Part shown: one piece after another, positions 1-64,000 of the stretch
How the letters are laid out: each line of letters starts with the position of its first letter
Position numbering within the stretch: the first letter of the stretch is position 1
From: Macrocystis pyrifera
Lineage: Eukaryota > Sar > Phaeophyceae > Laminariales > Laminariaceae
NCBI GenBank assembly: GCA_031763025.1
Contig: JASSKH010000007.1
Coordinates: 13,974,080 to 14,038,079 of the forward strand
Reading direction: 5' to 3'
DNA length: 64,000 nt
Translations under genes and position numbers: made by a program
Notes under the pieces: generated by a model
Seen by the model: the letters and a program-made list of their open reading frames with translations, nothing else
What the model was told of the DNA's origin: nothing
Databases searched by the model: none

Positions 1-2950
1 CATTCAGCCCGGCCTCGCCATGTGGAGCAACGAAACGGGAATCGCCGCGTTCCCCGGTAAGCTACTGTTTACTGTCTGCTGCTATAGTGATATAGTGCTA
101 TAAGCTGCTGTCGACTGCCTTTACTGTTGGGGGTGGGAATTGATTCGTTTTAGTACGTAAAAAAAAAAAAAAAAAAAAATGTCGCATGGTTGATGTCTGG
201 GGAAAATGAAGTATTTTTAGGAAATTAACCAACAATCCGTGATTGGGGAAAAAAAATAATTATTTGCCACCAAAAAATCCGTTCGATGATGCTGCTGCCT
301 CTCAAAAATAAAAAATAAAAAGCAGTGCCGGCGTCGACGTTGCGGCATCGAGGTACGTACATACGAGCTGAAAAAAAAGTCGAGCCTTGTTGCTTTTTGC
401 ACGACACGTGCTGCAGGACAGCGCACAGCCAAGCTCGGAGCGTACAGCTGCGACGTAGACACGGGCGCGCGAGCGTGACCGAATCGCGCGTTCCTGGTGG
501 CCCCCCTTGGGATTGGCGGCCGGCAGCGCGAGAATGCTGCCCCCCCTGTGAAACACATCTTGTACGTACCGATGAAGTCGAGGGATATGTGGTCCTGGTT
601 TACTGCTATGTGTTGGGCACGTGTAATCACAGGAAGAACATACCTCGTACCTCCACACAGCATCGACAATCGGCTGCGTGTTGCTATACTGCACTTCGCC
701 GAGACCGGGATTTCGACGGCGCTGCCTGCACCTCCGTGGAAGCGCGCCCCACCTCTAGCTCACGGGCAAGTTGTTGCTGTGCGTGCAGCTAGGCTTGAGC
801 CGTACGGCCAAGGCTGCACTCACCACGCGCCTGGAGTTCTACATGGTGCTGCTGTATGTGCTCGTACGTACCTACCGCTCTGTCCGGAAATATAATAAAC
901 CGTTTATTTTCATATTTATAGTTGAACCATTCCTATATTTCCGGGCAGGGTGGTGCAGCAGAGTATTAATCCTCCCACTCACACTGTGGGAGAATGTGAA
1001 ACGTACCAAGGGTAACGGGATGTGTTGGAGGAGATGAGGAAAGCGGACGGATGTGGTATGAAGAAGTAATAGTACACCACATAATAGCGAAAGAACGATC
1101 GCTGTCCCGGAGATATGTGGTGGAAGTACAAGGCAAAAACAGGAAGGGGGTAAGGTACATGCGAGTAGGCAAAAGGATCTGATGTAGTACCAGGTACATG
1201 GAAAAAAAAAAAAAACCGTACTGAGCGCCCAAATGTCGGAGGTGTCTCTGTTAGGAGTAGCATCGGTGCTCCGTCCCGAAAGGGCGGCGTTGGCAATGTC
1301 CCAATGACTACGGCAAGCAACAAATGAGTACCCCCCCCCCCCCGTCCCCGTCCCCCGTTCCGAATCCTCTCGCCATCACCACCACCACCGCCGCCGCCGC
1401 CGCCGCCGCCCCTGCCGCGATTTTTGCCGTGTGCCACTATAATGCTCACGCTGAAACAGGCGGAGGCGTGAGCTTCGAGACTCCTTGGTGGGGAGACTCA
1501 GCGTGGATCTACGACGGAGTTGTGACGTCTTTGAGCTACGACGTCGCAACGCGGAGCTTGTACGTTGCCGGTGCTTTCGACAGGGTCAATGGAGAGGCGC
1601 CTTGCCAGAGCATAGCGGTGAGCAACGGAGGCGGGGGGGGGGGGGGGGGGGGCGTCCTCATATGGTGGTTACCTTAGTCATTCGACCATTGACCACTCAC
1701 CCCTTTCGAGACGAAGCACCGTTCCTACTCTTACTGTATTACAAGGGTCCATAGTTAATAGGACCTATTTTATACATGAAAACCTATATAGATACAACTA
1801 TAATTACGATTTTTGAGGTCGTTGTCACTTGCTAGCTCTTGGCAGACAGACCGACTGATAGACAGCTCTTCGCAAACAGCCCATCTTCTTTGAAACAGCC
1901 GAACAGCCAAACAACCTTTCTTCCTTCTTTGAAACAGCCGAACAGCCAAACAACCTTTCTTCTTTCTTCTTCGCCAAACAGCCAAACAACCTTTTCTTCT
2001 TTCTTCTTCCGCAAACTGCCAACCAATAGACAGCTCTTCGCACGGCGCCTAAAAGAGGCGTCTCGCCTTCGACGAACGGCATAGATAGGTGCAGCTGTCG
2101 GCGGCCAAGCTGCTGCTGTCGGTGGCGAACCTGCTGGTGCTGCAACCCCCGCCTCTCCCTTCTCCACGCCCCCTAAGCTCACCTCCCCCTCGTCGAGAGG
2201 CGCGTGGTCCTCGCCCTCTGGCATAGGAGCGGCAACGACAACGACCGACCTGGTGCCGGCTGTTGTTTGCGACCAGTGCACGGACCAGCACTTGGTCAAG
2301 AACTCCGCGCCTGGTGGCAAAAACGTGGCCTTCGCCACCTGCTAGGATCCCACGTGCGTGGTGGCGGGATCATCCTGACAGGGCAACCGACTGCGAGTTC
2401 TGTGCTCGCCCGATCAAGGAAGGGACTGTCTCGTACTCCCTCGAGACTGCTGACAGTGGTGAGTGTCTTACGTCTATTGTGCATGCTGTATGTTGCCACG
2501 TCTTTTAAGGGTTTTCAATTGCCTTTTTGCATACAAACCTACGTCAAAGCGTTTTTTTTTTTTTTTGACTCATCCATCCTCGTTCTTTCCCCTTCGTGCG
2601 TTGGGTCGGCTCCTCTTACACACAGTGCGCGCGAACGCGCACATGCACAACTGTTTGCGGGACGTGAAGCACACGATATCTGTGTGTACATGTTTTGGTG
2701 ACCCCACGTACTCATTTTGCTCGTTTTCGGCTGCCGCTGCTGCTGCTGCTGCTGTCAGCGCCACGCCATGAGTGCTGCTGCTGCTGTGCACCTGCTTCTC
2801 CTGTGCACTCGCTGCTGCTGTAGTGCTGCTGCTTTGTTGCCGTGCATCATGCTGGAAGCGTACATATTTTCGGATCGTCAATTCCGTAGGTTTTGCGATG
2901 GCGGCATACCAGGGTACATGCTTTTTTTCTTCCTTATTTTCATATCGTTG

Positions 2951-3001
<51 letters not shown>

Positions 3002-6000
3002 CAACGCTGCGGCGATTCGTTGCAGCTTCTGCTGCTGCTAATGCTGTAGCTGCTTCTGCTGCTGCTGCTGCAAATGCTGCCGCAATATCCACTGAATGTT
3101 CGTATGTACTCGGATTACTGTTTTACTTGGTCGTTTTTGTACCCAAATGGTTCCTTTTGATACGTGAAAAAATATTTTTTGTCGTTTTGCTCCTGCATTT
3201 TGCGTACGTACTGCAATTTCTCGTTTTTGGCTTGGTTATTTTCATCTATATCGTTGCTATGCTGCTGCTGTGGTGCTGCTGCGTTGTTGCCGTACATCAT
3301 GCTGCACTTGTGTGTGTTCATATTTCGGTATCGTCAATGAAATTCCGTAGGTTTTGCGATTGCGGCATACCAGGGTACATACTTTTTTTCTTCCTTATTT
3401 TCATATCGTTGCTATGCTGCTGCTGCCAACGCGGATTATTGTTTTTATTGGCGATTTTTGTACCCAAATGGCTTTTTTGATACGTAAAAAAAATATTTTG
3501 GTCGTTTTGCTCCTGCATTTTGCGTACGTACTACGTGTTCTCGTAATTCGTTTTGTTGCTATGCTGTTGCGTTGTTGCCGTACAGCATGCGGAGGTGGGT
3601 CTATAGTGAGGTACCAAAAATACTTTTCGGACGGCCTCGGGGTACATACTTTTTTTCTCCCCTTCTTTTCATATCGTTGCTACGCTGCTGCTGCCAACGC
3701 TGTGGCGATCCGTTGCTGCTTCTGCTGCTGCTGCTGCTGCTGCTTTTAGTGCTGCCGCAATATTCACTGAATGTTTGTATGTACTCGGATAATTGTGTTT
3801 CCTGGTCGTTTTGTGGCGCTGCTGCGTTGTTGCCGTACATCATGCTGGACATGATTTGTGTGTCTATTACACTTAAACTTGTGCGTGTGTACATATTTCT
3901 GTATCGTCAATGATTTTTTTTGTGGTGCTGCTGCGTTGTTGCCGTACATCATGCTGGACGTGATTCGTGTGTGTACTGTACTACACTTGTGCGTCTACAT
4001 ATTTCTGTATCGTCAATCAAATTACGTACTTGCTGCTTCTGCTGCTGCTGCTGCCGTCGTATTGCAAGCGATTACGTACTGCTGTTGTGCCGCTGTAAGA
4101 GTAGTACAAATAATGAACTCTCCCCCCCCCCCCCCCCCCCCTCCCCCCCTCCCCCGCCATTCCCTGCACGCCACTCCCGCCCCGCGCACCCTATATGTTT
4201 ACTTCGACCAGGTCCGTGGCAAGTGCTACAACTGCCGCCTAACGGACTCCACCATCAAAGACGGAGACATCATCATCAACCGCAAAAAGACTCCCTTCCA
4301 TTTCGCCTGCTCCAGGGCTTCGCGGAATTCCGAAGCAGTACGCCAAGCAGACTGTCGCCATCCAGGACGAACGAAAGGAAACATATTGTTTCCCACATTT
4401 CCCAAAATCACGATTATTTCTTCCTACACATATCCAACGGGTTCAACAGCGAACAGATCCACATTCTGGGCATCCCGCCTCGTTACTACAGCATCCTGGA
4501 AGACTTTACATATCATGTCTCATCCAAACTCCTATGCTGGTTACATCGAAATCACGGCCGCCCAGCAACTATACCAGGTACAACATTTCCATAACCGTTG
4601 TCGTTGCCGGCACTGCTGCTTTCTCTCCTGTCCCAAACCTTCCTTTAAACAACAGCCTGTATGTTGTATATCATCCACATGCCAAGCACTACTACTCCAC
4701 TCTCTCCCCACACTGATGAAAGATGTTATTCTTATTATTAGACGAATGTCATTCTTACTCTTGCGTCACCTGATCTTACGTTTCACATTACATTCATAAA
4801 TAAACGCGATTATTACATCCTTCACCGTTTCTTACACAAATACATTTAGTTTGGTTGGCTTTGGGCTATTGTGATATGAGTAGAGTTGTCGCCAATTAAT
4901 TGCAGATTTATGTACACGAAACGACGGAATACCCACTCCGAAGGAAAGCCTTGTACTTAACTATTTTTACTCACAATATTTGGTCCTATTTACTACGGTC
5001 CCTGTAGTAGGCGAGACACCCACCGCAGTTGGACAAAGAGAGAGGCAGATGAAGACGGCAGCCTTTACATTTTGGGGACGGGCGGGACGGGGGGTGCAAG
5101 AGATGACGGGGAGAGAGGACGGGGAGGGCATGTGTCGGGTCAGGGTGGAGGGGGAGGGGTCGCAGGCGGGGAGGGTCACAAGAGACTGGCAAAAAGAGAG
5201 TCTGAAACAGGCAGTAACCTTGGGCGGGGGGTGAGGGGGCGGAGGCGGGGGGAGAGGGGCGGGGGTACTCATTATCATGCATGGCCGTAGTCGTGTGACC
5301 ATAGACCCTCGCATCCCAACAATGCCAGGACGGAGCACGCCGGGTTTTCACCGACCAGGCAGACATTGCTTGCACCAAGCGTGAAACGCCGTGAGGTGTT
5401 CGGCGAGGCACATGAAGGGTGCGCTGCATCCTTCTAAGAATCGCGTATGAGGCGGATATGCTTGCCTATGGCTGACAGCGTCGAATTCACTGTTTTTTTT
5501 TTTCTGGTGTGGCCACTTCCAGAGACAACAGTGGGTATACTATGTAACTGCCTCGTGGGTGCCTTAAACTATACCAGATACACACTACGTGATACGATCA
5601 TTTCCCTTGCGCGGAGTTAAGGTTCTCCACCCCGCACAAATGATCCAGCTCGAGCGCCAGCCGTGGTGACCGCCAAAGCTAAAAGAAACACGGTACCCTG
5701 GCTGGCGAGTTTTACAGTGTTGTTGCCATCAGACACCGAGAGGGGGGTACTCCTGTCATGAGATCATGAGAGGGTATCAGAAAATACGGATACGACGAAA
5801 GAGAGAGACAGAGATACAATGCATAGGCAGTACGAGACAGAGGTAGACGCAGGTCGAGATGAAACAGAGAGGTGGAGCGAGAAGGGGGGGAGGGAGGAGG
5901 AGGAGGAGGTAGGAGGAGAAGCAGGCATAAACGGACCTTCGCTTAGTTTCGCGGTGATCGCCGTGACCGCTGGCCGTTTGCCGCGGCTTTCGTCCGTCGT

Positions 6001-7656
6001 GGAGTACGTGATTGGCTTTTTTGTTTTTTCCCCTTAAGTCCGGCGATGGCGGCGCGATCGCGTTGATTCTTGATTCACGAGTCGATATCGTATCGCCCTC
6101 CGTAGCTACTCTCTTACAATGTCACACTCCCTAGCGTCACCCCCCGGGTCGCCGCCCCCGCGCCGCCGCCGCTACCCTCCGCCCCCCATTGCGCGTTTAC
6201 CCGAACGGACCCGAAAATTATTTCCGACCGCCCCCCCCCCCCTCTCCGTCGCTGCACCACGTTTTTTTAGTTCAACCTACCTACGCAACCGAACCTAAAA
6301 TTCAATTTCGACATATAACTTCCCAAATTTTCCCCATGTTTTCTCTTTTTCCTATTTTTCCTATTTTTCCTATTTTTCCTATTTTTCCAAAACAAAATAC
6401 TGTTTGCATTTCCCATTTATTGCCCTTTTTCCAAAATTTCGATTTACCCGCCCCCCCCCCCCCCCCCCCCCCCCCCCCTCTACCGTTTTTTTTTTCACCT
6501 TTTCGTTTTCGCTACTTCGAACACCCGCACCCACACCCACACAGGTGTGGAGGGTCGACCAGCGCTCGTGGGCCTGCCTTCGCGAGTCCAGCCACAGCTT
6601 CTCTGCTGTGACCTCAATCCTCTACACCGAGGGCATGCTCTACGTCGCCGGAGTCCCGGACGAACGCTCCTCGTGGTCCGAGACCTGGCGGGAGGGGTAC
6701 GCTCCCGGAAGAGGGGAGAGGGGGGGGGTGGGGGTCGAGGCGGGCGTGGGGGCGGGGGGTGGAGAGCACAACGCGACGAAATATACGATAGCGCGCATGA
6801 GCCAGAGCCCTGCTAAGTTCCATGGCAAGTATGATGCTTGGGGGGCGGGAGCGAACGCGGCAGGGGGGGTGGGGGTTGGAGGAGGGGGTGATGGCGGTGA
6901 CAACGGGGGTGATGATCGTGAGGTGGGTTGGAGTTTTGAGGGGGGGGTGGGAAGGGTGGGTTGGGTTGAGGGTTTGGGGCGCGCGCAGGGGGGAGGGGGG
7001 GGGGGGAGTCGAAAAAGTCGATGGATAAACAAGTGTTTGGATTGATGAAGTCTATGGAAAACGAACGTTTGGATCGAAGAGAATGATGAAGGTGACGCGA
7101 TCAAGTCGGCGGGGGGGGAGGGGGGCGTACTCATTTGTTGCTTGCCTTAGTCGTTTGACCATTGACCACGCATCCCTTTCGAGACGGAGCACCGTTCCTA
7201 CTCCTAATAGAGACACCTCCAACAATTGGGCGCTCATTACGTTGTTTCCATGAATTACATAGAAACTGTTTGCTAATCTTATCCCCTTCCTGTTCGGCCT
7301 CCTGTGGCCACCATCTATCTCCTACGATAGCGATCGTTTTCTCGCTGCTATTCATTGTATCAAACTCCTCCATGTCACATTCGTCTATTTTCCTCATCTC
7401 CTCTTCTAGCACATCCCGTTCCTCCTGTGGGAATCAGTGCGCCGAGGAGCCCACGCAAGGCTGATGCTTTTTGGCCTAGCGTCTCGTTGAGGGCAGAGCA
7501 CGGGATGGTATGGTGCGGACGGTACGGTACGGTACAATACGGAGCGTTTGGGTAGAAATATGTGGTTTACTGTAGGGCAAATGATTCCCAGTCAATTCAC
7601 AGAGCGCGACAATCGTTCGGGACATTCGTTGCTAGACACTTCCCTCCCCCAGCTGC

Positions 7657-7695
<39 letters not shown>

Positions 7696-10600
7696 AGTAC
7701 GCCTCGTCACCACCGCGCTTTTTTTTTTTTTGTTCACCGCGCCGCGCCGCGCCGTGCTTGTTTTCCTCACGAAAATATTTTCGACTAAGGAGCAGGATGG
7801 GAGCACTAGCGACGGTGGCGGCGGCAACGGAGGCAGGAACGACGAGGTTAAGGAAGGAGAAAGAGAAGCCTCCAGCGGCGGACTCGGGGGGGGGGGGGGG
7901 GGGGGGGCGGACTGCATCGCCCACTCGGCGGCAGTCACCGCCGGCGGCAACTGCAGGGTCAGTGGCACAGTCAGCAGCAGCACCAACAGCAGCAGCAACA
8001 GTACCAGCAGCAACAGGAGGAGCAACAGGAGCGCCACCAGGAGCAACGGCAGCGGCAGCGGCGCGGACTACGATCCGCGAAAGGGCAGGAGGACAAAAAA
8101 TCCGCCTCTGCCTCTGTCCCTGCCTCTGGAGCGACAGGTACCGGCGGTGCCACCGCGGCCGGCTCCGAGCATAACAGCGGCGGTGACGGGGAAGAAGACG
8201 GTGGTGGTGGCGGCAGCGGCAGCGGCGGCGGCGGTGGTGGTGGAGACCAAGGTGGTGGTGGTGGTGGTAGTAGCGAGAGCTACGGGCTGGGCGGGGGAGT
8301 ATACTACGCCCCGACTAGCGGGCCTAACTGCACCTCCTCTGCCGCCGCGGGTTCGTGGAGCGGCGTTGGCGGGAAGGAGGCGGGAGGGCGGGAGGAGGAT
8401 AAGGAGCAAGGAGGGGGATACAAGCCTGTGTGCGGGGTTGATGTGATTGTCAGCCCCGGAGGCGACGATGAGTATCGGTGAGGCAGGGCATGGCTGAGCA
8501 AGGCCGGGTGGGGTGGGGCGGGCCAAGGCGGGCGGGCGGGCGGGCGGGCGAGTGAACGTGGCGCTGGTGTTTTTTGTCTCTTTTTGTGTAGTCTCTCTCG
8601 TCTTTTGTCTTTTTTTTTTTTTTTGTCTTTTTTTTCTTCATCTTTTTTGTGTGATTGTCCTTTTGTCTGCTGTCTTTTGAATTATAAATATTTTTTTGGT
8701 TGGTTTTAAATGTGCTGTGTTTTTGGGTTGTGTTGTGTCTCCCGTACAGCGCACTCGGAAGTGAAAGCGCTCGACTGCATCCGCACCGATGTGGCAGGGT
8801 GTATGTCCACAGCTCACTCAACATGTTTGTGGGCTTCGTTGTTCCGAAGTCCAAAGTATCGGCCTTCTTATCCTGCCCCGTTATCCTTGTTCTTCGTGTG
8901 TGCTGCTGTTCGTTTTTGTTAGTTTTGGTGTTGCTGCTGCTGCTGCTACTGCTGCTGCTGCTGCTGCTATCTTCATGTGGTTTCGACGTTTTTTTTTATA
9001 CATTGCTGCTGTGCTTCTTGTTTTGTTCTGTTTTTGCGGTTCGCAGGTTTTACTGGGAATGGCTGCCGGCATTCGCTGGTGTGCACGGGCGCATCAACGA
9101 GCTGAGTGGAGGCGAGGACCTGTTTCCCGACAGCGTCTTCATCGGAGGGGAGTTTAACCCTCCAGTGCTCGTCTGGACGAACGACCCCGACGTTGGGCCG
9201 TCCGCAACGAGTGAGCGGTTGGTTTGCCTTTGCTTTGGCCTTTGCTTTGCCTTTGCTTTGCCTTTGCTCTGCCTTCCCTATGCTTTTGGTCTGACACACC
9301 TTCCCTTCCCTTCTCCTACCTCACCCTACTCCGGTTTTCTGTGTTTGAAGCAATCGGAGAGGAGGTAGAGCTGCTGGGATCAGTAACCTCGATAACACAA
9401 ATGCTCCTACCCCCGCCTGGCAAGCGGTCGGGAGGCGTGTCCGAGTCCGGGGGCGCCGCGGCGGGGGTGGTGCACGCGGGGGAAGGGACAGACAACGCGC
9501 TTATTCCAGATCAGGAACTGAACGTGAGAGGAGAGAGCACGAGATAAGGAGGGGCGGAGGGGGCGGGGGAGGGGGGGCAGAGGGTGTTGTGTGCTGCGCT
9601 TTCGGTGGGAATACGTATACAACCCAGGTTTTTTGTGGCGTTTGGCTTGGGAGTGTAGTGAGCGTAAGCGTTATTTATTACCCGATCCCCGGAACATACT
9701 GCTGTGATGAGGTATCGATTTCACAACTCGATTAGATCATGTGCAGATCATAAAGATCATGATCTACATCTTTCAAGGAAGATACCATACGCTCCTCATC
9801 TGCATGATCTGCATAACGTGCATGATCTAGCACGGGCTTCTTGGGTTCGATCTGCACTATATGGTACATATCCTTCACAACACCCCACAATTGCAGCGTT
9901 TGAGCTACAGTAGATGATCTACGGTGTGCTACATTTTAAATGGGGAGGGGAGGGGGAGGGGATCGTGCCGTACAGTAGGAATATCATAGGAGGGGGAAGA
10001 GAAAGGATGGCCGTCAACACGAGCGATGGCAACCGCGTCACCCCAGCCCCCCCCGTGTCCAGGATAGCACGGTCGAACGAAGCATCGCACGCAGTTTGCT
10101 TCGTAAATGTTTTTCTGGCGGGAGTTCTGCCCCGTGTGCCTCCACTTCATGGCGTCACTGGCGTGTGGTAAGTTTGTGCTGTGCTTAGCGTTGGTGGGGG
10201 GGGAGGGCGCGAGGCACTTCTTGATTTTTGAGTGGCTTGGCCCGGCTTGGCTTGGCTTGGGCGCCATCAGCAGTCAACAGCGCCTACGCCGGCCGCTTCG
10301 CGCCCGCTGCCCCCTACGACAACGTTCGACACTTCAGACAGATTGTCCCTGCAGATCATCTACGAATCATCTACAGATCATCGATCTTGATATTTTGAAT
10401 TCGAAACAGCTATGCTGCCGAACTTATGTGTATAATCTAAGCTCATGTTGCCCGGTAGGAGCTGTGTAAGCTGCGTGTCGTGCTCCGTCCCGGCACTGAA
10501 GGGGTGCGAGGGTCTCTATGGTCACCCGACTACCGCCACGCATGACCCCCCGGGATACACACATAGCAAATGGATAGGAAAGGGTAAAGCACACGTAGGC

Positions 10601-12119
10601 AAGATGGGTGCGATTCCTATCAGACACGCACCTTGGCACTAGGAATAGGAGATGCATCCTGATGAATGGGACAATACCAAAGCTAGAATGTGCAGGAGAA
10701 GTACGGGAAGGGAACGTGAGGTTCGTAAAACAGTTGGAAACGGTATAGATGACAGCAGCTAAAAAAATAGTGAGTTGCTCAAGTACGACGAGTAATACGG
10801 TACTAAGAACAGAAATGGGAATTATCTCACTTAAAACGAATGGAGACATGAGCAAGTTTAAATGGCAACACTGTATAAAGTAAGGAACATGCCAAAAAGA
10901 GGTTGCCTAGCATAGTTGATAGAGCTGTATGAGGAAAAGTAACAAAAAGGCGGGCTGGAATATGGCGGAATAGCGTAGTTGAGAAAGTATGGAAGGGTAG
11001 GGGGAAACCAAGAAGAGAGTCCGCAGAAAAGTTTGGGAAGTACAACAGAGAAGTAGAAGAAAGGGCAGAAAGAAGGGAAAGGCTAGCGCTGAGAAACAAG
11101 GTGAAATCGGAGAAGCACCTGAAGATATACGGAGGGTTAAGCGAAGGGATAGGAATGAAAACGTATTTGCACGGCCTGCGCCGAAATGTTGGAAGTGTCT
11201 GTTTCAGGAGTAGGAACGGTGCCCCGTCTCGAAAGGGATGCGTGGTCGATGGCCAAGTAACGAAGGCAAGCAACTAATGAGTACGCCCCCCCCCCCCCCC
11301 CCCCCGAAAGATCATTTTTTGTGCGGGGAGAACCTTTACTCCCCACAAGGGGGATGATCGTATCACGTTGTGTGTATATGGTGAGGCAGTTACATAGTAA
11401 ACCCATTGCTGTCTCTGGAAGTGGTCACACCAGAAATTTTAATCGATTCGTTGATGCTGTCATCCATATGCATGATAATCCGCCTCTAAAGCGGTTCCTA
11501 GTAGGATGCAGCCCACCCTTCATGCGACTCGCCCAACACCTCACGGCGCTTCGCGCTTGGTGCAAGCTATGTCTGCCTGGTCGGTGAAAACCCGACTTGC
11601 TCCGTCCCGGCATTGTATATAGGGATGCGAGGGTCTATGGCCATACGACTTCGGCCATGCATGATATTGAGTACACCCCCCCCCGTCTTCATATGAACAT
11701 GATTCGCAGGATGGGAACCACGCGCTGCTGATGGCGATGGTGCTGGCATGCATGGCGCTCGGGGTGTGCCTCGGCGCGGGCATGGCCTTCGTATGCCACA
11801 AGCAGGAATTCATGAGCGTGCCGTGGCTGCAGCACATGGTCGAGGTGATATCGATGTCTTACGTATGGGTTATATACGGAATATGGATGGGTTATACATA
11901 GAGCATGCCTTGAGTGATGGATGCTGAACGATAATTTTTCGGGACTTTTCACGGGCCATGACCCGATCATCCAGGGTCGGGTCAGGAGGTTTTTGAAACC
12001 TCACGGCTCGGGTCGAGTCTTGGTGGTTGGGCTCATACGTTGGTACTACTGTAGGAATACGCCAAGCACGGTATACAGCTGCAGCAGCAGCGGCACTGCT
12101 CGTACGAGTAGGTGCAACG

Positions 12120-12150
<31 letters not shown>

Positions 12151-15100
12151 CACAACGACAAACAGCACGCGGTAGAAGTACAGCATGGGTATTCTACGCT
12201 GTAGGAGGAAGCAGCGGCGAGCAGTGTCCTGCATCCAATGCTTGCAATATATACGAAGAAAAATACATACCTGGTATTAAAATGTAAAAATCCACCCCGG
12301 TCGACAGTATAAAATGAAAATGGAGAATAAAAAAAAAAGTGAAAAAAACAATGAAAAAAATAGTCGTTGCCGGACGTCGGACCCTCGTGGTATAATATCA
12401 ATTTGCAGCACTATTCAGGCAACTACATATGTATGTACATCTTGCTGTAATACTTTCGATGACGGTGAGCGTTGATGTACTTTCTGTCGGATCAACTTTC
12501 CCGTAGAAATTGATTGGTTGTAGTTCCGTCGGTCTCCGAAGGGAGCGGCATCTACTGTAGTCCCGATCTTGTATGATCTAGCTCATGTTGCTGAGCGGGA
12601 CCCGTATAAGCCGCATGACCTACGTGGCACATGTTTCCTGGGTTTGATCTGTAGTATGCACAGATAGATCCTGCACAACCCCTCACAACGGGAGGCGAGG
12701 AGCTACTTACCGTACAGTATACCAGCTATCATCTGCTGTAGACGGATAGATATGCAGATACAGGTAGATAGATAGATCATGATCTGTACGACTTGTAGCA
12801 ATGTCTCAACAGCTGTTGCCGGTCTGGTGCTGCCGTCGGTCTGCCGGTCTGTCGGTATGTCGGTGTTGGATCGGCCGCCTTCATTGCTCCTCAGGGCCGC
12901 AACGGGATCTCTCTGACGACGCTCGCGGGGCCCCACGGCCTCATGGCGGGAGCGGAGGCGGAGTTCCGGCTGCGTTTCGAGCGGGCGATGCAAGCGAGAC
13001 ACCTTGTCAAGGGCCACAACCTCAACATAATCAACCCCAAAGAAATCATGCTCCACAAGATCATAGGAGAGGGGAGCTTTGGACGCGTTTGGAGCGGCCG
13101 CTGGAGGAGCAGCAGGGTGAGTCCCAAGGGGGTGGGAGGTGGGTTGGGGTGTAGGGGGGGGGGCGGGGTGGGGGGCAGGGCGGCAAGGGGGCGTGGGGGT
13201 GGGGGAGAGGGTTGGGGTGGGAGGTGTACGCATGTCATGCATTGCCTTAGTAGGGGGGGAGGGGTAGGGGGTGATCGTGGATGGTGTGGGTGGTTTTGGT
13301 GGTGATGACGAATGTGATAGTTGGTCGATGGTGAGGGTGATGATGGTGCGTGGTTGTGATGGTGCATGTTGACGGTGATGTTGCTGGTTATGGCGATGAT
13401 GCGATCGAAAAAAAGAGTGATGTTGGATATGTCCGTGTGCCGGGGTTCGCCCCGCTCCGAAAAAAACATTAAAGACTAGTCGTAGTGCAGCGGTACCGCA
13501 GTAGTACCGCACGCAGGACTAACAATCAGGGTGTGTCTGGTCTCCCTTCTTCTTCCTCGTCTTCAACGTATATCGTGTACCGCCGGTTTACGGTATAGCG
13601 CATCCCTGGTGTGGCATACGTATACCGCATGCCTTTCATGGAGTTAAGTTCAGCGTACATGGTATTCATATAAAATACACGGTGCCAGATGAGTACTAAA
13701 CGATACGGTACGGTGTACACTACGGTGTACGAGGTGCATTTTGTTTGTACGTACGAATATGTGTACGGTATACATTTAGATTCAACATATACCAGGTACC
13801 TGTCGCGATATGTATGTATTCCCCAAACACTTTGGGGTCTTTGGCCGTTTGACAGAAAACGGTATATAAGAAAATGTCACAGAAAACGGTATCTTCCTTT
13901 TTGATTTGTTGGGCCTTGAGTTGATTTTCTACTGACAATTGGCATCAAAACCACCGGTGTACCGTTTTATGGAGATTTTGGCGGGTTACGTGACATGTTT
14001 TTGTCGGGCATGTTCGGGACGTTTTCTTATGGAAGGCCCCACCCATCGAAACGGTGAAATGGGAACACGGTGTACATGTTACAAATACACGGTACATACC
14101 GAACATATTTAGACCCCTCGCTAAACCTTAAGGTCTGGTTTGCGCAGGTGGCAGTGAAGGAGTTCGTCTTCGCGCAGGCGGCGATCGCGGGGGGGTCTCT
14201 GCAGCGCAACGAGCTGATAGAGGAGATTGTCGGAGAGGCGGCGATCATGTCCTTCCTGCAGCACCCTCGCATTCTACACCTGTACGGGTGCTCTCTCACC
14301 TCCCAGGTACCACTGAAACCATTTTGGTTCCCATTGTGAGGCGTCTATTCTCTGTATCATCCAGCCGGTCTGCGTGTGGAGGTGGGGTGGGGCAGGGGTA
14401 TCAGACTAGGGAGACTAGGGGAGTGGTGGAGGTGGGGGGGGGCGGGGCGTACTCACTTCTTGCTCGACATGGTAATTTGATCAACCATTGACCACGCGTC
14501 CTTTTCGAGACGGAGCACCGTTCCTACTCCTAATGGAGACACCTCCAACACTTGGGCGCTCATTAATGTGTTCGTCCATTTTTGAATGTGAAAAGGCCTA
14601 TCTTATCCTCTTCCTGTGGGAGGGGGGTGTACTCATGTTCATGGGGGGGGGGGGGGGGGGTAAAAACGGGTTGGGGTGAGGCGTTGGGGGGAGTGGGCAG
14701 CATCCGCCACGGGTAGGGAGAGTTTGACATGCCGTTTGCAACGAGACTGGGGTAGAGATGGCTCGCTTATACGGTAGTTGTTGACGAACGTTGCTTTGCC
14801 TCGATAAGCAGAAGTCGCGCGGCCCCAGCATATGTCGCCCGCTCGCTGATCACGATCGCGCACAACACAACAGGGGTTGGTCGTAGGGGTTTCTACCAGC
14901 CAGCACCCGTCGGTATTTCATTTTCCGTCACACTCCCGTCGAGATATCGCCGCCGTCGAAAGAAAATGTATAATACAAACCCAGCCCCGGGGAGAGATGA
15001 GGGTGAGGAGGGGTAACCCTCACCCTCCCAAGACAACGCCGCCGAACAACATCAACACGTCAACCAATGCCCCTACGGGTTGCTAACCCAACAGGCCGGG

Positions 15101-16179
15101 GATACTGCGACATTTTCTATCCCCCCCCCTCTGGTCCCCCCCCCCCCCCCCCCCCCCCCCCCGTCTCGAAAGGGATGCGTGGTCAATGGTCAAATGACTA
15201 AGGCAAGCAATAATTTAGTACGCCCCCACACCGCAAGCTAAATCAACTCAATAAGGTTGACATCCATGTGCAAGAAAGTCCGCCTCACAAGCGCTTCCTA
15301 GCGGGACGCACCTCACCCTTCATGCTACTCGCCGGACACCTCACGGTGCGTCGCGCTTGATGCAAGCAATGTCTGCCTGGTCGGTGAAAACCCGATGCGC
15401 TCCGTCCCGGCATTGTAGGGATGCGAGGGTCTATGGTCATACGACTACGGTCATGCATGATATCGCTATCGTAGGAGATAGACGTTGTCCGTAAGGCAAA
15501 ACAGGGAGGAGTTAAGGTACGTACGAGTAGGCAAAATAATTTTATGTAATACCAGGTATATAGAAAAAACGTAATGAGCGCCCAAATGCAGGAAATGTCT
15601 CTATTCGGAGTAGCAACGGTGCTCCGTCTCGAAAGGGATGCGTGGCCAATACCCCAATGACTAATGCAAGCAACAAATGAGTACCCCCCCCCCCCAACCA
15701 ATGGACTTCGCGAAAACGCTGAACCTGCGATTTCGTGCAGGGGACCTGGACCTGCCAGAAAGAAGAAAGAGGTATACCAGTAGCCGGGAGGAGGAGGAGG
15801 AAGTAGGTGCACAGATGTGCCCGTGTGGCAAGCCAGTAGAGGGTAGAACGCCCTTATTAAGATAATGTGAAATGTACAAAGAGGAACGGGATGTTTTAGA
15901 AGAGGGGATGAGAGAAATAAACGAATGTGACATGGACGAGTTTGGTCCACTAGATAGCAGCGACAAAACGATCGCTGTCCTAGGAGATAGATGGTCGCCA
16001 CAGGCGGCAAAACCGGAAGGGGATAAGAGTAGCAAAAAAAATCTATGTAATATATGGAAACGACGTAGTGAGCGCTCAAATATTGGAGGTGTCTCTGTTA
16101 GGAGTAGAAACGGTGCTCCGTATCGAAAGGGATGCGTGGTCAATGTTCCAATGACTCAGGCAAGCAACAAACAAATACG

Positions 16180-16217
<38 letters not shown>

Positions 16218-19200
16218 TCAAAAATATCACCCCCTCCTAGTGCACCCCCTCCCCTCCTGAAACAACATCTCTTCCCCTCCCCTCCCCTCCCCACCACATG
16301 CATGACACCGCAGGCAATTTGGATCGTGAGCGAACTCTGCTCGCGCGGCAGCCTTCGGCAGGTATTGGATGACCGCGGCACCCCTCTGCCTCCCAGGGTG
16401 AGGCTTAGGATGGCCGTGCACGTGGCGGAGGGCATGCTGTACCTTCACAGTCGGGAGGAGCCCATCATACACCGCGACCTCAAGAGTCATAACATTTTCA
16501 TGCAGGAAGACGCGGAGTGAGTCGGGTTGATGGTGGTGGTGGTGGTGGGGGGAGTTGTACTCATAATCATGATAATGGCCGTTGTCGTATGACCATAGAC
16601 CCCCGCATCCCTACAATGCCGGGACGGAACAAGTCGGATTTTCACCGACCAGACAGACACTGCTTGCACCAAGCGCGAAGCGCCGTGAGGTGTTAGGCGA
16701 GTCGCCTGAAGGGTGAGCTGCATCCTACTAAGAACCGTTATATAGGCGGATTTTCTTGCATCTGGATGACAGCATCAATGAATTGATTTAATTTCTGGTG
16801 TGGCCACTTCCAGAGACAGCAGTGGGTTTACTATGTAACTGCCTCGTGGGAGCCTCACCATATACCCACTGCAGAATACGATAATCCCCCTAGTGCGGAG
16901 TAAAGGCTCTCCCCGCACAAAAATGATCTAATTTGACCGCCAGTTGTGGTAACCGCCAAAAAAAAAAAAAAAAAACGGTGCCCTGGCTGTCTAGCTCACG
17001 CAGTGAAAGGCGTGTTTTACAGCGTCGTCGCCAACCGACGCCAACCCAACCTATATATATGCCAGGTGGTGGTGGGGAGGGATTACTCATGTCAAGCATG
17101 ACCGTAGTCGTATGACCATAGACTCTTGCATCTTTACAGTGCCGGGACGTAGCGCCTCTGGCTTTCACCGACCAGGCAGGCATTGCTTGCACTTAGCGTG
17201 AACCGCCGTGAGGTGATCGGCTTGTATCGGCTTGTCGCATGCGGGGGGGGGGGGGGGGGGGGGGGGGGGGAGATACTCCTTTTTTGCCTGCCTTAGTAAT
17301 ATGACAATTTACCACGCATCCTTTTCGAGTCGAAACACGCAGCGGGGAGTGGTAATAGGGATGCTGGGGGGGCGTGGTTGGTGGTGTAGTTGATGGTCTC
17401 ACCTTCGTCATTCTTGGATATGTTGGCGCAGTCGTTTTTGCTGCTGCTGCGTTTGGTCCTGCTGGTGTACTTGCTTGAGACAGCCCTCTAGTCGCGGGTA
17501 CCCCCCTCCCCCAACCCTAACCCATAACGAAACCACACCAAAAACATAAGCCAACATCTTCTCCCCCTTCTCCGCCCCCCCCCCCCCCTCGCTCTGCGCC
17601 CCCCCTCAACCGCAAGGGGTCTGCTCCAACCGAAGATAGGCGACTGGGGTTCGGCTCGTGCGGTGGCCCTGTACACAGGAATGAAGAGCATGACGCACGG
17701 GGTGGGGACCACATGTTGGCTAGCGCCTGAGGTGGGTAATTTTGCCCCGTTTTGGGTGCGGTAGTTGTCCTTCTGTCGATGGAAATGTTAGTCTCGTTTG
17801 GATGCAAGGGTTGCCTTTTTCGCATGTTTTTGCGGATATATAATATACATTAACGATACAAATTTGTATTCGTAGAAGAAAAGGCTTACATCGAATATGC
17901 CGCTTCGAAGGCAGGTCTTGTGCGTATTCCGATTTTTTTTTTTTTTTTTGTGACAGGGTTTCCATCTGCTTTGCTTTTTTTTTTCGAAGAGCAAGGGATG
18001 GAAGGGGGCCCTCCTGAGGGTGGGGAGCCCAAGAAGAGCTCACCCCCTGAAACGTTGTTATCGTGCTGCTGACCCTGTTCATCGTGGTGCTTTGTCTTGG
18101 CTTGCTCTTGTTTTTCTTTTGCCTTGCTTTGCCTTGCCCTGCCTTGCCTTGCCCTGCCTCACCTTACCTTACCTTACCTTGCCTTGCCTTGCCTTGCCTT
18201 GCCTTGCTTCGCCTTGCCGAACATACCTTGTCTTGCCTTGCCGTACAGGTGATCAAGGACGCCAAGGGGAGCGAGAAGGCCGACGTCTATGCGTTCGGGA
18301 TACTGCTGTGGGAGCTGGCCACGAGGGAGGAGGTAGGTGGTTCGACAGGGAAGAGGCGCCATCGCGCTTGTCGTGCAGTCGTCGTTGGTGCTGGCGTTGT
18401 CCCGCTGTCGGTGTCAAATTGGTGGCGTTGTCCTGCTGTCGGTGTCAAATTGTCGTTCGCTGTTGAGATGTTGTCGCTGTTGTTGCTGCTGTTGCCATGT
18501 TCGTTTTCATGATGTTGTCTTTATCTCGTCGATATTGTTGTGTGTTGGCGTGCTCTGGCGTTGTTGACGATGACATCGTTGAGTATGCATGCTGCCTGCC
18601 GTCGTCGTCGTCGCTGTCGCTGTGGTCGTGACATCTTTGCCGTTGCCGTTGCCGTCGCCGTCGCCGTTGTAGCACTGCCGCGGTTGACGACTTGTGCGTG
18701 CTTATCGTTATCATTTTTTTTCATGTTTTCGGGCTTGTTCTTGCTTGCTCGTTGCCCACGCGTGACGCAAACAAGGAGTCGATGTAACAGTTGGCGTATC
18801 TCCGTTCCAAACACTCCTTCTGCCTACCTGCCTGCCTGCCTACTTGATTGCCTGCTTTCCTGCCTGCCTGCCTGTATTGTGTCTATCACGTGCGTCCTCA
18901 AGTATGCATACATCTTGATGCGGTGTGTGTGTTGTGTGTGATGCAGTGACATGTGGTGTGGTGTGTGCCATGCGTAGAGGTGGTCGACTTTGAAAAAAAG
19001 GTTTTTTTTCGGAAACCCGGCAGGCGTGTACGAGAAACACGTTTGTGGAAAAACAAAATGCGTTCGTTTTCGCCGGTTTAAATCGAATAACCGAATGCCG
19101 GATGAAATCGGGGGGGGGGAAACGGATAAAATCGGAAAACCGGCTCGAACCGGCAGCACCGAACACAATCTTCGTCGATTTTCTCCTGAATAAAACCATC

Positions 19201-20292
19201 GCAAGAACTATTTACAGACTACACACAGCAGCATATAGGGTTATAGTACCATCCATACGTAGATGTTGATGTCAACCATACCCCAAAAACCCTATGCTCG
19301 GCTGGCATGTGAATTGAAATATCACGTCAAGAATTAGTGGCTTAAATTATCCATGCAAATATGAAACTTGGTGTTAAGACAGACAGCTCAAACTAGGCTA
19401 CAATATAGAAAACCTTCTTTTAAGAAACAGCAGTGGTCGACGCCCACTCAAGGTAAGAAACTATGTCGCTCCGGGGCGTGAGACATAACCAGAAACGTCG
19501 GCAAGTCTCACAATCACACAACCTCCAGCAGTGTCGTTCAGAAAACAGTGTTACGAATAACATACTGACATCATAGGTACGGCACCATCAGTATCATCTC
19601 CCCTGCGGAAAACTCACAGCCTAAAAATGGGAACTCCGTTGGGCCGTGAGGTCGCTAACGTAGTGTTCTTGTTCGATCGACACCCATTGCCCATGTCAGA
19701 CAGATGTGTGTTAAGATAAGAGGTCGGGACCCTTTGTATCCCTGGACAGGTTTGCCCGTTAAGTCGGTACTCGTTGGTACTCACGTGCGTGCGTTGCTTG
19801 CTTAGAGATAGAAGAAGAGCAGTTTTGTTCCTTTCGTGCGCGCGGAGACTAAGAGCCGAGCTCGTGCCTCGCTGGGAAAACCCCTTTTCCGTGTACGATA
19901 CGCCTCCCAAGTACTACAAATACAATACTAATGCTTGAACCCAGGTAATTGCCGGGCTTTCAGCCTCATTCAAGGCAGTATAACAACATGTGGTTCTCGC
20001 GGTACATGTCTCCAAACAAAATAAGAAGCAAGAGATGTTGAAATAGGCTGAATTTGAGCCTGGGAAAATAAAAAGGGGTGATCTAAGGAATGTAGCTGGT
20101 GAGGGGGCCCAGAATAAGACTTTGAACCTGGACGCCGAACTGGCGATTCTTAACAGCAAGACCTCATCTGTATTACCACTCACGGAATACTCCGTTGAGA
20201 AATTCAGGCTGATGGTGTTGAAAAAATTGGGTGTAAGAAGCACAAAATTAGAGGAGTTTCACGTTATCGTCCAGTTTTATCCGGTTTTTCGG

Positions 20293-20324
<32 letters not shown>

Positions 20325-20409
20325 AAATAACGGTTAGAACCGGCTGAAAAAAAAAAAAAACGGTTCTGTCCTGTTTTTTGTTTTGATAATATCGCCGGTC
20401 ATCCGGTAT

Positions 20410-20441
<32 letters not shown>

Positions 20442-21259
20442 GCCTCAAGGTGCCCATTTTTCGTCATTTGTGCCGTGTAATGTCATCTGGGTGGTGTTGT
20501 GTGTGTGATGCGATGTTGTTTGATGTGATGCTGTGTGTCGTTTTCCATCACGTGTGTACGACCTGATTCGCTGTGTGCGACATCCGGTGCGTGAGTTTCA
20601 TCTACATGGTGCTGCTGTTTGTACCATGTGGTGTGATGCGGTTTGCATGTCTTTTGATGCGGTGTTGCGTACGTTCATCTCCCAGGTGTACGCGGGTCTC
20701 TCGGCCGCTCAGATCATCGACCGCGTCGCCAATCAGGGGCTCCGTCCGAAGGCTCCTCGAGGTGAGCGAGCGCACCCGCTCAACCTCGCGGGCCCCTCCC
20801 AGCCCCATAATGCGTGTGTATGTGCGTGTTGTTCTTGAAATCCCGAATCATTACCTTACCCCTCCCCTCCTTCTCCTCCTCCTCTTCCGATTCCTGCTCC
20901 CATGTTTCGGGAGTCCCCCGCCGCTACGACCTGAGGGGAATACCCCATGTAGCTCCCCCCCCTCCCCCCTTCCGTCCCCGTGCAGCAATTGGACCCGGAG
21001 TTGGTTATCACTTTGCTGCTTCTTCGCTTTGGCCGAGTTTTGCTCAAACTGTTTATATTAGTCGTGCCGCCGCCGCTACTGCTGCCGATGCTGCTACTAC
21101 GGCTGCTGGTTCTGCTGCTGGTGCTCCTCCTGCTGCTGTCATTGCCATCGCTGCCGTGCTGCCTCCACTGCTGCTGCTGCTGCTGTTGCTACGGCTGATA
21201 TTGTTGCTACTGCTGTGACTGCTGCTGCGGCTGCTACTACTGCGGCTGCTAATACTGCT

Positions 21260-21291
<32 letters not shown>

Positions 21292-22937
21292 TATTCTACC
21301 GCTGCCACTTTCGCGCCATCGTTTATTTATGTCCGGGCTCTACTCCAAAGGGTGTCCCTGGAGCGAGCTGATGGTCGACTGCTGGAGGGAGGACCCCCTC
21401 AAGCGCCCCAGCTTCAGAGAAATCGTAGATGTGTCTACCGCAGTCCTCAACAAGATGGGTGGGGCGCCCAACAATCCGGACGGATCTCGGAGTTTGGTGA
21501 GTCGCGGAGGGCTTGGCGTGCAGGTATAGGCGAGAGGGTTTCCTGTCGCGGCGTGCTTGTTTCCATTTTCCACCCATCCATTTGGGGTCCCGCGGTCTGC
21601 AGCGCGATCGCGAGTCCGTGTTGTGGCCCGTTTCTTCTCTCGCCTCGCGTTTATGTAGTATGTTACGCGCCCGCTGCTTTATGTTCGGCATTTGGTGTTG
21701 CTAGCATCACTGCCCGCTTTAGCGTTTTTGAGGGTAGGGCGCTGACTGTCGCCTTTTTGCGCCCAAGCGGAAAAAATGCGCGCGAGAAAACGAAAAATGA
21801 TCAAAATGGGGGCGCAGATGCTACATGCACCTCGGATGCTACATGCACCTCGGATGCTACAGCAGCAGCACACTTTGTTTTTCAAGTGTTCAACATATCC
21901 TCTCACCCGCCTGCCTCTTCCACTTCCTCCACGTCCTCCTTCCCCCCCACCTCCCCACCCTCCGCCACCACCTTCTTCCCAGCCTTTACCTTCTCCTGCC
22001 CCCCCTCCCCTACCATGCTTCTCCTCGACAATCGCGTACCGTTCCTCCTCCGTCAGGAGACTCCCGTAACCGAGCCTCTGCTGGCCTCGAAGGGCGCAGA
22101 TAAAAAAATCAAGTCTTCTCCCGACTGCACAAGGGTAGCACCAAAACCGGCAGCACTGCCAACGGCCACAATGACGGTGGTGGTGGTGGTGGTGGCGATG
22201 GCAGCGGTAGAAGACGGTATGCGTCTTCGCGCTCCCCCCTAGCGCCCTCCTCTCCCGGCGGTACCTGGGGGTACAGCACCATCAGCAGCGGCAGCTCCTT
22301 CGGCGCGAGCACCGGCGGCGGCGGTAGCGGTGGAGGGGGGGGGCGAGGAGGAAGGGGGGGGAAAGGAAAAGGGGGGAGTGTTGGCCGCGCTAAGTTGCGC
22401 GCGAAACGCTCTTCGTCGAGCCGCCGCCTCCACAACAAGCACCACAAGCAGGCAGGTACCGGCGACACGAGGAAAAGGTCCAGTGCTACTGTTAATAGCA
22501 AGAGCAGCACCACCGGGCCGCCTGACGGGGTTTCCATTGGTAGCAGCGGTGGTGAGGGTGAGGGGGGGAGTGGCGGTGGCAGGGATGGGGATGGGGGTGG
22601 GGGTGGGGGTGACCTCGATGGAAGAGGTAGGCCTGATGTACATGCGCAGCAGGCAGGGCTCGTCGAGGGATACGGCGCCTTCAACGGCAACTGTGGCGAC
22701 AGCGGCGGTCTGTGTGGCGACGGTGGGGTCGGCGACCCTGGAGACTACGGAGGGCTCGCCGTGGTCATGAGCCAGCACCTACGACTTACCGGCAGCGATG
22801 GAGAACAAGGGGAAAGGCTGGCCGCCCGGGGAGGGGGGGCTGTCAGTAGTGGTCAGAGGAGCGGCAGCGGTGGTGGTGGTGGTGGCAGTGGGCATGGACC
22901 GTATTTAAGCGGTAATGAAGCTGATACCGAGCTCTGA
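1..22937 (+). CDS. Receptor-like TKL-family protein kinase, 5' end outside window
   Basis: Predicted membrane receptor kinase. Exons read by frame and phase: 1-56, 1460-1617, 6545-6828, about 7790-8477 (start not fixed, contains a G tract), 9047-9210, 9351-9523, 10063-10167, 11710-11844, 12895-13116, 14148-14306, 16314-16516, 17617-17731, 18249-18332, 20686-20761, 21351-21496, 22134-22937 (TGA). Phases agree at every junction except around the 7790-8477 exon. N-terminal exons carry repeated propeller-like strands (LYVAGAFDRVNGE, LYVAGVPDERSSW, VFIGGEFNPPVLVW). Exon 11710-11844 encodes one hydrophobic helix. Exons 12895-21496 hold a full kinase domain: GEGSFGRVW, VAVK, HRDLKSHN, DWG, CWLAPE, DVYAFGILLWE and DCWREDPLKRPSF. 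The ~268-residue tail is Gly/Ser-rich. The domain order implies an extracellular sensor and a cytoplasmic kinase; the ligand is unknown. TKL placement is from motif style (HRDLKSHN, the CW..DP..RPSF end) and is inferred. The final exon could instead start at 22057, but that needs a frame change. Confidence 0.82.
990..1346 (+). mobile_element. LINE-like element 3' fragment with poly(C) tail
   Basis: Family called L here. Its 3' end shares GGAGTAG..CGGTGCTCCGTC, GGGATGCG, CAAGCAACAAATGAGTAC with the other copies and runs straight into about 14 C. It is a decayed copy inside intron 1 of the receptor kinase. Confidence 0.6.
1632..1735 (-). mobile_element. LINE-like (L family) 3' end, minus strand, with G/C tract
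   Basis: A G tract (poly(C) on the minus strand) at about 1632-1651 is followed by the family 3' end read in reverse (CCTTAGTCATTCGACCATTG, CCTTTCGAGACGAAGCACCG). The tract directly follows the donor of exon 1460-1617. Confidence 0.55.
1741..1797. mobile_element. MITE-like element (family M), left-half remnant
   Basis: GGGTCCATAGTTAATAGGACC then TTATACATGAAAACCTATATAGATA: the left half of the family described at 47065. Confidence 0.45.
1881..2010. repeat. ~40-bp tandem repeat (AACAGCCAAACAACCTTTCTTC)
   Basis: Three to four copies of GAAACAGCCGAACAGCCAAA plus CAACCTTTCTTCTTTC. In intron 2 of the receptor kinase. Confidence 0.6.
2085..4350 (+). pseudogene. Zinc-finger-like coding remnant inside intron 2 of the receptor kinase
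   Basis: Two protein-like stretches lie in the 1618-6544 intron. At about 2089-2340 one frame gives a Pro/Ser-rich lead, then VVCDQCTDQHLVKN and NVAFATC. At about 2344-2458 another frame gives ATDCEFCARPIKEGTVSYSL up to a GTGAGT donor-like site. At about 4210-4350 a third segment gives RGKCYNCRLTDSTIKDGDII and PFHFACSR. The repeated CxxC...I(K)xG pattern resembles a PARP-type zinc finger, but this is only a resemblance. The flanking receptor exons join in phase without these pieces, and the pieces do not share a frame, so they look like a nested, decayed gene or captured fragment. About 1.7 kb of CTG-rich tandem repeat separates the last two. A small functional nested gene is not excluded. 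Confidence 0.4.
2740..4075. repeat. CTG-rich higher-order tandem repeat
   Basis: Degenerate units containing GTTGCCGTACATCATGCTG, CATATTTCTGTATCGTCAAT, TACCAGGGTACAT, TTTTCATATCGTTGCTATGC and (CTG)n recur at about 2842, 3290, 3570, 3830 and 3940. The long CTG-derived open frames here are composition artefacts. Confidence 0.6.
4957..5010. mobile_element. MITE-like element (family M), right-half remnant
   Basis: ACTATTTTTACTCACAATAT, TTGGTCCTATTTACTACGGT and CCCTGTAGTAG match the right half of the family. Confidence 0.5.
5255..5745 (-). mobile_element. SINE-like short element (S family), near full length
   Basis: Family called S here. Read on plus: G-rich, GTACTCATTATCATGCATGG, CCATAGACCCTCGCATCCC, CGGGTTTTCACCGACCAGGC, GCGTGAAACGCCGTGAGGTG, TGGCCACTTCCAGAGACAAC, GGTTCTCCACCCCGCACAAA and TGGTGACCGCCAAAG. 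On the minus strand it ends AATGAGTACCCCC. No open frame. About 480 bp. A new G tract plus GTACTCCTGTCATGA starts at 5741, so another copy abuts it. Confidence 0.65.
7117..7447 (-). mobile_element. LINE-like (L family) 3' fragment, minus strand
   Basis: The minus-strand frame ends with VSIRSRNGAPSRKGCVVNGQ then TTKASNK-stop, followed by GTAC-less CC and a C tract. Upstream on the same strand it reads EEEMRKIDECDMEEFD and GDRWWPQEAEQEGDKISKQF, closely matching the copy at 15697-16215. It lies in the receptor kinase intron before the 7790-8477 exon. Confidence 0.7.
9740..9925 (+). repeat. GATC-rich dispersed repeat (family G), copy 1
   Basis: CATGATCTACATCTTTCAAG, TGCATGATCTAGCACGGGCT, GGGTTCGATCTGCACTATAT and CACAACACCCCACAATTGCA align with the copies at 12568 and 38805. 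Confidence 0.5.
10350..10462 (+). repeat. GATC-rich dispersed repeat (family G), partial
   Basis: AGATCATCTACGAATCATCTACAGATCATCGATC and AAGCTCATGTTGCCCGGTAG: a short version of the family fused to an S-family fragment. Confidence 0.4.
10463..10557 (+). mobile_element. SINE-like (S family) 3' fragment
   Basis: GCTGTGTAAGCTGCGTGTCG, GCTCCGTCCCGGCACTGAAG, GTGCGAGGGTCTCTATGGTC and CGCATGACCCCCC: a diverged copy of the family 3' end, directly followed by the L-family copy at 10556. Confidence 0.5.
10556..11304 (+). mobile_element. LINE-like (L family) element, longest copy, RT C-terminal region
   Basis: The plus strand encodes, with stops and shifts, pieces typical of the C-terminal part of non-LTR reverse transcriptase proteins: ILMNGTIPKLECAGEV, FVKQLETV, MTAAKKIVSCSSTTSNTVL, then arginine/glutamate-rich stretches (KVWEVQQRSRRKGRKKGKAR) and APKCWKCLFQE. 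It ends with CAACTAATGAGTACG and about 20 C. Decayed, and inside the intron 10168-11709. The RT assignment is from pattern memory and would need a protein search. Confidence 0.6.
11305..11690 (+). mobile_element. SINE-like (S family) element with poly(C), chained to an L copy
   Basis: After about 20 C, GATCATTTTTTGTGCGGGGA opens a copy running through ACTGTCTCTGGAAGTGGTCA, CGACTCGCCCAACACCTCAC, GTCTGCCTGGTCGGTGAAAA and GGCCATGCATGATATTGAGTACA, then CCCCCCCC. It ends immediately upstream of the transmembrane exon (11710), so its C tract lies in that exon's acceptor region. Confidence 0.65.
11710..11844 (+). other. Transmembrane exon of the receptor kinase
   Basis: A 45-codon exon, phase 0 on both sides, opens after a CAG acceptor and ends before GTGATA. 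It encodes a run of about 25 uninterrupted non-polar residues (ALLMAMVLACMALGVCLGAG and following), then charged and polar residues (CHKQEF). The position between the repeat-rich ectodomain exons and the juxtamembrane and kinase exons fits a single-pass type I membrane protein. Confidence 0.75.
12568..12790 (+). repeat. GATC-rich dispersed repeat (family G), copy 2
   Basis: TATGATCTAGCTCATGTTGC, CACATGTTTCCTGGGTTTGATC, CACAGATAGATCCTGCACAA and a TAGATAGATAGATC end. It lies in the receptor kinase intron before the glycine-loop exon. Confidence 0.55.
14440..14615 (-). mobile_element. LINE-like (L family) 3' fragment, minus strand
   Basis: Starts with GGGGCGTACTCACTTCTTG (reverse of the ..TGAGTACGCCCC end) and continues with the family sequence CCTTTTCGAGACGGAGCACC and GACACCTCCAACACTTGGGC. 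Truncated at about 14615. Confidence 0.6.
15162..15222 (+). mobile_element. LINE-like (L family) 60-bp 3' remnant behind a C tract
   Basis: CGTCTCGAAAGGGATGCGTG ... AGGCAAGCAATAATTTAGTAC then CCCCC. It is preceded by a C tract of about 35 at 15121-15161. First member of a chain of five elements. Confidence 0.55.
15250..15465 (+). mobile_element. SINE-like (S family) element, 3' tail replaced
   Basis: CGCCTCACAAGCGCTTCCTA, CACCTCACGGTGCGTCGCGC, GTCTGCCTGGTCGGTGAAAA and GGTCATGCATGATAT. It lacks its own GTAC-C tail and passes directly into an L-family copy. Confidence 0.6.
15467..15690 (+). mobile_element. LINE-like (L family) 3' fragment with poly(C)
   Basis: Begins in the CGTAGGAGATAG segment and ends AAGCAACAAATGAGTACC followed by about 12 C. 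It directly follows the short-family copy at 15250-15465. Confidence 0.6.
15697..16215 (+). mobile_element. LINE-like (L family) C-terminal reading frame with 30+ C tail
   Basis: Plus-strand frame: MDFAKTLNLRFRAGDLDLPE, RRKRYTSSREEEEEVGAQMC then CPCGKPVEGRT; after a stop, MYKEERDVLEEGMREINECD, DRWSPQAAKPEGDKSSKKNL, GGVSVRSRNGAPYRKG and QASNK, ending in a tract of about 35 C. The CxCG motif with a following helical, charged tail is typical of a retrotransposon ORF end. In this copy the stop is changed (AACAAACAAATAC). Confidence 0.6.
16545..17075 (-). mobile_element. SINE-like (S family) element, apparently full length
   Basis: Starts at GGGGGGAGTTGTACTCATAA just after the exon ending at 16516 and runs to CCAACCTATATATATGCC. 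It contains all family segments including an A-rich stretch at 16959-16976 and CTAGCTCACGCAGTGAAAGG. Length about 530 bp. Another copy follows head to tail. Confidence 0.65.
17083..17242 (-). mobile_element. SINE-like (S family) 3' fragment
   Basis: GATTACTCATGTCAAGCATG, ATGACCATAGACTCTTGCAT and GCTTTCACCGACCAGGCAGG, truncated before the G tract at 17243. Confidence 0.6.
17243..17350 (-). mobile_element. LINE-like (L family) 3' remnant after a 28-G tract
   Basis: G tract 17243-17270, then GAGATACTCCTTTTTTGCCTGCCTTAGTAATATGAC and CCACGCATCCTTTTCGAGTC, diverged family end on the minus strand. Confidence 0.5.
18118..18240. repeat. (CCTTG)n microsatellite at an exon acceptor
   Basis: TTGCCTTGCC/ACCTTACCTT units run to 9 bases before exon 18249-18332 and may act as its pyrimidine tract. 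A similar shorter block is at 30520-30620. Confidence 0.8.
18333..20685. other. Long receptor-kinase intron without recognisable genes
   Basis: Contains CCTG-type short repeats near 18820-18870, two CCGGTTTTTCGG-containing blocks (19000-19190 and 20260-20405), an A tract at 20293-20322 and a G tract at 20411-20440. Nothing coding was recognised from 19200 to 20240. Confidence 0.5.
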
Positions 22938-25366
22938 TGGACATCTGAGACGGGGGGGGGGGTGGAGGGAAGTGTGTGGGGGTGGTAACGGGGTTTAGTG
23001 TGGCGTGGCGAGGCTTGGTTATAGGGGCGGGGGGGGTGTCAATAGTGCCCACAGGAGTGGAAGCGGTGATGGTGCTTGTGTCGGTGGTGGTAGGGGGCAT
23101 GGACCTGATCAAAGCGGTAATGACGCTGATACCTAGCTCTGATTGGTGGTCACATACGAGAGGGGGCGCGGGGGGGTGGGGGGAGTGAAGGGTAATTGGT
23201 TTCAGTGTGTCGAGACTTTTTTACACAACAATCCTCCTCCGGGTAGAACGCAATATTCTGGCAGCCTAGATGTACGTAGAAAAGAATGGTTTAGATTGCG
23301 TGGTCGTCTTGAACGTGGGATATGCTGAGCTTTCCGCGCGTTCGGACACGCCTTTGGAGTAGGTAACACACATTACATCATGGTTTTGGTTTGGTAGAGC
23401 GGAGTCCCGACCTTTCGAGGGAAAATCAACCGTGTTTTCACATATGTGTGTGTGTTTGTCGGTGGGTGGGTGTGTAGGCAGGTGTATCCGAGCGTTTTGC
23501 TTTCGAGGGTAGTAGAGGAGGGAGCAAGAGGAGATAAAACACACACACACTACTCGTGCTGCGAGTACTGTCGGATTTGCGCTATTTATTAATAGCTCGC
23601 TCAAATCCTCATGGGGAAACCCTTAGACAGCCGCTGCATCTACAGTAGTATGATGCTTGCGCACATAGAGAAAGCGGCGCTACAGCGGCGCATAAGTAAG
23701 AGAAGAGGGCGTAGATTGTTGTGCTGATGCGCCTAACGGCCTGTGCCTGGCAGCATGCGGGTAGTAGCGTGTGCATAGCCGGCGCGTGCGTAGCAGCGTG
23801 AGCGTGGCGGCTCCGACCTTCGTTTAGGTCTCCATGCCGCCGTCCCCGCTGCTACCGCAGCTTTGATGCTTGTTATTGCGCGACAACGTAAAATGCTCCT
23901 TTTTCGTGTTCGTTCTCGTCACAAAGGGCGGCGGGGTAGTGCTTGGCATAGCGAATCAGCCATGCGACTCTGCTCGCGCGACAACTTAGCGCTTGGCATG
24001 GCGGTGCCTCTTGCCAGTGCCCGCGGAGACTTGACGCTGGGCATCGCGGGGCCCCTTGCACGTGGTCACGCGGCTCGCGCGGCGGGGCGGTTCACCGATG
24101 TAATATCTTTAGAAGAGCGAGAGAGCAACGAGCAACATATACACCTACAGGCGCGGGGGGCACGATATCGCGTGGCGCAAGCAGGCCATTTCGGATTTAA
24201 AGTACACCTGGTACCTGCTACAGTAGTATAGTACGGGTCCACAAGCACAATCAAATAAACAACCAGGCCAGTATAGGAGCGGAGGCTCGCCGCTTTCGGG
24301 GCGCTAAGAAATTTGGCCTGAAAAACAAGGCCCAGCGACGAGCGCCACATTTGCTGGTATAGAGTGAGTAGCCTATGGCCAAGATTGGCGTCACAACAAT
24401 GTTTCAGGTTTTCTCGGAGTAGGCGTTTTTTGTGGTCGGAGGTCCGTGCTGCCTGTACACCCCTACACCCCTATTCGAAAGGCAAGGCGACCCCTTTCGT
24501 TTCCCTTTTTTTGTTCTGTTGTAGTTTAGTGTATAGCGGTCTGAGCGAATAATGTATAGCCGAAGATGGTTAGTAAGCTGAGGCAATGAACTTCCTGGAA
24601 TATCGCTTTTTTCAGCTATTGATGTTACCCATCGGCCACAACCGCAAACCCGGGGATTATATTCACCATCCCCGGGTTTCCCATACTCCTATTAATTAAG
24701 GCAGTAATGGGGCAATAAATGTACGGTTGGTAGATGGCGATGAGCGATGTTGAGATCCTCTTGCCTCCCCCGCGCCTTCCTTGCGCCGGCGCTTTTGATT
24801 GCGCCGCGTAGGAAGTGCCGACACGCGGGCGGCACTACGAGTGTTGGATATCGTTTCGAAGTCTTCGATATATCGAAATATCGTTTCGATATATCGCATC
24901 GAACGTGCTTTGTCTTCCATCCCCTGGCATCCCCCGTGTTTTTCACGCTTGACTCTGAACGAAAGCTTGGATGTATCAAGTATCGATGTCGTATGGAGTA
25001 CAAGTAGATGTTTTTGCTCGTCGGTATCGTCCGATGTCCAGCGCTAGGTGGCACCGCTGAGCGTTCTAGCCTCCATTGCGCCGGCGCTTTTGGTTGCGCC
25101 GCCTATGGGGTGCCGGCACGGGCGGCACCGCTTGGATTTCTAATGGGTATTAGATCATACTCGTACGGCTTTTGTTTAGGTATTTGCTTGGATTTCGGGG
25201 GTGTAAAAAGAGCGTAAAAGAGGGGGGGACGCGGTTTTTGCCTCGTCCAGCCCCTGTTTCCCGGTACACGTACAGGCCTCCCAAGTGATTTCGTCATCCT
25301 TTTCCCATGTTCCCGACCCTGGGTCTTTACCGGCCTTCCAGAACAGTACGATATCACAGCACTTTC

Positions 25367-25790
25367 TTGTTTGTCTGCTACATGGTTTGTAGCTCTCTGG
25401 GTGAGTAGATTGATGTGGTGCACCACAAATACACTACTATATGGATATGTTAGTATGATAGGGTATCGGTTTCCACCTTGGGGAGTTCCACTGGGTACGG
25501 AAGGCTTTCGGTCTGTGTGCTACACTGTTGGTTTCTCTCTGGGTGAGATGTGTAGCGCCATAATTATGCCTTTAATAATACAGGGATGTGCTAGTAAAGG
25601 AGAGGGGGGGTCTCAGTTTGCACCCTTGGGGAGTTCCAATGGGTACGTAGAGCTTTCTGTCTGCCTGCTACACGGTTGGTAGCTCTCTGGGCGAGGAGAT
25701 GGTGTGCCCTCGAAACACCAATACATGGATATGTCAGTAGAAGAGAGAAAGAACCTCGGTGGCACCTCGGCAAAACCACTGGGGACGCAA
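25367..25790. repeat. ~140-bp degenerate tandem repeat in spacer
   Basis: GTCTGCTACATGGTTTGTAG, GTGTGCTACACTGTTGGTTT and CTGCCTGCTACACGGTTGGT, each followed by CTCTCTGGG and preceded by a TTGGGGAGTTCCA-type segment, recur three times. Confidence 0.55.
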
Positions 25791-26485
25791 AGCTTGCTTG
25801 GGTATGTACCTCTGGGTGGGAGGGACCGGGGATTTTCCGACATTCTTGTTTCGCTTTCATTTCTTCAGCCACGTTAACCCCCACCGAACATCTAGTATTG
25901 CTCGGTGTACCATTAATATACTATTGTACCTGGTACGTAGATTTGCTATTCATAGTATTAATAGAAGGGCGAGAGGTACTTGGTTTTTTTTCTGCCATAT
26001 GCTCGGTCGAAAAGACCGTACATACGATACGAAAGCCAAACCGCCCGTGTGTTGGCGTTTGACTCGCGGAAGCACGCCTGCCCGTCTGTCTGTCTTGATT
26101 TCTTAATTTAGCCGTATTTTTGTGTCTTTTACTTGAAAATTAAATGCAATCTTTTTTTCCCCGGGTCCTTCAATCATTAAATCAATAATTTTTTTTTGTG
26201 TGTTCTTCTATGTCTTCTATGTATCCGCGGGGGAATAACCCCGACGAACGTTTGTTTTCCTATTTTCAGTCAACCCGACCCTGCTTGTATTTCAGGGGGG
26301 GTACGGGAGGTGATGGGGGTGCTTGAAACACCCGCCGCCCACACATTCTACGGAGGTTTTCGGAGGTGTGCCACGGTCAGGCAACTCCCTATTAAAAGTT
26401 GAACCTCAAGTATACAGAAGGACTGTCGTTTTTTTGTTGGGGCCTATTTTCATCGATGAATTGTCGTCCCCGTGCGTGGTGTAAA

Positions 26486-26600
26486 CAAGCAATGTCTGCG
26501 TGGTCGGTGAAAACCCGACGTGCTCCGTCCCGGCATTGTAGGGATATGAGGGTCTTTTTGTCATACGACTATAGCCATGCACGACATGAGTACCCCCCCC
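26486..26600 (+). mobile_element. SINE-like (S family) 3' fragment
   Basis: AGCAATGTCTGCGTGGTCGG, GTGCTCCGTCCCGGCATTGT and CATGCACGACATGAGTACCCC: a 115-bp 5'-truncated copy in the spacer between the kinase and peptidase genes. Confidence 0.55.
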
Positions 26601-28011
26601 GCGCGCGCGCTTGCTGAGGATGTGCCGGTAGCCTGTCTGTGTTCGAGCGACATATTCTCACACAATAGAGATGGAAAACATGACCATCGATGTTTGGGTT
26701 GGGTGAGATGGTGATTCAGTGAGGTTGGTGGGTGGTCGGGTGTGTTGACCACGGGGGCGTGGGGGAAGTTGGTGGTTGCGCGCAAGGTTCGCCGCGGGCC
26801 TTAGAACCGCGGCACGCAGCGTCCAACGGGTGAGCTATGGCCCTCTTGGTGCTTTTTTTCATTCACACCTGCCTATGAGGATGTACGGGAATCATGTCGA
26901 TCCCGTATTCATACCAGGCGTGTATTTTTTGTGAGCAATATTTTGGTCAAAAGGTGGAGCTACGTGACCGCAAACTCAACGCGAGCGAGTCGACTCGAGG
27001 GGAGAAAAATGCTGAACTCTCTCCCGTGGTAAAAAAAAAATGAAGGCGCACTTCCCGTAGTGGGGAGGGGGGAGAAGTGCCTGCCTGCTATACACGTTAC
27101 CCCGGCTCTGAGCTGCGAAAGAGATGCTGCTCGATACGTAAGGCAACTCCTGCAAGTATGAGTTTCCAGGAAATTTTCGATCTCGCAGCCTGACGTTTAG
27201 TATTATTTTTTTTTCAAAGATAATGGATGGGCTGGAAAAGAAAAAGGAAAAAAAAAAGAATGGAATATTTGTGGGCCTGTATTTCTCTTTTTTTTCGAAC
27301 TGGCGGGGTTCCTCAAAAGAGGGGAACTATCCTATCCAACACTTTGTTACGCTCCCAAATCGCCCCAAAAAATCGCCCCCAGATCTCCGCTTCAAGATCT
27401 CTGTTCCAGATTTCTGTACGTAGCTTGAGATCTTGCTCTAGCCGGAAAAACGAATAGGAAAACTGATAGGAAAACTCCGTTTTTGTTGAGTGAGATACAG
27501 AGCCACCAACGTGAATTGAGTGCCCCCAACGCGGAACATAGTGGAAACGGGGGTATCACGCCTCCGTACCATACCCCTGGTCTGACCTATTATAGGGTTG
27601 TTGGTCGGAGCAGTGTCATGCTGCGCGGGCGCGCGCGCGTGTGTGTCGCGTCGTACAAAACGGGTTGGATGTTTTCATTCGGAAAGTTCACGAACCACGC
27701 CGTACCCCAGCAGCAGCTGGCGTTCTTGTGTTCGTGTGGTTATTTGGCGCTGTACCCATACGACGCGAGTACACTTTCGTAATCCGTCCGTTTTTTTTTC
27801 CCTCCACTGTCGTGAAGGGGTTAGCACCAGCTATCCGACCGAATCTACTGCTTCCAACTGTTGATATCCCCCCCCCCCCTCCGCGGCCATGCATGAGATC
27901 GAGTACATCGCTTCTATCGAGTACACCCCCCCCCCCCCTCCGCGCGGTTGCCATTGTAAGGTGAAAGCGAGTGAGAGAACCCTTGTGGGCCCAGATTTTT
28001 TTTAATAAATT

Positions 28012-28440
28012 TGCTCTCATTTTTATGAGCACTTTCACTTTCCAGCCCAACTCGTATCGTATACTGTACAGGCTTTATTTACCCTCGGCGGTCTCCTAAA
28101 CAACAAGCCGTGGTGACAGGTACTACTGTAGGTGTCGTCCCTTCTCCCTCCCCGGTAAAAACATGTCTTCGCTTTTATCCCGCAAGGCGTTGCTTCACAA
28201 CTCCCACTGCTCGTTGATTTTCATCGGATTTCGCCAACTTTTGTTTTTTTTTAAATCTCATCACTTTCGCCTTCCAGCTTAACTCGTAGGAGGTTTTACC
28301 CTCAGCAGTCTTCTTCTGGACAAGCCGTGGTCACAGGTGTCGTCTCTTCTCTCCCCCGGTACGTGCTTTCATTTTTGTCGCGCACAGGGTTCGGCATTCC
28401 CACTCACTGCTCGTCGATTTTCATCGAATGTTGCTAACTC
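28012..28440. repeat. ~240-bp direct duplication in spacer
   Basis: Two diverged copies share CTTTCACTTTCCAGCCCAAC / CTTTCGCCTTCCAGCTTAAC, AAGCCGTGGTGACAGG / AAGCCGTGGTCACAGG, and GCTCGTTGATTTTCATCGG / GCTCGTCGATTTTCATCGA. Confidence 0.6.
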
Positions 28441-28498
28441 ACGCTCTCGCGATTTCCGCAAATCATTTTTTTATGCAGGAAAAAGTCCGTACGAGTAT

Positions 28499-28573
28499 GC
28501 ACTCGGTGAGACTCGAACCCACGAAATAGATCTTAGTAGGCACGCGAACCACCTACCGAGCCACCGGGGACGC
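28499..28573 (-). pseudogene. tRNA-like sequence, 75 nt
   Basis: On the minus strand TGGCTCGGTAGGTGG resembles a box A and GGTTCGAGTC a box B. The T arm pairs perfectly (GTGGG / CTCAC around TTCGAGT). The terminal 7 bases pair in five of seven positions including wobbles. The anticodon arm pairs poorly, so no identity is given. Confidence 0.35.
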
Positions 28574-29367
28574 CGGCATACTTGAAATAGGTACCAGGAA
28601 AAATCGCGACCCAATCCAATGAACCCATATTTGGCACGACGATGTTGACTCCAGCATTTGGTTCAATTGCTCAGAGTTGGAATGCACGAAGCGATTAGTC
28701 TGTCGAAGCCTAGCTGTCCTTCGCGGACAGGCTAGGCCACCGACCCGGGCAGGAGGCCTAGTCTAATGCCCTCCTAGTACTTACCATTAGAATGATCGTT
28801 GGCAGCGTGAAATAATACTGTAGCATTGCGGCCTAAAATTCGACACAGTGCGGTCTGATCAACCTTACGAAGAAAAGGCGTGGGCAAGAGGCACACGAAG
28901 CTGAACCTTGTGGCATGCTTAGTCAGGTAAAAAAAACCTTCTGCATTCCCGGCTACCGACACCAACTACCGACACCAACCCACAAATTACCATTTAAGCC
29001 ACGCAACGCAACGAAGCTAGGCCTGTCACTGAAAGCGATCGGACTCGCGTTTGGCGACAAACTACTTGCGGGATCAACGACCAACGGCCAACGGCCACAG
29101 CAGACAACGGTTACAACATACAACGGTCGAAAAACAAACATTCCAACACTCAACGTTCAAAGCCAACGGACAAAATCCAACAGACAAAAAGTCAACGATC
29201 CCAACAGCGCACTACTGTAGAGCGTTCTCCGTAAACACGGACGAGGCGCAAAAACAAGTCAACCTTTACACAGCACACAGGACTATTCATTAAAACCAGC
29301 ACAATCAAAATCGCACATATTTAGTACTGCTGCACTGGTATTTGTAGAATGCTCTGAATCTCCCCCG

Positions 29368-32300
29368 CTACCGGACAACAGTCTCCGAAGGCGCGAGGTG
29401 ATGCTCAAGGAAGGCCATCTCCGTTGCCGCGTCCCTGAGGCTGTCTAAGGTGTTGCCCGGGCCGTGGTGCCCGTCCGTATCGCTCACGCGGAGCAGCACC
29501 GGCGCCTTGCCCGTGCTCACCGCACGGACCCTCGATACCCACTTAGCTGGGTCCCAGACATTCACCCTGGCGGATGAAGGCAGTCGGCGCCAACAGAGGA
29601 GGGGGGGGGGGTGGGGGGGGGGGGGGGTGTACTCCTTATCATGAATGACCGTGTTCGAATGACCATAGACCCTCGCATCCCTACAATACCGGGACGGAAC
29701 ACGCCGGGTTGTCACCGACCAGGCGGACATTGCTTGCACCAAGCGCGAAGCGCCGTGAGGTGTTGGGCGAGTCGCATGAAGGGTGAGCAGCATCCTACCA
29801 AGAACCGCTTTTGAGGCGGACTTTCTTGCATATGGATGACAGCATCAATGAATTGATACGATCACCCCCCTTATGCGGAGTCAAGGTTCTCCCCGAATGA
29901 AAATGATCCGACTCGACCGCCAGTCGTGGTGACCGCCAAAAAAAGAAATGGTACCCTGGTTGTCTAGCTCACGCAGTGAGAGGCGTGTCTGACAGCATCG
30001 TCGCCAACCGATGCTAACCCGACCCATCTATATACCAGACATATAATATAGCGGGGGGGGGTACTCGATATTATGCATGATCATAGTCGTATGACCATAC
30101 GAAGATCCTTGCATCCCTGCAATGCCGGGACGGGGCATGTCGGGTTTTCACCGACCACGCACACATTGCTTGCACCAAACGCGAAGCGCCGTGAGGTGTT
30201 CGGCAAGTCGCATGAAGGGTGAGCTGCATCCCGCTAAAAAACGCTTGTGGGGCGGACTTGCATATGGATGGCAGTTTCGAACGAAATTATTCGTTTTCTG
30301 GTGTGGCCAGGGGGGGGTAGGTGAACCTCTCGAGAAGTTTGTATCAAGCGAACGTTGCAGGGTGCATGCACGCGAAGGGAACTGGTTCTAGGAGGAACTC
30401 GCAACGTGTTGCGTGTTTTCTTCTCCTGCCGCCGTCTTTTCCTCGTTGACTACTGCACTTTGGGCGCACAAGCCAATAGCAGCGGTAGCCCACCCCCTAC
30501 TGAAGTATTGCTTCAACTTGCCTTGCCTTGCCCTGCCCCGTCGTACCATCCACTACCTTGCCTTGCCCATACCTTACCGTGGCTTACCACACCCCACCCT
30601 ACCCTTCCCTAGCCTAGCCTACCTGACCTTATCTGCGTTGACGACACGGGCATGTACCATACCTGTTGTCGTTTGTCGATGCCGTCACGAGTATCGCCGG
30701 ATAGTCCTGCTCTCGGACATTCTCGTAGGGACAGTACGATCGAATCATCGCCTCCGCCTCCTCGCTGCTGCCGGGGTTTCCCCACTCGTCAAACTCGTGA
30801 ACCGTAAGCGGGAGAGAAAGTGTCCCGCATGGCCGATAATACCCCAAGAAATGGAGCCTGGATGGGAGGAGGGGGGGGTGGGGTGGGGGGGGGGGGGGGG
30901 GGGGGGGGGTGACTGATTATCATGGGGGGGGGCAGAAATGAGCAGGCTCAACCAAACACGAAATTATCAAAAAAATACAAATAATACTATTGTCGCGACT
31001 TCACGGGGCACACACGCCGGCGGTTCAGAATCGAACCATCGAAAAGCAATGCGTAATCAACGAGTGACATTATATTTACGGGTGAATCACCGCCCCTAGC
31101 AGCCATAGTCACCCCCCTGCCAACCCCCCTTGATTCAGAACTACCGCTCATCGCTACCAGATAAGCATTAAGCTCTAATGCACCTCCATAATTTATATAT
31201 ATCTCGTGTCTCTCGTTTTGCCAGCACTGGTTCTGCGAGACAGCCTGCTGCGTCGTCGGCAACTTCATGGGCCCTTCCGCATCCTGAGAACCAAACAATG
31301 TTCGAGCTGTGGCAATTGCTACGCGCCCGTTAGGCAACATATTACCGCTGTCGCAAAGCACTAACGATAAGCACCCACGCACCCCCGTAATCCATCGCTA
31401 AATATTGCTCAGCACACAACCTTCACCACCCATCGTACCAAGCACCCACCCATCCCCATCACCCACCGCCCACCCATCGCTGAGCTAAATCAGCCACTCA
31501 CTTCCACCACCCATCGCTAGCCAGCCATCACGACTGTCGCTAAGCGCCAGCGCACTCCCCCCCTTCCATCACCCACCGCAAAGCACCCCATCACCATTAT
31601 TGCAAAGCACTAAAGCACACCTCCAACAACCATCGCTGAGCAACACACTATATATATCATCATGGTCACGCACCAAGCACCCACCCGCCTTCATCACCAT
31701 CCCCGAGCACGCATCAATTCTATCGCAAGGCACAAAGCACCCACCCACCTCCATCACCCCTCGCTAAGCACCCACCACCGCTGCCGTTAAGCACCATTAA
31801 CAAATACTTTATTCACCTCGATCGCTTGTCGCTAAGCAACATATTGCCAAGCACCAAGCACTCACCCACCTCCATCACCCATCGCTTAGCACACGCCACC
31901 ATTGCGCCAAGCGCACACCACATATTCATCACCACCACTAAACGCACACCACTATTTCACCATCACTACTGTATATAAGCACACACCACACCTTCATCAC
32001 CTCGCTAAGTACACACCACACCTTCACCACCATCGCTACCCACACGCCACAACTTCATCACGAAAAACTAAGCAACACACCACACCTTCACCACCACCAC
32101 GAGGCGCACACCATTCACACATCACCATTGCTAACCACACCCTACACACCCATCACCCATCACTAACCACGCACCCACCTCCACCACCATCGCAAGGTAC
32201 AATCCATCACTATCGCCAAACACTACTCGCAAGCACCCATTCACCCACCTCCATCACCCACTGCTAAGCATACACCACACACACACCTTTGTCGCCATCC

Positions 32301-35300
32301 CTAAGCACACCATCACTAAGCACAACACCACCTTCCATCACCCGTCACGCTAAGTACACGCCACACCTTCGTCGCCACCACGGAGCACACATCGCACCTC
32401 CACCGCATACCACACCTCCATAACCCTCAAATCACACACCCCACACCTTCACCGCCGTCACTAAGCACAACACCATATATGCATCACTCATCACACTAAG
32501 CAAAACACCACACCTTCATCACCATCGCTGAGAATAGACCGGGCCGGGTGTTGGCCATCACGCCCCCTAGGAGACCTCCGGCGCTGTTGACGTGCAATCC
32601 CATGCCAACCGAGCTCGTGAAACCCGCCGATATTAAATGCTCTGCGCAAGCCTGACAGGCGGTTGCATGTACGTTGCGCACGCACAAAGAAACTTCGATG
32701 AAAAAAACGATGAGCAGCGGGAATACCGTGCCCTGTGCGCGTAAAAACGAAGGTATGCTTTATACGGAGGCTTTATAGGGAGGGGGGGGGACAGTGATAA
32801 GGTAACCCCTGCTGTAGCATGCGTCCCTATATATCGTAGCACGCGTTTGAGGGGAGTGTTATCTGTGTTGCATTGCCCACAACAACAAAAAACGAATCTG
32901 AGCTCAAACCCACAACTGTAAGCACCTCTCTACCTCTTTTAATTTTTCCTGTAGGAGATTCCATAACTTCTCCTGCAACTCCGATGTTTTTCATTGATTC
33001 AATATTCGGCAAGGCAGATATGGACTTCTCGGTGCACTCCCGTGAGTATGGCAAATCTACAGCAGTTTCCGTGCCCTCCTTCGAGGCGGACGTCGTCGCT
33101 GAAATTTGGATGTGGTGCCAGGCGCTTGAATTTGAGGCTTCTTGTACACTTCTACCCCCACCCCCACCTCCACGCCCACTCACCCCCACCCCTCCCGCCT
33201 ACTCACCCACCCCCTCTCCCCGTCACGCACCTCAAAGTCCCAGAAGCTGTTCCACTTTTTCATGCCTCGTCCGGCGGCGTGCCATGCCTTGCCCCGTTCT
33301 CCCCCTCCTCTCACGTGCGCGAAGGCCAAAACCCATCCCCTCTCCAGCATGCACGCGTGCCCTGGGTGATAGTCGATCGGCATCGTCATGCCGTACGACC
33401 CGTACCTTGCACCACGCGAAGAATGATCCAAGCGGTGGGGGTAAGTCGGAGTAAGTCGGGGTAAGTCGAAGAAATAGTCGAGTATAGTCGGTTCGGAGCA
33501 CTCATAGCAGCCGGAACCAAGTCGAACAAGCCGGAGAAAGTCAGATAAAGTCAGAAAACAAACGCGGGTGAAGTCAGCTACAGTCGGAACTGTGTCAGCC
33601 GTGAGAGCAAGTAGGAAAAATCGGAGCAGTCGGATCCAGTCGGAACGAGTCGGATGAAGTCGGGGCAAATTGGAGAAAATATCGTACCAAGTCGGAGGTA
33701 TGTCGCAGCGAATTCGGAGCACAGTCGGAGCAAAGTCGGAGCAAGTCGGAGCAAGTTCGGAGCAAGTTCAGATACAGTCAGAGCAAAGTTCGAAGCACGT
33801 CTCAGAAAATCGGAGCAAGTCAAAGAAGCTGGAGTGAGTCGGAGCAAGCCGGAGAAAGTTCGAAGCAAGTCGGAACAAGTCCGATAAAGTCGGACAAAGT
33901 CGTTTAAAATCGGATACAATCCGAGAAGCTGGAGCAAGCTGGCGCAATCGGGACAAGTTGAAGCAGTTCGAGCAAGTTGGAGCAAGTCAGACGAAGTCGG
34001 AGCAGCCAAAGCAAGTCCATCAAATCGGAGGAAGTTTGGGACAAATCGCACAAGTCGGAGTCGAGGCAGTCGGAGTGTCGGAACACTTGACGCAGTCAAA
34101 CCAAGTCGGACCAAGTCGGTGCAGTGAAAACAGGGGGGAGGGGGCGACGTGCTACAAAAGGTCTCACACCCCCTCCCCCCCCCCCCCCCCCCAAAACGCC
34201 TCATTTTGCTGGCATACAAGGCGCAGACCGAGACAACACCCAGCCCGCAAATGATAGGCGCGATGGTCAAGCAAGGACAAGTGGAAGCGTTCGACGCCAG
34301 AGGTTCGCTCACCCATGCAGGAGGAGTCTGTTGCCGCCGTTCATGTCCAGCCCCCGGCGGTGTGCTATCGTCAGGGGCACTTGCTCGCCGTCGTGGGAGG
34401 TCACTTGAACCGTGTAGCAGCTGCTTGTAAGAATACCGCATACAACATAAGTAGTAGACCAATTTACACGAGCGGAGACGGAAGGTGTGGAAAACAAGGA
34501 GAGACATAAGCGGTACTTCGCGTTATCACGAAATGGAGGGCATGCGCGCAGAGTAGAGTGCAGTACAGTAGAGTGCGAGACAACGTCGCGCAGTACAGCG
34601 CAGTTCAGTACTGGTGCGAGAAAATACAATACAATACAATACAATACAATACAATACAATACGATACAATACGATACAATACCATATGATACAATACAAT
34701 ACAATACAATACAAGACAATACAGTACAACACAATACAATATAGTACAATATAATACGACAAAACACAATATCTGGTACAATACAGTACAGCAGTTCAGT
34801 GGAGTAGAACGAGTATAAAAGAGGACAACATAGTACCTTCACAGAACAGTACAGTCCAACACTACACGACCCGGTACAGGACAGCACAACACACCCCAAC
34901 GCAAGAAAGCAGTGCTAGACTCCCCAGCAGCTTAAACGACTTGACTACAGCTCCGTTCCGAGAACTTTCCCAGTCTGAGCTAAGGTTGGGGTTTAAAAGT
35001 CAATTACAGCACGTCTCAACACCTCTCAGACATTCCGCCATCATAATCCTGACAAGACTGAGCCTCAGCGCTTCCAGTCGACGTCTCGATCACACAAAGA
35101 GCGGCGCGTACCCCGCCCACCAGTCATGATATCCGTCCTCCAAGCCATCATTCCAACGAGAATCTTAGGCTTCAGACCACCTCGCGGCACCCACGCCTGC
35201 CCACCTACCTGTAGTCTCGCCCGTCGAAGCGAGGGCTTCCGGGCACCTCCGTCCTCCTCAGCAGCTCCAGCCCCCCCGACTCGAGGCAGAGGTCGTACAC

Positions 35301-38300
35301 GTCTTCCGGCGCGGTGGGGGACGACACCGAGAATCTCGCCGTTCGCGCTTCGAACCACGAGTTAACCCCTGGCCTCAGCGTGCTCGCACCCGACACCGCC
35401 GCCGCCGCCGCTGCCACCGCTCCTCCTCGCCCGCCGCTTGTACCACTATCGCTGCCACTGCCACTGCCACTGCCACTGCCACTGCCACGGCCACCGCTGC
35501 CACTCTCGCCGCTGCCGCCGCTGCCGCCGCTGCTGCCACTGCCGTGGCAACCACCAGGGGCGGGCGGAGACACCACAATCGACGGTAAAGGCGACGATAA
35601 CGACGAACCCGACCCGGCGAGCGGCACTACCCTGAGCTGAGGGGAGCCGGTCACCGGGCAGGACTCGTACAGGACGCATTTGCCCCTGAACAGGTCCATC
35701 TCTTGGATCGTTCCCCGCCGCCCTTGGGCTGCTGCCACCCGCACTGCGCTGTCGAGACTGTCTCCACGGAGCACACCTGTGCCGCTCCTGCCGCCGCCAC
35801 CGCCTCCACCCTTGACACAGGAAGCAGCGGCGGCAGCGGCGGCTGCTAGCTCAAATTCCGCACCGTCCGCCCGGTGTGAGTCGCGCGACAAACCCGTGAC
35901 AGACTCGGTCGGCCTCTTCGGAGCGGGTTTCTTTTTTGTCATGGGTGGTCAGCGCAGCCTTGCCGTTAGTCACGTCTCCTGGCTTACACCAAGACGAAGA
36001 CGATCCGTCGCGTACGTATGGAACGGCCTCCCACGGCGCGTCGGCGACGCCCTCGAGGGAGATGCCGCCCCGCGGCTGCCTTACACGGACAAGTCGGTAC
36101 TCTTCTGCTGCGCTAGCCTCTGCGCCAGCCGCCGTTTTGACGCCTCGTTCAGTGAAAACGCCACCGCCGTCATTCTTCGACCCGGGGGAGTTCGTAACGA
36201 GGTAGAAGGCGTCTCCCGAGTGATCCACGTAGTATTCAACACCTTGGCGTCTGCGTCTGAGTAGTGTGGGGCCGATGATGCCACGACCCCCGCTGCTGAC
36301 GGCACCGACGCCGCCATCACCGCCCCCACCCTCGCCCCCGCCGGCACCGTGCTCGCTGCCGCTGGAACTGTTGTTGCTGCTGCTGCTGCCACTGCTGCCA
36401 CTGCTGCCCCTCCTGCTGCTGCCACTACTGCTAATGCTGGTGCTGCCGCAACTCCTAGCGACCGCCATCGTCCCGCGCAAGTCGCCGTCACCGTGCGCTG
36501 GAGGAGTTCCGGGGAGTGTCGGATTCGTCGCCGGAATAAAGTAAACCTCCGAGGTGGTCTTCGAGTGGACGTTGATCACGACGAACGCGCCGTCTTTTGT
36601 CTTGCCGACGTCCGCAAAAAAAACGCGTCATCTCTCTCTTCGAACACGGCGCGGTCGCTGGCAGAATCCACCTCCCAGCCCTCCTCTGCAGACCTGCAGC
36701 CGCTTGCGCCGCTTTTTCCGTCGCTGACGCTTTTTCCGCTTCTTCCGCCGCCGCCACTGCGCCCGCCGCTGGAGCCATCGGCACGGTCACGAATGAAGCG
36801 CTTGCTTTCTCTGTCGTCGCGGCTGCCCGAAGCAATCGACGCCAAAATTGGCCTTATTATGACATGTCGGACCTGTACACAAACAGTCCACGCGCATAGC
36901 GAGATAAGGAGTGGCAACCGTGGGGGGGTGGGAGTAACGGGAAGGGAGGGGGGGGGGGTAACGGCAGAGATAGGTCGTATGAAATCAAGGGAATCCCGCC
37001 CCGCCCCCGCCGCCGTCTCCGACGCCCCGCCTCACGATACACCGCACGAAAGCATTCAACACAGAGCCTTGACACAAAGGTCAGACCAGGTGTTTTCAAC
37101 CGATCGAAAAATAGCGTTCGATGGTTGAACGCACCTGCCACGGTCTCCGGAGGTCGTCCGGCACCGTATAGTATAGCTCGTAGCAGCGGCCTCGACCGTT
37201 GCCTTCGTCGGCAGGGACACCATCGGTAGTGTCGCGGTCGGTAGTGACACCGTGGGTAACGTCACTGTCGGCAATAACACTGTCGGTGGTGACGCGGTCG
37301 GTACCGGGGGCTGCCGGCCAGCTTGACCCCCACTCGACGCCCACGACGTCATCCCACCTGAAGCACGGTAAGCCCGAGAAAAGCCGGCGGTGAAAACGTC
37401 TAAGTCACACTACATACGCTAGGCGCGGACGGCACTTTCGGGCCCAAAGCAAGGCTTGACCGGGACCTCGACCCAAAGACAATTTTCAATCTCCTTCGTG
37501 TGTCACAAACTTGTTCATCACGAAACATACTTGTATGCTTCGTATGCTTCGTACGAGTACGTTTATCGGTTTCGTAGGTGAGGCACAGCATAAAACCCGT
37601 CATTTTCAGGCCTGTTCACGGGTCGGGTCAAACCTCGCGGGTCAGGTCAGGTCGGGTCGGGAAAGGGTAAGGGTGACCCGACCCGACCCGACCCGACCCG
37701 TGAGTCTTTGAAAACCTCCTGACCCGACTCGACTCGACCCGACCCGATCCGATCCGTGACATTTTAACAACTTCCCGATCCGGCCCGCGGGTCGGGCCAT
37801 GATCCGTGAAGAATCCCGATTATAATTAGGTGCTGGTGCCCCTCTGCAGTTGATGCATAATGACCACTCCTATTGCTTTCGGCACCGCCGCCGCCGCTGC
37901 CGACTCCGCTGCGACGTAGATGATTCGAGGGCAAAAACAAAAGCCTTGTATTTTCCCACCGCGATAGATGTTTCATGAACCGCGGCAAGGCACGCTAACG
38001 AGTACCATGTGCCTCGTTCACAAAGGCTTATATACCGTACCCCACGTGTAAGCACATTCCAATATGTAAAAGTGTGCAGCCCAAAATCGCAGCGGGGGGC
38101 GAGACACAAGAAAGGGTATGTAGATGTAGGCCACCCCAAAAAAAAACATGCCCACCGACACCGCTAAGCCAAGCTGCGTGGGCGGCAGCACCGGCGACCA
38201 CGATGTGTCCGTTGACCACCATGTGTTCGTTCGACATCCAGCATTCTATTTTGCATATTATGCCGAAACATGGGACGCCCCCGAAGGGTTCATTTTTGTT

Positions 38301-41300
38301 TGGGCTGGTGGTGGTTTTGGTCGGGCCGATAAGATAGCGCGGCGGGAAGCGCGAAAAACAAATGCACTTGCGGCCTCGCGCCAGATCTGCCGCAGCGGCC
38401 GCCTGTTAGCCGTCTACGCCGGCCCAACAGGAGAATGGTCTACGTAGCGCAATAGGACTGCTGCAGTCCTAGCTGTGAGGTCTCACGTACGTCAATTGTA
38501 ACTCTCGGCCTCAGCAGGTCAGTAGTTAAATAGTTGGGAGTCTCTTCCATGCAGTATCTGAAAAAAAAGGTACGAGTACACCATCTATCTTGAGGATAGT
38601 CTTGAAAGAAACACACTCGCTGTCTTTTTCTTTTGTTTGCTTTTTTATCTCCTGGTCAAAATACACCAGTGCACCATGGTGTGCATCGCCCCAAACCCTC
38701 TTGACTTGATTCTAGTTCGTACAGCGAGAAAACGAATGACAAATGCGGTTTTATCACCCGGCTGCGGAAGTGTGCCTGCATTGGACAGGTCACCGATCTC
38801 CCCAGTTCACGATCTACATCTTTCAGGACAGATACATTATTGATCTGAAAGATCTGGATGATCTAGCTCATGTTGTCCGTTGGGAGTCTTGAAATCTCCA
38901 ACAATCTAGCACATGTTTCCTGGGCTGGATCCTGTACTGTACTTTACAAGCAGATCCTGCACAACACCTCACAACGGCAGGTTAGGATCTATCTGATCTA
39001 TCTGTAGATGATCTATCTTCTCTATCTGTAGATGATATATTCGATCTATCAGTAGATGATTTATCTGATCTATCTGTAGATGATCTGTCCGTCCGATGTG
39101 TGAATGTGTGAAAACTTGCCAGCGTGCAGCGCACGATAGCACATGCTACGGCGCGTGTCGTACAGCTCCATACATTGCAGTCCGACGAATAAGCCACCGT
39201 CTCCTCCTACCCTAGTAGCCCCGTCTGTTCCGTCTGGGCAATGCTGTACTCGCCAATACCGTAAGGTTCCCTTTCGCAGAATTTCGACGTGAGGTGACGC
39301 AAGGTGATCTCCGATGATGACGTTCTGGGCCGCTGAAAAAAGCGAGAAGACCCACCAGCCGGTGGAAAATTGGAGTCTACACACACAACCCCGCAAAAAA
39401 TGCAAGGCATAACGACCAGTGAAAGGAAATCGGTGCATACCATACGTATTTTCGTCTTGTTTATATTCCACACTATAATCAAGTCAACTAAGCCTCGAAC
39501 AGACTGCTAGCAAACACGGACACACTCGCACTCGCACTCGCACACGCAGTGAAAGTTAAAGCAAGCTTTGAGCCGCAACTTTCGCCCACAACAGAAAACG
39601 GCATGCCAACAGGAGAACGACAACCTCCCAGCACCGAACAGGGGACAGAACGGGTATAGTGTGCACAGCGAGCATGCATACCAAACACATCGAAAACCGA
39701 AAAGAAAAGCGCAAAAAAATAACTCGCCGCCCGGAAGAGCAAAAGATCGACCCTCTCACATCGCGTCCTCCCTCAGCACTGTTGCCTTTGCCATTCCTGG
39801 CTCCGCCCCCGCCCCAGCCCCCGCCCCAGCCCCCGCCCCCATCCCCACCGCGCTCCCATGGCCGCCATCGCCAGTCCCCAAGTCAAACACCGCCAGCACG
39901 AAGCGGTCGATGCCTTCTAGGTCGATCGTACACGCCAGCATCCGCTGGTCGGGCGAGAGCTTCATCAAGCCGAGCGAGGGCGATGGAAGCCCCTCGATTC
40001 TTCCTTCTTCTCCACAGCCTCTATCTCCGTCCCCGCTCCCCTCCTCGTGCATGCTTCGGCCGACGACGCGATGATCGCCGCGCAGACCGTGCTCTTCGAT
40101 TTCGTTCATGTCTAGGACCTGGGTGCACGCGGGAGAACAGCTGTCGATGGTTATGTAGTGCCAGTTGCTGAGTACGATATCGTACCCAATGCAGCTTTCC
40201 GGCCACCGAATAAGGCATCGATTGAGGTTGTCGAGTACCGATTTAGGCTGTCGATCACCGATTTAGGTTGCCAAGTATCGGTTTTGATTTGTCGAGTACC
40301 GGTTTAGACTGAACCGCACGACCGTCCACTGACGAGTACCGATTGCCGAAAAATCGGTACGTACCAGTACTGTTTTCACACCTATTAATAGTTATGCAAC
40401 AGTAGCAGCAGCATTGACGCCAAACCCTATACCCCCACCGTCGTGCAGCAGCAGCAGCCAGAACAACAGCAGCACTATACTTCCGTAATACTACACAAAA
40501 AGACGCGGCAGGAAAGCAACGGCCCCTCCTCCCCCCCGTCCTTCCCCATCCCCAATGCACGCCCCAGCCCATGGCGCGCACCGTTTGTTCGTCGCCGAGC
40601 GCGCTGTCCACAGGCCTCCTGACGTACACTGGAAACCCTTTTCCCTCGTCCCTTCTGGTGTAGTAGAGGAACCCCCGAGCTGCTCCGGAACACTGCGCCT
40701 GTCCCCCGCCTCCTCTTCAGGCTGCCGACTCACCATGCGCCGGTGCAGTTCTCTCGCGCGTCGACGGAGCGGCCTAAGAGAAGCGGCGGAATAGCGGTTC
40801 TCGTGCTACGTGGAAGAGGCGTTACGGAATATTGCGCGGCAGGTCGGGGGAGGGAGGGGGGGGGGGGGGGGTACTCATTATCATGCACGGTAGTCGTATG
40901 ACCATAGCCCCTCGGATCCCTACAATGCCGGGACGGAGCACGTCGGGGAGGGGGGGGGGGGGATCTGGCTCCGGTTACCCTTAAGTGATGATGCAATCGC
41001 ATTTGCGTCAATCAGCCCGACACTTTCTGCGCTCATTGCGCCCCTCGCTATATCTCCCGCCCGCCAATCAAGGATAATAACGTAATCCGCCCCCCCAGCC
41101 ATCTCGAACACCCCACCAATGATTCGGGAAAAACGAAAACGATATTTTTGCGAGGGGGGTTGCAAGTGGCCGGGTGGTGCGCCACACAGCAACCGCCCGT
41201 TTTCCGCCGTGGTCACCACGCCATAAGATGTTGCCACACAAATGTCTCGTGAGCTCACCTCCAAGTGCCGGAGCAGTTCCTCGCTGTTCGCGTCGTGCAT

Positions 41301-42630
41301 CCAGCGATACTCGTCATTGTCTTCATCCCTACCGCTACGACTACCGCCAACACCACAACCGGTCTGGCTGCCCGGTGATGGAGATAGCCGCCGGGGGTGC
41401 GGGGGGCTAACTCTCTGGCTCCTGGTGCCATGCGGTGTGGTGTGGTATGGTGTGGTGTCATGCCGGGGTGATGTGGTGACGTGTCGAGAGGGCGGGCGGG
41501 GCGCAGGCGCGCGGACGGGGGAGACGAGGGCACCAGCGATGGTTCAAGCGGTGTACCGGTGTACTTGCCGGTACCCTTCGGCCGCCCGCTTTCGTTGCGC
41601 GTAGCCCTCGGCACTTGCCCCAGGCTTGTGTACACGCGCCTCTGAGGCTTGAGTAGACGTTGAAAACAGGGCTCAACTTTTCGCCGCACTCAAGCCGCAC
41701 TGCGTGTCAATCGCCGCGCTACCTACTTGCCCACCCACTCACCCACCCACCCACCCACCCCACCCACCCCACCCGCCTACTTACCTACCCACACCCACCC
41801 ACCCACGCGAGTCCATTTCGTGAGCCGACAGTAGTATTAATAGTTCGTCTTCCAACTCTAACTGCCATGTATCTGTGGTGCATACTTCGAAGTACGATAC
41901 AGCAGCAGTATGAAATCATGAGTTTGGAATTTGTTTCGAGGCTTTACAAGCACACGATGAGATGGCAACCAACACATGCCCTTGCTGCTTGTTGGCGGCA
42001 ACGGATGGCAACGGAAACCAACTTGTACCTGGCATCACAGCAGCAGTAGTACACACTGCCAGGATACTATTCCGTACTGCTGTAGTAGAGAAGAAGAACT
42101 TACTCACAGCCTCGAAGATAAATGTATGATACCTGGTGCCGGTTCATATGATGGCATGGTATTATCGGCACCTGCACTCGGTATCGATTGCTGTATGACT
42201 ATGTACCCCTGCGGCTTTCTAACGAGTGTTCATGTTCATCAGTTGTACAGCAGTACAAGCAGGTGACTGACCAACATCCGTGCTTCCACCATCGAAGCGG
42301 CGCCAGCATCTAGCTGCAAGTTGGACGATTTACATCAGTAGGTAGTACGTATGATCAATGGGCGTTGGCGTCCCCCTTCCCCCTTCACCTTCCGGGTTGC
42401 CTGGCGCTGCTAGTCGATCGACATCGCGCTGCTCTGCATCTGCAACCTGCTATGCGATTTGTTCCAAGAGGCAGTAGGTCCGCCTTGAATGGTGGTGCTG
42501 CTGCCGCCGCCGACGCTCTCGCCGCTTGCCCAAGGATAAACGGAACTTCCGTTCCACTTGAACACCTCGATCTTTTTCCTGGTATAAAGCGCCCCGGAGA
42601 CGCTAGCCGCGCCAGGCTGCGAGAAGCCAT
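29368..42630 (-). CDS. Oligopeptidase B-like serine peptidase (S9A), frame interrupted at three homopolymers
   Basis: Predicted prolyl-oligopeptidase-fold enzyme that would cut short peptides after basic residues (family knowledge). Exons on the minus strand, high to low: 42630-42389 (possible start, weak), 41406-41259, 40773-40582, 40118-39760, 37357-37135, 36872-35988, 35845-35209, 34420-34313, 33405-33231, 32651-32514, 30857-30663, 29566-29368 (TAG). From 40118 down, phases agree once three one-base shifts are allowed. Recognisable pieces: DEYRWMHD, GFLYYTRR, LSPDQRMLACTIDLEG, YELYYTVPDDLRRPWQ, TTSEVYFIPA, YYVDHSGDAFYLVTNSPG, DGEQVPLTIAHRRG, HVRGGGERGKAWHAAG, NSAGGLLGG, HEFDEWGNP, DPAKWVSRVR. 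Catalytic Ser 32583-32585, Asp 30668-30670 and His in GHHG (29461-29472) are present. Low-complexity inserts make it much longer than typical ~700-residue relatives. A piece after DEYRW...HLE seems missing. It could be a pseudogene or carry assembly errors. Confidence 0.8.
29596..30045 (-). mobile_element. SINE-like (S family) element in last peptidase intron
   Basis: G tract, GTGTACTCCTTATCATGAAT, CGAGGCGGAC-type core and CTAGCTCACGCAGTGAGAGG to CATCTATATACCAGAC. The internal TTTTCTGGTGTGGCCACTTC segment is missing compared with 16545-17075. It lies directly behind the acceptor of the terminal peptidase exon. Confidence 0.65.
30052..30318 (-). mobile_element. SINE-like (S family) element, second in tandem
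   Basis: GGGGGGGGTACTCGATATTATGCATGATC through GACGGGGCATGTCGGGTTTT and GGTGTTCGGCAAGTCGCATG to TTCTGGTGTGGCCAG. Head to tail with the preceding copy. Confidence 0.6.
31410..32510. repeat. ~1.1-kb AAGCACCCACCACC...CATCACCATCGCTA minisatellite
   Basis: Irregular units of about 30-45 bases built from ACCTCCATCACCCATCGCTAAGCAC. It fills the peptidase intron between exons 32514-32651 and 30663-30857 and touches the donor of the former. Confidence 0.7.
33440..34125. repeat. ~10-bp GTCGGAGCAA minisatellite
   Basis: About 680 bases of variants of AAGTCGGAGCAAGTCGGAG. It occupies most of the intron between peptidase exons 33231-33405 and 34313-34420. Long frames across it are artefacts. Confidence 0.75.
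34618..34760. repeat. (ATACA)n microsatellite
   Basis: Pentanucleotide AATAC/ACAAT repeats with interruptions, within the peptidase intron 34421-35208. Confidence 0.8.
37610..37825. repeat. GGGTC/GACCC inverted repeat block
   Basis: GGGTCGGGTCAAACCTCGCG and GTCAGGTCAGGTCGGGTCGG face GACCCGACCCGACCCGACCC across a short A/G spacer, so a strong hairpin is possible. Related sequence at 11938-12015 (GGTCGGGTCAGGAGGTTTTT, GAAACCTCACGGCTCGGGTC). Confidence 0.6.
38805..39100 (+). repeat. GATC-rich dispersed repeat (family G), copy 3
   Basis: ACGATCTACATCTTTCAGGA, GATGATCTAGCTCATGTTGT, AGCACATGTTTCCTGGGCTG, CCTGCACAACACCTCACAAC and then an array of ATCTATCTGTAGATGATCT units. In the peptidase intron between 37357 and 39760. 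Confidence 0.6.
40855..40955 (-). mobile_element. SINE-like (S family) 3' fragment
   Basis: G tract then GTACTCATTATCATGCACGG, ATGACCATAGCCCCTCGGAT and GGGACGGAGCACGTCGGG, ending in a second G tract. Inside the intron between the first peptidase exons. Confidence 0.55.
42389..42630 (-). other. Possible first exon / targeting peptide of the oligopeptidase B-like gene
   Basis: An ATG at 42630-42628 opens a frame beginning MASRSLARLASPGRFIPGKR, rich in Arg and Ser and lacking acidic residues, as in mitochondrial or plastid presequences. It ends at an AG|GTGAAG donor in phase 2, compatible with the next exon at 41406 or 41367. The assignment rests only on position, phase and composition. The opposite strand is also open here. 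Confidence 0.35.
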
Positions 42631-44156
42631 GTTGCACACCGAACAACACAACGTCAACCTGAAACACCACGATCAACCAAAGACCAAACTGCCGGTCAAG
42701 GAGTTGTTAAAGAGTAACATGGCATGTACAAAATGGGATTGCCATGTAGATCGCCGAAATCAAGTCAGCGCTCAGCGCTGCACCGGCGATATCAGAGGCA
42801 AAGGAGACACGGTCCTTTCAACACAAGGTGGGCAAACAGACGTCTTAGTGGAGTGGTTGAACCCACGCGTTTTTTTTTCCTATGAACTATTTCCTAGGGC
42901 GGCACATAGAAGGTCCGCTTGGTAAAGGAAATATCGATCATGGATCATGCGTTGTGGCGGCGATGACGTTTTTCGACTCATTGGAGGCAAACGCCTGACC
43001 TGTGCACTGGCGCGTGCCGAGTTGCCTGCCGGTCTGCCGGTACTGTTGTGCTTCGAAAAACGTTGAACCCCCAAGTGCAATATATGATGACGACACGTGT
43101 GCCGGTGAAATAGCGTACAGCAATGTCGCTCGCTCTGCTGTAGAATGCCAGATAATGGTCGATGAACAGCTGTTGAACTTGTACTATTGATACGAATTGC
43201 GCCCGATGCCCTCACAAGGAGGAGCAGCAGCTGCAGTGGCAGCAGCAGTATCGCGCATCCCGCGACTGTTGTGTGTTGTGCCTGGTGTGTCATGTTACTG
43301 CTCTGAAGAGAGCGAGAAGTCGTGCGGGTACCATGTCCCTGTGACGTGAACCTCCCCCGAGATGAAAGGCTGAATGAAGCCCCCGCTGCATTGCAAGCAA
43401 CCCACCCTGCGCTAAGAAAGGCAAGAACATGGCAGCTGACCTTACCTCGCGTCCACGGTATTTTTTTTATAAATTTTGAAATACGTCAGCTGTGAGTTCG
43501 ACTGATTAAACAGTTGATACTCAACTTTGCAAGCTGCGTAATATATACGTCTCGTCTAGATCCCATTTTTACCGAATTTTACAAGTATTGTGATAAACCG
43601 AACGCCCGTATTCTATATGTAATTCCTTGTAAAAGATATAGGCCAGAGTGGCTCCCCTGGATGCTGCCCGGGTCAACAGGACAATTTTAAATAATCATTC
43701 TGCGCACTGCTGTTTGCTGTTTCCTGGTGGGGTCGAGTTGCCGACAGATGAGACGTTGCTTACAACAGTACTCTACTCGTAGTAATAGGTACCAGGTACC
43801 GTGTGCAACACCGGTGTATGTACCTGGGAACCATTGCAGTCCCCAGTACGCCGCCGCTCGCCCCGTACCGAGCACGAGTGTCACAGCTGGCTGTGCTCCG
43901 ACTGTCGGCGAAGGCCGTTCCACCCCTATTCAGAATGCGTTCAACCGAAGAGTTAGGCCTTCAGGCGGCGAGGGAGCCGGTCCCTGCGGCTCGGCTCCAT
44001 CGTAACCACGTGCAGGGTGCCGCCGCCATAAACATTTCCTTTTTTTCGGGCTATTTTGTGGCGTCGTCTCCACAGAATATATTTTTTGGAATATTAATGT
44101 TTCCACCGCCCCCCTCCTCCACCTCGTTCCGTCGTCCACCCTCGAAGCAAAGCTTC

Positions 44157-44157
<1 letters not shown>

Positions 44158-44209
<52 letters not shown>

Positions 44210-44245
44210 ACGACTATGGCCATGCATGATAATGAGTACACCCCC
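44158..44245 (+). mobile_element. 50-bp C tract with S-family terminal fragment
   Basis: About 50 C at 44158-44208, then ACGACTATGGCCATGCATGATAATGAGTACACCCCC, the terminal ~35 bases of the S family. It sits about 80 bp upstream of the first ATG of the PDZ gene. Confidence 0.5.
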
Positions 44246-44326
44246 ACCCCCAAACCCCCCTACCCCACCCCACCTCACCCTACCCCCCCTCCCCTAACCC
44301 ATTCATCAGAACATCAACGCGCTCGT

Positions 44327-47300
44327 ATGAATCGAAGCCGGTCACGTGCCGCCAAGATGCGGACCTCGGTACCATGGGGAAGGGCAGCAGTGGCAGCGAC
44401 AACCCTGGCGGTAGTCGCCGGACCTCTCTCAGCGCTCATCCCGGTGCCGCGCGTCGCTGAGGCGTTTGTCACCCCCGACCTCTTTTTCGCGGCCTCCTCC
44501 TCCTCCTCCTCCTCCTCCTCCTCCTCCTCCTCCTCCTCCTCCTCCTCCTCCGCGACGGCGACGGCGGCGGCAGCAAAGCCCCACCCCGGCTGGCCATCGA
44601 CCACAGGCCCGGCCGTGATGTTCACGGGCAGGCGAGCGCGCAGTGGTCGGGGTCGAAGAAGCGTCTGGACGCACTACGCCGCCCCAGTCGCCACCGCCGC
44701 CGAAGGCGGTGTTTACCTTGGCGTCGGAAACAACCCTACTGAGGGGCAGATCTCTTCGGCGGTTGGCAATACCGCCTCTTTCGTGAGTGGGTGGGGGGCG
44801 GGGATAAAGTTTGGGGCGGGCGCGGGTAGACGGCGCGGCCCCGAACCCCTCCGATCGAGCGCTTCCGGAGGCGGCGAGGACGACATGCTTCCGGAGAGTA
44901 TGAAGCTTCCAGCGGGGGGCGAGGGTGGCGGCGCCCGCGCGGAAGATGGGGAGAAGGGGGAGGAAGAGGAGGACGATGGGAGCTGGAGCGACGCCGAGGT
45001 AGAGCGCAGGGTGGCGGAGCGCAGGGTGTCGACGCACGACCCATATGCCGTGGACGACGAGGAGGAAGAAGAAGACGACCTCGACACGGAGGTTCGTAAA
45101 AAAAAAGGGGCAGCGAAAAAATGATCTGACGGAGTTCTATGACTACGTAGGCGGACATTCGTAAGGAAGGAAGCAGGGGAAGCCACGGAGTTACGTGGTA
45201 CGTGGGCGTGGGCGTGGGCGTGGGCGTGGGCGTGGGTGCGGGGTATTTACGTTCGCGGTATTCAAGTCCGCGGTGGATCGGGGAGTGGCTGACGGACGCG
45301 AAATGTCCTGTTTGAGATGAAGAAATGTCTTGGTGACGGACGAGCAGCTTCCCTGCGGTTGGCACTGCTGTGCCCCGCAGTGGTAGTGGCTTTAGCCGCC
45401 TGGTGTACGGCGGGTGATCCAGGGAGCATTACCACATCAGTGTATGTCTGCCCACCCCCCCCCCCCCCTTCCCTTCCCGAACCCCTCCGACGGTAGGAGG
45501 CTTTCGATGCGATGACCTGCGTATTAGACATCTTGTATTGTGTCGGGCATTGGCTTACGTAGAGGCGGGATATTGTTACTCTACTTCTGGATTGCTCTCA
45601 AGTCGCCGTACCGCCGATCGCCACCTTTCTTCTCGTCGTTGTAGAAGAATATTCCCGGAACTTTCGAAATGTTCAGAAATACAAAATATGGGAGCTTGGT
45701 TCTTGGCGCTTGATGGGTTTGCGCCGTCGGGGTCGGCTCTATCCTGACCAGCAATTACAACACGTTGATGACAAGATCTACCCGCCACGTAACGCGATGG
45801 GTCGGAATGTTTATTTTTAAGGCAATCGTCGCAAAGTTTGCCGTGGTAAGGTGGACTCCGTAGAAACACCCTGCGCGAATGGATGTAGTAGGGCAGCGAG
45901 CAAAAATGAGACCGCCGCCAGGAGATGACTTTGCAAGTAGCACGGTCGCTTGTTAGTTGACACACACCCCTCACCCGCCTCTACCCCATGCCCCATGCAT
46001 GTCTCGGTTCGACCGCCTGCCGCAGGTGTACGAAGAGATCGTCGCGAACATGACGAAGCCTCTGGGCATTACCATCGAAGCGTCGACGGACCAGGCCGAG
46101 CTGATCTACATCACGAGCGTGGGGCAGCAGGTGGGGCGATATTTTGTGGAGAGAGTTTCGCACGTGTACCAAACCTTCGTGTTTTTTCTTCAGCAGGTTG
46201 TATGGGTGTCCAGTTATAGCTCACACGCCCCCTCTTGCGCCCGCAGGTGTCTCTTTCTCCTTGTTTTGTATTTTCTCTCTCTTCCCCCCTCTCTCGGACG
46301 AAACACCTTCTGCTCCGTGCGAGCACTAATTTTGCTGCATCTTTGGCGAAACTTGAGGTTAGAGTCAGGGTTAGATGCAAGGCTCACTTTGGGTGCTACG
46401 CTGACGGCAGCACGCGCCTCCTTAAGGGTACAAAGCCTATCGAGGCACACGCGCCAGCCTAAACCTGACAACTGAGCGGCTATTAGTAGCTGAGCGTTTC
46501 CTCCTCTCTCCCTCCCTCCCTCCCTCCCTCCCTCCCTCTTTCTATCCCTCTTTTCGTGACGATGGCTGGCTTTGGTCGAACGGTGTGCCCCGCGGCGCAG
46601 GCGGAAGACGCGGGGCTGGCGGTGGGCGACCTGCTTACCGGCGTCAGTGCTGTTTTTGGCAACGACGTGTGGTCGGTCAAGGGAAAAAACATCGAAAAAG
46701 TTCGCTCCCTGGTCCGGTGCAGGTGAACCAAAAAAAAAACACGCACGATTCTTTTTAAAAAAACGCCTTTTTACGTGTGCACTCGTAAAATTAGAGGGGG
46801 GGAATACATGTCGAGATGGACGGCGGCTAAAAAAAAGCAAGTGCGCCCGGAGTATAGCCTCTTGGATGTATTTCTGGCGTTTGGAATTGACGTGAGCAAG
46901 GATGGTCGTAGGGGGCAACAGTCACTGCGCCTGCCACGAAGGCATGGATGGGCACAGCTGATACGTGCCTATGGTAGGGGGTTGCCTTGTAGGGGTGGCA
47001 GCACCTCCTTTTTGCCTTCTGAGGCTGCTCACTTGAGGTGCTCTGTACTACTGGGTAAGTCACTATTACGGGAGTCCATAGTTAACAGGACCTATGGTAA
47101 ACGTAAAAACCTATATATTTACCTATTTTTACGAACAATATTTGGTCCTATTTACTATGGTCCCCCATAATAGTAAGTCACCCAAAAACTCATGTTGGGA
47201 AAAGGTAGCTACAGTAGTAGAGTGCAACCCGATGGACAATCATCCCAGAGCCGGTCAGTCGGTAAAGAATACTCTCGGCCAAAAAGTGGTACAAATAGTA

Positions 47301-48784
47301 CCCCCATCGTGGCACGCGTCGGCTATCGATGCCGCCAATACCCTGCCCTCAACCTTTTTCAGGACCTTTTTCAGGACGGCAGTCTGGTTTCGGGGACAGA
47401 CTACTTACAGTAGAATTGGACTGCTCTGTCCCCTAAACGGGACTGACTGCAGTTTGACCTCAAGGGGCGTATTGCTTTGCCCTGCGGCGAGACACGACAC
47501 CCCCCCCCGTTTTGGTGCTGCGTGTTCACGGCGATTTTTTTTGTTGTTGTTATTTACTCTGGTGTTCCTGTTTTGTTGACGTGGCCGTCGATGCCGTTGA
47601 CGGCTGTCTGTGTCGGCGGCCAGAGATTTAGCGCGTCGCCCCTCCGTCGTGTGGCCTGCGCACCCTTGCTACCGTCAACCCCGCTCCTCGCCTCTGTACG
47701 CCTTTTCCACAATATGACAATATCACAGCCTGCACAAGAAACGCCACGTCCTCGCGCGCATACAAACGTTGAAAAGTGCCCTCTCGGACCACCACCCCCC
47801 CCCCCGTGCACTGTGTAGTCAATGCTCTGTGGCATGGAGCGCTGCAAGCGTAGCTGAAGTGCATAATACTGGTAACTGATGTACTTAGCAATCACAATAG
47901 AACAATAGATAGTGTTAATAGTACGCCAGCAGTATATGAAGCCTATCAAATAAGGAGTCGGATTATAGTAGTATACTCCGTACGAAGTAGTCTTTCGTAT
48001 CGGCCAAACCCAACATGCGGGCAGACTATGTGATTCAGATGATGATGATGATGATCGCATTGATGATAGTGACGATGGTGATGGTGATGATGATGATGAT
48101 GATGATGATGGTGTTCTGACACTATTGCGGGGGACCATAGTAAATAGGACCAAATTTTGGTAGCAAAAATAGATAAACATATAGGTGTTTGTGTGTATCG
48201 TAGGTCCTATTTACTATGGTCCCCCGTAATAGCTTATTTTCCCTGAAACCTAACCTCGAGGTCGCCAAAACACTCCAAAAACGTCCCGATGGCAGAAAAA
48301 ACAAGCAAAAACAAAATGCGCAAGTTCAGGAAGCCCTCTCTTTCCGCTTGGCGTTGTCGTGGAGTTCAGTGCCGCCCCCCGCCCCCCTTTCCCCCCCCCC
48401 CCCCCCGTACCCTTCCGACGTTTTTTTTTTTTCACAAAAAAAAAAATGTTCTCCAACCGAAAAAGGACTGAACCTTTTATCCTAGTGCGCGTGGAACGCG
48501 GACACATATCCCTGGAGGAGAGGTGTTCGGAAGGCTTCGGGATCGTGGAAGACGCAGACTGCTGGCGGCTCACGGAAGACGGGGAGTGCGAGGTGGAGTA
48601 CACCAACTTGTGGTCCAAGGTTTACAAAGAGGAGAGGGAAGTGCTGACGGGGGGGGAAGGGGCCGGGGGGGCGGCGGCGAGCGGCGGACCAAAGAAGAAG
48701 ACGAACGAGCCTCCACCTCCGAGGGACATCCCTGGGCTGGGCTCTTCCTTCTCAGGGGATCAGTGGGGGGGCAGTGACTACTGA
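44327..48784 (+). CDS. PDZ-domain protein with signal peptide and ASAFAP-like plastid motif
   Basis: Four exons with matching phases: 44327-45091, 46026-46130, 46601-46722, 48466-48784 (TGA), about 436 codons. The N-terminus is basic, then hydrophobic (AAVAATTLAVVAGPLSA), followed by VAEAFVTP, which matches the heterokont ASAFAP cleavage pattern with Phe at +1. This implies import across the four-membrane plastid. A poly-Ser run and an acidic, Glu-rich region follow. Exons 2-4 form a PDZ-like fold: KPLGITIEAS, YITSVG, GLAVGDLLTGVSAVFG and RTEPFILVRVERG. The SAVFGxxxW segment recalls plant thylakoid PDZ-TPR proteins of the ZKT type (from memory). The C-terminal exon has an acidic/aromatic stretch, then a basic Pro-rich tail. 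No TPR repeats are seen. Another in-frame ATG is at 44357; the first is preferred because it lengthens the basic n-region. It may be a plastid assembly or scaffold factor; the partner is unknown. Confidence 0.75.
44494..44551 (+). repeat. (TCC)n encoding poly-Ser in the PDZ protein
   Basis: About 19 TCC units inside exon 1, just after the predicted plastid cleavage site, giving a run of about 20 Ser. Confidence 0.85.
47065..47174. mobile_element. MITE-like element (family M), full length
   Basis: About 110 bp with terminal inverted repeats: left CTATTACGGGAGTCCATAGT, right TACTATGGTCCCCCATAATAG. The inner part is A/T-rich (AAAACCTATATATTTACC). No coding capacity. It lies in the last intron of the PDZ gene. 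Confidence 0.65.
48122..48232. mobile_element. MITE-like element (family M), full length
   Basis: Left CTATTGCGGGGGACCATAGT and AAATAGGACC; right GGTCCTATTTACTATGGTCC and CCCGTAATAG. The terminal ~30 bases are nearly perfect inverted repeats. Also in the last PDZ-gene intron, about 1 kb from the previous copy. Confidence 0.7.
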
Positions 48785-49484
48785 TTTTTTTTGTTTTTAA
48801 GAGCGGCTTTGGGGCTCTAGAGGGTGGCGATTAATAACAAGCTGCACGCCTCTGTGCCACGCGAGTTTGGTATGGTGGTATTTCTGTGGTTCGGCGGCTC
48901 TGTCGCTTTCCGTGGGAGACATGACGCGCCTTGCCCTCCCCGTGCTTTTGCTTTGCTTTGCTTGCGTAGTCCATTGTATGGTGCTGTCTCTCTTTTTGGA
49001 GGGATAAAATAACGCATGGATCCGTATGGTCGCGATTTACAGTAGTTACAACGACTATTATCTTCGTCGGCAGGACGATGATGTGTCTCTCCCTTGTTTT
49101 TCGGGTTTATCCTGGGTTGGGTAGTCGAACGGCGTTTTTTCTCCAGGAGCTTATTTTGACCAAGTTAATATAATACATTTTCATATATAGTAACATACCT
49201 GGTATTATACCAGATGATGACTAAAATTGCGGTAGACGCGTATTCAGGAATAAATACTGTGTGTGTGATGCTTGGACCGGGACACTCCTATCCCCTCCTT
49301 TGCATGCATGTTCCATGGGTCGATTGAACGCGTGGTTTGGCGGGGTAGGCCCATTGGAACAACCAAAAATGTCATGAATCGTGACGAAGTATTGAACGTG
49401 ACATTTTCCGCGAAATCGTGATAGGTATTTTGTCACGAATCATGACAACGAAAAGTTTACACACATCGGACAGATAGATCATCT

Positions 49485-49735
49485 ACAGATAGATAAACTA
49501 CAGATAGATCATCTACAGATAGATCTTCTACAGATAGATCATCTACAGATGACAGATGGATCATCCAGCTCCTAACCTGCCTTTATGATATGTTGTGCAG
49601 GATCTGTGTAGAACAGATCCAACCCAGGAAACGTGTCCTGGACCATGCAGAATGTACGGCTCCCACCCGGTAACATGAGCTAGATCACACAGATCATGCA
49701 GATGAGGAACGTATCTATCTATCTGCCCCTGAACA
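49485..49735 (-). repeat. GATC-rich dispersed repeat (family G), copy 4, inverted
   Basis: An array of ATCATCTACAGATAGATC units followed by TGTTGTGCAGGATCTGTGTA, CAACCCAGGAAACGTGTCCT and CATGAGCTAGATCACACAGA, the reverse complement of 38805-39100. Confidence 0.6.
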
Positions 49736-51007
49736 TTTTGTCCAGTGGATCATTGAGTGGGCATCGGTTATCTGTCCGGGGCGTGAGAATTTTAGGAAAA
49801 AGAGAAAAACGTAAATTTGACGATTCGCGATAGAAAACCATGTTACTTGGTTTTTAGGTGACGTTACGCCAACTTTCAAGTGATGCCACGGATGCTGCTT
49901 TTTTTGGATGCATCAGGGATGATCCCGAGAAGAACGAGGAGTGTTGCCCCGTAGCCCTTCACATCATATTCATGTTAATGTCTTCGTTAGGTCCTGAGCC
50001 CGAGCATTTGTTCGTACCATCAATAGTTGTTTTTTTCGTCAGAAATTTTCAAAATGCGTGATCAATAATCTCGTCGAACCGCGCGCCGTGTGGTACTTCA
50101 ATGAAGGCGGGCGTGGGACGGGGTGTATGATCTCGAGGAGGGCATAAGTCGGTGACTTTTGTGTTGAACAACACCACAAACGTCCTATATTTATTGTACG
50201 TGCGCGTACCGAACCGCGCTCGGATACCAAACCTTGTATTCTGAAAAAAAAAAATGGGTATTATAGTGTCACGCTCATTTGTGGGAAATAAGTGTGTGTG
50301 CTCGCGCGCATCAAAGCGTTTTCTCTGCAGTGGAACACATCGACACTCAGTATCCGTGCCGATGACTCGCCTCGTACGTAAAGTAGAGAATATTCCATAT
50401 TCGCTTGGCTACGCACATGACACCTGGTATCGTATGTACCACCACCACGACGTGAAGTGAGCCTGCTGTGAGTGACTGAACAAAGTGTGACAAACGTTCT
50501 TGACACCATGTGTACTATTAACCCTTTTGCGGCTTGATTACAGTATCATATCTTCGTTGTACGCTATCATTGTGGTGTACCTGGTAAGTATTTATACGGC
50601 ATACCAGGCATAAATCTAGTCATGACGCCGTTCGTTTTGGATCTTCAAACGCATCCAGGTTTTAGCACACGCCCCGCGAGATACCGGGTCTCCCGAGCCA
50701 CTAGTGCCCCTACGGCCGTGCGACGATGCCACGCCCCCTACACACATCAGCAGCACTCAGTGTCCCCGGCGAAAGAACGGGTGTCGCCACCAAACTCAGC
50801 GAGCGGGGAGCGTCGAAAGGTGCCCTCCCGGGGATGAGTTGATTGTGATCCCCGCGGGAGAGCGAGGGATATCCCCGTGAAGGGAGGGGATTTCAACATT
50901 TTCGGAGGCGTTTCCCTCCCGGGCCTTTTTATGTGTCCCCTTTTGGGTTTCAATTTGTATGGAAGGAGTTTTTCCGGTGATGGAACACCATCACCCCCCC
51001 TCCTCCA

Positions 51008-51078
51008 CCTTGAAAGGGATGCGTGATCAATGGTGATATGACTAAGTAAGGCAAACAATAAATGAGTACGCCCCCCCC
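51008..51078 (+). mobile_element. LINE-like (L family) 3' remnant with poly(C)
   Basis: TTGAAAGGGATGCGTGATCA ... GGCAAACAATAAATGAGTACG then CCCCCCCC. Lies just upstream of the interrupted tRNA-like sequence. Confidence 0.55.
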
Positions 51079-51090
51079 TCCCTCCCCACC

Positions 51091-51325
51091 GGATTTAGGC
51101 TCAGCTGTAGAGCGCTCGACTCTGTAGAGGGTTGCTTACCTCTTATTCGAGAAAATGGTTGGCATACACTGCGTATGAGACGAATGTGGAACTAACCATA
51201 ACCCAAAGCATTAGCATAAGCCAACCAGAGCAACCCTAATCCTGCTAAATCTTGCACATGTTAGTGGGGATCTCTACTGACTCTGTATGTCCAAGTCCGT
51301 GGTTCGAGCCCCACACCTTTCGAGT
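51091..51325 (+). pseudogene. tRNA-like sequence interrupted by a 152-bp insertion flanked by 9-bp repeats
   Basis: The 5' part GGCTCAGCTGTAGAGCG looks like a tRNA D arm (stem GCTC/GAGC). The 3' part CCGTGGTTCGAGCCCCAC looks like a T arm lacking one G, followed by T runs. GACTCTGTA occurs at 51118-51126 and again at 51279-51287; removing one copy with the insert restores a loop region similar to tRNA-Lys-type sequences. The acceptor stem is poor. Either a mobile insertion with target duplication or an intron-like insert; probably non-functional. Confidence 0.4.
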
Positions 51326-54120
51326 TTTTTTATGTTTTTTTTTTTGTAAAACCAGGGTGAAGTGTGTTCTTTTTTTCTCTTGACTTTTTAGTATATGATA
51401 TTATGGTTATACCAAAGCCCATACGATCTGTTTGCACGCTAAAACACATACTACCTGGTACAGGCCTTCTTGAGAAAATATCGGTACGTGGGCGGGTCGG
51501 TAACATACGTACTTACCTGGTACTTACTGCTGTAGTGTAGTGTGCTGCTGTACATCGTAGGTGGGTTGGTGGGTGGATGAGTTGGTGGGTGGATGTCATG
51601 ATGGGTTGGTGGGTGGGCGGGATATGGGTGAGTGGGTGGGTGGGTGGGTGGGTGTGGGTGGGTGGGTGGGTATAATCGTATCCCTATGCAGTATTAATAA
51701 ATCAAGACCCGTCCAATGTATTAGGACAGCGGATTGTCGTTCGACGCTTTGTTAAGAAAAATCTGTGGGGAGAGGACTTACTTGGCTCTTGCAGCAGCAG
51801 CAGGTGGCAGGGAAGTAGGCGCAGCGGGGTGGCAGCAATGGGATTGGGAAAGGGGGGGGGGAGTGCTTGCGGTAGAGTTTTGGTAAGGGAGGGGTTTAGG
51901 TCTTTCATTTCGTTAAGTATTCGGGTTTGATTGGTATTATAGCATCTATTTCTTCTGAAGTCATTGGATTCTGGGTTCCTTTTCATGTATCTGTGTGTGT
52001 GTGGATGGCGTGATTGAGACAAGAGCTATATATACGTACTGTACATTGATTGTCAGGTGCCAAATAGAATATGCCAAAATCAGGTATTATACCTGATCCA
52101 TTGCTACTACTTAGACTGCAGGAATAGTCTTGTGTACACTCGTATCGTAGAGCTCAGTGCATTTTAGTATAGTGAGCATACTACAGCAAGTGCTGTTCAA
52201 GAATAACGAGGCTTTCTCGTAGATTTGTCTTCGTATGTAGAGGGCGTATTTTGTATTGTGCCGTGTTGCCTTTTCGCCATCGTCGTGCAGGCTTGCCCAC
52301 CCGGTGTTCTCCCTGGCGCTTTGAGACTTGCCTTTCGTGGACCCTGCCTTCGATGCCGTGGGGGGACTCGGGGACTCGCCGCTACACTGCGCTCCGTGAC
52401 CACGACTACCCCAATCCGAGCACGGACTATCTCTGTTCTTTACGATAAGATGCCTTACAATACGTGATGCGTTATGCTTTCGTGAAGATACAGCGAGGAA
52501 AAAACAACTTGATACGAGTACCACCTCGAAACGGTATATATCCCACCGCAAAAAATCAAGAAACTGTCCGACACATCAGTTAGACAGAACAAACAGAGGC
52601 AGAGCAAAAGCTCCATCCGCAGGACTACACAACAGCAACATCACCCAAGCCGTGGCTCGAGCGACCGTGAGTAAGTAGACAATGACCAGACCGGGGCCGA
52701 CGATGCCGTTCGATGTCGGGCTATCCATCGCCACCCAGTTGCGCAGGGGTGGGGGTCGAAAGTTCTACCAGCAGTATACAAGTGAAACCAACACAAACGG
52801 CTGAGGATTTATCCCTGCCCACGTGGTCTCCGAAGCATCCTTACGAACGTAAACTCGATGCAACGTGAACCGTAACACGATGGGTCCGCACGAAAGTCTG
52901 AAAGGCTGCCCTTGGCAGACCAGTCATACGCAAGCCGAGCCTAGTGGTGACCCTGATATACCGCCAAGCGAAAAAGGTGCTTGGTGCTGGATCTTGCGGT
53001 TGTGGTTGTGCCGTGCTGTGCGGGGGGGCTGCAAATCGCATGTGATGTCGTGCTGTCCTGCCGACGCGATACGGTGCACTTTTTTTTTGTTCGAAATAGG
53101 GGGAAGTGCATATCGTTCGTCGAGTCACCAACATGCAGATCTCGAATTGTTCCGGCAAACTGGCGCGCTCCATTTCGGGCGCACGGGGCAACGCCCGGCA
53201 GCGTCCCCAGAAAAACAGGCGGCAAGGGAAGTCGTGCGCGCCCGGTCCCCCTGTGGGCCGATCGATTCGACGGAACGGGTCAGCTTGCTTAGAGCGATTC
53301 AACCGAAAGGGTGTTCTGTAGTTGCGATGTTCCCCAGGTGGGAGTTTAGGTGTGCATCCGGTGTTGCTCTCGGGTTTGACGTTTGACTTTTTGGCGTGGA
53401 GACGGAGACAGAACGAGTCATCACCCCAGTCGTGCGCGGCGCGACTATAGGCAGCAAGCCAGGCGAAGCGTGAGCCCCGCATCGTGAAGAGATGTTTCAA
53501 AATCAACTGAAATCCTCGGGCGCGTGTGGTTTGGAGCGCCTTGCCCCCACGTCGACGGCCTGTTTAGCGTCACAAGCAGTTGCTGATTGATGCCCGTGTG
53601 TCCGCTGCATGCGATGATGATAACGGCACAATAAAACGAGTGCACATGCATATCAACATGTGATTTCGTAGCTGTGTCTCGTTCACGCCCACCCACCCAC
53701 CCACCCGCCTACCCTTCCTCCCTCCCTCCGATGCGTTGTTTGCTGTATTTCCCTCTACCTCCTGCAGCCCTTGCAGTTTATTTCTTCCGGCAAAGTCCGT
53801 GTGCAGAAGAACGGGAGAGAGATACATAAATTCCAAGGAAGATACCCGCCGTACAAGAGAAGAGAAGAGAAGACGTGCATCGTGCAGGTGGCCTATCACC
53901 TCTACCTACCTGCAGCATTGTGGCTAACCTCCTCAACGTACAGTAGACCCGAGTTTGCGGTCGGGCGGGAGTGTGCCCCCATCAGCCCTAGCGGGTTGAG
54001 GCCACTACCACTGCAAAGCGCGAGCGGCCTTGAACCGCTGCAGCAAAAGGCCCTAAAATTGACCGCCTTACCGTAGCCGTGGCGCTTGAAAGAGCACAAG
54101 TGTCTACTAGACACAACATT

Positions 54121-55087
54121 ATGAAGAGAAAGCTGCGACACGTGCCGGGCAGCCCGGTCGCAGGTAGCCCCGTGCCGGATAGCCCGGTGCCCAGCAACCT
54201 GGTGCCGAGTGGCCCGGTGGACGGACACCCGCCGGCAGCGGAACAGCAGGGTTCGCAGTATTCAGTGCAGGATGACGAGCCTGTGAAGGTGCGTTCGCCT
54301 GTACGGGATTGGTTTCTGTTGTTCCACATGCGTATGCAGAGGAGGGGAAAACATGACCTCGGATATGTTTATTTATGTGTATTCCTCATGCATGCGTGTC
54401 GTGTACGGTGTACGTATACCCCGGGGGTGGTGGGGGGCGTTACTCATTTGTTGCTTGCCTCAGTCATTTGACCATTAACCACACATCCCTTTCGAAACAG
54501 AGCACCACTCCTACTCCTCCTAAGGGAGACACCTCCAACAGTTGGGTGTTTCATTACGTTTTTTCCATATAGAGACTTTCTGCTAATCTTATCCCCTCCA
54601 TGTTTCGCCTCCTGTGACTGCCACCATCTATTGTAACCCCTAGGATATCGGAGGGGGGGGGGGACTAAACGCGAAGGACATGGTTGAGTTGGGTATCATA
54701 CTCATGTTCATGCGCCATTTTGATGTACGATCTCTAGTCGCATGGGCGTACGTACTGCAATAGAAGTAACCTCCCCACGGGTGCATACATCCACGTCGTA
54801 TTTATGCTATACACCGTGTATCGCGTTGTTTGGCGTGGTTGTCGGTCGTCGTGCAGCGCCGCCAAGGTGAAGAGACCATATGTTTAAACGAAAGAGAAAT
54901 ATTCAAGATCAGGACGAAGGTGCTGAAGCTCATGCGCTCGTACAACGCAGCAGGTGGGATTCGTACGAGCTTCACCCCGTCGTCGCGCGGTGTGCGAGGA
55001 AAGTAGTTGCCGTCGCGCGCGGTGGGGGGACGTCTGCGTTGTTTTACTACTCTCCTATTAATAATAGCAGTAGCAGAAGCAGCAGCG

Positions 55088-55148
<61 letters not shown>

Positions 55149-55185
55149 CAGTAGTAGTAGTGGTAGTAGTAGTAGTAGTAGGAGC

Positions 55186-55256
<71 letters not shown>

Positions 55257-56352
55257 CAGTAGTAGTAGTAGCAGTAGTAGTAGTAGTAGTAGTAGTAGGA
55301 GTAGCAGTAGTAGTAGCTATAAACAAGCACGCACGCGTAGAACGCGTTGCGGAAGCAGGACGCGCATGTGGAGCCACATTTTACACCAGCAGTACGCATG
55401 CGAACTGCCAAACACCGTGTGCGCAATGCAGAGAGCTTTCTATAATCTAACTTCTTCGCAATGGCCGCCGTCGCAAAACCGATGCTGTGTGCCCGTTCCA
55501 TGATACCTGGCCAGCCGCCGAACTCAGCAGCGACGGTCAGAACTACCTCAAGCAGGAGCTGCTGCAAGTGTCAGCTGCTGGCGCCGGCGGATTTCAAGAA
55601 TACTTGGCGACGAACAATTTGAAACCGAAATTCGTCAGCTGTGACGAGCTCCTGAGCAATCGGCTCCTAGAGATTGGCCAGTGAGTACCACAACGAGTTC
55701 ACCGTGCGTGGTACTGTTTTTACTGTGGCGACCGGGATGTGTCTTCGTACAATACCTGGGAAAGTTTCGGCAAGACAAGCAAGCACTCCGAGATCTCGCT
55801 GAATTTTACTGTCGTGCCTCTACTGTATATAGTAGATCCCCTCCCCTCCCCCCCCGCCTCTCATTTTTTCCGGCGCTACGTACCCCTTTTCAATTGTGAT
55901 TCACTAGATGTTTTTCTCTCCGAATGTATCGTGCACGTTCCAGTCCTCAACAGTGTGCCGCATGATGAGCTTCGACGCTGATCACTCATAAATATTGCCC
56001 GGAGGAAGAAGAAAACCAAGAGGGGGAAAAAAAGTGTGTCGTTCATTAGACCCTCAGATACATCCGTGGACCAAACGAGCACCCCTGTTATCTCTCGCTC
56101 TGGTCCGCTGTGAGCTTCCGCTCCGTACCAGGTTAGGCAGACACCCTTATCACATTATCACTCATCACGTAGCTAGCAATCAGCAGCGGCGTTTGCTACA
56201 ATACCTTAAGTCAGTGGTTCCAGTGCACCTCCATGTATAACCCCGACAATGTTACCCAATAGTTTCTGTGCGTTGCGTTATCACATCACCAAGACGTTGT
56301 CACGGATTGCGTTCATTTTTACGTATTTCACCGTACGTACATACCGCAAACC

Positions 56353-56383
<31 letters not shown>

Positions 56384-56423
56384 ATCCGCAAACCCCTCCT
56401 TGCTCCCTACACATGCATTAAAC

Positions 56424-56462
<39 letters not shown>

Positions 56463-58886
56463 CCCCCCGCGACCTTTCCCCCATACCCCCTCATCAAACG
56501 CTAGCCCAAGAGAGCTATTGTTCTGCACGGAGATACCAGACGGATTTTTCTCTCTCCGGAACGCGTTCTCGTCTTCCTTCTGCAAGGGGCAGCCCCTGCC
56601 CGAATACGTGTACGAGGCGTTCGCCCTCAGCCTGCTAGCCGCGGTGGAAATGCTGCACCGAAACGGCTTCACCCGACACAGGTTCTCCCCCGACACTGTC
56701 CTCATAGGGCCAAACATGCGGATCAAGGTGCGTCATGTGTGACGGGTGACACAATGGCAACATCGGGGGGGGTGGTACTCAATATCATGCATGGCCGTAA
56801 TCGTATGACCATAGACCCCCGGGAAGGATGGGGGGGGGGGGGGGGGGGGGGGGGGGCGATACGATTACGGCGTATTATATCATAGTACTCAAGACTCTAC
56901 GATGGGCCCCAAAAATACATTTATCTTTCTTTGTTTCGCACACAATGCCCGTCTCTAAACCAGCAGCATGTTCCCCCGGGTCGAGACTTTAAGTACTCTC
57001 CGTCTGGAAGGAAGGCCAACGACTCGAGCTTCTTGAGCTTCTTGTTTCCTCTACTGTGTAGGTGTCAATCTACTGTAAGTGTCAATGGAGGGGTATCTCT
57101 AGGGGCAACTGCTGAGATAGGTGGTATATTCACAGCAACTTTTCGCCTTGCAGGGCAAATGTTTCTGACTTTTATGAGGCTTCTCATCTATCAAAACTAC
57201 CCACGAACGCACGCGCCATCGTTCGTTTTTTTTTTTCAACACTATTTTTCGGGTGTAGACCTAGTATAGAAAAAGACCACGAGATCGATGGCTCTTCGGG
57301 TTAATTGAGCACAAAAAAAAAAAAAAAAAACGTTTTCGGGAGAGAGATTGAGAGCTCAAGTCTAATGGGGAAACTCAGAAAATATAGGGTGCACCCCCAT
57401 CTTTCGTAACATGTATCTACCCAATATATATTTGGTTGCGTTAGTCTGTTTTGTAGGGCCGTTTAGGGCCCATCTTAACGGGGACTTTCGGCTCTTTTAA
57501 TTTGACTTGATTTTTTTTTAAATTTAATTTAAGGGCCCATCTTATCGAGGACTTTCGGTTCTTTCAATTTGACTCGATTTTTTTTTTCTAATTTAATTTG
57601 CATCTGATTAAACGAAATTTAGTGTTCCCCGTTAAGATGCGCCCTTAGACCTACGTATCAAGGTGTGTAACCCAATGACAAGAGGAGAGGGGGGGGGGGG
57701 GGGGGGGGCAGGGGCTACGAGACTACTTAATATTCCTATTTTAGCGTTTACTTTTTCGCAAACAAGGGCGGTTTCGCCGTTTCAAGTGACGGAGCGAAAA
57801 GTCAACAGCAAAAAAATCCCCGCCAATTTCAAGGGGAGGCTACAAGGCTACTCGTGCTTGATTGAGTTTAATTTTTTACTACGTACCTGGTAGCGGTTTG
57901 TGGCAAAAAGGGGGAGGGCTACGAGGCTGTTTCATTTTTTTTTTCTTCTTATCTTGGTATTTATCATTCATTCGCTGTCAAGGCTGTTTCTGAAAACGGG
58001 CGCAATGACAACGGCAAAAAAAACATCACAAATTTGTCGCCAGTAGTGAGAAAAAAAAAAAAGCTGAAACCTGGCGGAGGTGCGCGAAAAAACATCACTC
58101 TATACCCTTTATCGAGACCTATACAGGCAGGCGGGGGTATACTGCAGTAGTAAAATGTAAGAAAAAAAAAAAAACGCTCCTCGTTAGTTCGTTCAGAAAT
58201 CCCACCCCATTGGCCTGATTTTGTTGGTCGTTGTAGGGATGTGGCGTCGTCGATGCCTTGTGCTTCGAGGTATTGTATTATTGCGGGGGACCATAGTAAA
58301 TGAGACCAATTTTTGTATGTAAAAATAGGGATATATATAGGTTTTTGTGTGTACCGTAGGTACTATTTACTACGGTCCTCCGTAATGATAGTATTACAGC
58401 ACGACACCCTGAGCTTGCCGCCCTCAACAACCTGCCGCATGATGAGCTTCAACGTTGATCACTCATAAATAAGCATTCCCGGAGACAGAAGAAGAAAACC
58501 AAAGACGGAAACTTTCAACAACAACAACTACTACACAAAAAGGAAACCCGTCTGCGGTATATGTGCGCGAAGTCCAGATATCTCCACTCCACTTCACTAT
58601 TAATAGTTAGTATACCTTCCCCGCCTGGTGCTGTCCTTTGTGTCCTTTGTGTCTACATACCAATGTTTTTTGCATGCACCTCAGTTTCTAAGGCTCACTT
58701 CCATCAAAGACATTCTGAGGAACCTCGAGGTCAACGCCTGCTTCAGGGCCCCACCACCAACCGCCTCCACCACCAAAAAAAAGGCCGGGGCGATCGAGAC
58801 ACAGCACGACCACCCCGATGGATCAAAGGTACGAACGTTTTACCCAACTATTAATACTATACTGCAGCAGCATGTATACATCTAAT

Positions 58887-58968
<82 letters not shown>

Positions 58969-60832
58969 ACTCATTATCATGCATGGACGTCGTCGTATAT
59001 ATGACCATAGACCCTCGCATTCCTACAATTGCGGGAAGGAGCACGTCGGGTTTTCACCGACCAGGCAGACATTGCTTGCACCAAGCGCGAAGCACCGTGA
59101 GGTGTTGGGCGAGTCGCATGAAGAGTGGGCTGCATCCTACTAGGAACCCGCTTTTTAAGTGAATTTTCTTGCATGTGGATGGCAGCGTAAAAAAATTGAT
59201 TTATTTTCTGGTGTGGCCACTTCCAGAGACAGCAATTGTTTTACTACGTAACTGCTTCGTGGGTGCCTTATCGTACACACAGCAGTACGTGATACGATCA
59301 TTCCCCCTTGTGCATGTAGAGGGGGAGGGTGGCATCAATAGTGAATACCACATACCTGGTCACTACCAGGCACAAGTGCCGTAGTATTATTATAATTTGT
59401 ATTGCTACATAAACTACCTGGTACTGCCGTACGGATGAGTGAAGCTAAGTATCGGACCAGTGTGACTTTATTCATTAATCCTCATCATTTTTTTTTTACC
59501 GGAAATACTGTATGCGAAGGGGGGGAGCGGGTGAAATCATTATCTGATACAGCAGCAGTGGGGATGAGCGGGACTAAATTATGTAAATTATCTGACCAGT
59601 GTGACGTTATTTATCATATCTTGTCAATGTTAATTAATAGTGTTAGTAGTAGTAATATTTGTGTTTGCCCTCCGACAATGTTCAGCACGAGCTTCAACGG
59701 TAATCACTCATAAGCATTCCCAGGAAAAGCAAAAGCGTACCAGGTACGACCTGGTCCCACTCTAGGAATAAATATTACGGAGGACCATACCTGATAGTAA
59801 ATAGGACCTACGGTACACAAAAAAAAACTATATATTTCCGTGTTTTTACTAGCAATATTTGGTCCTATTTACTATGGTCCCCCGTGATAGTGACGTTATT
59901 CATGTCTAAGCGGCCATTATATTCCAGCCCACAATGAGGATAATGTTTTCGTTAGGATAATAGCGCATACCAGGTACATGAGTTTCGACGAAATTCTCGA
60001 TCTCACAGCTGATGGGTTTTTTTTTTTTCAAATTATGTAAAATAGTTGGGGTGAAATATTACGGGGGAGCATAGTTAATAGGACCCATGGTATACGTAAA
60101 AACCTATATATTTACCTAGTTTAAAAAACATCCCCCGTAATAGTAAGCATGCTTGTTTCTATTTTTTGGGAGACAATACGTGCTGCTATAGCAGGAGGGA
60201 GTGAAATACTAGTATCGTGACTGGTACTAACGTACTGTAGCTGTTTATTTTTAGGAACGATTCCGCCACCCCCCCCCCCCCCCCAACGTAACGTTGGGGG
60301 GGGGGGGGGGGGGGGAGGGTACGTACGTATGTATTCATGCACCGTGCTGATTTACTGTATTTATCTTTACTTTTGACACTCAATCGTTGAACGGTTTCTG
60401 CAGGAGGACATGTACGGCGTCGGTGCTTTGCTGTTCATGTGCTCCACGGGACGCGCTCCGCTCAACCTGAAAAGGAGCGAGGGCGGACGGGTGAGCCTCA
60501 AGCAGCTCAGTATCTACTGTTCTGTGTCTACTGTTCTGTAGTAGCACATACTGGTACGCGACAAGTATTGTCATCGTTAGTGCTAGCATTGTTATTATTT
60601 CGTTTGTCGGCGTCTGACCTCTGCCCCTGTGCCCACGTACCGGCACTTGCTCGCATGTTCCAGTCATGCCATCCGCTTGTAAAAAGGAAGCTACTCCGCC
60701 GTACGAGTAGAGTGCCACAACAATGCTATGCAATGTCTTCAACAATGTCTTCAACAATGTATTCAAACACGGAAGATGCTTTTACTTCAAGCAGGCGACC
60801 AGAACACTTGACAAAATGGTTATCATTATTAA

Positions 60833-60884
<52 letters not shown>

Positions 60885-63800
60885 TAGCTTGCCTTCCGAC
60901 GATATAGCATAGATGCCGTTCCTATATAAACCGACTATCCTTCCGAAGTTGTCATTATTGTTGTTGTTATCAGTACTCTTATTGTTATGCTTGCCATCCG
61001 ACGAATGTGCTATGAACAGCACGAGCTCCAACTTTCATCACTCATGAGCATTCCCCGACAATGTGAAGCAAGCCGAGGGCAACCAAAACCAACCAGACAG
61101 TAACTACTATTACTATTGCGCGAAGTACTCCTCCCTTCTGTGCCAACTTCCCTGCTCAACCTCTATCTACCTCGCTTTCTGCCCGTGCTCCTTCATTCAC
61201 AGTTCATGCTCCTCTACCTTCTGTTCTTAGCTCTCAAGCCGCGTTATACTGTTTGACATCTGGCAAAGCGCAACCACATGAGCTTCAACGTTGGGCGCAC
61301 ATGTACATTCCCAGAGAAAGAAGAAGACAACCAAAGGGATTCGTACACAAATAAACCTGCGAGATAACCGTACGCATATAAAGCGACGATAAATAAAGTC
61401 TCCTTCGTTTTCTTCTAATTTCTGGGAAATATGTCCATTTTGCTCTGTGTATGTACTATTATTTTGTGAGTGACCTCAAGGGACCTTAAGTTCCCTTGGT
61501 TTTCTCTTTTCTCCCGCGAATGTTTTACGGAAAAATATGTTGAAGCTCATCATGCTGCGCATTTTACTGTACGACGAATGGCAAAAACACACTATTTTAG
61601 AAGGAAGGTACAGAAAGAGGTTAGACTTGCGTGCAAGGTTTCTTTCGTTCTTTTGATCTCCCTCGGTTTGCCTCTTCTTTCGGGGAATGTTTCTGAGTGA
61701 CCGACGTTGAAACTACTCTAGTCCAACAGACTACTGCTGTGGAACAATAGTCTACCGTGGAGCAATAGTCTACTGCAGTGCAATAGTCTACGGTAGGTCA
61801 ACAGGCCATTGTAGGTCAATAGGTTTGTTTCTGTTGTTGTTTCCCTTTGTTTTCCTTCTTTCGGGCAATGTTCATGAGTGGTCGAAGTTGAAGTCCATGT
61901 TGCACAGTGTCGAGGATATCAAACACCATGAGATTAATGTGTCTATGAGTGATCAATGTTGAAGCTCATGCTGCACATTGCTGAGGATGCCAAACACCAT
62001 GAGATTAATGTCTATTGGTGATCAATGTTGAAGCTCATGCTGCATATTGCTGAGGATGCCAAACACCATGAGATTAATGTCTATTGGTGATCAATGTTGA
62101 AGCTCATGTTGCACGTTGTCGGATAGAACACATACACCGTAAGACCTATAATACTTGTGAAGCGGAGGCCGCTCTAGGGTAGTGGTAAGAATAGTGGTAA
62201 GGGACGCAGGTGGTTCTGGCAGCTGGAAAGCAGTGCTTCGCTTCTTCTGATTTAGATCTTCTTATTGATGGCGAGAGCTGAGGAGGTGCTCTGGTAGAGA
62301 AGTGAGAGGTAGGGGGGCGGGACTCGACGCCCAGATATACTCGTCCCACCCCATGCCACAAGCTCTCCTAAATTCCTCTTATCTGATGTACTCCTACAGA
62401 ACTTTGCTATGGCTACCGATCGTTCGTCTGCTAATATAAGAACTTCTCACTTCGTAGGCCTATCTGCGTCAAGGAACATTACTCTCGTCTAACGGGCTAT
62501 CCGCCCTAGGGAACATTCCTAAAAGAACGTTACTCTCGACTAACGGAATATCCGCCGGGTTAATCCATTCTTTGGATTATTCTCGTATTCGTGAGACTAC
62601 AAGACTGGAACGTATTATCTATATCTATAGCCCATGAATACTCCACCCATATCACATTAGCCCACCCTGAATAGTCGTATATGCAGACCACAAGATGGTC
62701 GGAGGGTGATGACAAAGTTCATCCCAAACGGCCAGGAAAAAGGTGGTCGAAGATGCGGCTATTCGAAACAAAAGAAATGAGGCTATAGATCCCCCCACAC
62801 CTCGTAATAAAAACCCAAACACCACGAAGAGGGGGTGTTCGCTGAGAACAACCACTGAAAGGGAGACTAAAGGAGAGAGAGAGAGACAGAACTCAAAGCA
62901 GAGGCGAAAGGAGAAATCACCCAAAATGAAACAAAGAAAGACGAGCGCAAAAGGAGACAGAAACCGACTAACGGAATATCCGCCGGGTTAATCCATTCTT
63001 TGGATTATTCTCGTATTCGTGAGACTACAAGACTGGAACGTATTATCTATATCTATAGCCCATGAATACTCCACCCATATCACATACTACTATTATTAAT
63101 ACCGCAAATACATATCGCACGCTAATTCCCAAGTATTTTTTTTCGGAACTTGGGTCATTTTCTAAGGGGGTTAAGAAACTCACCTTTTGGGCCAGGATAA
63201 ATTTCTTGTTACTTTTATTAATGTTCTTATTTGTAATCATGTTCTTATCCTCATGACGGGCAAAACGTGGGTCAGATTCTGAAGGGGTTAAGAAACTCAT
63301 ATTTTGTGCAAGACTAAAGGTCTTAATCTTGTTCTGATCATTGTTGATGTTCCTTCTACTCTTATGCGGGCCAGGGTGTGTCCTACAGTAATATCGGGAT
63401 TGTAGAATGGTTTCTTACGTTGCGCGCGAAAGCCGAGGCAAACGATTTTTAGCTTACAGTAAGTGTTGTCGCTTACTGACCGTACTCTTCCTATACAGTA
63501 GTATGAGCGGTGTCGAAGACAGTTACCACCCCACCTCCCTCCCCTCGCCGCCGCCGCTGCCACCGCCATCATCCACTGAACCAAATCCCCCCGTCTCCCG
63601 CCCCTCCCCTCATCCTCCCCCCTCCTTCTCCCTCCCCCGCCCCCCCCCCCACTCTCCTCTTTCCTTCCTCCCCTCCTCCCCTCTCCCTCTCGCTCCCCCC
63701 CCCCTTCTCCTCTATCTTACCTAAAAATGCCCCACAGCCGCAGGTGAAAGAGGTGCCCCATGTCAGGGCTCGCGACTTAATCCGCTGGCTGCTCCACGGG

Positions 63801-63905
63801 AAAAGCGGCAGGAGACCCGAGGCATCTAAGGCGCTGCGTCACCCATGGCTGCGGCGGCACCAGTACCTGAGGCAGTGCGGAACAGCGGGGGCGGCAACAT
63901 TCTCG
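54121..63905 (+). CDS. Degenerate protein kinase (pseudokinase), 3' end outside window
   Basis: Exons read by frame and phase: 54121-54288 (start uncertain), 54857-54953, 55515-55680, 56511-56727, 58685-58828, 60404-60490, 63738-63905 and onward. All junctions are phase-compatible. The first exon is Pro/Ser/Val repetitive (VPGSPVAGSPVPDSPVP). Later exons follow the kinase C-lobe: LLFCTEIPDGFFSLRNAF (hinge-like), YVYEAFALSLLAAVEMLHRN (helix E), HRFSPDTVLI where HRDxKxxN is expected (56677 onward), DMYGVGALLFMCSTGRAP (helix F), ARDLIRWLLHGKSGRRPEAS and LRHPWLRR (helices H and I). No VAIK lysine and no DFG were found; the segment after MRIK is FLRLTSIKDIL. Catalysis therefore seems lost and a scaffold role is inferred. 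The 3' exons continue past the window. A possible extra upstream exon is 53774-53886. Confidence 0.7.
54425..54650 (-). mobile_element. LINE-like (L family) 3' fragment in pseudokinase intron 1
   Basis: GGCGTTACTCATTTGTTGCTTGCCTCAGTC, CCCTTTCGAAACAGAGCACC, GACACCTCCAACAGTTGGG and CTAATCTTATCCCCTCCATG match the copy at 7117-7447. Minus-strand element within the intron 54289-54856. Confidence 0.6.
55060..55320. repeat. (AGT)n microsatellite, ~250 bp
   Basis: Nearly pure GTA/AGT trinucleotide repeat with a few AGC/AGG interruptions, in the pseudokinase intron 54954-55514. Poly-Ser, Val and Thr frames over it are not genes. Confidence 0.9.
55943..56020 (+). repeat. GAGCTTCAACGTTGATCACTCAT repeat (family H), copy 1
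   Basis: GCCGCATGATGAGCTTCGAC, GCTGATCACTCATAAATATT and GGAAGAAGAAAACC. In the pseudokinase intron before exon 56511. Confidence 0.45.
56765..56852 (-). mobile_element. S-family terminal fragment flanked by G tracts
   Basis: GGGGGGTGGTACTCAATATCATGCATGGCCGTAATCGTATGACC then CCCGGGAAGG and a G tract of about 28 (56831-56856 region). Just after the donor at 56728. Confidence 0.5.
58279..58389. mobile_element. MITE-like element (family M), full length
   Basis: ATTGCGGGGGACCATAGTAA ... TACTATTTACTACGGTCCTCCGTAAT. Inner sequence in the same orientation as 48122-48232. In a pseudokinase intron. Confidence 0.65.
58421..58510 (+). repeat. Family H repeat, copy 2
   Basis: CCTGCCGCATGATGAGCTTC, AACGTTGATCACTCATAAAT and AGCATTCCCGGAGACAGAAG; further copies at 59676-59735, 60998-61080 and 61252-61335 share the core. 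Confidence 0.5.
58887..59325 (-). mobile_element. SINE-like (S family) element with an 80-bp homopolymer tail
   Basis: About 81 consecutive G at 58887-58967, then TACTCATTATCATGCATGGA and the family core (GGGTTTTCACCGACCAGGCA, CACTTCCAGAGACAGC) to about 59325. On the minus strand this is an element with an exceptionally long poly(C) tail. It starts about 58 bases after the pseudokinase exon ending at 58828. Confidence 0.65.
59772..59889. mobile_element. MITE-like element (family M), full length with small insertion
   Basis: ATTACGGAGGACCATACCTG ... TACTATGGTCCCCCGTGATAG. An extra CCTGATAG lies in the left repeat. Confidence 0.6.
60057..60143. mobile_element. MITE-like element (family M), internally deleted
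   Basis: ATTACGGGGGAGCATAGTTA, AACCTATATATTTACC and CATCCCCCGTAATAG; most of the right inverted repeat is missing. Confidence 0.55.
60837..60892. repeat. (ATT)n microsatellite
   Basis: About 18 ATT units in the pseudokinase intron after exon 60404-60490. Confidence 0.9.
60998..61335 (+). repeat. Family H repeats, two copies
   Basis: Cores CACGAGCTCCAACTTTCATC (61018 region) and CACATGAGCTTCAACGTTGG (61268 region), each followed by an ATTCCC..AGAAGAAG-type tail. In the pseudokinase intron 60491-63737. Confidence 0.45.
61855..62120 (-). repeat. 68-bp tandem array derived from family H, inverted
   Basis: Units of GATCAATGTTGAAGCTCATG then CTGCACATTGCTGAGGATGC and CAAACACCATGAGATTAATG repeat about every 67-70 bases from 61865 to 62115. 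The core is the reverse complement of the family H core. Confidence 0.6.
62537..63085. repeat. 121-bp perfect direct repeats flanking a ~307-bp interior
   Basis: 62537-62657 and 62965-63085 read identically over 121 bases (CGACTAACGGAATATCCGCC ... CCACCCATATCACAT). The interior holds only a short Lys/Arg/Glu-rich frame at 62743-62991. This may be a TRIM-like element or a segmental duplication; no primer-binding site or terminal TG..CA was identified. Confidence 0.6.
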
Positions 63906-64000
63906 GTGAGACGCCGCGCACACTACGATATTTTTAGAAGTACAGAAGGAGAGTAAAAGACTTCGTGCGTAGGTTTCCTTTTATCTGTTTCCCTTTCACT

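What the first reader, a model, noticed from the sequence alone, without database searches (positions are those of the whole stretch)
10556..16215. LINE/SINE-like pair sharing a 3' end and carrying poly(C) tails
Two dispersed families end identically. The coding L family reads ..GCTCCGTCTCGAAAGGGATG.., GGTCAATGGTCA, GACTAAGGC.., ATGAGTAC-C(n). The non-coding S family reads ..GCTCCGTCCCGGCATTGTAG.., GGGTCTATGGTCA, GACTACGGCC.., ATGAGTAC-C(n). The last ~80 bases align, then both run into 8-80 C. SINEs that borrow a LINE 3' end are known, but those usually carry A-rich or short-repeat tails. Here the TGA stop of the LINE frame lies only about four bases from the tail. A reverse transcriptase that recognises this end and primes on or adds C is inferred.
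Basis: partly seen in the sequence, partly recalled or inferred. Interest (0 to 1): 0.88.

Follow-up and report, generated by a model that had tools for sequence, protein, structure and literature searches.

The report
Kelp jumping genes with C-run ends
In giant kelp, a jumping gene and a shorter non-coding relative share the same 3' end, carry runs of C instead of the usual A tail, and often sit head to tail between runs of C, which suggests that C runs may be both their tail and their landing site.

Summary
L is a non-LTR retrotransposon: endonuclease 5.5e-11, reverse transcriptase 1.4e-14; in locus L020 its TGA stop lies four bases before the C tail. S is a ~500-base non-coding family. Their consensus ends align over ~80 bases (score 62, shuffle maximum 36). 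The genome fits giant kelp. An exact end-plus-C pattern occurs 4,709 times, reversed control 19. New: C runs often precede the elements too (80 of 124 copies; G runs 1 of 124; random sites 3.9%). Close neighbours are co-oriented 45 to 0. The base before the tail is family-specific, so the tail start looks templated. L truncation clusters 58-67 bases from the end (19 of 49). Best reading: target-primed reverse transcription of C-tailed RNA, primed by the G strand of C tracts, older tails included. Template jumping is the main rival. Empty sites, the decisive test, could not be sought: the genome search answered only. S is not shown to be a true SINE.

The parts
10475..10551 (+). 5'-truncated S fragment with C6 shortly before the L copy
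10554..11284 (+). L copy, decayed, post-RT region to the 3' end
   Evidence: tblastn 2.3e-27 for the post-RT part; DNA match 11178-11284
11285..11305 (+). L tail, G then C20; also the C tract before the next S
11308..11674 (+). S copy of the finding
11675..11684 (+). S tail, A then C9
15136..15162 (+). C27 tract at the 5' junction of a truncated L copy
15161..15227 (+). L copy truncated 61 bases from its end (hotspot class), with a short tail GCCCCC
15226..15470 (+). S copy directly after the L tail; its own end lacks a C tail
15462..15695 (+). L copy fused to the preceding S without a C run, with a C tail
15698..16178 (+). L copy encoding the C-terminal part; its stop is lost
16179..16215 (+). 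L tail, G then C36
977..1343 (+). L copy with C tail
1633..1733 (-). L copy with C20 tail
7111..7426 (-). L copy with interrupted C tail
16547..17067 (-). near full-length S copy, preceded by another S end and a C-rich stretch
17243..17338 (-). L end with C28 tail
29613..29857 (-). S copy with C15 tail
40856..40962 (-). short S fragment with C13 before and C16 after it
44158..44245 (+). S fragment of about 30 bases after C52, with a C5 tail (not among the 128 counted copies)
56765..56856 (-). short S fragment with C27 before and C8 after it
58887..59322 (-). S copy with C81 tail

Best explanation
L is an endonuclease-plus-RT retrotransposon and S a non-autonomous element mobilised by it through a shared ~80-base 3' domain. 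Shown: L encodes both domains, the ends are shared, C tails are general, and C tracts often lie on both sides in a fixed orientation. Inferred: RNAs of both families end in the domain plus a C stretch copied from the source copy. The L endonuclease nicks the G strand of a poly(C)/poly(G) tract, and the freed G-ended strand pairs with the C tail and primes reverse transcription. Insertion inside a C tract leaves C on both sides and a target duplication hidden in C. Each copy brings a new C tract, a new landing site in the same orientation, so copies stack head to tail. Reverse transcription often stops near the 5' edge of the 3' domain, leaving fragments of about 60 bases.
For: RT and endonuclease domains; LINE-1 ORF2 and R2 among the solved structures matched by sequence. 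Shared end. C run of 5 or more within 25 bases upstream in 80/124 copies against G run in 1/124 and 3.9% of random sites; 11/24 in the unselected window. Neighbours within 60 bases: 45 same, 0 opposite orientation; 61-1000 bases: 56 same, 19 opposite. C tracts with no element found beside them exist (136 of 239 runs of 10 or more, 50 of them isolated) and could be targets. 31 C runs lie before an element with no element end recognised upstream, which template jumping alone does not give. Family-specific junction base. No clear target duplication outside the tracts. One of two arbitrary 6-kb regions of the same scaffold holds a tiny S end between C9 and C16.
Against: No empty site was seen, so C tracts present before insertion are not demonstrated. 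Of the 44 copies without upstream C in the listing, about 30 still lack it when read by eye. Copies under 100 bases have upstream C more often (43/50) than longer ones (37/74), which target choice alone does not predict, though badly placed 5' ends of long copies add to it. Unique flanks beyond the tract are hardly C-rich. Two S-L joins without C (window 15462, L028 7842) look like template switches. Element-free C tracts could instead be tail-only insertions or have other origins.
Confidence: 0.5

Rival explanations
1. Template jumping: during one insertion the enzyme copies an RNA, falls off early, and continues on the C tail of a second L or S RNA. This makes head-to-tail chains joined by C in one event.
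For: 21 C runs lie between an element end and an element start. Strict co-orientation, 45 to 0. Joins without C at window 15462 and L028 7842. Jumping is described for a non-LTR RT (PMC8857657: title, start of abstract and one passage).
Against: 31 C runs before elements have no recognised element end upstream; those would need jumps that copied only a tail. The classification can miss very short fragments.
Confidence: 0.28
2. Non-templated addition: the RT adds G residues to the nicked target strand and to the cDNA end, giving C on both sides wherever it inserts.
For: C on both sides of short copies next to unique DNA. Upstream C is commoner in short copies. Nontemplated extension is described for a non-LTR RT (title and start of abstract of PMC8857657).
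Against: The junction base differs strictly by family, which a shared enzyme adding bases would not be expected to produce at the 3' side. No clear target duplications outside the tracts.
Confidence: 0.14
3. Post-insertion change: short C tails that later expanded and spread by slippage, unequal exchange and tandem duplication.
For: C tract length varies widely between more than 99% identical paralogs. Near-identical 125-base S units repeat at L025 570-1010.
Against: Does not explain upstream C at many unrelated unique sites or varied 5' ends beside C.
Confidence: 0.08

Closest known systems
RTE-X LINEs and RTEX-N1_Ec32 of Ectocarpus (PMC12477816; section 5 part 1 and passages seen)
   Same: Brown algal LINEs with a ~600-base non-autonomous family of more than 6000 copies whose 3' end is conserved with them, 5' origin unknown. 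L's top named protein relative is an Ectocarpus protein, 68% identity over 47% of the query.
   Different: C tails, C-flanked insertions and stacking are not in the parts seen; supplements were not readable here. Sequence identity of S with RTEX-N1 not tested.
RTEX-1 of Saccharina japonica (PMC4421812, passages)
   Same: Kelp LINE reported with copies more than 95% similar and likely active.
   Different: Tail not described in the passages seen; sequence not compared.
LINE/SINE pairs with a shared 3' tail (recalled; also the start of the abstract of PMC3747384)
   Same: Non-coding element with a LINE-like 3' end.
   Different: Those tails are A-rich or short repeats (recalled); here homopolymer C, often on both sides.
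L1 copies with a 5' homopolymer (PMC2837659, abstract)
   Same: Truncated LINE copies with a homopolymer at the 5' end; the abstract says these may become new target sites.
   Different: There poly(T), attributed to twin priming, 39 loci, flanked by target duplications; here the same-strand homopolymer as the tail, in about two thirds of sampled copies.

Membership tests
Non-LTR retrotransposon (LINE) | Reverse transcriptase domain | tested here: met
   PF00078 1.4e-14 on one piece; 2.4e-06 on another, just under the curated cut-off
Non-LTR retrotransposon (LINE) | APE-type endonuclease domain | tested here: met
   PF03372 5.5e-11; that this Pfam family holds the APE-type enzymes is recalled
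Non-LTR retrotransposon (LINE) | 5' truncation of copies with a fixed 3' end | tested here: met
Non-LTR retrotransposon (LINE) | Target-site duplications | tested here: inconclusive
   No clear excess outside C tracts; duplications inside C would be invisible
RTE-X clade | RT phylogeny with named RTE-X references | not tested
   No named RTE-X sequences at hand; only relatedness to Ectocarpus proteins
SINE | Head derived from a Pol III RNA gene (tRNA, 5S, 7SL) | tested here: not met
   No Rfam match at gathering score in the window and 6 loci with S copies, no tRNA in those 6 loci, no B box within 2 mismatches in 5 S copies
SINE | 3' end shared with a partner LINE | tested here: met
SINE | Mobilised by the partner's enzyme | not testable with these tools
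   needs a retrotransposition assay

The most novel reading that the evidence does not exclude
A LINE whose tail and target are the same homopolymer: it homes to poly(C)/poly(G) tracts, each insertion makes the next landing site in the same orientation, and the system together with its parasite S has seeded the kelp genome with C tracts, some of them tail-only insertions.
Probability: 0.42. Interest if true: 0.78.

Novelty: new variant of a known kind. Interest (0 to 1): 0.62.

Why it matters
How LINE enzymes choose their RNA end and target is best studied for A-tailed and rDNA-specific elements (recalled). A C-tailed system with thousands of copies in one genome, with a non-coding partner and a sharp early stop, would show tail and target co-evolving and offer an enzyme that may prime on G strands. 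It may also help explain why the DNA sampled here is rich in long C tracts (239 C runs of 10 or more on either strand against 151 A or T runs, in a partly element-selected sample).

Tried and rejected
Divergent L lineages with a conserved 3' end: rejected. Low protein identity of two L025 copies came with frame decay; their DNA is mostly 70-95% identical to the reference throughout, with no special peak at the end.

A separate mini-family of L fragments of 58-67 bases: not supported. They are as far from each other as from long copies (0.180 within short, 0.189 within long, 0.184 between; permutation 305/500).

S 5' part derived from L: rejected, score 22 against shuffle maxima of 25 and 26.

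RNA structure: both consensus ends fold into the same three-branched shape with GUGCUC paired to GAGUAC at the tail, but energies are not unusual (z -1.35 and +0.32), and RNAalifold on 32 L and 59 S copies keeps one helix in L and none in S. Kept only as a lead.

Empty sites by self-comparison of the fetched DNA: the printed hits (one search was cut; 30 of 47) were other element copies, paralogs with the same insertion, or repeats not reaching the junction; the paralogs showed tract-length differences but no presence/absence of an element. Broad C-rich targets: hardly seen beyond the tract. Viral contigs: no exact 18-base match, and 14 pattern matches of which none encodes a relative. A link between junction base and internal sites is suggestive in S (6/300 permutations) and absent in L (176/300).

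Literature on C-tailed LINEs: the listings showed none to me; they are listings by fixed words, not proof of absence.
Full report
What was checked. The window is C221:13974080-14038079 of a 537,376,219-base genome in 223 contigs. This fits giant kelp, Macrocystis pyrifera, 537 Mb in 223 contigs (PMC10498591, passages); the name is inferred from these numbers. The interval 10556-16215 holds L and S copies: a short S end, C6, L 10554-11284, G+C20, S 11308-11674, A+C9, then L 15161, S 15226, L 15462 and L 15698-16178 with C36.

What L is. Loci L001, L029 and L030, from two related contigs, carry an L of about 4.1 kb (4,091 bases in the joined reference). Pieces of it match an endonuclease family (PF03372, 5.5e-11) and reverse transcriptase (PF00078, 1.4e-14; a second piece 2.4e-06, just under the curated cut-off). 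Solved relatives by sequence include LINE-1 ORF2 (7.9e-09) and R2 (0.0016). Of 163 protein hits, 120 are listed; the listed ones that carry an organism name are Ectocarpus proteins, plus one EukProt entry labelled Rmarinus; most carry none. All L copies read here are decayed.

What S is. Full-length S is about 500 bases and starts near GGTATATATAGGTTGGG. It has no Rfam match at gathering score and no tRNA match, no B box within two mismatches in five copies, T runs of 5 to 19 in its 5' part, and a 5' part that does not align to L beyond chance. I therefore call it a non-autonomous partner, not a proven SINE.

The shared end. The consensus of 56 S and 20 L copies aligns over the last ~80 bases: 62 against a mean of 10.2 and maximum of 36 in 500 shuffles with the last 8 bases kept.

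The sample. Copies that reach the 3' end were annotated in the window and L001-L030 (136 rows). After dropping 5 rows from near-duplicate loci (L006-L008) and 3 overlapping rows, 128 remain (77 S, 51 L), 124 of them with enough upstream sequence. The L loci were chosen by an exact C-tail pattern, so tail counts there are biased; the window (24 copies) and L045/L046 were not chosen so. Very short fragments fall below the search threshold (e.g. window 44210, seen only).

Tails. After the end, a C run of 6 or more within 40 bases: 48/51 L and 61/77 S; at least 9 C in the first 12 bases 42/51 and 61/77; no copy with 9 or more A, T or G there. Window alone: 20/24 within 100 bases. Genome-wide the exact pattern: 4,709 against 19. 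The base after GTAC, where readable, is C 22 and G 16 in L, C 24 and A 32 in S, never A in L or G in S (13 L and 21 S not readable). Fisher on 16/0 against 0/31 (one A short of the full count) gives 6.7e-13. The simplest reading is that the start of the tail is copied from the RNA.

C before the elements. A C run of at least 5 within 25 bases upstream: S 44/75, L 36/49; G run 1/75 and 0/49; random unmasked sites 3.9%. Window alone: 11/24. Of 239 C runs of 10 or more on either strand in the window and L001-L034 without seven near-duplicates, 51 follow an S/L end only, 21 lie between an end and a start, 31 precede an element only, and 136 touch neither, 50 of these with hardly any masked sequence within 80 bases. 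These classes are approximate: split tracts count more than once, and very short S pieces are missed (e.g. L018 7204). After 5' ends were extended, 44 of 124 copies lack upstream C in the listing; read by eye about 14 of these have it inside the alignment, so about 30 lack it. Neighbours within 60 bases are co-oriented 45 to 0, at 61-1000 bases 56 to 19.

Truncation. 19 of 49 L copies begin 58-67 bases from the end, against 3 at 30-57 and 8 at 68-97; S shows 12/75 at 37-47 and 21/75 at 101-147, with 4 at 48-100 and 2 at 148-194. The short L copies are not a separate subfamily. The L hotspot falls on the 5' strand of the predicted closing stem, but that fold is not significant by energy (z -1.35, +0.32) nor kept by the copies, and S shows no peak at its matching edge, so the structural reading is only a lead.

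Mechanism. The fixed orientation means the tract is either the primer or a product of insertion. Targeting of C tracts by G-ended primers explains C on both sides, hidden target duplications, insertions at element-free tracts and head-to-tail stacking in one step. Template jumping explains stacking but not the 31 runs without a recognised element end upstream. Non-templated addition does not explain the family-specific junction base. Against targeting: short copies have upstream C more often (43/50 against 37/74), some copies and some S-L joins lack C, flanks are hardly C-rich, and no empty site was seen. The decisive search did not run: the genome search answered once and was busy at every later try.

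Cautions. Tract length is not trustworthy: the same S tail reads about 12 to 47 C in four paralogs, and other tracts reach 218. Copies are decayed (best matches 71-100%), so 5' ends of long copies are uncertain. Control positions came from the same element-rich loci, with elements and their surroundings excluded.

Novelty. A LINE with a 3'-sharing non-coding partner is already reported for Ectocarpus RTE-X (PMC12477816). C tails, C on both sides and oriented stacking were not in the parts I saw, nor in what my paper searches listed. I rate it a new variant of a known kind.

Noticed in passing
window 16314-16517, with possible exons at 12889-13116 and 14148-14306: A protein kinase exon (PF07714 7.5e-14); L/S copies on either side of it would then lie in introns of one kinase gene. 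The other two pieces read like kinase exons to me but gave no Pfam hit.
   Followed up: partly
L031-L034 and L036-L043 (small contigs C22, C49, C55, C60, C84, C116, C117): Families of similar segments on small contigs (above 99% in L031-L034, mostly 95-99% in the others), with poly(C/G) tracts up to 218 bases that differ in length between copies.
   Followed up: partly
L025 570-1010: Three near-identical 125-base truncated S units with C spacers, probably a local tandem duplication.
   Followed up: no
several S copies, e.g. L014 1620, L025 570, L016 8319: An S subfamily whose end is doubled: GAGTACATCTCTCCTATCGAGTAC before the C tail.
   Followed up: no
L022 3686, L014 4878, window 20411-20440: Clean C tracts of 30-46 in DNA without any S or L found nearby; targets or tail-only insertions.
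   Followed up: partly
window 60269-60315: C16, an 11-base spacer, then G20: an inverted pair of homopolymers.
   Followed up: no
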